Source: an uncultured Lachnospiraceae bacterium (GTDB lineage: Bacteria > Bacillota > Clostridia > Lachnospirales > Lachnospiraceae). From it: a stretch of 41,810 nucleotides of DNA. Within the stretch, counting starts at the first letter, position 1. The number at the start of each line of letters is the position of its first letter. Below the pieces are notes generated by a model. That model saw only the letters and a list, made by a program, of their open reading frames with translations, made no database searches and was not told the DNA's origin. This document shows positions 1 through 41,810 of this stretch, in pieces. The DNA is taken from the NCBI GenBank assembly GCA_947570615.1, contig CANOVJ010000033.1:1-41810 (forward strand), in the 5' to 3' direction. The position numbers were made by a program, and so were the translations under genes.

Positions 1-378
1 TGCTTAACAGATTGTACGCTTTACCCATCTTTTTGCAACCCCTTTTTCGTAATTTTTCTATACTGCGGATATATCGCGAATTCACAGATATGCCTTATTT
101 TACGCCACTCCTTCCATTATGTCCACTCTCCAAACGGATAGTCCGGGGCACTTTTTTCGGTTTTTTCAGAAAAATTTTTATGCCTTTTTGACGGACAATC
201 TGAATGGTTTTTCGGTTTATACACTGCTGTTTATTGCTTTCCTCACAGCCTGCCTTCATAATAAACTGATCACACAGGAGGAGGAAAAGCATGCTTACGT
301 TTGAAGATTTCAAGCGGAAGCAATGCGGAATTCCCAATCTCCTGACAACTGGCAGCAAGTGCAAGAATTCCGGGCAAT
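1..378. other. No convincing gene; AT-rich spacer
   Basis: I see no supported gene here. An open frame on the plus strand starts at 291 behind a good ribosome-binding sequence (AGGAGGAGG, 266-300 region) and runs to 662. However, from about residue 25 it passes through a series of strong hairpins and becomes Cys/Pro/Arg-rich low-complexity sequence, which is unlike a folded protein. Its first residues (MLTFEDFKRK) could be the remnant start of a lost gene. No tRNA or rRNA is visible. Confidence 0.4.
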
Positions 379-463
379 CGAGTAGGGGAGGATTTTTCCC
401 CTGCTCGCCGTGCGCCCCATGCGCCGCTTTAGCGGCATACTTCCTCTGCATGGGGCTGCGCAT
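379..463. repeat. Tandem hairpin cluster, possible dispersed structured repeat
   Basis: Two adjacent inverted-repeat structures. The first pairs CGAGTAGGGGA (379-389) with TCCCCTGCTCG (397-407), with one G-T pair. The second pairs TGCGCCCCATGC (411-422) with GCATGGGGCTGCGCA (449-463) around a nested GCCGC-TTTA-GCGGC hairpin (423-436). Its right part (443-468) recurs with three mismatches in 26 bases at 24698-24723, in both places directly after the T-run of a leftward terminator. It looks like a terminator-associated repeat; its function is unknown. Confidence 0.45.
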
Positions 464-503
464 AAAAAAGCGGGAAAATAGCTGGCGTGACAGCTTTTTC
501 CCG
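464..503 (-). terminator. Rho-independent terminator (leftward)
   Basis: Read on the minus strand, CGGGAAAAAGCTG, a six-base loop and CAGCTATTTTCCCG form a 13-bp stem with one bulged base, followed by C and six Ts (464-469). It is well oriented to end leftward transcripts, either read-through from the methyltransferase gene about 200 bp upstream or a short RNA from the candidate promoter at 594-622. On the plus strand the stem is followed only by TTTCG. Confidence 0.65.
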
Positions 504-593
504 TTTCGACAATATCCGAATCCTTTTTACCTTTCCGCTCTATACGATCACGAAAACCGGCGGCTTTTGCGTGAAAGTATACTTTTGCCTGAT

Positions 594-622
594 AGTATAC
601 ATTTTTTTACCCCGCGGGGCAA
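594..622 (-). promoter_or_regulatory. Candidate sigma-A promoter for a short leftward RNA
   Basis: On the minus strand TTGCCC (617-622) is separated by exactly 17 bases from TATACT (594-599). The next downstream feature on that strand is the terminator at 464-503, so a transcript of roughly 120 nt with no obvious reading frame would result. A second GTATAC palindrome lies at 577-582, and CCCGCGGGG occupies part of the spacer, so a regulator could bind here. The promoter call rests on the motif alone. Confidence 0.3.
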
Positions 623-708
623 AATTTATTTTAACCCGGACAGGCCCGCTGCCGCCAGATAAAGAAGGCCATAAGGGAAGATGGGTATGACGGAGCATGC
701 TTACTGAA

Positions 709-1512
709 TCACCCCTTCTTCCCCACCATCACGCAGTACCACTCCGCCTCCTGAGCCTTCACATCGAAGCAGGCCGGATGGCACAGCGCCTGTATATCCC
801 CGTACCCCAGAGACCGCAGCTTTTCCAGCAGCAACTCCCTTTTCACAGGAAAATAGCGCTCCGCAAATTTCTCCTTCCGGAAAATCCGGTTTTCCCGCTC
901 GAAGGTGTAGAGCAGGTTGAAGGTCATGGAACCGTCCTGATGATAATCCCACACCTGCATCATATTGATCCGCATATCCTGATCGAACACCGGATTATAA
1001 AGATAAAAGCGGTTCCTCTCCTCCAGAATCCGATCCCAGTTGCGCATATCAAAGTAAAGATATCCGCCCGGCCGCACCAGCAGATCCATCTGCTCCAGGG
1101 TTTTGAGCACATCCCCATTCTCCACATGGGGAAGGGAATTTCCCGTGCTGGCCACACAGTCGAATTTTTCCTGAAAATGCGCGCCCAGCTCTCTGAAATC
1201 GCAGGCTCTCAGGTTGAGCGTCCCCTGCTGTGCGCCGCGTAAGTCCGGCGGCCCCGCGGAGACGGAAAAGCCCCGTTTCTGCGCATTCTCCGCACACTTT
1301 TTCAGCATGGCCCGGCTTAAATCAGAGCCGTAAAGGGAGATCCCTATCTCCATCAGCGGCAGCGTCAGATTGCCCGTGCCGATGCTCACATCCAGCAGGG
1401 TATGTATCTCCTTCCCCTCCAGCAGCTTTTCCCAGTGTCTTCTGATGGTCTGATATCTCTCCTCATTTTCCAGCAGATCATAAATGTCTGTTCTGTCGTA
1501 TACGCTTGCCAT
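709..1512 (-). CDS. Class I SAM-dependent methyltransferase
   Basis: A 267-residue soluble protein of the Rossmann-type methyltransferase superfamily, expected to move a methyl group from S-adenosylmethionine to an unknown acceptor. The SAM-binding glycine-rich motif I is LLDVSIGTGN (residues 39-48), with Ser in place of the usual first Gly. The acidic residue that contacts the ribose is D64 in YGSDLS. A later FDCVASTGNSLPHV segment corresponds to motif IV. ATG at 1512 follows AAAAAGGAG. It is the last gene of a leftward gene row and lies 49 bp after the DUF308-like gene. The substrate cannot be read from the sequence; a small-molecule acceptor seems more likely than DNA or RNA because no target-recognition domain is present. 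Confidence 0.85.
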   Translation of the reverse strand: MASVYDRTDIYDLLENEERYQTIRRHWEKLLEGKEIHTLLDVSIGTGNLTLPLMEIGISLYGSDLSRAMLKKCAENAQKRGFSVSAGPPDLRGAQQGTLNLRACDFRELGAHFQEKFDCVASTGNSLPHVENGDVLKTLEQMDLLVRPGGYLYFDMRNWDRILEERNRFYLYNPVFDQDMRINMMQVWDYHQDGSMTFNLLYTFERENRIFRKEKFAERYFPVKRELLLEKLRSLGYGDIQALCHPACFDVKAQEAEWYCVMVGKKG

Positions 1513-1561
1513 ACCGACTCCTTTTTCTGTTTTCCGCCCGCATGAATGCCCCGCAGTATGC

Positions 1562-2143
1562 TCAGTCTAAATCCACATAGTCCGCGTCGATCACTTTCTC
1601 CTTATGCTTCTTCACCTTAAACACCCGGGAGAGGATCCACATATCGGAAACGCCGTCATAAATCAGGGAAATCCCGATCATGCGCACCGCCATCTCCACC
1701 GCCGCGAAGGGATTGAAGACCAGCATCCCGCCAAAGGCCACCGTGAGGATTCCCAGCAGAAGCGCCAGCCACCACTTATCATAATTCTCCCTCTGCAAAT
1801 CCACAGCCTGTATCACGTTATGTACCCCGTGAATCAGGATCACCACGCCCACGATCACCGGCACCGCCATGATAATCATATCCGGCCGCAGCAAAATCCA
1901 CAGGCCGATCACCGACAGGACAATGCCAAGAATCAGCATTCCCTGGGAGAGAAATGTCCGCTCCCTGTTCATCAGACATATGACCACCTGAAAAGCCCCG
2001 TAGATGAGCAGCACGCCGCCCAGCAGCATGCACACGATCCGGGTGGTGGTCCCCGGCCAGATCAGAAGCACCAGCCCAAAGAGGATGCACAGCGCCGCCG
2101 ACACCGTATAGTTCGCCTTCAATCCTTTTAAAAATTCCGTCAT
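1562..2143 (-). CDS. DUF308/HdeD-like integral membrane protein
   Basis: A 193-residue membrane protein made of about six short hydrophobic helices arranged as three pairs (residues ~12-58, ~68-112, ~124-172). This is the pattern of the DUF308 family to which HdeD, the E. coli acid-resistance membrane protein, belongs. The C-terminus is charged (VKKHKEKVIDADYVDLD) and probably cytoplasmic. ATG at 2143 follows AAAAGGAGAGACTGAT. It sits between the VanZ-like gene and the methyltransferase in the same direction. No enzymatic motif is visible; a role in envelope stress is only a family-based guess. Confidence 0.8.
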   Translation of the reverse strand: MTEFLKGLKANYTVSAALCILFGLVLLIWPGTTTRIVCMLLGGVLLIYGAFQVVICLMNRERTFLSQGMLILGIVLSVIGLWILLRPDMIIMAVPVIVGVVILIHGVHNVIQAVDLQRENYDKWWLALLLGILTVAFGGMLVFNPFAAVEMAVRMIGISLIYDGVSDMWILSRVFKVKKHKEKVIDADYVDLD

Positions 2144-2220
2144 ATCAGTCTCTCCTTTTCTTAATAATGCCGCTGTTTTTCGTCCATAAGCCCTCCCGCA
2201 AAACGTACCGCCGCCTGCCC

Positions 2221-2769
2221 TCAGGACTTTCGCAAGGCATATCTGCGTCTGATGGCTTCATATATAAGATACCCCAGATATCCCAACACCGCCCCGAGGC
2301 AGTTGAGCAGGATATCATCCACGTCAAAGGCCCCGAAGGCGCTGAAAAGCTGAAAAACCTCTATCCCCAGAACCAGCACAAAGGCGTTCAGGAGCATCAC
2401 AAAAAAATTTCTGCCCCGCTTCATCACATATGGCAGCAAAAAACCGAAGGGAACAAACACCACAATATTTCCCACCAGGTTTTCAAAGCTGTTCAGCTTA
2501 TAAGAATAATCTATATACATACGTATGGTTTTAAACAACGTAAAATTAGCCGTGTCAAGCCCCTCCAGGATCACCTCCCTGCGCCACGTGGACGCGATGG
2601 CCCGAAGCTGCTCCAGAGGGTACTTAAAAATAATCACCTTAATGACTGCAAGCAGATAAAGAAAAAAGACCAGCCTGACATGTTTCCTGAGAAATTCTCC
2701 TCCCCTGGAAATCCATTCAGAGAAACGCCCTCCCCCGCGGGCTCCCCCCTGAAACTGTCCGCTTTTCAC
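2221..2769 (-). CDS. VanZ-like family membrane protein
   Basis: A 182-residue protein with a basic N-terminus, a first membrane helix at about 31-50, and the VanZ-like core: NFTLFKTI (~74-81), NLVGNIVVFVPFGFLLP (~96-112), a helix containing EVFQLF (~136-141), and GAFDVDDILLNCLGA (~145-159). The core motifs N-x2-GN-x4-P-x-GF-x-LP, E-x2-Q and DxDD-x3-N are the family hallmarks. Translation begins with GTG at 2769, with GGAGG nine bases upstream. It lies 22 bp after the dehydrogenase gene. VanZ of Tn1546 gives low-level teicoplanin resistance, but most chromosomal VanZ-like proteins have no proven function, and no van ligase or dipeptidase gene is near. Confidence 0.85.
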   Translation of the reverse strand: MKSGQFQGGARGGGRFSEWISRGGEFLRKHVRLVFFLYLLAVIKVIIFKYPLEQLRAIASTWRREVILEGLDTANFTLFKTIRMYIDYSYKLNSFENLVGNIVVFVPFGFLLPYVMKRGRNFFVMLLNAFVLVLGIEVFQLFSAFGAFDVDDILLNCLGAVLGYLGYLIYEAIRRRYALRKS

Positions 2770-2791
2770 AAATGCTGTCCCTCCATCAGGA

Positions 2792-3781
2792 TCAATCCCT
2801 TACCTCCCAGGGATTTTCCTTACCTTCCACAAAATATTTACAGCCAAGCAGGGAATCCCTCACAACGGTTTCCACACAGTCGTCCGTATAAAAAGCCATG
2901 TGATGGCTCACGGTCACATTGGGAAAGCCCCGCAGAATGGCCAGCTCTCTGTTATTAAGTATATCTGATTTATGGTCATAATAATACAGTCCGAACTCAT
3001 TTTCCACCACATCCAGGCCCGCGCCGCCGATTTTTCCGCTCTCGATACCGCAAATCAGCGCCTGCGTGTCGATCAGGCCGCCTCTGGCGGTGTTCACGAT
3101 CATCACGCCGTCCCTCATCTGAGCGATGGCCTTTTCGTCGATCATATGATAATTTTCATCGGTCAGGGGCGCATGAAGGCTGATCACATCCGCCCTGCGC
3201 CACATTTCCTCCAGGGATACATACGCCGCGCCCGTCTTATAAACCTCCTGATTCTCATAAAGGTCGTATGCGATCAGCTTACAGCCAAAGCCGGACAGAT
3301 CGCGAAGCACCGTCCTTCCGATCCTGCCGGTTCCGATAATTCCCACGGTCAGATCCTTAAGCTCCCGGCCCTGGATCCCTTTGAGGGAGTAATCCTGGAT
3401 ATTGGTGCGCTCCAGAATCCGTTTCATTTTCCGGATGGTCATCAGGATCAGCATCACCGCATAGTCCGCCACGCCGCAGGGACCATAGGGCGCGTTGGCT
3501 ACCGTCATCCCGAGCTCCCTGGCCGCCTTTACGTCGATATGGTCATAGCCGATGGTCCGGGTGGTCACATATTTTACCCCGTAATCCGCAAAGACCGAGA
3601 GCAGCTCCCCGGGCATCCGGGAGGTGATGATATCGATACACTGGGCCCCTTCTGCAAGGGAGGCGTTGCGCGCATCCGGCGCGTCCGGGCAGAGGATCAG
3701 CTCAATCCCCAGCTCCTGTGCATATTTTTCAAACAAAGCCTTCTCGTCGAATTCTCTGCAATTGTATACTGTCACCTTCAT
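2792..3781 (-). CDS. D-2-hydroxyacid dehydrogenase, probably D-lactate dehydrogenase
   Basis: A cytoplasmic NAD-dependent enzyme expected to reduce pyruvate (or a related 2-oxoacid) to the D-hydroxyacid. The protein is 329 residues from ATG at 3781, which has AAAGGGGTG upstream; the frame stays open 30 bases further but without a better start. The dinucleotide fold is GIIGTGRIG (147-155), with D173 of AYDLY as the NAD-selecting acid. The catalytic triad is R233 (TARGG), E262 (ENEFG) and H294 (SHHMAF). The ENxFGLYYYDH and C-terminal DD pattern matches the LdhA/VanH branch, and length equals typical D-lactate dehydrogenases. A fermentative role in NAD regeneration is the likeliest; a VanH role is not supported by the neighbours. 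Confidence 0.9.
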   Translation of the reverse strand: MKVTVYNCREFDEKALFEKYAQELGIELILCPDAPDARNASLAEGAQCIDIITSRMPGELLSVFADYGVKYVTTRTIGYDHIDVKAARELGMTVANAPYGPCGVADYAVMLILMTIRKMKRILERTNIQDYSLKGIQGRELKDLTVGIIGTGRIGRTVLRDLSGFGCKLIAYDLYENQEVYKTGAAYVSLEEMWRRADVISLHAPLTDENYHMIDEKAIAQMRDGVMIVNTARGGLIDTQALICGIESGKIGGAGLDVVENEFGLYYYDHKSDILNNRELAILRGFPNVTVSHHMAFYTDDCVETVVRDSLLGCKYFVEGKENPWEVRD

Positions 3782-3843
3782 TTTTGCGACACCCCTTTCC
3801 AGAACCGCCACACGCCAAAGCGCCCTGCAGCCTTCCTGTCCGT

Positions 3844-5079
3844 TTACTGTTCCTTTTCCTTCTGTCCCTGCTCCTTTTCTTCCCTCTGCCTTCTTCTCGC
3901 CTCCATGCGCTCCCTTTCCGCTTCCCGGTAAATTCGCACCGCCTCCATGTCCTCGTCGCTTAAATGTCTGAAATTGCTGATGCTGGCATAGAGCACCTTA
4001 CAGCTGTTAATGGTGGTGTCAAAAACGCCTTCCTGATACATGTTCAGCACAATAATACCGATGGGAACGGCGATGATCATCCCGATCACGCCCGCCATCT
4101 TATAACCGATATACAGAAGAAACAGGGTGGGAACCGGCGCAAGCCCCATGGAGTCCCCCATGATCTTGGGCTGGATGAGCTGTCTGGCAAGCTGTCCCAC
4201 GCCCCAGATAATGAGCAGACCGATGACCATAGTGTAATCGCCGCTTAAGAATTTGACCACCGCCCAGGGCAGAAGGACGGTTCCCGTCCCGAAAAAGGGC
4301 AGAAAGTCCAGAAACGCCACGGCGATGGCGATGATAAAGGCATACCTTATCCGCAGAACGGTAAAGCCGACGCCCAGAAGCAGATACATCCACAGCTCGA
4401 TCTTAAGCTGGGCCTTAAAGTAACCGCCCACCGCGTGGCGCAGGCCTCTCTTCACCATGTCCCATCGCTCAATGATGGCCTGCGGCATGATCCGGTGAAG
4501 AAGGCCGCTCACATATTCCCGGTCCGCCACAAACAGATAGGCGGAGAGAAGGCACATGATGATCCCGATCAGAATGGAGGGAAGATTCATGGCAAAGCGC
4601 CCTAACGCCTCGATGGTGGGGGTACTGAGCTCTCCGATCAGATCCCCTATGTAGGTCTCCACATTCCCCGCGATCCTGCTGAAGGTGATCTGCACCTTTT
4701 CGGGGAGATATCTGCCCGCATTGGCCAGCTTCTGCCCCACCTCCGTAAAATCCTCAAGGGTGTTCTCCCACATATCCGGCAGCTCCCGGGTAAAGCTCAC
4801 CGTTTCCTCAATCAGCTTTATACCCATGAGATACCCCGCCAGAATCACCAGGGCGATGACGGCTATGATGACAAAGGCCGATCCGGCCTTTCGCTTTATT
4901 TTCAGCGTCTTTTCGAAAAAGCGTACCAGCGGGCTGGCGATCATGGCGATCACCCATCCCACCACAAAGGGCATAAACACAATGATAATTCTGGGAACCA
5001 CAAAAATACATACCAGCAAAAGCAGCAGCATAATCCCCAGATTGACCAGTACCTTTAAATATGTTCTTCTATTTCCCAT
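3844..5079 (-). CDS. AI-2E family membrane protein (YtvI-like)
   Basis: A 411-residue polytopic membrane protein. It has two N-terminal helices (about 8-50), a third near 62-83, a long amphipathic extracytoplasmic stretch (~85-160), and a C-terminal block of helices with the family motifs GxGTVLLPWAVV, GxLAR-Q-IQPKIMG and a glycine-rich GMIIAVPIGI segment. This is the AI-2E/PerM superfamily; the N-terminal layout resembles the sporulation protein YtvI. The C-terminus is a charged coil rich in Glu, Arg and Gln. ATG at 5079 has GAGGCGG upstream; an upstream in-frame GTG at 5115 lacks a ribosome-binding site. It lies directly downstream of engB. The transported substrate is unknown. Confidence 0.85.
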   Translation of the reverse strand: MGNRRTYLKVLVNLGIMLLLLLVCIFVVPRIIIVFMPFVVGWVIAMIASPLVRFFEKTLKIKRKAGSAFVIIAVIALVILAGYLMGIKLIEETVSFTRELPDMWENTLEDFTEVGQKLANAGRYLPEKVQITFSRIAGNVETYIGDLIGELSTPTIEALGRFAMNLPSILIGIIMCLLSAYLFVADREYVSGLLHRIMPQAIIERWDMVKRGLRHAVGGYFKAQLKIELWMYLLLGVGFTVLRIRYAFIIAIAVAFLDFLPFFGTGTVLLPWAVVKFLSGDYTMVIGLLIIWGVGQLARQLIQPKIMGDSMGLAPVPTLFLLYIGYKMAGVIGMIIAVPIGIIVLNMYQEGVFDTTINSCKVLYASISNFRHLSDEDMEAVRIYREAERERMEARRRQREEKEQGQKEKEQ

Positions 5080-5124
5080 ACCCCAAAACCGCCTCTTTTC
5101 AGGATCCTCAACCACTGCCCGGGC

Positions 5125-5721
5125 TCACGCCTGCGCATGTTCCAGATAAGAATCGATCAGCTCGTAAATTTCCTCCCGGCCCTGCCTGGTCTGCGCCGAC
5201 CAGGGGATCACCGTCGTGTCCTCCCGGGCCTTAAGCCCCTCCCGGATCTGGCGAACGTGCCTGGCGATCTGGCTGCGGTTGATCTTATCCAGCTTGGTGG
5301 CGATGATCACCGGGGCAAAGCCCTGTTCCTTAATCCACTCGTACATGATCCGATCATTTTCGGAGGGCTCATGGCGGATATCCACCAGCAGAAAGACCGC
5401 CCGGAGCTGCCCGGAGCTGTGCAGATACTTCTCGATCATCCTGCCCCATTCGGTTTTGATCTCCACGTTGGCCCTGGTGTAGCCATACCCCGGCAGATCC
5501 ACCAGATACAGCGCGTCGTTCACATTATAATAATTGATGGTCTGGGTCTTCCCCGGCCGGGCGCTGGTTCTCGCCAGGGATTTCCGGTTCATCAGTCCGT
5601 TAATCAGGGAGGACTTGCCCACATTGCTCTTACCCGCAAAGGCAAATTCCATATGGGCGTTTACCGGCAGTTTGCTGGTGACGCCGCACACCGTTTCCAG
5701 ACTTGCGCTTTTAATTATCAT
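5125..5721 (-). CDS. engB: Ribosome biogenesis GTPase EngB/YsxC
   Basis: A TRAFAC-class GTPase needed for late assembly of the 50S ribosomal subunit. From ATG at 5721 (GGAGG six bases upstream) it is 198 residues, the usual length. A longer frame upstream to 5778 has no ribosome-binding site. G1 is GKSNVGKS (30-37), followed by the EngB signature with conserved threonines ([12 protein letters not shown]), G3 is DLPGYGY, and G4 is TKLDK, with the G5 region near IPWSAQ. It follows lon, a very common Gram-positive arrangement (lon-ysxC), and probably shares its transcript. Confidence 0.97.
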
Positions 5722-5817
5722 TCCAATCCTCCATGCCGCGCTCTGCGCCGCAGCGCCGTACCAGGTCCGCGCAGGCATTTTCGCGTCTGCGCCCCGATCC
5801 GGGCCGTTCGCAGTTCC

Positions 5818-8244
5818 CTACACCAGCGCGTGCCTTAACACTTCCTTCATGCTCTTTACAAAGGTGATGGTCAGCCCCTCCAGGATCTCCTGGGAGATCT
5901 CCTCGATGTCCTTTTTATTCTCAGAAGGAACCAGCACCTCCTTAAGCCCCGCCATCCGGGCCGCCAGAATTTTTTCCTTCAGGCCGCCGATGGGGAGTAC
6001 CCTTCCCCGCAGGGTTACCTCCCCCGTCATGGCAAGATCGCTCCTGACCCGTTTTCCTGTGATTGCGGAAAAGATCGCCGTGGCCATGGTGATCCCGGCG
6101 GAGGGCCCGTCCTTGGGCACCGCTCCCTGGGGGATGTGGATGTGAAAATCGTTCTCCTTAAACACCTTCGGCTGGATACGGTACTCCTCCCCCACGGAGC
6201 GCACGAAGCTGATTCCAATCCTGGCCGACTCCTTCATCACGTCCCCCATCTGTCCGGTGAGCTCCACCTCGCCCTTTCCGGGCATCATATTCACCTCGAT
6301 CTGAAGGGTGTCGCCCCCCACGCTGGTCCAGGCAAGACCTCTCACGATGCCCACCTGGGGCTCCCTGTTGGCCTTATCCAGACTGTATTTTCGTTTTCCA
6401 AGATACTTCTCCAGATTGGAGGCCGTCACCTTAATCCTGGGCAGGTCGGAAAGCGGATCCGCGCCCGCCTGCGGAGCCGACTCTCTGCCCGTCTCCTGAG
6501 CGGGCTCTCTGGCCGCATTCTCTCCCGCCTGTCTGTTTTCCAGAATCTCTCTGGCCGCCTTGCGCATGATTTCCCCGATCTTGCGCTCCAACTCCCGCAC
6601 GCCGGCCTCCCTGGTATAGTAAGTGATGATATTTTTAAGGGCGCTGTCCTGAATGGTCAGCATCCTGCCTGTAATTCCGTTTCTGGCCATCTGCTTTTTG
6701 AGAAGGTGCTCCCTGGCGATGTGGAACTTCTCATTTTCCGTGTAGCTGTTCACCTCGATGATCTCCATCCGGTCCAGAAGGGGCCTCGGGATGGTCTGGG
6801 TGGTGTTGGCCGTGGCAATGAACAGCACCTGGGAGAGATCCAGCGGAATCTCCACATAGTGATCCCGGAACCTTACATTCTGCTCCCCGTCCAGCACCTC
6901 TAAAAGGGCGGAGAAGGTATCCCCCTTGTAATCGTTGCTCACCTTGTCGATCTCGTCCAGAAGCATCAGGGGATTCTTCACCCCCGCCTGCTTAAGGCCC
7001 GCGACAATCCGCCCCGGCATGGCCCCCACATAGGTCTTGCGGTGGCCCCGGATCTCCGCCTCGTCGCGCACGCCCCCCAGACAGATCCGCACATACTTTT
7101 TGTCCAGGGACTCGGCCACGCTTCTGGCGATGGAGGTCTTTCCGGTTCCGGGAGGGCCCACCAGACAGATGATGGGGCTCTCCCCCTTCCTGGTAAGGCA
7201 GCGCACCGCCAGAAATTCCAGGATCCGCTCCTTCACCTGTGTAAGGCCATAGTGCTCCCTCTCCAGGATCTCCCTGGCCCGGCTCATACTCTCATTGTCC
7301 TGGGAGGCCTTCTCCCAGGGAAGCTCCAACAGGGTTTCTATGTAGGCCCTCTCCACGGCTCCCTCCGAGCTGCTCACCGCAAGACTGCGAAACCGGGAGA
7401 TCTCCTTTTTTATTTTTTCCTTCACTTCCTCTGAAGCCTGCAGCTGCTCCAGCGCCTGATCGAACTGATCCGCGTCGGAAAAGGAGCCCTCCTCCCCCAG
7501 CTCCTCCCGGATATAGTGAAGCTGCTCCCGCAGAAGATAGTCTCTCTGGTTCTTATCCACCCGCTCCCTCATGCGGCTGGCAAGATCCTCCCTTGCTTTG
7601 GCGATCTCAATCTCGTTGAGAAGCTGCTCGCACAGGATCTCATAGCGCGCGGATACGTCCAGGGTCTCCAGTATCTGCTGCTTTTTCTCATAGCCAAAGG
7701 GCAGGTTCATGGTGATCTGATCTATCAGACTGGCAGGGTCCGTGACCTGGGCATATCTTTGCAGCGCGTTCTTATCCAGTCTGGGATAATGGGCGGCAAA
7801 GACCGTAAAATACTCCCTGAGCTGGCGGAGCATGGCCTCCCTTTCCACCGGATCCGCTTCCCCGCTCTGATCCTCCCGCTCAAAGATCTCCACAAAGCCC
7901 TCCAGAAAACCGGAGTTGTCCGGATTAATCCCCCTAAGCGCCCCCCGGCAGATCCCCTCCACCAGCACCCGCACGATCTGGTGCGGAAGCCTTGTGACCT
8001 GCTTTACCGCGCAGACGGTTCCCACCCGGTATAAATGCTCCTCCCGGGGCTCATCAATCCCTGCGTCCCTCTGCGTCACCAGAAAAATCCGGGTATTTTT
8101 CATCATGGCATATTCCAGCGCCTGCACGGATTTCTCTCTGTTTAAATCAAAATGTATCACCGCGTCCGGCAAAACCGTCATTCCCCGTAAGGGAATGACC
8201 GGCATTGTAAGCGCCTGCACGGCTTCTTCCATTATTTCGCTCAT
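5818..8244 (-). CDS. lon: ATP-dependent Lon protease
   Basis: A cytoplasmic AAA+ serine protease that unfolds and degrades damaged and regulatory proteins as a hexamer. The protein is 808 residues from ATG at 8244, placed eight bases after GAGG; six codons upstream are also open. The N-terminal substrate-binding LON domain covers about 10-210, a coiled-coil linker 210-310, and the AAA+ module has Walker A GPPGTGKT (363-370) and Walker [11 protein letters not shown]. The Ser-Lys dyad is S715 (DGPSAG) and K758 (GGLKEK), spaced 43 residues as in E. coli Lon. An Ala/Glu-rich insertion near 585-615 ([14 protein letters not shown]) separates the AAA+ and protease domains and is longer than usual. 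It lies between clpX and engB. Confidence 0.98.
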
Positions 8245-8263
8245 CACACATCCTCTATGCAAA

Positions 8264-8283
8264 ATGCCGCCTCACGGCGGCAT
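8264..8283 (-). terminator. Hairpin between clpX and lon
   Basis: A perfect 8-bp stem ATGCCGCC/GGCGGCAT with a four-base loop. On the minus strand it is followed by TTTTGC, so it could act as a weak, leaky terminator or attenuator after clpX. It could also be a processing site separating clpX and lon messages. It starts 20 bp before the lon start codon. Confidence 0.4.
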
Positions 8284-8364
8284 TTGTTACAATAAGCCGC
8301 CTCGCACAGCGTGGGCGGCGTTTGTTACAATAAGCCGACCCGCACAGCGTGGGCGGCGTTTGTT
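8283..8364. repeat. Tandem 38-bp hairpin repeat in the clpX-lon spacer
   Basis: Two near-identical 38-bp units (8283-8320 and 8321-8358) plus the first six bases of a third (8359-8364). Each begins TTTGTTACAATAAGCCG and contains CGCACAGCGTGGGCGGCG; they differ at two bases. Unit 1 folds with a GCCGCC/GGCGGC stem around CACGCTGTG, while unit 2 has lost part of that stem. The array fills almost the whole spacer between the clpX stop codon and lon. Confidence 0.75.
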
Positions 8365-8365
8365 C

Positions 8366-9628
8366 TTATCTGGCTCTGCGCATCATTTCCCGATGAATCA
8401 GCAAAGGCGCACTGCCGCCCTCGACAGCCTCTTTGGTGATAACGCACTCCTCAATCGTGTCGTCCGACGGAATCTGGAACATGGCGTCCATCATCACCTT
8501 CTCCATGATGGAGCGAAGGCCTCTGGCCCCTGTCCTGCGCTCATAGGCAAGCCGGGCTATGGTCTCCACCGCGTCCCTCTCAAAGGTGAGCTCCACGTCA
8601 TCGAAGCCGAACAGCTTCTGATACTGTTTGATCAGCGCGCTCTTTGGCTCTGTGAGGATCCTCACCAGCGCCGCCTCGTCCAGCCCCTCAAGGGAAACCG
8701 TGATGGGTACCCGCCCCACAAACTCCGGGATCAGGCCAAACTTCACCAGATCCTGCGGCGTCACTTCCTTAAGCACATCGCTGATCTCCCGTTTGCTCTT
8801 AATCGCGATCTCCGCCTCAAAACCGATGGAATTGCGGTTTAAGCGGTTCTCGATGATCTTTTCCAGACCGTCGAAGGCTCCGCCGCAGATAAACAGAATG
8901 TTGGAGGTATCGATCTGGATCAGCTCCTGGTGAGGATGCTTTCTGCCACCCTGGGGCGGTACGCTGGCAACGGTTCCCTCCACGATCTTGAGAAGCGCCT
9001 GCTGTACGCCCTCGCCGGATACGTCCCTGGTGATCGATACATTCTCGCTCTTTTTGGTGATCTTGTCGATCTCGTCAATATAAATAATACCAAACTGCGC
9101 CCGCTCCACGTCATAGTCGGCGGCCTGCAAAAGCTTAAGCAGGATGTTCTCCACATCCTCGCCCACATATCCGGCCTCCGTCAGCGTAGTGGCGTCGGCG
9201 ATGGCAAAGGGGACGTTGATGATTTTGGCCAGCGTGCGGGCCAGATAGGTTTTCCCCGAGCCGGTGGGCCCAAGCATGATGATGTTGCTCTTTTCCAGCT
9301 CCACATCATCCATATCCCGGGGTGCCGTCACCCTCTTGTAATGGTTGTAGACGGCCACCGCCAGAACCTTTTTCGCCTCATCCTGCCCGATCACGTAGTC
9401 GTCCAGGAAATCCCTGATCTCCACAGGCTTTAACAGATTGATATCAAACTCTGTCTCCTGCGCCGTCTCTTCCTCTTCTTCATAGCCTTCATCCACAATA
9501 TCGGCGCAGATCTCCACGCACTCGTCGCAGATATACACCCCTGCGGGGCCGGCGATCATTTTTCTCACCTGATCCTGGGTTTTATTGCAAAAAGAACATC
9601 TGATATTATCGGAAAACTTTCCTGCCAT
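8366..9628 (-). CDS. clpX: ATP-dependent Clp protease ATP-binding subunit ClpX
   Basis: The AAA+ unfoldase that feeds substrates to ClpP. It is 420 residues, the typical length. The N-terminal zinc-binding domain uses C11, C14, C34 and C37 (CSFC and CDEC). Walker A is GPTGSGKT (120-127), Walker B is IIYIDEIDK, the pore loop is GYVGED, and the ClpP-docking loop is IGF (in NSIGFEAEI). The sensor-2 region is GARGLR. An acidic stretch ([11 protein letters not shown]) links the zinc domain to the AAA+ core. The gene lies 47 bp downstream of clpP in the same direction, so the ClpXP partners are co-encoded. Confidence 0.98.
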
Positions 9629-9675
9629 TGCTTTTCCCCTTAATACTGCAAATTTATGCCGTCTGCCTGCTCCGG

Positions 9676-10266
9676 CTATTTGTCCGTGCGTTTCCGGTAA
9701 ATTCTGTCAATGATACCATATTCCAGCGCTTCCTCGGCGCTCATCCAGTTGTCTCTCTCCGTATCCGCAGCAATCACATCATAATCCCTGCCTGTGTTTT
9801 CGGCAAGGATTTTGTTTAATTTCTCTTTGGTGCGCAGAATATGCCTGGCCGCGATCTCGATCTCCGTGGCCTGCCCCTGGCTGCCGCCGGAGGGCTGGTG
9901 AATCATGATCTCCGCGTTGGGAAGGGCAAGCCTCTTGCCTTTGGTTCCCCCCGCCAGCAGGAAAGCTCCCATGCTGGCGGCCATGCCCATACAGTTGGTG
10001 GACACGTCGCACTTGATATACTGCATGGTGTCATAGATGGCCATACCGGCCGTCACGCTTCCTCCCGGGCTGTTGATATAAAACTGAATATCCTTCTCAG
10101 GATCCTCCGCCTCCAGAAACAGCATCTGGGCCACGATCAGGCTGGCCGTAACGTCGTTTACCTCTTCCCCCAAAAAAATGATTCTTTCCTTCAGAAGCCT
10201 TGAGTAGATATCGTAGGAGCGCTCGCCCCTGCTGGTCTGCTCTATGACATAAGGCACTAAGCTCAT
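9676..10266 (-). CDS. clpP: ATP-dependent Clp protease proteolytic subunit ClpP
   Basis: The tetradecameric serine peptidase of the Clp system. From ATG at 10266, which has AAAGGAGG seven bases upstream, the protein is 196 residues, the standard length without a long propeptide. The open frame continues to 10332, but that part overlaps the end of tig and has no ribosome-binding site. The catalytic triad is S98 (GMAASMGA), H123 (IHQPSGG) and D172 (ERDNWM). The oxyanion-hole glycines are in SPGGSV (66-71). It lies 13 bp downstream of tig and 47 bp upstream of clpX. Confidence 0.98.
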
Positions 10267-10279
10267 ATAAATCCTCCTT

Positions 10280-11566
10280 TTATTCCTCCACCGCGTTGTC
10301 CCTTGCAAACTCGGCGGCCCTGCGCACGGCAAGATCCTCCCTGATCTGCTTTATGCTCTCCTCGGGAAGGGTCTTCTTCACCTCGTCGATCTCAATCTGG
10401 TAGGCCTCGGCGATGGTCTTTAATTCTTCCTCGAACTCCTCCTCGGTAACCTCGATGTTCTCAGCCTTCGCAATCGCCTCCAGCACGAGCCTTGATTTGA
10501 TCCGCTTCTCCGCCTGAGGTCTCACCTGCTCGATCATGCGCTCGCGGGTGTTTCCGGTCATCTGATAATACTGCTCCATGGGGATTCCCTGCATCTGGAT
10601 TCTCTGGCCGAACTCATCCACCATCTGTCTCTGCTGGGTCGCCAGCATGGCCTCGGGGATCTCCATGTCGGAGTCGTTGATGATCGCTTCGATCACCTTC
10701 TCCTCTTTGGCGTCCCTGGCCTCCTTTTCTTTCCTCTCTGTGATTTTAGCCCGCACATCGGCCTTATATTCCTCCAGGGTATCGAATTCCGAAACCTCCG
10801 ACGCGAACTCGTCGTCCAGCTCGGGAAGCTCCTTCTCCTTGATCTCCTTCACCGTGCATTTGAACACGGCGGCCTTACCCTGCAATTCCTCAGCCTGATA
10901 ATCCTCCGGGAAGGTCACGTTGACCTCCGTCTCCTGATCGATCTGCGCCCCGATCAGCTGCTCCTCAAAGCCGGGGATGAACGCTCCGGAGCCGATGGTG
11001 AGGCTGTAATTCTCGCCCTTTCCGCCCTCAAAAGCCACGCCGTCCACAAAACCCTCAAAGTCAAGGATGGTCATATCGCCGTCCTTAACCGGTCTGTCGG
11101 TCACTTCCACGTTCCTGGCGTTGCGCTCTCTTTCTCTTCCGATCTCCTCGTCCACTTCCTCATCGGTCACGGCAGCGTCGGACTTCTCCACCTTAACGCC
11201 CTTATACTTGCCCAGCTTCACCTCGGGCTTGATGGCTACCTCGGCTGTAAAGATAAAGGGCTCGCCCTTTTTGATCTGGGTAATGTCGATCTCGGGGGAA
11301 GAAACGATATCCTCCCCGCACTCCTTAACGGCCTGCTCGTATGCGTCGGGGAGCATTTCATTCACCGCGTCCTCATAAAAAATCTCCGGCCCGTACATCT
11401 TCTCGATCATCTGACGGGGCACCTTTCCTTTCCGGAAACCGGGAACGGATATCTTATTCTTATTTTTCATGAACGCGCTCTGGAGCGCCTTCTCCACTTC
11501 CTGCGCCGGAACCTCTACGGTCAGCCTGGCCATGTTTTTTTCCAGTTTTTCTACCTGTACACTCAT
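10280..11566 (-). CDS. tig: Trigger factor, ribosome-associated chaperone
   Basis: A 428-residue chaperone and peptidyl-prolyl isomerase that binds the ribosome exit tunnel. The N-terminal ribosome-binding domain holds the signature [17 protein letters not shown] (about residues 43-59). The FKBP-type isomerase domain (~150-245) begins with [13 protein letters not shown] and includes [15 protein letters not shown]. The C-terminal chaperone arms are helical and charged (~265-428). ATG at 11566 follows AAGGAGG. It heads the block tig-clpP-clpX-lon-engB, linking folding at the ribosome with ATP-dependent proteolysis. Confidence 0.98.
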
Positions 11567-11662
11567 CCTGGTACATCCTCCTTACTCTGTCCTTTTATCT
11601 TAATTTAACCCTATGCTGCCGCCCACAGACGGCTTTCCAATCAGGCCGGAAGCTTTTCACGA

Positions 11663-11689
11663 TTGAAAAAAGCCGAAGGCTTCTTTCAA
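11663..11689. repeat. Hairpin in the tig leader
   Basis: TTGAAAAAAGCC and GGCTTCTTTCAA pair with one mismatch over 12 bp around a GAA loop. It lies between the candidate tig promoter and the gene, in the untranslated leader. No T-run follows on the minus strand, so a plain terminator is unlikely. Confidence 0.4.
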
Positions 11690-11749
11690 CCTGCTCCTGC
11701 CTGAAGCAGAATTGATACAAATTCCGGACATGCTCACAGTCATTTTACC

Positions 11750-11780
11750 ATTATAGCACAGGGGGGTGGAAAATACCAGA
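11750..11780 (-). promoter_or_regulatory. Candidate tig promoter with extended -10
   Basis: On the minus strand TGCTATAAT is a perfect extended -10 (TATAAT at 11750-11755). The -35 region about 17 bases upstream is poor (TGGTAT), which fits dependence on the extended -10. Transcription would begin near 11743, giving a leader of about 175 nt that contains the hairpin at 11663-11689. No CtsR or CIRCE heat-shock operator is obvious to me. Confidence 0.5.
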
Positions 11781-11870
11781 GTGGATTTTGCATTATTTTA
11801 CTGAAAATCCCCATCTTTATCAGGCAAAACAGAGGTCTGCCCAGGACTGCTCCTTAACTGTAATGAAACA

Positions 11871-11892
11871 GGCAGGGGAAATCTCCCCTGCC
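11871..11892 (-). terminator. Terminator of the sugar-utilisation operon
   Basis: A perfect 9-bp stem GGCAGGGGA/TCCCCTGCC with a four-base loop. On the minus strand it is followed by TGTTTCATT. It lies about 30 bp after the GH31 stop codon and separates this operon from tig. The T-run is weak but stem and position fit. Confidence 0.6.
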
Positions 11893-11923
11893 CGCTGTCG
11901 GTTCAATGATAAGATAAAATATA

Positions 11924-14338
11924 CTATGACTCCACCGCGCGGTACGCGCCCACAATCTCCGTCACCGCCTTCTGCAGATCCTCATCCACGCCCATGGCCT
12001 GCAGCTCGCTGACCAGAAGCAGCGGATCGTCCTTCTTCTCCTGCGCCAGCCGGTAAATCTGATCCTTGGTAAAGAAGCGGATCTCCGCCTGGTCCAGGAA
12101 TGTATAGAGAAGCTCCGCCACCGGGTTTGAGGCGATCTGCGTATCCTCCGGCAGAAGAATCATCACCGTATCCTGCGGCCTGATACCGGTCAGGGAAACG
12201 GTGAGGGTATCTGCATTTTTCAGCACCGCCGCTTTTCTGCCGACGCCGTTTACCAGCACCTGCGCCGTGGCGGCGCTCACCCTGTGCAGCTCGATATTCC
12301 AGCTTCTGTCGGCAGGAATCAGAGACGTATCGCCCTGCGCCGGCAGGATGGTAAAGCGCCTGTGCGCCCAGTCAAGGCGCAGCTGCGTTGTGACGCATGC
12401 TCCCTCCCGGTAGCCCATGGACATATTGTCGTCCTCATAGAGGGTAAAGGCATTGTCCGCCCCCGGATACACCCGCACCGTGAGCTCCCCGGGATTCTCC
12501 ATGGCCCGGGCCGTCTCAAAACGCTCCGTCATGGGAATGATGGCTCCCGCTTTTGCCAGCACCGGGATTTTGTCGATGCCCCGGTACATACACAGGCTCC
12601 GTCCGCCCTGGTAGACCATATCCGTGAAGAAATCAAACCACAGCCCCTGAGGCAGGAAAACCTTCACCTTCGCCACATTCAGCCCGTTGATGCGGGGGGA
12701 GGTGACAGGCGCGGCCATCAGCTCGCTTCCGAAGAAATACTGATTTTTCTGCATATAGGATTCCCATTTCCCAGGGTATCTGTAGTAAAGGGGCTGGCAG
12801 ATGGGCTCCCCTTCCTTCCAGGTGCGGTAATTCATGGTGTAGAGATAGGGAATCAGCTTATGACGCAGACGCAGGAAATCCTTCATGGTCTCGCAGACCT
12901 CTTTCTTAAACCGCCAGGGCTCCTTGCCGTTGAAAACGCTGTTTGAGCTGTGCAGACGGTTGATGGGCGAAAATACCCCAAGCTGATACCACCTGGCCTC
13001 CAGCTCGTCGTCCTTGGCCCCCATCATGTGGCCGCCGATATCGTGGCTCCACCAGCCGTAGCCGATGTTGGAGGCCGTACTGGTAAAGTAAGGCTGGAAC
13101 TCCAGGGACTCCCAGGAGATCACCGTATCCCCCGAGAACCCGATTGGATACCGGTGGGAACCCGGCCCCGCATACCGGGAAAAGGTCATGGGACGCATTC
13201 CCGCCCTGCCGCTGTCCAGATAATGGTAGTGGTTGAGCATCCACAGAGGATCCAGTCCCTCCACCTTCGTGTTGCCTCCCTGCTGCCAGTCCAGCCACCA
13301 GAAGTCCACCCCCTGCTCCTCCAGGGGATGATGCACCTCTTCCAGATACACCTCCAGGAAATGAGGGTCTGCGATATCAAAGTTCACCGGCTCCTCCTTT
13401 TCCGGATCCAGCCCCATGGCCCGGGCCACCTGGGGATAGCACTCCTCGCAGCCCCGGATCCCGTCCGCCGGATGTACGTTCAGAGTGGCCTTCATTCCCC
13501 GGTCATGGAGTTTCTTTAAAAACCTCTCCGGATCCGGAAAGAGCTCCCGGTTCCAGGTATACCCTGTCCAGCCGGTTCCGTATTTGGGATCGATGTCCAC
13601 CTGATGCCAGTCCATGTCGATGACCGCCACGGAAAAGGGAACCTGCTCCTGGTCAAACCTTCCCATGAGCTCCATGTAGGTCTCTTCCGAATAGGGATAA
13701 TATCTGCTCCACCAGTTGCCCAGGGCGAACCGGGGCAGCATGGGGGTCTGGCCGCAGAGATAATAAAAGTCCTTAAGGGCCTGCAGATAGCGGTGCCCGT
13801 AGGCAAACAGATAAATGTCCTGCGCTCCCTTCCTGCGGGGCTTTACCCAGCCGTCCTCTGAGAGCAGCAAAGTGCGGGAATCGTCCAGGCAGGCGCAGCC
13901 GCTCCAGAAGGACATCACTCCGTCCTCCAGCTCACAGGCCCCGTTCACATTGTCCAGAGTCCTGGCCGTGCCCTTCAGGGTTTTCCCCTTTTCCCCATAA
14001 TGCCAGGCCATGCGGTTGCCTCCCGGCATTCCCTCCAGGTCCATTCCCACACAGGCAAGGGAGAGTCCGTGGCCGGAGAACTCCTTCTTATTATAGAGAA
14101 GCTGAAAATAACGGGTGCGTACCTCCAGTTCCTCCTCCGATTCCCTGTATGTAAAATCCGCCTTCGGGAAATCCCGGTTGAGCACCGTCTGGGTGGAAGC
14201 GTCGGTAAATTCGCCCTCCGGGCTGTACTCCAGCCGCACCAGACTCTCCGTGAGTACGCTGATCCGGTAATGCTCCCCCTGAAGAATATTTTCCGCCGCT
14301 GCCTGCGGGCGGGTCTCCAGTTTTAAATGTGGTTTCAT
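11924..14338 (-). CDS. Glycoside hydrolase family 31 alpha-glycosidase
   Basis: An 804-residue enzyme expected to release glucose or xylose from the non-reducing ends of alpha-linked oligosaccharides. It has no signal peptide, so it should act in the cytoplasm on imported sugar. After an N-terminal beta-sandwich (~20-195), the (beta/alpha)8 barrel carries the nucleophile D350 in FWWLDWQQG and the acid/base D404 in GFSGDT, with ALGNWWSRYYPY near 206-215 and an HDIGGH loop. C-terminal beta domains (~590-730, DUF5110-like) follow. The last ~75 residues are a helical extension (AELLYTFLDQAEIRFFTKDQ...) not usual in the family. ATG at 14338 has AAAGGAG upstream, 14 bp after the GH13 gene. Alpha-glucosidase and alpha-xylosidase cannot be told apart here. 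Confidence 0.92.
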   Translation of the reverse strand: MKPHLKLETRPQAAAENILQGEHYRISVLTESLVRLEYSPEGEFTDASTQTVLNRDFPKADFTYRESEEELEVRTRYFQLLYNKKEFSGHGLSLACVGMDLEGMPGGNRMAWHYGEKGKTLKGTARTLDNVNGACELEDGVMSFWSGCACLDDSRTLLLSEDGWVKPRRKGAQDIYLFAYGHRYLQALKDFYYLCGQTPMLPRFALGNWWSRYYPYSEETYMELMGRFDQEQVPFSVAVIDMDWHQVDIDPKYGTGWTGYTWNRELFPDPERFLKKLHDRGMKATLNVHPADGIRGCEECYPQVARAMGLDPEKEEPVNFDIADPHFLEVYLEEVHHPLEEQGVDFWWLDWQQGGNTKVEGLDPLWMLNHYHYLDSGRAGMRPMTFSRYAGPGSHRYPIGFSGDTVISWESLEFQPYFTSTASNIGYGWWSHDIGGHMMGAKDDELEARWYQLGVFSPINRLHSSNSVFNGKEPWRFKKEVCETMKDFLRLRHKLIPYLYTMNYRTWKEGEPICQPLYYRYPGKWESYMQKNQYFFGSELMAAPVTSPRINGLNVAKVKVFLPQGLWFDFFTDMVYQGGRSLCMYRGIDKIPVLAKAGAIIPMTERFETARAMENPGELTVRVYPGADNAFTLYEDDNMSMGYREGACVTTQLRLDWAHRRFTILPAQGDTSLIPADRSWNIELHRVSAATAQVLVNGVGRKAAVLKNADTLTVSLTGIRPQDTVMILLPEDTQIASNPVAELLYTFLDQAEIRFFTKDQIYRLAQEKKDDPLLLVSELQAMGVDEDLQKAVTEIVGAYRAVES

Positions 14339-14352
14339 GTTGGCTCCTTTCT

Positions 14353-16032
14353 TTACCGTTTCAGGATCGCTACCGCCTCATATGGGGCAAGAATAAACCT
14401 TCTCTCCACGGATTCCCGCCTGCCGTTTCCGATCAGAATCTCTCCGTCCAGGAATTTCTCCGGGATCTCAAAGGTCTCCTCCTGCCCGGCGAAGCTGCAG
14501 ATCACTAAAAGCTCATCTGTGCCGTCCTCCCTTTCCAGGGTTCTGGTATAAGCATACAGCGTTTCGCTCTCCGGCGCAAGGAGCTGATAGTCGCCGTACA
14601 CGATCACATCCTCCTGCTTCCTTAAGGCGATCAGCTTCTTATAATAATGAAACACCGAGTCCGGATCCGCCATCTGGTCTGCGGCGTTGATCTCCTTATA
14701 ATTGGGATTGACCTTAATCCAGGGCGTTCCTGTGGTAAAGCCCGCGTTTTCGCTGTCGTCCCACTGCATGGGGGTTCTGGCCGTGTCCCTTCCCCGCAGA
14801 TTGATAAAGCGCATCATATCCTCCGGCGTGACGACTCCCCCATCGGTGAGCTCCCGGAAGGCGTTCAGACTCTCGATATCCCGCACCTCGTCCAGAGAGT
14901 CGAAGGGAGTGTTGGTCATGCCCAGCTCCTCCCCCTGATAGACATAAGGGGTTCCCTGCATCATGTGCAGGCAGGTGGCCAGCATCTTTGCACACATCAC
15001 CCGATGCTGCGGGGCATCGCAGCCGAAGCGGGACAGGGAACGGGGCTGGTCATGGTTCCCCAAAAACAGGCTGTTCCAGGCCGCTCCCGCCAGCTCACTC
15101 TGCCATTTGCTCATGATCCTCTTAAAGTCCCGCAGATCCACCCGCCGGTCCGTCCATTTGCCGAACCTGCCGTCGTCCAGCCCCACATGCTCAAACTGGA
15201 ACACCATGCTCAGCTCCTTCCCGTCGGCGCGGGCGTACTTTTTCGCCTCCTCGATGGTGACCCCCGCGCACTCTCCCACGGTCATCAGATCGTAATGGGA
15301 GAGCACCTGGCAGTTCATCTCCTGCAGGTATTCATGGACATGGGGCCCGTTGACCACGCCGGGCCAGGCGTACTGCGCCCCCGGAAAGAGCTCCCCGTCG
15401 GGCAGGCCGGGCTTCTTGGAGATCATACTGATCACGTCCATGCGGAAGCCGTCGATCCCCTTATCGCACCACCAGTTCATCATGGAAAAGACCTCGTCGC
15501 GCACCTTCGGGTTATCCCAGTTTAAGTCCGGCTGCTTTTTGGAGAACAGATGCAGATAATACATATCCGTGGCGTCGTCATACTGCCAGGCGGAGCCGGA
15601 GAAGCAGCTTGCCCAGTTGTTGGGCTCCTTCCCTTCCTTCCCCTCCCGCCAGAAATAGTAATCCCGGTAAGGATTGTCTTTGGACTTACGGCTCTCCACG
15701 AACCAGGGATGCTCGTCGGAGGTGTGGTTCACCACCAGATCCATCACCAGCCTGATCCCCCGCTCATGCATCCCCGCAAGCATCCGGTCGAAATCCTCCA
15801 TGGTGCCGAACTCCTCCATGATGGCCTGGTAATCGCTGATATCATAGCCGTTGTCGTCGTTGGGAGACTTGTAGACCGGCGAGAGCCAGACCACGTCCAC
15901 CCCCAGCTCCTTCAGATAATCCAGCCTGGAGATAATCCCCTTAAGGTCCCCCACGCCGTCCCCGTCGCTGTCCATAAAGCTCCGGGGATAAATCTGATAC
16001 ACAACCGCTTCCTTCCACCATTTTCTTTCCAT
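14353..16032 (-). CDS. GH13 alpha-glucosidase, oligo-1,6-glucosidase type
   Basis: A 559-residue cytoplasmic enzyme hydrolysing short alpha-glucosides. The calcium-loop signature DSDGDGVGDL (21-30) and DLVVNHTSDEH (98-108) mark the oligosaccharide-acting subfamily. Catalytic residues are nucleophile D199 (GFRMDVI), acid/base E254 (VGECAG) and D328 (GNHDQP). The residue after the nucleophile is V200; in characterised members Val there goes with alpha-1,6 preference and Thr or Ala with alpha-1,4, so isomaltose, panose and isomalto-oligosaccharides are the likely substrates. ATG at 16032 has AAAGGAATCAGCAT upstream. It lies between the second permease gene and the GH31 gene, so the pair would act on sugars brought in by the transporter. 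Confidence 0.93.
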   Translation of the reverse strand: MERKWWKEAVVYQIYPRSFMDSDGDGVGDLKGIISRLDYLKELGVDVVWLSPVYKSPNDDNGYDISDYQAIMEEFGTMEDFDRMLAGMHERGIRLVMDLVVNHTSDEHPWFVESRKSKDNPYRDYYFWREGKEGKEPNNWASCFSGSAWQYDDATDMYYLHLFSKKQPDLNWDNPKVRDEVFSMMNWWCDKGIDGFRMDVISMISKKPGLPDGELFPGAQYAWPGVVNGPHVHEYLQEMNCQVLSHYDLMTVGECAGVTIEEAKKYARADGKELSMVFQFEHVGLDDGRFGKWTDRRVDLRDFKRIMSKWQSELAGAAWNSLFLGNHDQPRSLSRFGCDAPQHRVMCAKMLATCLHMMQGTPYVYQGEELGMTNTPFDSLDEVRDIESLNAFRELTDGGVVTPEDMMRFINLRGRDTARTPMQWDDSENAGFTTGTPWIKVNPNYKEINAADQMADPDSVFHYYKKLIALRKQEDVIVYGDYQLLAPESETLYAYTRTLEREDGTDELLVICSFAGQEETFEIPEKFLDGEILIGNGRRESVERRFILAPYEAVAILKR

Positions 16033-16078
16033 ATGCTGATTCCTTTCTCTTTTTTCAGTGACAAGTCTTTCTTTTATT

Positions 16079-16972
16079 TTACTCCTTAACCGACCCCATT
16101 ACCAGTCCGGAGATCAGATACCTCTGCAGGAACGGATAGATCAGCAGCAGGGGAATCACCGCCACCACGATCTTTGCGGCGTTTAAGTTCCTGTTGGAGA
16201 GCTCCGCCACATTCTCCAGTGCGGCGCTGTTGGCGGCGTTTTTGACCAGCTCCTGGAGATCGATGTTCAGGGACTGGATATAGGTCATGATGGGATAGTC
16301 CTCCACCCTCTGCATATAGATCAGTCCGCCGAAGAAGTCGTTCCAGCTTCCCACGATGCTGAACAGAGATACCGTGGCGATGGAGGGCTTGGCGCAGGGC
16401 ACCATGATCTGGAGCAGCACCTGGAACTGGCTGGCCCCGTCGATGATGGCCGCCTCCTCCAGCGCTTTGGGCACGCCCTTGAAGAAATTCATCAGCAGGA
16501 TCACACTGAATACCGGCACCGCTCCCGGCAGGATCAGGGACCAGATGGTGTTCAGCAGGTGAAGGTTTTTCACCACGATATAGGTGGGGATCATGCCGCC
16601 GTTAAAGAGCATGGCGAAGATCAGCAGATTCATGTAAAGGTTCCTGGCGGGGAACTCCCCCTTCGATCTGGTCATGGCGTAGGCCATGGGAACCGTGATC
16701 ACCAGGTTCAGCGCCAGCGTCAGCACAACCCGCACCACGGAAATCCCGAAGGAATGCCAGAACTGGGAATCCTCCACGATCCTTTTGTATGCCAGGGCGG
16801 TAAAATCCACCGGCACAAGCCCTACCCGGTTGGCGGAAACCGCCGCGCTGCCGCTGAAGGAGATCGCCACAATGTTGATCATGGGAAGCAGACAGATCAG
16901 TCCCAGCCCGATGACGATGATATGAATCACCACATTTCTGATTTTTGAACCCGTACTTTTGTTATCCAGCAT
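16079..16972 (-). CDS. Carbohydrate ABC transporter permease, LplC/YtcP type
   Basis: A 297-residue inner-membrane permease of the binding-protein-dependent MalG-like class, with six predicted helices (first at ~13-35, last at ~262-282). The EAA loop that contacts the ATPase is EEAAIIDGASQFQVLLQIMV (about 177-196). An extracytoplasmic insertion (about 225-255, QSLNIDLQELVKNAANSAAL) before the last helix is typical of the LplC/YtcP subgroup. ATG at 16972 has GGGAGGTG upstream. It pairs with the LplB-type permease encoded immediately upstream. No dedicated ATPase is encoded in the operon, so a shared MsmX/MsmK-type ATPase elsewhere is expected. Confidence 0.93.
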   Translation of the reverse strand: MLDNKSTGSKIRNVVIHIIVIGLGLICLLPMINIVAISFSGSAAVSANRVGLVPVDFTALAYKRIVEDSQFWHSFGISVVRVVLTLALNLVITVPMAYAMTRSKGEFPARNLYMNLLIFAMLFNGGMIPTYIVVKNLHLLNTIWSLILPGAVPVFSVILLMNFFKGVPKALEEAAIIDGASQFQVLLQIMVPCAKPSIATVSLFSIVGSWNDFFGGLIYMQRVEDYPIMTYIQSLNIDLQELVKNAANSAALENVAELSNRNLNAAKIVVAVIPLLLIYPFLQRYLISGLVMGSVKE

Positions 16973-16991
16973 TTTTCTGCACCTCCCCCTC

Positions 16992-17909
16992 TTAATAGAT
17001 CCGCTGATTGGTCAGCTTTTCGGTGATCTTGTTGGCTCCCACCAGCATGATCAGAGCAACGATGGAACGGCAAAGGCCAACCGCCGCGCCGAAGCTGTAC
17101 TGCCTTCCCACCAGACCGATCCGGTAGATGTAGGTATCCAGCACGTCGCTCACCTCGTACACAATAGGCGAATACAGGTTGTAGATCTGATCGAAGCCCG
17201 CGCTTAAGACGCTGGTCAGGTTCATGGCCGTCATCAGTAAAATGATGGGCAGCATGCCGGGAATGGTGATATGCCACACCCGCTTCCACCAGGACGCGCC
17301 GTCGATGGCCGCCGCCTCGTGAAGCCCGGCGTCGATGCCGGTGATGGCCGCCAGATAGACCACCGAGTTGTAACCGAATTCCTTCCACACGTCCGTCCCG
17401 ATCAGGAGCTTGCGGAACACGTTGTTGCTTCCCAGGAAGTTGATCTTCTCAAATCCCAGGGAGGCGATGATCTGGTTCACGGAGCCGTCGATGTTGAACA
17501 GGTTCATGGCAACCGCCGCCAGCACAACCCAGGAGAGGAAGTGAGGGAGATATACGATGGTCTGAACGGTTTTTTTCAGGAATTTCATCCGGATCTCATT
17601 GAGCAGGATGGAAAAGGCGATGGACAGAAGCATTCCCAGGATAATCTTCCCCAGGGCGATGATCAGCGTGTTGCGGATCACCCTGCCGATATCGGGAAGG
17701 GTAAACATATAGGTGAAATGCTTAAGTCCCACAAACTGGGATCCGAAGAGGCCTTTGGCAGGGACGAAATCCTGGAAGGCCATGATCAGCCCGAACATGG
17801 GCAGATAACCGAAGATAATCAGGAAAACCATTCCCGGCAGCACCATGGCATGGTATTGCAGGGAGTTTTTATTTTTCGTTGACGAGATGGACGATTTATT
17901 TTTTTTCAT
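16992..17909 (-). CDS. Carbohydrate ABC transporter permease, LplB type
   Basis: A 305-residue permease with a basic N-terminus (MKKNKSSISS) followed by six membrane helices. The EAA loop is HEAAAIDGASWWKRVWHITI. A GxFGSQFVGLKHF segment after the first helix is characteristic of the LplB/YtcP uptake systems. ATG at 17909 is 13 bases after AAAGGAG; the ATG at 17921 (MVIK) sits almost on top of that sequence, so the start is uncertain by four codons. A longer frame to 18059 overlaps the lipoprotein gene and is not credible. It forms a heterodimer with the LplC-type permease in the next gene. Confidence 0.92.
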   Translation of the reverse strand: MKKNKSSISSTKNKNSLQYHAMVLPGMVFLIIFGYLPMFGLIMAFQDFVPAKGLFGSQFVGLKHFTYMFTLPDIGRVIRNTLIIALGKIILGMLLSIAFSILLNEIRMKFLKKTVQTIVYLPHFLSWVVLAAVAMNLFNIDGSVNQIIASLGFEKINFLGSNNVFRKLLIGTDVWKEFGYNSVVYLAAITGIDAGLHEAAAIDGASWWKRVWHITIPGMLPIILLMTAMNLTSVLSAGFDQIYNLYSPIVYEVSDVLDTYIYRIGLVGRQYSFGAAVGLCRSIVALIMLVGANKITEKLTNQRIY

Positions 17910-17932
17910 CTTGATAACCATGCTCCTTTCCC

Positions 17933-17964
17933 AAAACAGGCACGCCTTTCGGTATGCCTGTTTT
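17933..17964 (-). promoter_or_regulatory. Intercistronic hairpin after the binding-protein gene
   Basis: AAAACAGGCA and TGCCTGTTTT form a 10-bp perfect stem, extended by two more pairs, around a small loop. On the minus strand the stem ends with TTTT and then GGG. Hairpins placed like this after solute-binding-protein genes often protect the upstream message or partly stop transcription, so more lipoprotein than permease is made. Here that is inferred from position only. Confidence 0.5.
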
Positions 17965-17979
17965 ACAATAATCATTTTT

Positions 17980-19680
17980 TCAGTTTCCCATCTGCTCTTT
18001 GATCTCCGACGCGATGGTGTCGCCGCCCTGGGATTTCCAGTTGGATACGAAGGTGTCAAAGCTCGCGTCCAGATCCTCGGTACCGGTCACGATCTTGATG
18101 AAGCTCTCCTCCTCCAGGGTCTGCAGATTCGCCCAGTTGGTCTTCATGGTCATGGTGGTCTGAGGATATACCGGAGTGATCCAGTTGTAGACGTCGCTGT
18201 CGTTTAAGTAGGTGAGCATATCTACGCCCTTGCAGCGGGAGTGGATCTTGCACCAGCCTGTGAGCTCGCCGCTTCCCTCCTGGTAAGCCTTGATGGCGTC
18301 ATAGTTGGTGCGCTCCTCGGCGCTGCTGATCTCTTCCTTTGTGGCCTGACCGTCAAGGGCCGCCTTCAGCTCCGCGTACTCCTCTAACAGGTAGGTGCTG
18401 GATTTCACCTCAATGTTGTAGGGACGGGCGGTTCCGTCTACGCCCTCCTTTAAGTAGCTGTCCACCTCGGGATACTTTTCAAGCAGCTCGGGGGAGGTCA
18501 TCATATCGTCGTAGATCAGGTTCAGGATCTGGATGGCGATCTCCGGATACTCGAAATCCGCGCTCACCACCACAAATTCCCCGGTGGCCTTATAGTGGGT
18601 GCAGTTCACCTTCCCCTCGCTGTTGACCACCACGTAAGGCTCATACACCGCCTTGTTGTTCAGGGTATAAACATTGTTCAGAAGCCAGTCCGGCACATGC
18701 CAGGAGCCGAACACGATCCCGCACTGTCCGTTTACCAGAAGGGAGGTGATATCATCCCAGGTTCTGGTTCCCAGCTGCTCGTCGATGATGCCCTCCTGAT
18801 ACCAGTCTCTCACGATGGAAAGGGCCTGTTTCATCTCGTCTGTGGTGGAGCCGTAAACCAGCTCCCCGCTCTCGTCCTCGTACCAGTGACGGGGATAAGC
18901 GCCCACGCTGTAGGCGATGGTGTTGATCATGTTGGCGTTGTCGGAGCTGGTGGCCGTCAGGGCGGGATCAAAGGCCATGCCCACCATCTTATCCACGTTC
19001 TCCGGATTGCCGTCGATAAAGGCCTGCGCAACCGCCTTCACCTCGTCCAGGGTCACGAAGCGGTCGCCGTCCTCGTCAATCTTAAGTCCCAGGGTCTCCG
19101 CCCAGTCGCTCCTGACCCAGAACATACCCGGGCCCGCGTCCGAGGCGGTGGCGGGAAGGGCCATCAGCTTTCCGTCATAGGTTACGTCCGCAAGGGCTCT
19201 GCCGTCGAAGGAATCATAAAGGCCCTTTATATAATCGCTTGCATAATTTTCATAGACGTCGGTCAGATCCGCGATGAGCTCGTTCTCGTACAGCTCCGTC
19301 AGTTCATCCTTAGAGGCCACCTTCATGATATCGGGAAGCTCTCCTGCGGAGAGTGCAAGGGAAACCTGACGATTGTAGTCGTCTCCGTTGTTGGCCTCGA
19401 ACTGATCCACGATATCGACATTCAGCTCCTGCTCCACCATGCGGATGTAGGCGTTGTCCTCGTAATTGTCTCCCTCGGGGAATTTGGGGTCGGCCGTGGT
19501 CTGACGCCCCATGGTGATGGTGACCTTCTCCCGGTCCGCCGGATCTGCCGCCGGCGCGTCGCCCCCGGCTCCCGCACTGCTGTCATTGTTCCCGCCGCCT
19601 CCGCCGCAGGCTGCCAGCGATAAGGCTGTGACAGCTGCAAGGGTCAGCGCGGCCGCTTTTCTGAAAAACTTTTTCCTCAT
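17980..19680 (-). CDS. Sugar ABC transporter solute-binding lipoprotein (LplA/YtcQ-like)
   Basis: A 566-residue extracellular binding protein that should capture an oligosaccharide and deliver it to the two permeases. It begins MRKKFFRKAA, followed by a hydrophobic core and lipobox LAAC with the lipidated Cys at position 25, then a Gly/Ser/Ala-rich spacer. The large size and DREKVTITMGRQ start of the mature domain place it in the family-1 extracellular protein group associated with LplBC permeases. ATG at 19680 follows GAGGAGG. It is the first gene of the operon (binding protein, two permeases, GH13, GH31) and is divergent from the response-regulator gene. The ligand is probably an alpha-1,6-linked gluco-oligosaccharide, judged only from the enzymes. 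Confidence 0.92.
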   Translation of the reverse strand: MRKKFFRKAAALTLAAVTALSLAACGGGGGNNDSSAGAGGDAPAADPADREKVTITMGRQTTADPKFPEGDNYEDNAYIRMVEQELNVDIVDQFEANNGDDYNRQVSLALSAGELPDIMKVASKDELTELYENELIADLTDVYENYASDYIKGLYDSFDGRALADVTYDGKLMALPATASDAGPGMFWVRSDWAETLGLKIDEDGDRFVTLDEVKAVAQAFIDGNPENVDKMVGMAFDPALTATSSDNANMINTIAYSVGAYPRHWYEDESGELVYGSTTDEMKQALSIVRDWYQEGIIDEQLGTRTWDDITSLLVNGQCGIVFGSWHVPDWLLNNVYTLNNKAVYEPYVVVNSEGKVNCTHYKATGEFVVVSADFEYPEIAIQILNLIYDDMMTSPELLEKYPEVDSYLKEGVDGTARPYNIEVKSSTYLLEEYAELKAALDGQATKEEISSAEERTNYDAIKAYQEGSGELTGWCKIHSRCKGVDMLTYLNDSDVYNWITPVYPQTTMTMKTNWANLQTLEEESFIKIVTGTEDLDASFDTFVSNWKSQGGDTIASEIKEQMGN

Positions 19681-19720
19681 GATATCTTCCTCCTCTATTC
19701 TCGGTTCTGTTGATGAATTC

Positions 19721-19750
19721 ATTATAGGCAGGACGTCCCGTCTCTGTAAA
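19721..19750 (-). promoter_or_regulatory. Promoter of the binding-protein operon
   Basis: On the minus strand TTTACA (19745-19750) is 18 bases from TATAAT (19721-19726), a good sigma-A match. The spacer contains the 8-bp palindrome GGACGTCC. It lies about 40 bp upstream of the lipoprotein start codon. The AraC-type regulator encoded divergently may bind upstream, but I cannot identify its direct repeats. Confidence 0.65.
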
Positions 19751-19802
19751 TGCAACGTTTTTCTGCTTTATAAAACATTTTACAGATGTTGGATTGTGCA
19801 TG

Positions 19803-19831
19803 TTGTTCCTCCCTGCGGAGGATGATATAAT
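19803..19831 (+). promoter_or_regulatory. Promoter of the two-component system genes
   Basis: TTGTTC (19803-19808) is separated by 17 bases from TATAAT (19826-19831). The spacer contains the inverted repeat CCTCC-CTGC-GGAGG. It lies about 59 bp upstream of the response-regulator start. Together with the leftward promoter at 19721-19750 it forms a compact divergent control region of about 210 bp. Confidence 0.65.
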
Positions 19832-19889
19832 CCTTTTTGTAAAAGAGGCGTACATATTTATTGAAGGAGCGGGAATAAGAGGTGGGTTT

Positions 19890-21095
19890 ATGTATACAGT
19901 GCTGGTGGCAGACGATGAGAAGCTGGAGCGGGATCTGATCCGATTTTTACTGACAAGGGATTTTTCCGGCAGATTCCGTATTCTGGAGGCCGCCCATGGG
20001 GAGGAGGCCCTGAATCTCATCCGGCAGGAAAAGGTGGATATTCTTCTGACCGACGTGCAGATGCCCTTCCTCTCCGGCATCGAACTGGCCAGAGGGGCGC
20101 GTCTTCTCACGCCCGATATGGAAATCCTGTTTTTCAGTGGATTTGACGATTTTGAATATGTAAAAAACGCCCTGCTGCTGCGGGCGGTGAATTATATTTT
20201 AAAGCCTGTGAATCCGGAGGAGTTCCACCAGATCATCAGCGATATCTTAAGCCAGCTCGATTCCAGAGTCATCACCTTTAACAAGTCCACTTCCTATTAT
20301 AATGAGAGCTTTTATGACCGGCCAGGGCGCGATAGGCCCGGACGCGATGCCAGGCCCGGCGCGGAGGAGAAACCGGCACAGCCGTATGAGAACGCCCCTT
20401 CCGCTCTCCGGTCCGATCAGATGCTGCTGGAGAATATCTCTCTGGCGATCTCCCTGAAAAGGCCCGACCAGCTTGACGCCCTGGTGGAGGAGCTGATTCT
20501 GCGATGCGCCGATTCCACCTCCCATTCGCCCATTTACATACGACACACGGCGATTTCCCTGCTCCAGATCGTCATCGCAGCCATCCCGTCCCTGAGTGAC
20601 GCCGATTTCGAGGCGGCGGCCGAAAAAATCTACACGCTCCGGCACTTTTCCGATATCAGAGAGACGATTCTGCACTATACCACGCTTCTGACCGATTCCC
20701 TGCATCAGGAGGTGGACGGAGCCAACTATTCCGTCCTTCTGGTAAAGCAGTATATCGCGGAGCACTACGGGGAGGATCTGACCCTGAATCTTCTGGCGGA
20801 GCAGGTCTACTTAAGCCCCAACTATCTGAGCAATATGTTCACAAAGGTGACCGGATGCTCCCTGCACAAATACATCAAGCTGCTGCGCATGAAAGCGGCC
20901 AGGGAATTTCTTACCGGCAGCAATATGAAGATCGTTGACATCTGCCGGGCGGTGGGGTATTCCACGCCCTCCTACTTTATCAAGACCTTTCAGCAGATGT
21001 ACGGGGTCACCCCCAGCGCCTTCCGCGTGGGCGCTGCGGCGTCGCAGAGCATTGACCCGGATAGTCAGTCCCCGCAGACACAGATACAGACTTAA
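19890..21095 (+). CDS. Response regulator with AraC-type DNA-binding domain (YesN-like)
   Basis: A 401-residue transcription regulator. The receiver domain (about 1-120) has the acidic pair D8/D9, phosphoacceptor D55 in LLTDVQMP, and conserved Lys in YILKPVNP. A linker with GRDRPGRDARPG repeats follows, then a poorly conserved middle region, and a C-terminal double helix-turn-helix of about 100 residues (DLTLNLLAEQVYLSPNYLSN and the IVDICRAVGY-PSYFIKTF half). ATG at 19890 has AAGAGGTGG seven bases upstream; the frame is open to 19794 but the promoter lies inside that part. The kinase follows by 21 bp. It most likely activates the divergent transport operon. Confidence 0.95.
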   Translation: MYTVLVADDEKLERDLIRFLLTRDFSGRFRILEAAHGEEALNLIRQEKVDILLTDVQMPFLSGIELARGARLLTPDMEILFFSGFDDFEYVKNALLLRAVNYILKPVNPEEFHQIISDILSQLDSRVITFNKSTSYYNESFYDRPGRDRPGRDARPGAEEKPAQPYENAPSALRSDQMLLENISLAISLKRPDQLDALVEELILRCADSTSHSPIYIRHTAISLLQIVIAAIPSLSDADFEAAAEKIYTLRHFSDIRETILHYTTLLTDSLHQEVDGANYSVLLVKQYIAEHYGEDLTLNLLAEQVYLSPNYLSNMFTKVTGCSLHKYIKLLRMKAAREFLTGSNMKIVDICRAVGYSTPSYFIKTFQQMYGVTPSAFRVGAAASQSIDPDSQSPQTQIQT

Positions 21096-21116
21096 TTTTT
21101 AACAGGAGGAAGCGCC

Positions 21117-22898
21117 ATGTCCGGCAGACTGATAACCTTTTTTAACAACCTTACCTTTCGCAGAAAAATATTGTCCATCTGTATCCTGATCAGTCTGATC
21201 CCCATGCTTTTGTTCGGGATCGTAAGCTATATCCAGATCAGCGGCCAGATGATCCACCGGGAGGAAAACAACCTGAACGAGACCCTGCGGCAGACGGCGG
21301 ATTCCATCGACTACAAGCTCAATTCCTATATGGACGCGCTGAACATGGTTCTCTGGCATGATCCCTTAAAAACCGGCCTTCTGAAGGACTACGCCACCAA
21401 CTATGATCAGTATATCTTTTATAAGGAGGAGGTGGATCCTCTCTTTCTCACCATCCGTTCCCTGAACACGGATATCAGCACCGTCTCGCTCTATACCTCG
21501 GCTCCGGGTCTGCATCCCCACGGAGACTATGTACTGCGGATGGAGGCAGCCCGGGATATGCCCTGGTATGAACAGGCCCAGAGGGCTACCCGCCCCTTTT
21601 TTCAGGTATCGCAGGACGGTTCCCGGCTCTTTCTGGTCTGCCGGATGTATTACTCCTATGCGGCCCCCACTTCGATCGCGTGTATCACGGTAAATATGAG
21701 CGATCTGTTCGGCTCCGCCCAGAATCTGGTGGAGGGAAGCTACTGCTTTCTGCTGACCGACGCAGAGGGCAATCCCATTTACAGGACGTCCTCATTCCCG
21801 GAGGACGCGGGCAATATTCCCCTCTCCTACCAGGAGTCCTCCTACCAGGAGTCCTCCTACCAGGAGTTCTCCTCCCAGGAGCTTTCCTCTCAGGAGCTCA
21901 CAAGCGGCGATATTCCCTCCGACTATGTGGCCACCTGCTACCGTCTCAACAACGGTTCCTGGACGGCATGGCTCTATCGCCCCTCCGGCGAGCTTCTGAC
22001 CGCCTACCGCCATTTTCAGCTCACGGCGGTTTTGCTGGCGCTTTTGTGTATCGCCGTCTCTTTTCTGGCGGCCGCCTGTCTCTCCCGGGTCATGTCCAGA
22101 CCTCTGGAGGCTCTCTCCGAGGACATTTTGCAGGTAGAACAGGGAAACTATGAGATTGCCGCAAAACGCCCGGAGCACTGCCCGCGCAGAGATGAGGTGG
22201 GTAAGCTCCAGCGCGCTTTCCGGGCCATGGTGGTTCAGCTGAACCATCTGATCAACGAGGTGCTGATCGCCCAGATTGAACAGCAGAAATATGAGCTGCG
22301 CATCCTCCAGTCCCAGATCAATCCCCATTTTCTGTACAATTCCCTTTCCCTGATCAATGTGCAGGCGATCATGGCAAACCAGAACGGAATCAGCCAGATG
22401 GCGCAGCTTCTGTCCACCTTTTACCGGACCATGCTCAATAAGGGAAAGAGCATGACCACCATCCGGGATGAACTGGAGAACACAAAGGCCTATGTGACCA
22501 TCCAGCAGATCATGCATTCTTACTCCTTCGATGTGACCTGGGATATCGACGAGAGGGCCCTGTCCTTTTCGGTGCTGAACCTGATCATCCAGCCTCTTGC
22601 GGAGAACGCCATCCTCCATGGCCTGGACCACAGGCAGGCCCCCGGCAAGGGCATGCTCACCATATCCTGCCGTCTGGAGGAGGATTTCATCGTCTTCCAG
22701 GTCATCGACAACGGCTGCGGCATGTCCGAACAGGACTGCACCACCATCCTCATGGCGGACAGCAGGGGATACGGCGTTCAGAATGTACACCGCAGAATCC
22801 AGCTCTACTACGGGCCGGAATGTGGCCTGCAATACCGCTCCACTCCGGGCTCAGGCACCTGCGCCATCCTGCGGCTTAACAGGATCGGGCAGGGATGA
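21117..22898 (+). CDS. Sensor histidine kinase, YesM-like
   Basis: A 593-residue membrane kinase. Helix 1 (~15-35) and helix 2 (~300-325) flank an extracellular sensor domain of about 260 residues. A HAMP segment follows (SRVMSRPLEALSEDILQVEQ), then the His_kinase motif INPHFLYNS with phosphoacceptor H404, and an HATPase domain with QPLAENAILHGL (N box) and DNGCGM (G box). The sensor domain contains five in-frame copies of a 15-bp repeat (21825-21899) encoding S-Y/S-Q-E-x, just before helix 2. ATG follows AGGAGG. The partner is the AraC-type regulator upstream; the signal is probably an extracellular sugar, perhaps presented by the binding protein. Confidence 0.95.
   Translation: MSGRLITFFNNLTFRRKILSICILISLIPMLLFGIVSYIQISGQMIHREENNLNETLRQTADSIDYKLNSYMDALNMVLWHDPLKTGLLKDYATNYDQYIFYKEEVDPLFLTIRSLNTDISTVSLYTSAPGLHPHGDYVLRMEAARDMPWYEQAQRATRPFFQVSQDGSRLFLVCRMYYSYAAPTSIACITVNMSDLFGSAQNLVEGSYCFLLTDAEGNPIYRTSSFPEDAGNIPLSYQESSYQESSYQEFSSQELSSQELTSGDIPSDYVATCYRLNNGSWTAWLYRPSGELLTAYRHFQLTAVLLALLCIAVSFLAAACLSRVMSRPLEALSEDILQVEQGNYEIAAKRPEHCPRRDEVGKLQRAFRAMVVQLNHLINEVLIAQIEQQKYELRILQSQINPHFLYNSLSLINVQAIMANQNGISQMAQLLSTFYRTMLNKGKSMTTIRDELENTKAYVTIQQIMHSYSFDVTWDIDERALSFSVLNLIIQPLAENAILHGLDHRQAPGKGMLTISCRLEEDFIVFQVIDNGCGMSEQDCTTILMADSRGYGVQNVHRRIQLYYGPECGLQYRSTPGSGTCAILRLNRIGQG
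21825..21899 (+). repeat. Five-copy 15-bp coding repeat in the sensor kinase
   Basis: Five consecutive 15-bp units of the type TCCTACCAGGAGTCC encode SYQES, SYQES, SYQEF, SSQEL, SSQEL (residues 237-261). The first two units are identical, and later ones diverge step by step, the usual look of a repeat that grows by slippage at one end. Copy-number change keeps the frame, because 15 is a multiple of three. Confidence 0.9.
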
Positions 22899-22921
22899 GC
22901 GCGCTCTGAGAATCATCGCTG

Positions 22922-22950
22922 TTGCTTTTCCTCCCGTTTGCCCTTATACT
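22922..22950 (+). promoter_or_regulatory. Promoter of the ECF S-component gene
   Basis: TTGCTT (22922-22927) is separated by 17 bases from TATACT (22945-22950), about 48 bp upstream of the start codon. This suggests the gene is transcribed independently of the kinase gene. No riboswitch-like structure fits in the short leader. Confidence 0.5.
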
Positions 22951-22997
22951 GGAAAAGACAAAACAGCAGTTATTCAATAATACGAAAGGACATACCA

Positions 22998-23564
22998 ATG
23001 AAGCTTACTACAAAACAACTGGTACAGACCGCGCTGCTTCTGGCCATCTGTATCGCAAGCCAGTTCTTTAAAAACCTCTCCGTGTATCTCACCGGGCCCA
23101 TCGTCAACACCACCATCATTCTCGCGGTGCTGGCCACAGGGCTCTGGAGCGGGATTCTGATCAGCGTCATCGCACCCGTCACCGCCTTTTTTATCTCAGG
23201 CTCGCCCATCATGGCCGCCATCCCGCTCATGTTTCCTGCGGTCATGGGCGGAAATATCATTCTCGCGGTGTGCGTGTGGTATTTCGAGAAAAAACTGCAT
23301 TTTTCCCACAGGCTCACAGCCGGACTGGCGGTCGGCTCCGTGCTGAAGGCGGCCTTCATGGGAATCGTAATCGTGTTAATCCTGCTCCCCTGCTTCGGGA
23401 ACAGCATTGCCTCCAGACTGCCCAAACCGGAGGCGCTGCCCGGCGTGCTGGCCACGGCCCGGATCACCTTTTCCCTGACCCAGCTCGTCACCTCGCTCAC
23501 CGGAAGCGCCCTGGCTTATCTGATCTGGATTCCTCTGGAAAGGTATCTGAAAAAGGGAGAGTAG
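22998..23564 (+). CDS. ECF transporter S component, substrate unknown
   Basis: A 188-residue integral membrane protein with about five to six hydrophobic helices. It is expected to bind a vitamin or other micronutrient and pair with a shared EcfA-EcfA'-T module, which is not in this window. The N-terminal QLVQTALLLAICIASQFF and the following SVYLTGPIVNTT match the first-helix region of S components. The ISGSPIMAAIPLMFPAVMGGN loop is also typical. ATG at 22998 has GAAAGGA upstream; the frame is open to 22938 but that overlaps the promoter. The gene ends only 9 bp before the convergent ArsR-type gene. Confidence 0.75.
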   Translation: MKLTTKQLVQTALLLAICIASQFFKNLSVYLTGPIVNTTIILAVLATGLWSGILISVIAPVTAFFISGSPIMAAIPLMFPAVMGGNIILAVCVWYFEKKLHFSHRLTAGLAVGSVLKAAFMGIVIVLILLPCFGNSIASRLPKPEALPGVLATARITFSLTQLVTSLTGSALAYLIWIPLERYLKKGE

Positions 23565-23573
23565 ACGTCGGCC

Positions 23574-24131
23574 TTACCTTTCTTCCACCCGCCAGTACAC
23601 GCTCCCCTCTCGTGCCAAAAGCCCCTCCGAGATCATATCCCGGCGCAGGGTGCAGAAATCATCATAAAAATCCGCAATGATAAGATTAACCTCCCGCTCG
23701 GTGTATCTCTTTTCAAAGGCAAAGGACTGCGCGATCACCTCCAGAATGATCCGCTCCTTTTTTCGCTGGGCGGGAATGGATTTCAGCTTTCCATACTGGA
23801 AGAAAGCGTCCAGCACCTTTTTGCGGTATTTCGCCTCCCGCTCCTCCTGCTGCGCCGCCTCGTCCGGCTTTTCCTTTAGCAGGTCCAGGATGCTGGTCTC
23901 AAGGACGTCCCTCTTAAGAGAGTACATGGTATAATACTGTGTCCGGGCGGAGGTCACAAGCCCTGCCTCCGTCAGCTTTTTCAGGTGAAAGGATACCGTT
24001 GACGCCGACAGGTCAAGACGCTCTGCCAGCCGCTCCACATACATATCCTCCACCACCAGCGCCTTCAAAATGTAAAGGCGGGATTTGTCTGAAAGGCATT
24101 TAAACAGTGCAATCGCTTCATTCTCCGTCAT
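23574..24131 (-). CDS. ArsR-family regulator with C-terminal DUF2087 domain
   Basis: A 185-residue predicted DNA-binding regulator. The N-terminal winged helix (about 1-75) is ArsR-like: ALFKCLSDKSRLYILKAL, recognition region LDLSASTVSFHLKKLTEAGL, and a wing with YYTMYSL. No CxC metal-binding motif is present, so it is not a standard metal sensor. The C-terminal part (~115-185, GKLKSIPAQRKKERII through EGSVYWR) matches the DUF2087 domain found fused to such regulators. It overlaps the preceding gene by ATGA, so the two are translationally coupled. The promoter at 24566-24603 carries a symmetric site that may be its operator. Confidence 0.88.
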   Translation of the reverse strand: MTENEAIALFKCLSDKSRLYILKALVVEDMYVERLAERLDLSASTVSFHLKKLTEAGLVTSARTQYYTMYSLKRDVLETSILDLLKEKPDEAAQQEEREAKYRKKVLDAFFQYGKLKSIPAQRKKERIILEVIAQSFAFEKRYTEREVNLIIADFYDDFCTLRRDMISEGLLAREGSVYWRVEER

Positions 24132-24487
24132 CGCTTCTCCTCCCCAGTCTGAAAAATATTCTCCCTGATATCCTTCACAACCGCCAGCTTGATACTCTCG
24201 ATATGTATTGCCCGGACGTCCCCGTGGGCGCTGGCCTTCTTAAGGGCGGCGTCCCATGCGGCGGGAATCTGATCCAGCCTCTCCGCAAAAAACTCCCGGG
24301 CCCTGCTCCCGTCGCCGTCATACTTCCTCTCTGCGGCGGACAACACTGTTCTGAAAATGTCATAGACATTTGCCTTTATCTTCTCAAAATCCGCCTCGTC
24401 TCTGCGTTCCTCCTGCTGTAACCGCTTCTGCTCCTTCACACAGTCCGCGATCCGCCGGTCAAAAAAATCCTGCGCCTGCTTTTCCAT
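24128..24487 (-). CDS. Small charged helical protein of unknown function
   Basis: A 119-residue cytoplasmic protein, strongly helical and charged, with no signal peptide or membrane segment. It starts MEKQAQDFFDRRIADCVKEQ and has one central FRTVLSAAERKYDGDGSRAREFF segment. I do not recognise its family. ATG follows GGAGG five bases upstream. It is the first gene of a two-gene operon and overlaps the ArsR/DUF2087 gene by four bases, so it may be a partner or anti-repressor of that regulator, or its main target. Confidence 0.75.
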   Translation of the reverse strand: MEKQAQDFFDRRIADCVKEQKRLQQEERRDEADFEKIKANVYDIFRTVLSAAERKYDGDGSRAREFFAERLDQIPAAWDAALKKASAHGDVRAIHIESIKLAVVKDIRENIFQTGEEKR

Positions 24488-24565
24488 TTTTTCCTCCGTC
24501 TTCCCGACCGGTCCGCTCCTTGGAGCAGGCCAATCTGAATTTGCCTGTATCGTTTTGTTTTATAT

Positions 24566-24603
24566 ATATTGATTATATTTATTTCTCATCATAATGTCAA
24601 TAT
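24566..24603 (-). promoter_or_regulatory. Consensus promoter with overlapping symmetric operator
   Basis: On the minus strand TTGACA (24595-24600) is exactly 17 bases from TATAAT (24572-24577), a perfect sigma-A promoter. Two half-sites, ATATTGA and TCAATAT (24566-24572 and 24597-24603), form an inverted repeat that overlaps the -35 and directly abuts the -10. A perfect promoter covered by a symmetric site is the classic layout of a repressible gene, and the ArsR-type protein encoded here is the obvious candidate repressor. Confidence 0.75.
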
Positions 24604-24697
24604 TATTTTTATATATATAGAATTAAATTTATTTCCGGAATGATCCATGCGGTGGACCGCGGGCTATGTCGGATGCAAATCCGGCGCGCCGGTTTTT

Positions 24698-24723
24698 CCT
24701 CTGTGTGGGCCTGCGCATAAAAA
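24698..24723. repeat. Second copy of terminator-associated sequence
   Basis: This 26-bp stretch, ending CTGCGCATAAAAA, matches 443-468 at 23 of 26 positions. Both copies begin at the T-run of a leftward terminator and continue downstream of it. Next to this copy lies the 12-bp perfect palindrome CCGGCGCGCCGG (24681-24692), so both copies neighbour further hairpins. It may be a mobile or duplicated terminator element. Confidence 0.5.
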
Positions 24724-24750
24724 CAGCCCGCCTGCGCACCGCAGACGGGC
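24720..24750 (-). terminator. Terminator of the spore-protein gene
   Basis: On the minus strand GCCCGTCTGCG, loop GTG and CGCAGGCGGGC form an 11-bp stem with one G-T pair (24726-24750), followed by TGTTTTTATG. It lies about 55 bp beyond the spore-protein stop codon. Confidence 0.85.
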
Positions 24751-24776
24751 CATTCTCTTATTCCTTATTTTCGCTT

Positions 24777-24816
24777 GAGATGGTTATTTCATCTCGGGAG
24801 ATGGTTATTTCATCTC
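24777..24816. repeat. 19-bp direct duplication at the spore-protein stop codon
   Basis: Two perfect copies of a 19-bp sequence, starting GAGATGGTTATTT, at 24777-24795 and 24798-24816, two bases apart. Each copy has inverted ends GAGATG/CATCTC. The right copy contains the last codons and stop of the spore-protein gene (minus strand GAG ATG AAA TAA); the left copy repeats these just past the stop. Confidence 0.9.
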
Positions 24817-25005
24817 TTCTTCTTGCTTCTTGATCATTCTACGAACCATTTCACCACCGATAGAACCGGCTTCCTTGGATGTTAAATCGCCGTTATAGCC
24901 CTCTTTCAGGTTAACACCAAGCTCAGAAGCAACCTCTGTTTTGAAACGATCCATAGCTGCCTTAGCCTCAGGAACTTCTACTCTATTAGACTTGCTGCTT
25001 GCCAT
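24805..25005 (-). CDS. Alpha/beta-type small acid-soluble spore protein
   Basis: A 66-residue DNA-binding protein that coats and protects spore chromosomes. The family landmarks are present: RVEVPEAKAAMDRFKTEVASELGV with the germination-protease site region TEVASE (about residues 25-30), and the second motif YNGDLTSKEAGSIGGEMVRRMIK (about 38-60). ATG at 25005 has GGAGGTG six bases upstream. Expression should be in the forespore under sigma-G, although I could not place a clear sigma-G promoter. It is direct evidence that the organism, or its recent ancestor, forms spores. Confidence 0.95.
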   Translation of the reverse strand: MASSKSNRVEVPEAKAAMDRFKTEVASELGVNLKEGYNGDLTSKEAGSIGGEMVRRMIKKQEEEMK

Positions 25006-25050
25006 CTTTTTCACCTCCGTTATCATATTTGACTGCTGTCGCCGTCATTG

Positions 25051-25087
25051 TCAGGATAAGCGTTCAAAAGAATTTCGCTTATCCTGA
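25051..25087. repeat. 12-bp perfect inverted repeat upstream of the spore-protein gene
   Basis: TCAGGATAAGCG (25051-25062) and CGCTTATCCTGA (25076-25087) are perfect complements around a 13-base loop. A third copy of the 11-base core GCTTATCCTGA lies at 25145-25155. The structure begins 45 bp upstream of the start codon and is either a regulator site or an mRNA leader hairpin. No T-run follows on either strand. Confidence 0.65.
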
Positions 25088-25272
25088 AGATGTATGTCGT
25101 GGATTTAATCCCCGGCTTTTCTCCGTTCAAAGCTCTTTCTCATGGCTTATCCTGATCATAGTATTAACGGTGTTGGCGAAATTATTTTGGTAAGTTTTTC
25201 CGACTGGCAAAGGGCTGTTCCGAGGCCGCAGCTTTTCATTCTGAGGGCTTTCGGCCTTATAACCCCTCCCGC

Positions 25273-25776
25273 CTAAAAGCTCCTGAGCTGATCCGTCTCC
25301 TCCCCGTCCGCGCACTCAATGGCTCTGATCTTTAAATAATAGCCGTACTGGGGATTGACCTGCACGTAGACTCTGTCCCCCGCCTTATGCCCCATCAGCG
25401 CCCTGCCGATGGGAGACTCCACGCTCACCAGACCTTCCAGGGAATTTCCCCGCATGGTGGTCACAATTTTGAGCTTCTGGGAGGAACCGTCCTCCTCGTA
25501 TTCCACCTCCACGGTTTTGTTCATGCCCACCTCGTCCTCGCCGGAATCATCGGTGATCACCTGCGCGGTCCTGATCATGCGCTCCAGAAAACGGATCCGG
25601 CTTTCATTGCGGTTTTTCTCCCTTTTGGCGGCATAGTATTCAAAATTTTCACTCAGATCCCCCTGGGCTCTGGCCTCCTTTACTGCCTCGAGCAGTTTCG
25701 GGCGGGTGACCAGCTTCCGCTCTTCGATCTCGGCCTCCATCGCTTCGATGTCCTTCTGCGTCAGTTGATTATACAT
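25273..25776 (-). CDS. greA: Transcription elongation factor GreA/GreB family
   Basis: A 167-residue factor that enters the RNA polymerase secondary channel and stimulates cleavage of backtracked RNA. The N-terminal coiled coil (about 1-78) carries the tip motif ARAQGDLSENFEYYAAKREK, with the conserved Asp and Glu in GDLSEN; the usual EYxAAK is retained as EYYAAK. The C-terminal FKBP-like domain contains VSVESPIGRALMGHKAGD. ATG at 25776 has GGAAGG five bases upstream; an upstream frame to 25854 overlaps hairpins and is unlikely. Length is near the GreA norm (~158). Confidence 0.93.
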   Translation of the reverse strand: MYNQLTQKDIEAMEAEIEERKLVTRPKLLEAVKEARAQGDLSENFEYYAAKREKNRNESRIRFLERMIRTAQVITDDSGEDEVGMNKTVEVEYEEDGSSQKLKIVTTMRGNSLEGLVSVESPIGRALMGHKAGDRVYVQVNPQYGYYLKIRAIECADGEETDQLRSF

Positions 25777-25788
25777 TTTAACCTTCCT

Positions 25789-25847
25789 GCCCGCTTCAGC
25801 GGGCGCAAATCCGCGGTTGAAAAACTGTCGCATATGGTTTTTCAACC
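25789..25847. repeat. Two hairpins in the greA leader
   Basis: GCCCGC-TTCA-GCGGGC (25789-25804) is a perfect 6-bp stem immediately upstream of the greA ribosome-binding sequence. GGTTGAAAAAC (25815-25825) pairs perfectly with GTTTTTCAACC (25837-25847). Neither is followed by a T-run on the minus strand, so they are not standard terminators. They fill most of the 83-bp gap between the CBS gene and greA. Confidence 0.6.
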
Positions 25848-25859
25848 TGGACATGCTTT

Positions 25860-26318
25860 TTATATATTATACTGCACCTTGCCGATGCTCATCCCGCCTG
25901 CCTCCAGTTGAACGGTCACCAGTTTTTTACAGAGGTACTGGATCAGATCCTTCCTGGTGATGATCCCGATAAAGCGCCTGCGGTCGTCGATCACCGGCAC
26001 AAAATTCTGATTCATGGCCTTGTTCATCAGATCTTCCATATTCACATCCACGTCCACCGGCTCATTGTCAAAGCTCCTGGGCACGGCTGTCATGAGAATC
26101 TCCTCCGCCCTGCGCAGGGAAAGGTCTCCATGATCCTTTATGTACCAGAGCAGGTCTCCCTCAGTGAGCGTGCCCATGTAGCATCCGTCCTTCTTCCTGA
26201 TCACGGGAACCGCAGCATATCTGTGGTTCTCCATCTTTTCCAGTACCTGCCGGAGCGTGTCCGTATCATAGACATGGGCCACCTCGCTTTTCGGCGTCAA
26301 AAAAAATAATATGTTCAT
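25860..26318 (-). CDS. CBS-domain pair protein, possible nucleotide sensor
   Basis: A 152-residue cytoplasmic protein made of two CBS motifs and nothing else. CBS1 covers about 12-70 (VLEKMENHRYAAVPVI, GTLTEGDLLWYI) and CBS2 about 75-132 (AEEILMTAVPR, QNFVPVIDDRRRFIGIITRKDLI). Such pairs bind adenosine nucleotides; small stand-alone proteins of this size include the c-di-AMP receptor DarB/CbpB, and the order resembles it, but this is not proven by motif. ATG has AAAGGAAG upstream. It lies 15 bp downstream of the DJ-1/PfpI gene and upstream of greA, all leftward. Confidence 0.85.
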   Translation of the reverse strand: MNILFFLTPKSEVAHVYDTDTLRQVLEKMENHRYAAVPVIRKKDGCYMGTLTEGDLLWYIKDHGDLSLRRAEEILMTAVPRSFDNEPVDVDVNMEDLMNKAMNQNFVPVIDDRRRFIGIITRKDLIQYLCKKLVTVQLEAGGMSIGKVQYNI

Positions 26319-26333
26319 TGCTTCCTTTCTCCA

Positions 26334-26885
26334 CTATTTCATGTATACAACCTTTTCCGCCATGGCATCCGCACTCTCCTGATCCGTCAGGTAAGAAAGG
26401 ACCTCCAGCGCAAAAGGCAGAGAGCAGCCCATGCCCCGTCCTGTGATAATGTTTCCGTCCCGCACCGCAGGCTCCGCAACCACCTGCGCGCCCTCCAGAT
26501 GGCTTTCGAACCCCGGATAGGCAGTCGCCCGTTTTCCTTTTAAAAGGCCCATGTGTCCCAAAATCGAGGGAGCCGCGCAGATTGCGCACACTGCCTTTCC
26601 CGCCGAGGCGAAGGCCTGCACCTGCTCCATCAGCATCCCGCATGCCTCCAGGTTTTTTGTGCCTCCAAGGCCTCCGGGAAGAATCAGCATATCCGTCTGC
26701 TCAAAATCCACATCCTCAATCAGTGCGTCCGTCTCCACCGGAATCTGATGGGAGCCCATCACCTTCCTCTGCCCCATAACGGAGACCATCTGCGTCTCGA
26801 TCCCCTGTCTGCGCAGAATATCCACCACTGTAAGCGCCTCGATCTCCTCAAACCCGGCGCCGAAAAATACACATACCTTGCTCAT
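26334..26885 (-). CDS. DJ-1/PfpI family protein
   Basis: A 183-residue protein of the DJ-1/ThiJ/PfpI superfamily. The N-terminus MSKVCVFFGAGFEEIEAL holds the conserved acidic residue near position 14. The nucleophile elbow AVCAICAAPSILG (about 98-110) contains the reactive cysteine in ICAAP. The GRGMGCSLPFALEVL segment is the C-terminal family motif. Members act as glyoxalases, protein/nucleotide deglycases or oxidative-stress sensors. ATG at 26885 was preferred to the longer frame at 26948 because protein homology begins at MSKVCVFF. It is probably co-transcribed with the CBS gene, 15 bp away. Confidence 0.92.
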   Translation of the reverse strand: MSKVCVFFGAGFEEIEALTVVDILRRQGIETQMVSVMGQRKVMGSHQIPVETDALIEDVDFEQTDMLILPGGLGGTKNLEACGMLMEQVQAFASAGKAVCAICAAPSILGHMGLLKGKRATAYPGFESHLEGAQVVAEPAVRDGNIITGRGMGCSLPFALEVLSYLTDQESADAMAEKVVYMK

Positions 26886-26975
26886 AACGTATCCCCATCC
26901 TTTTCCTGAACTGTTCCGGCTCTGCAAAAAAATTTCCAGAATTTTCATCCTGCCTGTGCCGGAATCTTCCTTTCT

Positions 26976-27005
26976 ATTTTACCATTAATTGTCCCTGATT
27001 ACCAA
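26976..27005 (-). promoter_or_regulatory. Candidate promoter for the DJ-1/PfpI gene
   Basis: On the minus strand TTGGTA (27000-27005) is 18 bases from TAAAAT (26976-26981). The match is moderate. It is back to back with the stronger rightward promoter at 27014-27042. Confidence 0.35.
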
Positions 27006-27013
27006 TAAATGAT

Positions 27014-27042
27014 TTGTAAACTTTATTAAGAAAAGTTATACT
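27014..27042 (+). promoter_or_regulatory. Promoter of the CYTH gene
   Basis: TTGTAA (27014-27019) is separated by 17 bases from TATACT (27037-27042), about 70 bp upstream of the start codon. Good sigma-A match. Confidence 0.6.
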
Positions 27043-27111
27043 GTATGTAAACGACGCAGGCCGGGTTATCGGCCATGGATGCGTTATGTCTGTACAGAAA
27101 GGAACGCTGTC

Positions 27112-27612
27112 ATGGAAATTGAACGCAAATTTCTGATCAGGGAGCTGCCCTGTGACCTTACCCGTTACCAGTGTCTTCTCATCCAGCAGGCCTACCTGTG
27201 TACCGATCCGGTGGTGCGCATTCGAAGGCAGGATGAGGAATACGTTCTGACTTACAAGGGAAAAGGCCTGATGGTCCGGGAGGAATACAATCTCCCTCTG
27301 AATCAGGCCGCCTACGAGCATCTCCTGACCAAAGCGGACGGGAATATTATCTCAAAAAAAAGATACCTGATTCCCCTGCCGGCTCCATCCTTTGCGCAGG
27401 GGTATGAATATGACCCGGCAGGCGGATCCTGCCGGCTTAAAGTGGAGCTGGACGTTTTCGATCCGCCCTTTGCCCCTCTGATCCTTGCCGAGGTGGAATT
27501 TCCCTGCGAGGAGATGGCCAGGGCCTTCCTCCCTCCCGCCTGGCTGGGAGAGGATGTGACCAGTGACAGAAGATACCACAACTCTTATATGTCCCTTCAG
27601 AAGCTGCGCTGA
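27112..27612 (+). CDS. CYTH-domain protein (triphosphatase/adenylate cyclase-like fold)
   Basis: A 166-residue protein of the CYTH superfamily, which binds triphosphate-containing substrates in a beta-barrel tunnel with metal ions. The signature ExExK is EIERK at residues 2-6. Further tunnel residues are visible in VRIRRQ, LTYKGKG, KKRYLIP, KVELDVF, LAEVEF and the terminal DVTSDRRYHNSYM. These Arg, Lys and Glu residues match short bacterial tripolyphosphatases better than true class IV adenylate cyclases. ATG at 27112 follows AAAGGAACGC; the frame is open to 27079. It is monocistronic, followed by the MITE-like element. Confidence 0.9.
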   Translation: MEIERKFLIRELPCDLTRYQCLLIQQAYLCTDPVVRIRRQDEEYVLTYKGKGLMVREEYNLPLNQAAYEHLLTKADGNIISKKRYLIPLPAPSFAQGYEYDPAGGSCRLKVELDVFDPPFAPLILAEVEFPCEEMARAFLPPAWLGEDVTSDRRYHNSYMSLQKLR

Positions 27613-27627
27613 AGAGGCAGGACAGAC

Positions 27628-27725
27628 GGGGCTGTCGCAAAATCAGTAATTCCGCAATATGTGTCCGAACGATGAAAAATATCGGCGCCGGATATTGCGG
27701 GGATCTGCTGTTTTGCGGCAGCCCC
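27628..27725. mobile_element. MITE-like inverted-repeat element, copy 1
   Basis: A 98-bp element bounded by GGGGCTGTCGCAAAA on the left and TTTTGCGGCAGCCCC on the right. The arms remain similar for about 36 bases, including ATTCCGCAATAT in the left arm and the ATATTGCGGGGAT counterpart in the right. It has no room for a transposase. A second element with the same ends and internal CAATAT motif is at 38419-38511. The long imperfect hairpin and repeated copies are typical of non-autonomous elements mobilised in trans. No clear target-site duplication is visible. It could also serve as a terminator for the CYTH gene. Confidence 0.6.
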
Positions 27726-27932
27726 TTTTGTGGGATGACGACAGGAAAATATTCCCCGGAAAATTCCTGCTTTCATCCGCACATTCCCCGCCTGCATCCG
27801 TTATACTTTATAACAGCAGCCGTCCTGGCAGTGCGCGGCCTGATCTGCGGACACATAAGCGGCGGGAATTCAGGCCGGATAAGGACGTACTGGAAAACTA
27901 TCTGCGGAACTGAAATCAGGAGGATCCTGCAT
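27726..27932 (+). other. Spacer before the sigma-factor operon
   Basis: Between the inverted-repeat element and the sigma-factor start there is no supported gene. TTATACTTTATAA at about 27800-27812 could provide a -10 (TATACT), but no good -35 is visible, so an alternative sigma, perhaps the encoded one, may be used. An open frame continuing upstream of the sigma gene through this stretch has no ribosome-binding site and low-complexity Cys/Gly-rich sequence. Confidence 0.35.
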
Positions 27933-28421
27933 ATGCTCCCCATCCCTGGCTCCCCTCCGGACCCGGAAGAGCTCTACGACAAAATTTACCGCTACTGCTA
28001 TTTCAGACTGCGTCAGGCGGATCTGGCCCAGGATGTGACCCAGGAAACCTTCCTGCGTTTTCTCTCCAGTGGCAGCTATCGGGAAAGCGGAAAGGCTCTC
28101 CACTACCTCTATTCCATAGCCCGCAACCTGTGTATCGACCAGTACCGGAAAAGCGCCTCCAGGGAGGTGGCCACAGACCCCCTCTCGCTCTCCCGCAAGA
28201 TGGATCCCTCTCCCGGGCCGGAGGATGCGCTGACCGACTCCCTCTGCCTTAAGGCCGCTCTCTCAGAGCTTGACCGGGAGGATCAGGAGCTGCTGCTTTT
28301 GCGCTACGTGAACGAAGTGCCCGTGAACGCCCTGTGCCGTCTCCTGGGGATCTCACGATTTGCCCTCTACCGCAGACTGAACCGTGCGCTGAGACAGCTC
28401 AGAAGCAGGCTACAGGCCTGA
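27933..28421 (+). CDS. RNA polymerase sigma factor, ECF type
   Basis: A 162-residue sigma-70-family factor with only regions 2 and 4. Region 2 (about 10-75) contains YRYCYFRLRQADLAQDVTQETF and SYRESGKALHYLYSIARN followed by LCIDQYRK. Region 4 (about 105-160) contains LSELDREDQELLLLRYV and the helix-turn-helix VNALCRLLGISRFALYRRLN. ATG at 27933 is nine bases after AGGAGG. It is followed by a membrane-protein gene and a two-gene ABC transporter in the same direction. No classical anti-sigma gene with a zinc-finger domain is adjacent, so the membrane protein or transporter may control its activity. Confidence 0.92.
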   Translation: MLPIPGSPPDPEELYDKIYRYCYFRLRQADLAQDVTQETFLRFLSSGSYRESGKALHYLYSIARNLCIDQYRKSASREVATDPLSLSRKMDPSPGPEDALTDSLCLKAALSELDREDQELLLLRYVNEVPVNALCRLLGISRFALYRRLNRALRQLRSRLQA

Positions 28422-28474
28422 GAGCGCAGAAAACGCCCTGAAACATTTTCAAATCCTCAGAAAGGGAATTCACG

Positions 28475-29185
28475 ATGAATCGACGACAAAAAAGAGCCCT
28501 TGCAGAGGCCTTCTGCCCACCCGCTCCCTGGCGGAAAGAAACCTTTCTGCGCACCCTCCCTCCCCGGCGGATCAGCAATATGACCTTCCTGCTCACCCAG
28601 GCATCCTGTATCCCCCCGTGGATTTGGACGCTGTGCGCCCTGCCCTTTCCGGCCCTGCTTCTGAATGCCCGCCTCTCAGGCAAAAGTGCGCTGTGGATCC
28701 TCTGCGCGCTGATGCCCTTTGTGGCCATGTCGGCGGTGAGCGAGTGTACCCGTTCCGCCTCCTGCCGTATGAGAGAGCTGGAGATGGCCTCCCGGTTTTC
28801 CTTAAAAAGTGTTGTGCTGGCCCGCATGGGGATCATGGGCCTTTTTCATCTGGCGCTTCTGTGCCTGCTTGCGCCTCTTATCTGGCTGCTGGACGGCCTG
28901 GCGCTGTTTTCCGGCGGCATCTGTCTGCTGACCCCCTACCTTCTGACCACGCTTCTGTGTCTTGAATGTACCCGCAGACTCCGTGGCCGGGAGGCTCTTT
29001 ATGCCTGTACCGGTGCGGCCCTCATGGTCAGCGGCCTGAGTATTTTCCTGCAGGAAAAGCTGCCCGGCCTCTACCGGCAGGAGTATGCGCTCTGGTGGGC
29101 GGCGGCGGTGATCCTGCTGCTTTTTCCCGTCCTGTACGAAATGCGCAGGACCATTCACGAAACGGAGGAACTGATATGGAGCTGA
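28475..29185 (+). CDS. Polytopic membrane protein of unknown function
   Basis: A 236-residue protein with a cytoplasmic N-terminal tail of about 38 residues (RRQKRALAEAFCPPAPWRKE) and about six membrane helices (~45-62, ~68-86, ~112-135, ~140-160, ~172-190, ~205-222). I do not recognise the family. The gene lies 53 bp after the sigma-factor gene, and its end overlaps the ABC ATPase start by 10 bp, so it is translationally coupled to the transporter. It could be a second membrane subunit of the transporter or a membrane-bound anti-sigma factor acting through its N-terminal tail. Confidence 0.8.
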   Translation: MNRRQKRALAEAFCPPAPWRKETFLRTLPPRRISNMTFLLTQASCIPPWIWTLCALPFPALLLNARLSGKSALWILCALMPFVAMSAVSECTRSASCRMRELEMASRFSLKSVVLARMGIMGLFHLALLCLLAPLIWLLDGLALFSGGICLLTPYLLTTLLCLECTRRLRGREALYACTGAALMVSGLSIFLQEKLPGLYRQEYALWWAAAVILLLFPVLYEMRRTIHETEELIWS

Positions 29186-29871
29186 TTGCCCAAAACCTTG
29201 TAAAAAAGTACCCGCAGGCACAAAAAAACGCAGTGGACGGCCTTTCCCTTCACCTGAAAAAAGGGGTCTACGGCCTCCTGGGGGCCAACGGCGCGGGAAA
29301 AACCACGCTCATGCGTATGCTCTGCGGGATCCTCAGGCCGGAGAGTGGAACCATTGCACTGGACGGTATGGACGTGTCAACGGAAGGCTACCGCGCCTTT
29401 CTGGGATATCTCCCCCAGGATTTCGGCTACTATCCCGAATTTACCGGCATGGATTTTCTGCTCTACCTCTCCGCCCTGAAGGGGCTGGACAAAAGGCAGG
29501 CCAGAGAGGAGGCGCAGCGGCTTCTTTCGCTGGTATCCCTGGCGGAGAGCGCCAACCGGAAAATCAGAACCTTTTCCGGCGGCATGAAGCAGCGGCTGGG
29601 AATCGCCCAGGCGCTGATCGGACGTCCCCGGCTCCTTATCCTGGACGAACCCACCGCCGGTCTGGATCCCAGGGAGCGGGTGCGGTTTCGGGAGCTGATT
29701 GCCGAAGTGGGGAGGCAGAACATTGTCCTTCTCTCCACCCATATTGTCACGGATATCGAGCAGATCGCGGACGTGGTGCTGATAATGAAGGACGGAAGAC
29801 TGATCTGGCAGGGAAAATGGGAAGCCGGATACAAAAATCTGGAAGCGTTTTACCTGGAACAGTTCGACTGA
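29176..29871 (+). CDS. ABC transporter ATP-binding protein
   Basis: A 231-residue nucleotide-binding subunit. Walker A is GANGAGKTT (about 36-44), Q-loop YLPQDFGYYP, ABC signature FSGGMKQRLGIAQAL, Walker B LLILDEPTAGLDP, and H-loop STHIVTD. ATG at 29176 has GGAGG seven bases upstream and lies inside the end of the preceding gene; a longer frame to 28966 overlaps that gene and is not credible. Sequence style (LRPESGTIALDGMDV, LGYLPQDFG) fits the drug- or peptide-export/resistance ATPases of the CcmA/BcrA group. Its permease partner is the next gene. Confidence 0.95.
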   Translation: MELIAQNLVKKYPQAQKNAVDGLSLHLKKGVYGLLGANGAGKTTLMRMLCGILRPESGTIALDGMDVSTEGYRAFLGYLPQDFGYYPEFTGMDFLLYLSALKGLDKRQAREEAQRLLSLVSLAESANRKIRTFSGGMKQRLGIAQALIGRPRLLILDEPTAGLDPRERVRFRELIAEVGRQNIVLLSTHIVTDIEQIADVVLIMKDGRLIWQGKWEAGYKNLEAFYLEQFD

Positions 29872-29892
29872 GAGAAAGGTATGGTTATTATC

Positions 29893-31131
29893 ATGAAAGA
29901 ACTCATCCGATTTGAAATCAAAAAAATTCTTGACCGCAGGGTGAACCGCATCGCCCTTTTTCTGGGCCTTGCGCTCATCGTCTTCTCCAACCTCGCCCTG
30001 ATTGGCGGCGAGTCTCTGAGTCTGGACGAGACCGTCACATACCGTGGAAGAGAGGCCATCCTCAGACAGGCTGAGCTGGAAAACGCCCTGGCGGATGTGC
30101 TGGACGAGGAATTCCTCACAGACTTTCTGAAAAACTACCAGCAAAGGCTCGCACAGATTACGGCAGAGTCCGGTCAGGATCCGGCCGCTTATCTCTGGTC
30201 TCTGATCGGTCCTTATTCCAACCTTTACTTCCTCATCGCCATTCATTACCGGGAGTGGAACGACGAGCTCTTTACCTGGGAGGATCTGGCCGGGATCCCC
30301 ACAGAAAACGGTCTCCATTTTTATGAAAGAAGACTGGAGAAAATTGACAACATGCTGAACGCGGAATACTCCTACGGAAATTATACCCGTGCCGAGAAGG
30401 AATTCTGGATGCAGAAGGCCCAAAACGTCCACACGCCCTTTCGCTGGGGAAACAGGGAGGTCTGGAACCGGATCCTGGAGAGCATCTGCCTCCTGGTCTG
30501 GCTGCTCTTTGTGATCAGCATCTGTACGGCGCCGGTTTTTTCAGGAGAATACCAGAGCCGCATGGACGCGCTGCTTCTCTCCTCCCGGCACGGAAAAGGA
30601 AGGCTGATCCCCGCAAAGATTGCGGCCGCCTTCCTGCTTTCCTTCTCCTATATGCTCTTCTGCGCGATGGTCAGCATCGGAATCAACGTTGTCCTCCTGG
30701 GCGTCCAGGGGCATGATCTGCCGGTGCAGATTTTCAACGCCATTATCCCCTATGACTGGACGCTTTGGCAGGTCTGCGCCGTGAATCTGCTGGTGATCCT
30801 TCTGATCTCCGCCCTGCTCACCGGATCCTCCCTGCTTCTGTCGGCCATCTGCAAAAGCCCCATGGCCGTACTGATCCTGGACATCCTGCTCTTTTACGGG
30901 ACTCTGTTTATCCCCTCCTCAAAGACAAGCTGGTTCTGGAACCACATCTTCTGCCTGCTGCCTCTTCACTGCTTCAATATGAAGGATGTGCTGAAAATGT
31001 ATATCAGCTATCCTCTGGGAGATAAGGTGATCTCCTATCTGGGAATGATACTCATTTCCTACTCGCTGCTGGCCGTCCTGTGCGTGCTCTGCACAGGGAG
31101 ATTTTTCCGCAGTCACCAGGTGGGCAGGTGA
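29893..31131 (+). CDS. ABC transporter permease (ABC-2-like)
   Basis: A 412-residue membrane subunit. It has an N-terminal cytoplasmic start MKELIRFEIKKILDRR, helix 1 near 20-40, a large extracytoplasmic domain of about 150 residues, and then five helices (~195-220, ~240-270, ~290-320, ~325-350, ~375-400). This layout is common for ABC-2-type permeases of antibiotic-resistance or stress transporters. The ATG at 29893 begins the usual MKEL-FE-KKI start; an ATG four codons earlier (29881) sits directly on the AAAGG sequence. The gene ends 9 bp before the convergent cohesin-like gene, with no terminator between. Confidence 0.8.
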   Translation: MKELIRFEIKKILDRRVNRIALFLGLALIVFSNLALIGGESLSLDETVTYRGREAILRQAELENALADVLDEEFLTDFLKNYQQRLAQITAESGQDPAAYLWSLIGPYSNLYFLIAIHYREWNDELFTWEDLAGIPTENGLHFYERRLEKIDNMLNAEYSYGNYTRAEKEFWMQKAQNVHTPFRWGNREVWNRILESICLLVWLLFVISICTAPVFSGEYQSRMDALLLSSRHGKGRLIPAKIAAAFLLSFSYMLFCAMVSIGINVVLLGVQGHDLPVQIFNAIIPYDWTLWQVCAVNLLVILLISALLTGSSLLLSAICKSPMAVLILDILLFYGTLFIPSSKTSWFWNHIFCLLPLHCFNMKDVLKMYISYPLGDKVISYLGMILISYSLLAVLCVLCTGRFFRSHQVGR

Positions 31132-31140
31132 ATGAGCCTC

Positions 31141-32589
31141 CTACCTCCTGGCCGGCTTTTTCTTCTTATGTACCGGCTTCCTTTTCTTCTTCCGTGCAGG
31201 GCGTTTTCTGCGTTTTCCCGGGGCGGATCTGCGTCCGGCAATCAGGAAGTACGCCGCGCCTCCCAGCACTGCCGCAGCTGCCGCCGCACAGCCTGCAAGC
31301 ACAGGCATGCTGATCTTCATTTTATTGCTCCCCTGGACGCCGCCGTTGGTCTGATCCAGGCGGATTTCCTCCCCGGCGGATTCATTTTCCAGCCGGTCCG
31401 TCTGCCCCTCTCCGTCAGAGGTCTGACTGTCCGTAATCTGACCATTCTCCAGGCCCTGGCCGCCTGTACCGGCCACATGGATACTGGCCGGCCCGTCCTC
31501 GGGGGCCACCACGGATACCCTGGCCTTCACCGGCGCTCTGCCGGATCCCGGGGTGGAGGGCTTTCCCACAACCTGTGCCGCCGTCCCCTGACTCATATCC
31601 ACCAGCCCGCTCATAAGCTCCCTGTCTCTGACCACGGTGGACTGGATCGGGTGAACCTCGCCGGATTCATGGACAAAGGACTGACTCTCGTCATACAGAC
31701 CCTGGCTCACATTATCGCTTTCCGAGCCCTGGCCGCCCGCGCCGTTTCCCCCCTGGCCGCTGCCCGCGCCGTCTGTGGAGGGAGCGCCCGCGCCGTCCGC
31801 TCCTCCCGCTGTATTGCCACCGTTTCCCGTATCCATGCCCGCCCCGGTGCTGCGCATGGCCTGGACCAGCCTCTCCGTCATGTCGTTGGCCTCCTGGGAG
31901 GTGATATCCGCCTTCCCCAAAAGCGCCTGGGCCTCCTGGATAAGCTTCTGCAGATTTTCCCAGGCCAGGGCCGTGTAATCCTTCTCCTGACATTCCATGG
32001 CCCACTGCAGATACTCCTTCAGCGCGCCGGACACATCGTAGACGACGCCCTGCCCCACCTGCATATCCACCGGGTCGGAGATTCTCGCCACCATGGGAAC
32101 CTTTCTCCCGTAAACCCCGTTGGCCGTCTGGAACGAAGCCCCCCGATAGCTGACGGCCACGTTCAGAACCTGTGAGGAGTCCTTTGGCTGCACCCTGGCC
32201 GCCCCCAGCTTTAAAGTCTCGTTTCCGAAAAGGGTCCGGGTGGATGCCGCATAGACATTCAGTACGCCGGTGCTCTCGTCATAGAACGCGTTCTTTTCCA
32301 CACCGGAGAGCTCCGGCGCGAAGTCAAAGCCCACCGTCACCTTATCCCGGCTCTCCTGATCGATCTCAAGCGCCACGGAGACCGCCGTGATCCTTTCCTC
32401 GGTGGAGTTGCTCATGGTCAGAAGCACCTCCACCTTATCCTCGTTCTGGATCAGCGACACCGCATCGCGGGTCACCCGTTCCGCCTCCTGCTCTGTGGCG
32501 GCGGCCTGTAACGGAGCAAGCAGCGTCAGCATGCCGGAGAGCATCAGTATGCGGGATAAAAAACCTGTTATTTTTCCGTATTTTTTCAC
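31141..32589 (-). CDS. Membrane-anchored protein with cohesin-like and FIVAR-like domains
   Basis: A 482-residue surface protein starting at GTG 32589, six bases after AGGAG; a longer frame overlaps the preceding gene. Order: signal peptide (1-~31, ending LQAAATEQ); a beta-rich domain (~42-160) with cohesin-like spacing (VEVLLTMSN, ITAVSVALEID, YDESTGVLNVYAAS, LKLGAARVQP, SFQTANG); a three-helix FIVAR-like module (~187-247, YTALAWENLQKLIQEAQALL); a Gly/Ser/Asp-rich linker (~250-290) and further low-complexity stalk; a membrane helix (~424-452); and a 30-residue tail almost entirely Lys and Arg. No LPxTG signal is present. It lies 19 bp downstream of the dockerin-bearing M60 peptidase gene, so it is the obvious candidate to hold that enzyme at the cell surface. 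Confidence 0.75.
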   Translation of the reverse strand: MKKYGKITGFLSRILMLSGMLTLLAPLQAAATEQEAERVTRDAVSLIQNEDKVEVLLTMSNSTEERITAVSVALEIDQESRDKVTVGFDFAPELSGVEKNAFYDESTGVLNVYAASTRTLFGNETLKLGAARVQPKDSSQVLNVAVSYRGASFQTANGVYGRKVPMVARISDPVDMQVGQGVVYDVSGALKEYLQWAMECQEKDYTALAWENLQKLIQEAQALLGKADITSQEANDMTERLVQAMRSTGAGMDTGNGGNTAGGADGAGAPSTDGAGSGQGGNGAGGQGSESDNVSQGLYDESQSFVHESGEVHPIQSTVVRDRELMSGLVDMSQGTAAQVVGKPSTPGSGRAPVKARVSVVAPEDGPASIHVAGTGGQGLENGQITDSQTSDGEGQTDRLENESAGEEIRLDQTNGGVQGSNKMKISMPVLAGCAAAAAAVLGGAAYFLIAGRRSAPGKRRKRPARKKKRKPVHKKKKPARR

Positions 32590-32608
32590 CTTTATCTCCT
32601 GTTCCTCC

Positions 32609-35600
32609 CTATTCTGCCATCCCGCCGTTTTCCCCCTCCGCAAGCGGGGTATCCCTTAAGGTAATCTGCGGCAGCACGTCGGGAATCCGGTAAGGCATGG
32701 TATCGCTCACCAGCCGCTGTCCCTCGTTGGTCAGCGCGTCGTTCACCCGATAGAGCTGGGCGCGCACGCTTCCACTTATGGCGGGCGTCTGAGCGTTTTC
32801 CGGTTCAATCCAGTAAATCCAGATTCCGTCGCTGACCTCGCCCAGCATTCCCTCCTCAGGCGCTTTAGCCAGGATGATCTGGTGGGCGATGAGCTCATTG
32901 TCCCCGTTCACGCCGCCCACAATGGAGCCCTCCTCATCGTAGAGCACCACCACGTTGTAGGCGGGATTGCCCTTATAGCTTCCGGTAAATACCAGCGAGC
33001 CCGCAGGGATCACCTTCGGCTCCATGCCGGGTTTCTTTTCGTAGGTGTAGTCTTCCTTCAGGATTCCTGCCGCCCCGTTTGTATCACCCTCTCTGACGCC
33101 AAAGGAAATACTGTCTCCCGTGGGCCCGAGCAGGTCAATCTCGGAAACGTTCATTCCGCTCTGGCCCAGAGCCTTAAACCTCACATAGGCCGCCTCGCAG
33201 GTATAGATCCAGGAATCCTGCTTATTGTTCTGGAAATAGACGGTTCCGCTTCCCTTCGCTCCCTCAAATCTTCCTCTCTTAACCTGCGTCCAGTTCTCGC
33301 CGTCCAGACTCACCTCGATCAGATAGTCGCTGACGGGCGTTCCGGAAGCCACCGTGTACTTCAGGCCGCATATGGTGAGCACCTGGTTGAAGCGGATCAG
33401 GATCACCGCATCCTCCGCCATGCTCTGTCCCTCATAGGTGTTGCCGTAATCGTTGTCCGCAATCTGGTAAATATGGGGCGTCGGCTCCGGTGCGCAGGGG
33501 TCTTCCTCCGTCCCCTCCTGCTGTGCGCCGTCATGGGCGCAGGTCATGTTGGTGGTGATCGTCCACAGGGACTTGTCATGGCTTCCGTCGTGGGAGATCC
33601 TCACATCCCCAAGCCGGGCCGCAGCGGAGCGGTAGCCGAACTTATCCACCGCCGTCACGTCATAGGTCATCACCCTGTTGTTCACCGTGGAGACCGTATC
33701 CGACCAGGTTTTCTCCGTGGAAAAGCCCACGATCTGACGCACCGGTTTTCCGTCCTCATAATGGGTTCTGCCGATCTCGTATCCCAGGATTACATTGGGG
33801 TCAGCGTCGCACTGTATGGAAATATTCACCTGATTGGGGATCTTCCCATCCACTTTTACGCTGCTGCCTGCGCCGATCACATTGCGCTCCTTTACGCCTG
33901 CCTGGCTGCCGTATGCGATCTCATAGGCCCTGGCGTCGTCCGTCAGGTAATACAGAGCTCTCTCCTCCTTCTCAAACCCTCCCGCATAGCGCAGCGTCTC
34001 CGCGTCCGGCACAAGGCCCCAGCGCATAAAGAACTCTGTCAGATCCTTTCCGGCCGCCGCGCAGGCAAGGCGCATGATGTTCTGGTCCGCTCCGCCGTTC
34101 AGCGTAAGGCTCCCGGGGGCGCTGGAGGGATTGCGGCTGTAGGAATCCACCCTGGCGTAGAACAGGTTGTCGAACCGCTCCCTCCAGGTATCCCAGGTTT
34201 TGAAATTGTACCCTCTGTCATAAGCCAGATGGAGCTGCCAGTACATGGCAAGGTGGGTAAACACATTGGATGGCCTGCCCACTGTGTTGGAGGTCACCTT
34301 TTTATAGACCTCCGGATATTTAAAGCGCACGGTGGCGTTGGTGTCCCTTGCCTGGGCGAGCTGGGCGAAATAGTTGTTGGTCACCTCCGCGATGGCGTAG
34401 CTTCCCTGATTAATGTTGTGGCCGATCTCATGGGCGATGCCCCAGCCAAAATATCTGCCGCTCACATACTCCCCGTTCTCACCCGTCACCACAGGGGAGG
34501 ATGTGGCCAGCCCGGACACAGAGCCCCACTCGATTCCGATATGGTTCCCGGAGGCATACATGAAGGCACCCGCAAACATTCTCATATAACGGATATTCAG
34601 ATGCTGGGCCGGCGCCCGGTCCGTGGCCGGCGTATCCGGCGTATCTCCAAGGCCCTTGTGCTGATAGAAGAACGCCATCATGTCGTCCATGGCGCGCAGA
34701 GAGTCGTCAAGCTTCTGCGCCCGGCTCTCCAGGTCGCCCTTTCCAAGTCCCGCCAGAATCTGCTCACCGGATACGGACAGCATCATCTGATCCAGCATGA
34801 TCTCCGTGGCTCCCAGAATACAGTTCTGCTTATCGTATTTTCGGTTTACCTTATTGTTTTCTCCGGCTGTCTCGTGTATCTCCTGGTGAAGCCTTTCCTG
34901 GGAGGCCACGTGCTCGTCCAGAGCCCTCACATAATCGGTCACCAGCTTTCTTCTCTCCTGATCGTCCGCAACGCCCCAGAGATTGAGCACCGGCTCGTGG
35001 GCTCCGCCGTTTACCCGCACGGCGTATCTGTCACTGGCGTTATTTCCCGTATATTTGATGTAAAGAGGGCCGCCGCCCTCAAAGGACAGGCTCTGGATGG
35101 CCGGTATGGTCACCTCGTTGCGTCCCACCTTAAGCGTGGCCACCTCCGAGGCGAGGGCTCCCGCCTCCGCGTGATATTGGGTGGCAATCAGCTTAAGCGC
35201 GGTGTCTGACCCGGTTTTGAGCTGATTGTGTCCCACATAGATGACGATCTTCTCTCCCTCGTAGGCGGTAACCCCCAGAGGCTGCCAGGCGTTCAGCCCG
35301 CCAAAGCCCAAATGGGAATCCCTGGCCGGGGTGATGTTGGGATTGATCTGCACCACATCGTTAAAGCCCGTCTCCAGAAGCCCTCTGGCATTATCCAGCT
35401 CCCTTTGCAGAACCGACCGCTCCGGATGATACTCTCCGCTCTCGGGATCCTTCGTATCCAGACGCTGCTGCAGCCCGTTTATGGTCTCCAGCGTGACGTC
35501 TTCCTTCAGAGTGGTGTGAAGATCATCCCCGTACAGGGCCAGGATATCGTCCTCCAGAGAGTCGTAGTAATAAAAGTTCACTTCCGCAATCACAATGTTG

Positions 35601-38254
35601 CGCAGGTTATAGCTGCGGGCAAAGCCCAGACGGATCTTATTGGCTGTAATCGGCTCCTCCAGCTTGATCAGGTAGAACTTCCTTCCGTTCTCATCCGTCC
35701 TCTGCAGCACATTGGCTCCCTGCGCATAAGCGCCGTCCGGGTGCTCCTGATCGTAGTAATATACCGAAACCCTGCCGTAGGAGGCCAGATCCTCCGTCTC
35801 CGCAAAGGCGATATAGCTCATCTTATAATAATCGTCCAGGGTAAAGAGAAGCCCCTTATCCGGCGACACATAGGCCGCACCGTCGTCCCAGTCCAGAACC
35901 TGGTAGCCGGAGCCGAAGTCCTTATCCACCGTCCCCAGAGCGCTCTTTCTGTTTCCCTGTGCCGGCACAGACGCATCCCCGGAGCCGGCCGTGTCCAGAG
36001 GGCTGGATATCATTTCCCCTCTCACATGGGTGGCCCCGGTGATATGGGCGCTCACCTTTCCTTTTCCGTTGGACTTGTTGATCAGCTTATACTCCGGCAT
36101 CTTCGCCGGTTTGAGCGTGATGGTCCTGGCCTCCGAGATGAGAGAGGGATTGCTCTCCCCCAGGTCGTTCAGACCAGTCACATACACCTCATATCTGGTC
36201 TCATCCTCCAGTCCGGTGATCTCAAACCGATTCTGCCCGATCCGCTCTGCCGCCTTTATAAAGGAGGCGTCCCCCGCCTTTCTGTAAAAGACGTTATAGG
36301 AATCCGTATCCTCCATATCCTTCCAGCTCATTCGCACACACCGGTAGCCCCCGGTGGCCCTCACATTGTCCGGCGGGGAGGGCTTTCTGGTCACCACCGG
36401 CACGGCCAGCACCGGCGGATCGCTCCATGGGCTGGACCAGTTTCCGTTGACGGAGCGCACCCGCACCTGATAGCTCTCATTGTTTTTAAGCTTGCCGCCC
36501 TGGAAGGATTTCACCTCCAGGTTATTGGAGGAGGCGCGCACGCTCTCCACCTTTCCGTCGTAGCGGATCTCCACCTCATAGCCGGTGATGTTCCTCTGGG
36601 CGTCCCATGTAAGGGCAAAGGATTTATCCCCGCCCTTCGCGGTAAGACCGGTGGGTACGTTCATCTCCGGCTCGGGGATCCTGTTTTCGGTATCGTTGAG
36701 AAATTCAACCTTGCTGATCTCTGCCAGAGTAGCATTATTGTTCATGGCGGTGATTTTGAAGGTCACCTTTTTGACCGCAATCTGACCGCCAAGGTCAATG
36801 GTAATTCCGGGCCCCTGTGCGCCGCTCTGTCTATTGTCCGAACCGGTCAACACTCGGGCAGCCGAAACGGGCCTTCCGTCCCGGATCTCCACCTCCACAG
36901 GCCCTTCGTCCGTCTCAAAGAACACGCTGCCGCTCTGAACGGACTCGCCGCCCATGGAGATCACGATCTGTTCCATCTCCCTGCCCGGGGCGTCCGTATC
37001 CTGCCCGGCTCCGTCCCGGGTAAGATTGAATCCCACCTCCACCGGAGCCTCGGAGGAGATCACGGTATTGGCCCGGTTTCCCAGCGTGAGCTCGCCGGCG
37101 TTGTCCCCCCGCAGAATACTCTCCGGGTCTCCCTGCACCGTAGTGGTATCCGCATTGTAGTTTACCTTTACCGCGCCCGGGGCTACCGCCCTGCTCAGCG
37201 TCGCCTGGGTATGCGCGCCGGCATTCAGCCTCGCCCGGCTGTTGGTAAAGAGCTGTAAATCCACAAGGTCTGTCTTTCCGCTGCCGTCCAGGTCCGTCTT
37301 TTTGTCCGCCGTGCCGGCCGCGCCATTTTCCGCCGCCCGGATAGCCTCCATGATGGCGTCCCTGTCGCTGTCGTCCAGGATACCGTTTCCGTCCACGTCG
37401 CCGATCAGCATCACCCCCGGATGCGGGCTGGCCGCATCATAGGAAAAGCCATCCAGCTCCACAAAGCCGGTATGGACCTCCGCGGTACTGATCACGCCCC
37501 CGCTGACCTGGATCCTCTGTTCGTATGGCAGAAATCCGGATGCGGACAGCTTCAGGGTATACTCCCCCGGCGTCAGGTCATAAAAAAACACGGACTCCTT
37601 CTTCGCATCCTGCACAAGATTTACGGTTTTGCCGCCGTTTATCTGCTGGCCGCCGCCATCCTCCAGTGAGACGGCGACGCCCACCCTGGCCGGAAGGGCG
37701 TTCCTCAGCGCCACCTCCACTCCGCCCGCAGGGTCAGTGGACGCCGCTGTGTCATTCCAGTTTCCATTGACCGAGAAGGTCGAAGGCGATACTGAAGGAG
37801 TCGCCGTCGCGGAGGGAGACGGAGTCTGAGATGCCGTGGCAGAAGGGGAAGCCGATGACGTCGGAAAAGCCGTCGGCGTCACAGATGCTGTCGGAGAAGG
37901 ACTTCCCTCCCCCTCACCGGCAGCTCCACCGGCCGGACTGCCGGGCACAACGCCGTCCTCCCCCGTGCCGGAGGGATCTGCCTGATTCCCCGGCGCGGGC
38001 GTCTGCGTGGCCTGAACGTCTCCCTCTGCATCCGGCGTCCGGGCAGGGGTAGCCACAGGCGAGGGGCTGCCTGTCTGATCCTGCTCCACACCTCCCTCCG
38101 TCCTTTCACTGCGCGAAACATCATTTCCCCCCGGTTCCTGCTCCGCCGTATATCCTGACGCCGCTTCGCCTCCCGTGTTCTCCACAGCATTCACGGGAAG
38201 AATGCTCATCATGATCAGGCTGCATGTCAAAAGCCAGGCAATCCTTCGTTTCAT
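32609..38254 (-). CDS. Secreted multidomain M60-family metallopeptidase with dockerin (mucinase-like)
   Basis: A 1881-residue secreted protein. Order: signal peptide (1-~24); Ser/Thr/Pro-rich low-complexity segment (~35-165); a beta-sandwich module (~185-275) with PGEYTLKLSASGFLPYEQ; a type-I-like dockerin (284-343) with two calcium loops D286-V-D288-G-N290 and D321-L-D323-G-S325; a discoidin-like region (~345-530); two fibronectin III domains (533-~622, 624-~715); another discoidin-like region (~740-930); the M60 catalytic domain (~975-1420) with HEIGH at 1275-1279 and the third zinc ligand E1290; and a C-terminal F5/8-type carbohydrate-binding region (~1605-1715). M60 enzymes cleave O-glycosylated mucins. 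ATG at 38254 follows AAGGAG. There is no C-terminal anchor. It is the first gene of a two-gene operon. Confidence 0.9.
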   Translation of the reverse strand: MKRRIAWLLTCSLIMMSILPVNAVENTGGEAASGYTAEQEPGGNDVSRSERTEGGVEQDQTGSPSPVATPARTPDAEGDVQATQTPAPGNQADPSGTGEDGVVPGSPAGGAAGEGEGSPSPTASVTPTAFPTSSASPSATASQTPSPSATATPSVSPSTFSVNGNWNDTAASTDPAGGVEVALRNALPARVGVAVSLEDGGGQQINGGKTVNLVQDAKKESVFFYDLTPGEYTLKLSASGFLPYEQRIQVSGGVISTAEVHTGFVELDGFSYDAASPHPGVMLIGDVDGNGILDDSDRDAIMEAIRAAENGAAGTADKKTDLDGSGKTDLVDLQLFTNSRARLNAGAHTQATLSRAVAPGAVKVNYNADTTTVQGDPESILRGDNAGELTLGNRANTVISSEAPVEVGFNLTRDGAGQDTDAPGREMEQIVISMGGESVQSGSVFFETDEGPVEVEIRDGRPVSAARVLTGSDNRQSGAQGPGITIDLGGQIAVKKVTFKITAMNNNATLAEISKVEFLNDTENRIPEPEMNVPTGLTAKGGDKSFALTWDAQRNITGYEVEIRYDGKVESVRASSNNLEVKSFQGGKLKNNESYQVRVRSVNGNWSSPWSDPPVLAVPVVTRKPSPPDNVRATGGYRCVRMSWKDMEDTDSYNVFYRKAGDASFIKAAERIGQNRFEITGLEDETRYEVYVTGLNDLGESNPSLISEARTITLKPAKMPEYKLINKSNGKGKVSAHITGATHVRGEMISSPLDTAGSGDASVPAQGNRKSALGTVDKDFGSGYQVLDWDDGAAYVSPDKGLLFTLDDYYKMSYIAFAETEDLASYGRVSVYYYDQEHPDGAYAQGANVLQRTDENGRKFYLIKLEEPITANKIRLGFARSYNLRNIVIAEVNFYYYDSLEDDILALYGDDLHTTLKEDVTLETINGLQQRLDTKDPESGEYHPERSVLQRELDNARGLLETGFNDVVQINPNITPARDSHLGFGGLNAWQPLGVTAYEGEKIVIYVGHNQLKTGSDTALKLIATQYHAEAGALASEVATLKVGRNEVTIPAIQSLSFEGGGPLYIKYTGNNASDRYAVRVNGGAHEPVLNLWGVADDQERRKLVTDYVRALDEHVASQERLHQEIHETAGENNKVNRKYDKQNCILGATEIMLDQMMLSVSGEQILAGLGKGDLESRAQKLDDSLRAMDDMMAFFYQHKGLGDTPDTPATDRAPAQHLNIRYMRMFAGAFMYASGNHIGIEWGSVSGLATSSPVVTGENGEYVSGRYFGWGIAHEIGHNINQGSYAIAEVTNNYFAQLAQARDTNATVRFKYPEVYKKVTSNTVGRPSNVFTHLAMYWQLHLAYDRGYNFKTWDTWRERFDNLFYARVDSYSRNPSSAPGSLTLNGGADQNIMRLACAAAGKDLTEFFMRWGLVPDAETLRYAGGFEKEERALYYLTDDARAYEIAYGSQAGVKERNVIGAGSSVKVDGKIPNQVNISIQCDADPNVILGYEIGRTHYEDGKPVRQIVGFSTEKTWSDTVSTVNNRVMTYDVTAVDKFGYRSAAARLGDVRISHDGSHDKSLWTITTNMTCAHDGAQQEGTEEDPCAPEPTPHIYQIADNDYGNTYEGQSMAEDAVILIRFNQVLTICGLKYTVASGTPVSDYLIEVSLDGENWTQVKRGRFEGAKGSGTVYFQNNKQDSWIYTCEAAYVRFKALGQSGMNVSEIDLLGPTGDSISFGVREGDTNGAAGILKEDYTYEKKPGMEPKVIPAGSLVFTGSYKGNPAYNVVVLYDEEGSIVGGVNGDNELIAHQIILAKAPEEGMLGEVSDGIWIYWIEPENAQTPAISGSVRAQLYRVNDALTNEGQRLVSDTMPYRIPDVLPQITLRDTPLAEGENGGMAE

Positions 38255-38350
38255 GGTCTTTCTCCTTTTCTTTCGTTGTCGTTCCAGGTCTGCGCGCCGC
38301 CTGATCGCATGATCGTTGGCAACACGAATATTTTCAGTCTGAGTGACGAC

Positions 38351-38379
38351 AGTATATCATTCCCGACAAAATATTTCAA
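38351..38379 (-). promoter_or_regulatory. Promoter of the M60 peptidase operon
   Basis: On the minus strand TTGAAA (38374-38379) is separated by 17 bases from TATACT (38351-38356), a strong sigma-A match. It lies about 97 bp upstream of the start codon. The MITE-like element at 38419-38511 sits about 40 bp upstream of the -35. Confidence 0.65.
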
Positions 38380-38418
38380 GATGGATTGTGAGGCGAAATG
38401 CTCCATAAAACCGGACAT

Positions 38419-38511
38419 GGCTGTCGCAAAACCGGCAATTCTACAATATATGTACGTTACCTGATATTACCTGTACTACATATTGTATGAATCTGTTGTA
38501 TTGCGACAGCC
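38419..38511. mobile_element. MITE-like inverted-repeat element, copy 2
   Basis: A 93-bp element bounded by GGCTGTCGCAAAA and TTGCGACAGCC, with arms similar for about 37 bases (ATTCTACAATATATGTAC on the left, the complement of ATTCATACAATATGTAGTAC on the right). It shares ends and the internal CAATAT motif with the element at 27628-27725. No coding capacity. It lies between the M60 promoter and the terminator of the FtsX permease gene. A flanking target duplication is not evident. Confidence 0.6.
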
Positions 38512-38538
38512 TCCAAAAACAGGCGTATAAAATTTGCT

Positions 38539-38578
38539 CTGCCGCACAGCGGCTTTTTCTTTTGCCGCTGTGCGGCAG
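38539..38578 (-). terminator. Terminator of the FtsX-type permease gene
   Basis: A perfect 15-bp stem CTGCCGCACAGCGGC/GCCGCTGTGCGGCAG with a ten-base A-rich loop. On the minus strand it is followed by AGCAAATTTTATA. It lies 27 bp beyond the permease stop codon. Confidence 0.75.
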
Positions 38579-38604
38579 GTTGACTTAAATCCGGACGTCA
38601 TAAC

Positions 38605-41166
38605 TCAGTCCGCTGCCCTTAGCCGCTCCACGATACTCTGTTTCTCCAGATTTCTGAAACAGATATAAGGGATAACGATTGCTAAAATGATTAAAACCGG
38701 TGTACAGATCACCAGCGGCATAAGCGTAAAATGGAATGTCGCCGTCCAGTCGCCTGACACCATCATCCGAACGCCAACTGCCACCGCCAATGCTCCCAAA
38801 AGGCAGGACGCAAGCAGGGTACTTCCGGCATAATACATTCCCTCGCACATCAGCATATTCCGAAGCTGGCGTTTTGTCATGCCGATGCTCTGGATCATGG
38901 CAAATTCTTTCTGCCGGGAAACAATCGCCGTTGCCATCGAATTGACAAAATTCAGAATTCCGATCAGCGCAATGATAAAACTGACGGCAAATCCCAGCAC
39001 GGTATTCGCCCTTGTCTGCTCCTGATAGTGACGGGTCAGCGTAGACTTTGATGTGAAATTCAGGCTCCTGTCAACCTTGCTCCGGTAGTCCGTCAGCATT
39101 TCTCCGGCCTGCGGCCGGTATTCCTCCGCCACATCGAAAAACAGTTTCCGCAGCGTGTTATCCGGATACATTTCCCGGAATGTATCCGCCGGGAGATAGA
39201 ACGAGAGGAAATCCGCCGTGCTGCTGTTTACGCCCTCGGTAATGGTCGTTATATTCGCCACAATCGCCATAACCTCGTATTGCTGTCCGTTCAAGGTCAC
39301 CCTCTCGCCAACAGAATAGGTCGGCTGGATTTCCTTTTCGCCGTACTCAGCGCCCGTGGCCGCTTCCATTATCACATATCCCCCGGACAGGAATTTATCC
39401 TTATCAAAGTCGCCGTCAAATATCCGGCCCTCCTGCGCAAAGGTGTACAGTATCAGGCCGTCAACGCCATACAGAACAGAGGTGCATTCGCCACTGTCTA
39501 TCATATCGTGGTAGGCGTCTGCCAGCCCCGTGTCCGTTGCCTCAATATAGGCCAGTCTGTCGTCAGCGTTATAGTAGGCCTGGATGTTTTCAAGTGCCGG
39601 GGCTCCGATCTGATGGGTAAATACCTGTGAATACAGACGCCCTGTGGCCTCCAGCCCGGAAAGCCCCTCAATGCTCTGTATCAGCTCCGGGGAGATGGTT
39701 GTGCCGTAGGGGTTATAGGTTCCAAAGGTGGAAGAAACAGAGCTGTCCTCCACTTCAAAATCACTGATTACCGTCTGGCTCATGTATTTGTCAATATCAA
39801 AGCTTGCATTTTTCGCATAGATGCAGGACAGCAGAACCAGCCCCAGCGTCAGAGAGCAGATCACAGTAACCGTGCGCTTTTTGTTCCGCCCCAAATTAGC
39901 CAGCGCCATTTTCGGTATGCCTGCGCCGCCGGTGCTTTTCCTGATTTTCCGCCTGCCGGCCGTTCCCGTATCTGTGTAGCGCAGCGCTTCCACCGGGGAA
40001 ACCTTCCCGGCAATCTTCGCGGGCTTCCTGCAGGAAATCAGTACCGTCAAATAAGCGAACAGAGCGGAGCCCGTGAAGATATACGGATTAACAGCCGTTT
40101 TCGCTTTGTCTGCTGTCCCGGTAATCATAACCGGCACCAGAACAGCGCCCAGAAGATGCCCGATCAGAAGCCCGGCAGGAATTCCGATCAGCGACAGGCG
40201 GCCTGCCTGCCCGTATATCATTTTCTTTATCTGCTTTCTGGACGCCCCCAAAGTTTTCAGCCTGCCGTAAAAGCGTATATCACCGGCAACGGAAATCTGA
40301 AAAATATTGTAAATAATCAGATACCCGCTGGCAAATACCAGCGCCATGCAGATTGTCATGGGCAGAACTTCACGGCTGATATTTCGGTTCATGGTTGTAT
40401 CGTATGCCATATTGGGGGAGAGTTTCCTGTCCGAAAGCCCCGTATCCTTCAAAATCTGTTCCGCGGCCTGCTCCGGATTTTTGTCACTGTAAAGGTTCAG
40501 GTGGAGCATCCCCGTTCCAAAGATCTGGCCGTTTGCAAGCTGGGCCGCCTGGTCTGCGCCTGCGCATTCGGCCTGAATAAATGCATCCGATACCCACGCC
40601 ATACTTGCCATTGCTGCGGAATTTCCCTCCCAATAACCGGAGAGCGTAAAAACGCCGGTTGTGTATTCGCTGCCGCTCAGATCCCTGCGCCACCGAAGCG
40701 TGATTTTCTGCCCCAGTTCACAGGGCAGTCCCATCTTATCAAGGGTAAGAGTGTCCAAAGCGATTTCATTTTTCTGTGTTGGCATGGTTCCCGTCTCGGG
40801 ATAAGAAAAGCAGGAACGGGCATAGTTTTCATCGGCATAGCGGATTTCCACCTGCCGCCCGGTCAGCTCTTCGTTCTCCGCAATACCGATCACGATACTT
40901 TTTCCGAAGTCCCGGACAGCTTCATGGGCGGTCAGTTTCGCCATTTCCTCATCGGTCAGAGAACCGGAGCTTAAATGGCTGCCATATCCTGCCTGCTGGA
41001 AATTCATATCCCGCAAATTCGTTACGATGCTCTGTGACAGGACAAAGAGGGACGTAAACATCACCGTCGTCAGGATAATGGCAAAGACGGCGACAAAATT
41101 TCGTGTCCTGTTCGCCCTGAAGCTGCGATTTATCAATGTTCGTATGATTGTTTTTTGCTCTTTCAT
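38605..41166 (-). CDS. FtsX-like ABC transporter permease
   Basis: An 853-residue permease with two FtsX cores. Helix 1 is at about 22-45, a first extracytoplasmic domain of ~190 residues follows, then helices at ~255-280, ~305-330 and ~360-380, helix ~430-450, a second extracytoplasmic domain (~455-720), and three C-terminal helices. RKPAKIAGKVSPVEALR is the typical cytoplasmic link before the second half, and KEFAMIQSIGMTKRQLRNML near the end is an FtsX hallmark. Relatives work in peptide-antibiotic resistance or lipoprotein release. ATG at 41166 follows AAGGCGGTG. Its ATPase gene is directly upstream but only a 3' fragment remains, so the transporter is probably not functional unless another ATPase serves it. 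Confidence 0.9.
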   Translation of the reverse strand: MKEQKTIIRTLINRSFRANRTRNFVAVFAIILTTVMFTSLFVLSQSIVTNLRDMNFQQAGYGSHLSSGSLTDEEMAKLTAHEAVRDFGKSIVIGIAENEELTGRQVEIRYADENYARSCFSYPETGTMPTQKNEIALDTLTLDKMGLPCELGQKITLRWRRDLSGSEYTTGVFTLSGYWEGNSAAMASMAWVSDAFIQAECAGADQAAQLANGQIFGTGMLHLNLYSDKNPEQAAEQILKDTGLSDRKLSPNMAYDTTMNRNISREVLPMTICMALVFASGYLIIYNIFQISVAGDIRFYGRLKTLGASRKQIKKMIYGQAGRLSLIGIPAGLLIGHLLGAVLVPVMITGTADKAKTAVNPYIFTGSALFAYLTVLISCRKPAKIAGKVSPVEALRYTDTGTAGRRKIRKSTGGAGIPKMALANLGRNKKRTVTVICSLTLGLVLLSCIYAKNASFDIDKYMSQTVISDFEVEDSSVSSTFGTYNPYGTTISPELIQSIEGLSGLEATGRLYSQVFTHQIGAPALENIQAYYNADDRLAYIEATDTGLADAYHDMIDSGECTSVLYGVDGLILYTFAQEGRIFDGDFDKDKFLSGGYVIMEAATGAEYGEKEIQPTYSVGERVTLNGQQYEVMAIVANITTITEGVNSSTADFLSFYLPADTFREMYPDNTLRKLFFDVAEEYRPQAGEMLTDYRSKVDRSLNFTSKSTLTRHYQEQTRANTVLGFAVSFIIALIGILNFVNSMATAIVSRQKEFAMIQSIGMTKRQLRNMLMCEGMYYAGSTLLASCLLGALAVAVGVRMMVSGDWTATFHFTLMPLVICTPVLIILAIVIPYICFRNLEKQSIVERLRAAD

Positions 41167-41179
41167 TGGTATCACCGCC

Positions 41180-41344
41180 TTATTCTGCAATCCGTCCATC
41201 CTCGATACGGACGCATCTGTCTGCCTGCTCTGCGATCTCCGGGTTGTGGGTGATCATCACAATGGTCTGATGAAATTTCCTGCCGGTTTCCTTCAGAAGC
41301 TCAATCACCTCCGCGCCGGTCCTGCTGTCCAGATTGCCGGTCGG
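41180..41344 (-). pseudogene. ABC transporter ATPase, 3' fragment
   Basis: On the minus strand this encodes the last ~54 residues of an ABC ATPase of the LolD/MacB-like group: PTGNLDSRTGAEVIELL, the H-loop in IVMITHNPEIAEQADR, and the end IEDGRIAE before TAA at 41180. The protein similarity starts abruptly at Pro-Thr-Gly of the Walker B motif (normally DEPTGNLD). Upstream of 41344 the sequence reads TNLYP and then unrelated DNA, so Walker A, Q-loop and signature are missing. It directly precedes the FtsX permease, clearly its former partner. Insertion, deletion or an element boundary cut it. Confidence 0.85.
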
Positions 41345-41383
41345 TGGGTATAAGTTAGTAGTAAAAACATTCAGACAGGAAAA

Positions 41384-41409
41384 ACGGCGGGAACATCATG
41401 CCCCGCCGT
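41384..41409 (-). terminator. Terminator of the SH3-like protein gene
   Basis: ACGGCGGG and CCCGCCGT form a perfect 8-bp stem around a ten-base loop; on the minus strand it is followed by TTTTCC. It lies 10 bp beyond the stop codon of the partial gene to its right and before the ATPase breakpoint. Confidence 0.85.
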
Positions 41410-41419
41410 CCTCTTTTTC

Positions 41420-41810
41420 TTATAACTGCTCAAACTGTACATGTTCAGACTGTCCGGACAGATAAACGTCATCAATCGTCTGCACCATCTTCTTTCCCTG
41501 CACTGTATGAATCGCTTTCACATAGTACGACTGCCCCCGTGATGCACGACCGCAAATATTCCCGTTCCCCCAGTCTGCTGAACGTCTCAAGTTGAGTGTG
41601 CCGTCGCAAATGACCGTCACTCTCATTGTTCCCTGTGGAATGATGGTCTTGCTTTCCTCCGGCTTTGTATTCGCCCCATTTCCGGCGTTTTCGGTCTCCG
41701 GTGTACTCTTTTCCGGCTCTGCCCCGTTCTGCCCGTCTGTGGCGGTCTCTGCGCTCTCTCCGGTGGCTTTCTGTGCCTCCTGCTGCCCGTCGCCTCCTCC
41801 GAAATCCTGC
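41420..41810 (-). CDS. C-terminal part of a protein with an SH3-like domain (partial)
   Basis: The frame runs off the right edge of the window; 129 residues are visible. The first ~60 are a low-complexity linker rich in Gly, Glu, Thr and Asn (GESAETATDGQNGAEPEKST), and the last ~65 form a bacterial SH3-like module (VTVICDGTLNLRRSADWGNG, ASRGQSYYVKAI, VYLSGQ). Such linkers followed by SH3-like domains occur at the ends of secreted cell-wall-active or mobile-element surface proteins in Clostridia. An internal ATG at 41626 is not the true start because the frame is open upstream. The full product and function cannot be judged. Confidence 0.6.
   Translation of the reverse strand, partial: QDFGGGDGQQEAQKATGESAETATDGQNGAEPEKSTPETENAGNGANTKPEESKTIIPQGTMRVTVICDGTLNLRRSADWGNGNICGRASRGQSYYVKAIHTVQGKKMVQTIDDVYLSGQSEHVQFEQL

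Follow-up and report, generated by a model that had tools for sequence, protein, structure and literature searches.

A secreted M60 peptidase with an X-dockerin and a neighbouring membrane protein of predicted cohesin fold form a conserved gene pair in Lachnospiraceae

Background

M60 O-glycopeptidases include ZmpA, ZmpB and ZmpC of C. perfringens and enzymes from Bacteroides and Akkermansia. Two groups of solved cohesin and dockerin modules are relevant here: 2b59, 4wi0, 4u3s and 5k39, from the type II cohesin/X-dockerin pair anchoring the cellulosomes of C. thermocellum and A. cellulolyticus, and 2vo8, 2jh2 and 2w1n, single-cohesin (X82) and dockerin modules of secreted C. perfringens glycosidases.

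In the solved complexes, dockerins bind the 8-3-6-5 face of the cohesin, and the X-module of type II dyads has a carboxypeptidase-D-like Ig fold (PMC5141474). The Limousia mucinolysome includes some peptidases with dockerins and has a sortase-anchored scaffoldin (PMC12997984); the term M60 is absent from the main text of that paper. Among the M60 proteins listed in Nakjang 2012, two have a type I dockerin; for the Clostridium and Bacillus sequences in one of its figures, that paper notes that evidence of an anchor is lacking (PMC3267712). In the open-access PMC literature we found no description of an M60 X-dockerin/cohesin pair.

We analysed a stretch of 41,810 nucleotides from an uncultured Lachnospiraceae bacterium (the window), where a sequence-only reading had proposed a secreted mucinase with a dockerin next to a membrane protein with a cohesin. 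Structure prediction and a gene partner conserved in many relatives point to a dedicated clip of cohesin type that probably keeps the M60 protease on the cell.

Results

The larger gene codes for P0002, which consists of a signal peptide, an S/T/P-rich linker, an X-module, a dockerin, two fibronectin type III (fn3) domains, the M60 region, an F5/8 type C domain and a conserved C-terminal domain, in this order. Its features are:

32609..38254, minus strand: P0002, secreted M60 peptidase, 1881 aa (ORF translation, domain profiles)
37451..37747, minus strand: X-module, Ig/carboxypeptidase-regulatory-like, residues 170-268, directly N-terminal of the dockerin (CarboxypepD_reg, X-dockerin profile)
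37226..37405, minus strand: dockerin with two Ca-binding loops, residues 284-343 (sequence, profiles)
36095..36655, minus strand: two fibronectin type III domains, residues ~534-720 (PF00041, 9.3e-19, two stretches)
33845..34837, minus strand: Peptidase M60 catalytic region, residues ~1140-1470 (PF13402, 1.6e-12)
34418..34432, minus strand: HEIGH zinc motif, residues 1275-1279 (third ligand E1290 at 34385-34387)
33152..33463, minus strand: F5/8 type C (CBM32-like) domain, residues 1598-1701 (PF00754, 5.4e-9)
38351..38379, minus strand: promoter-like site, TTGAAA-17-TATACT, with TG before the second hexamer (consensus match only)

P0002 belongs to peptidase M60 both by its match to the PF13402 profile and by its HEXXH...E zinc motif. 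The zinc site named in the sequence-only reading is borne out: all 16 genus members share H1275, E1276, G1278, H1279 and E1290 (one member has HEVGH). HEIGH or HEVGH is found at 117 of 118 loci, a number in which one genome is counted through duplicate records. Among solved structures, M60 proteins of C. perfringens match the catalytic region, down to 6.5e-19. This similarity to solved glycopeptidases suggests that P0002 is probably an O-glycoprotein-cleaving protease of the M60 type, for which mucin would be a candidate substrate. On inspection of its C-terminus no anchor signal was seen, in line with the earlier reading. From the promoter-like site to the start of the M60 gene there are 97 bp, in a region holding five such sites versus a chance expectation of 3.2. 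In a relative with two M60 copies, the second one (L071, G316:C35) has HVIGH in place of HEIGH and altered surrounding sequence; it is likely an inactive paralogue still accompanied by X-dockerin and cohesin partner.

The dockerin described earlier at residues 284-343 is complete: both loops are present (positions 286/288/290/297 and 321/323/325/332) and their D/N ligands are conserved, with D at 286 in 88/90 aligned members, at 297 in 89/90, at 321 in 88/90 and at 332 in 90/90. Pfam Dockerin_1 matches the whole of P0002 weakly (E 1.4, below cut-off) and 78 of the 90 members at E<=0.1. To that reading we add the X-module in front of the dockerin. CarboxypepD_reg matches 69 of the 90 members at E<=0.1 just upstream of the dockerin, which agrees with the Ig fold of solved type II X-modules (PMC5141474). 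The profile of X-module plus dockerin retrieves solved X-dockerin chains over both modules (4wi0_B best, at 5.3e-8, and 4u3s_B). By sequence, P0002 has the X-module with a two-loop dockerin right behind it that marks a type II-like X-dockerin dyad.

The neighbouring gene is, as the sequence-only reading had it, a separate ORF 19 bp downstream on the minus strand, provided that P0001 starts at the GTG at 32589. Its features are:

31141..32589, minus strand: P0001, membrane anchor protein with a predicted cohesin, 482 aa, GTG start (ORF, genus alignment)
32041..32469, minus strand: cohesin-fold domain, residues 41-183 (predicted structure; alignments A3 and A8)
31855..31983, minus strand: weak FIVAR-like helical segment, residues 203-245 (E 0.033, below cut-off)
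31330..31722, minus strand: stalk with genus-conserved motifs, residues ~290-420 (genus alignment)
31234..31314, minus strand: C-terminal transmembrane helix, residues ~426-452 (sequence; hydrophobic stretch conserved in the genus)
31144..31233, minus strand: K/R-rich tail, residues 453-482, presumably cytosolic (sequence)

The FIVAR-like insert occurs in two of the 16 genus members, P0001 and L032. A cohesin-like domain had been proposed for residues 42-160: the domain is there, and its extent has to be corrected to about 41-183. A non-cohesin fold would have spoken against the proposal, and the predicted model has the nine-stranded jelly roll of a cohesin. By VIA Z, type I cohesins match this model as well as type II cohesins or better, and adhesin domains come in from rank 44 of the fold list. 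The cohesin-profile search suggested earlier gave no PF00963 match to the P0001 domain (2 of 86 members match, best E 0.012), and searches of Pfam, NCBIfam and PDB with P0001 or its domain profile found no cohesin. Comparison with cohesins in hhalign gave 0.4-59%, varying with the cohesin set used. Reversed decoys and unrelated domains stayed at or below 2% with one exception, cohesins against F5/8C (30% over 25 columns; 0.6% with other cohesin/F5/8C sets). The sequence routes being weak, predicted structure decided the cohesin call. On the predicted fold, P0001-type domains would be a cohesin subfamily missed by standard domain searches.

Other genes of the window are one for an FtsX/MacB-like permease (38605-41199), which shares the strand of the pair and precedes it, and what looks like a carbohydrate uptake locus (11924-22898). 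The latter holds GH31 (11924-14338, minus), alpha-amylase (14353-16032, minus), a solute-binding protein (17980-19755, minus), an AraC-type response regulator (19794-21095, plus) and a histidine kinase (21117-22898, plus).

The M60/cohesin pair is not peculiar to the window genome. Within the genus, 16 of 37 genomes have the small gene and the same 16 the full-length large gene; in a 17th genome matched with the large protein (G032) only fn3 domains matched. The genes are adjacent in the 15 retrieved genus loci and in the window. In a sample of 397 genomes of the family, the full X-dockerin gave 36 matches at E<=3.5e-18, spread over 35 genomes. The cohesin-like domain likewise gave 36 matches, in exactly these 35 genomes; one of them, G316, has two of each. 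One further cohesin-like match, in G417 (5.4e-4, 38 model positions), was dropped because its enclosing ORF looks unrelated. At all 36 loci, two of them split over contigs (G078 and G194), the halves are adjacent (33) or fused (3). Conservation in 31 genera of the family sample takes the pair beyond chance. In G147 the partner was recognised by eye and scored 2.1e-8 by the cohesin-like profile. Profiles A6 and A8 were built partly from loci later searched, and the 397-genome searches are not independent of them; the A3 profile, for which genus sequences alone were used, recovered 19 of the 35 genomes and no others. The pairing put forward earlier, in which the two proteins would bind each other, has gene-level support in the 36/36 adjacent or fused loci and the identical genome sets.

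At E<=0.001 the X-dockerin profile matched 98 of the 397 genomes in all, many of them with short dockerin-only matches; G261 has a partial X-dockerin-like match (6.5e-9). The M60 core was found in 29 of 290 genomes, 27 of them among the 35 with the pair. The other two, G278 and G215, have divergent M60 genes (loci L234 and L235) and weak X-dockerins and were kept out of the 35. Just downstream, both encode a secreted, beta-rich-looking protein (cohesin profile E 0.03 in G215, no match in G278), which may be a still more distant partner. Among the best 80 of at least 571 confirmed relatives in the M60-core scan, which include Hungatella hathewayi, H. effluvii and Eisenbergiella tayi, the partner lies just downstream in 72 and a contig edge within 309 nt in 8; named and unnamed loci overlap here (same contigs). 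The genome-contig scan with the anchor protein as query found no relative. In the 82 pairs encoded as separate genes, the median intergenic gap is 19 nt.

Two such genes could also be neighbours solely through joint operon inheritance, the partner being a surface protein with an unrelated role. For all seven domains of the M60 protein, distances are correlated with cohesin-like domain distances (Spearman 0.43-0.63), a pattern to be expected from common ancestry alone. However, the pair persists over the 31 genera while partner domains drop to 12-57% identity with the window's cohesin-like domain, three loci are fusions, and searches with both halves retrieve two chains of one known complex, which makes inheritance alone a very improbable explanation. 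In the mirror-tree analysis, the partial correlation with the cohesin-like domain was 0.29 for the X-dockerin versus 0.25 and 0.20 for two other domains; this and the covariation analysis rest on 81-84 pairs, which are few, and ancestry dominates.

Covariation bears on another alternative, in which the cohesin fold of P0001 binds a different ligand –glycan or host protein– and the M60 dockerin uses another cohesin in the cell. Over 81 pairs (L152, L131 and L164, which are contig-cut, were left out), the X-dockerin ranked below average, with a permutation p of 0.99 for enrichment. That result suits this alternative, as do the adhesin domains in the fold list and the at least one Pfam cohesin (E<=0.001) in 21 of 49 pair-bearing genomes. 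Against it, the remaining 28, the window's included, have no other Pfam-recognised cohesin at that threshold, so that the paired domain is the sole recognised candidate partner there. The one-to-one co-occurrence and adjacency also argue against it, and so does the fact that conservation peaks in strands 5 and 6, which belong to the face where dockerins usually bind. We consider it unlikely.

Mean conservation per strand (86 members) was highest for strand 6 (2.26 bits), strand 5 (2.00), strand 3 (1.80) and strand 4 (1.78), if the model's nine main strands are taken to run in cohesin order. Strands 3, 5, 6 and 8 average 1.85 versus 1.40 for strands 1, 2, 4 and 7 (Mann-Whitney p=0.0045), leaving out strand 9 (0.73 bits) and the short model strands 124-127 and 131-133. 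Strand 4 almost equals strand 3 and strand 8 is low (1.36), so conservation is not limited to the supposed binding face.

The window's own genome, 94.8% complete, has one X-dockerin. Looking for further dockerin genes, as the sequence-only reading had advised, gave no Pfam dockerin or cohesin above cut-off; the search also missed the window's own dockerin, so divergent dockerins could be missed too. Outside the pair, PF00963 has one sub-threshold match (E 0.148). A multi-cohesin scaffoldin gathering several dockerin enzymes, as in a cellulosome or mucinolysome, was not found in this genome.

The anchor type differs between lineages. Near-duplicate removal reduced 118 loci to 84, where three partners are contig-cut, two are fused and 79 could be classed: 34 with a membrane helix, 13 with a TGD signal and helix, nine with cell-wall-binding repeats, seven with LPxTG, one with a dockerin, seven with an fn3 tail and eight others. 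These classes come from a hydropathy window and regular expressions, and an earlier rule set gave somewhat different counts. By these rules, 64 of the 79 complete partners carry an attachment signal, and in 15 no membrane, wall or dockerin signal was found. Pfam and NCBIfam confirm examples (choline-binding repeats, LPXTG_anchor, Dockerin_1, Big_2, fn3). At locus L116 (4218-4880), a stand-alone protein of 220 aa combines a cohesin-like domain with a canonical dockerin behind it (Dockerin_1, 1.8e-6); with two heads of this kind it may serve as an adaptor from M60 protein to scaffoldin.

In three genomes of the family, M60 and cohesin are parts of a single fused protein, with a second dockerin-like module after the cohesin. 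Dockerin_1 matches this module above cut-off in L074 and below it in L075, and in L076 the module was recognised by eye; all three genomes hold Pfam cohesins above cut-off. The X-dockerin is retained, as seen in two, with that of G194 on a separate contig. A latch in trans would be superfluous in these proteins and yet the X-dockerin is kept, which counts against the latch reading. The fusions would suit a mainly structural joint, which closes the enzyme on itself or links enzymes head to tail, anchoring being secondary. However, the halves are on separate proteins at 33 of the 36 family loci, and the attachment signals of most partners would be needless for a purely structural joint, and we regard this explanation as distinctly unlikely.

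Discussion

We are fairly confident that a dedicated X-dockerin/cohesin latch holding one M60 protease is the best reading of the locus. The two genes would form a surface latch of one enzyme and one anchor. P0002 would be exported with its X-module/dockerin dyad near the N-terminus, and P0001 would be exported too, its C-terminal helix threading into the membrane and its divergent cohesin being presented on the stalk. The dockerin would dock in a Ca-dependent manner onto the 8-3-6-5 face of the P0001 cohesin, and the protease would stay on the producing cell. Across relatives, the cohesin/X-dockerin joint would be kept and the anchor behind the cohesin exchanged.

More tentatively, and with somewhat less than even confidence, we propose that a large unnamed cohesin subfamily serves only to hold a single dockerin-bearing M60 protease, as a one-to-one detachable latch across gut Clostridia. 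Its anchors would be freely exchanged (membrane helix, sortase signal, wall-binding repeats, dockerin adaptor), and in the fused proteins the joint would act as a clasp, either within one molecule or head to tail.

Should the two proteins bind, some 9% of the sampled family genomes (35/397) would retain a protease that cleaves glycoproteins at the cell surface, in a way for which the literature searched has no description, and cohesins would be commoner in gut commensals than Pfam-based surveys show. Two small domains would then suffice to test mucus foraging by commensals, and cohesin/dockerin pairs would gain a new natural family.

As far as our searches show, the parts of this system are known, and their one-to-one use, the unrecognised cohesin subfamily and the anchor exchange are undescribed in the literature searched. 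P0002 shares the catalytic domain and the HEXXH motif with the M60 O-glycopeptidases (ZmpA/B/C and others), which, in the literature examined, are without a described paired cohesin anchor. With the Limousia mucinolysome the pair has in common the cohesin/dockerin display of mucin-active enzymes; the mucinolysome differs by multi-enzyme scaffoldins with recognisable cohesins (PMC12997984). In C. perfringens, the cohesins sit on the enzymes themselves (PMC12997984), whereas that of P0001, where no catalytic domain was found, is on an anchor protein. The cellulosomal type II pair (PMC5141474) is alike in its carboxypeptidase-D-like Ig X-module with a two-loop dockerin, in its nine-stranded cohesin on an anchored protein and in its role in cell-surface attachment. 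Unlike in that pair, the dockerin of P0002 is near the N-terminus of a protease and not on a scaffoldin, and one enzyme goes with one cohesin, of a sequence that Pfam does not recognise.
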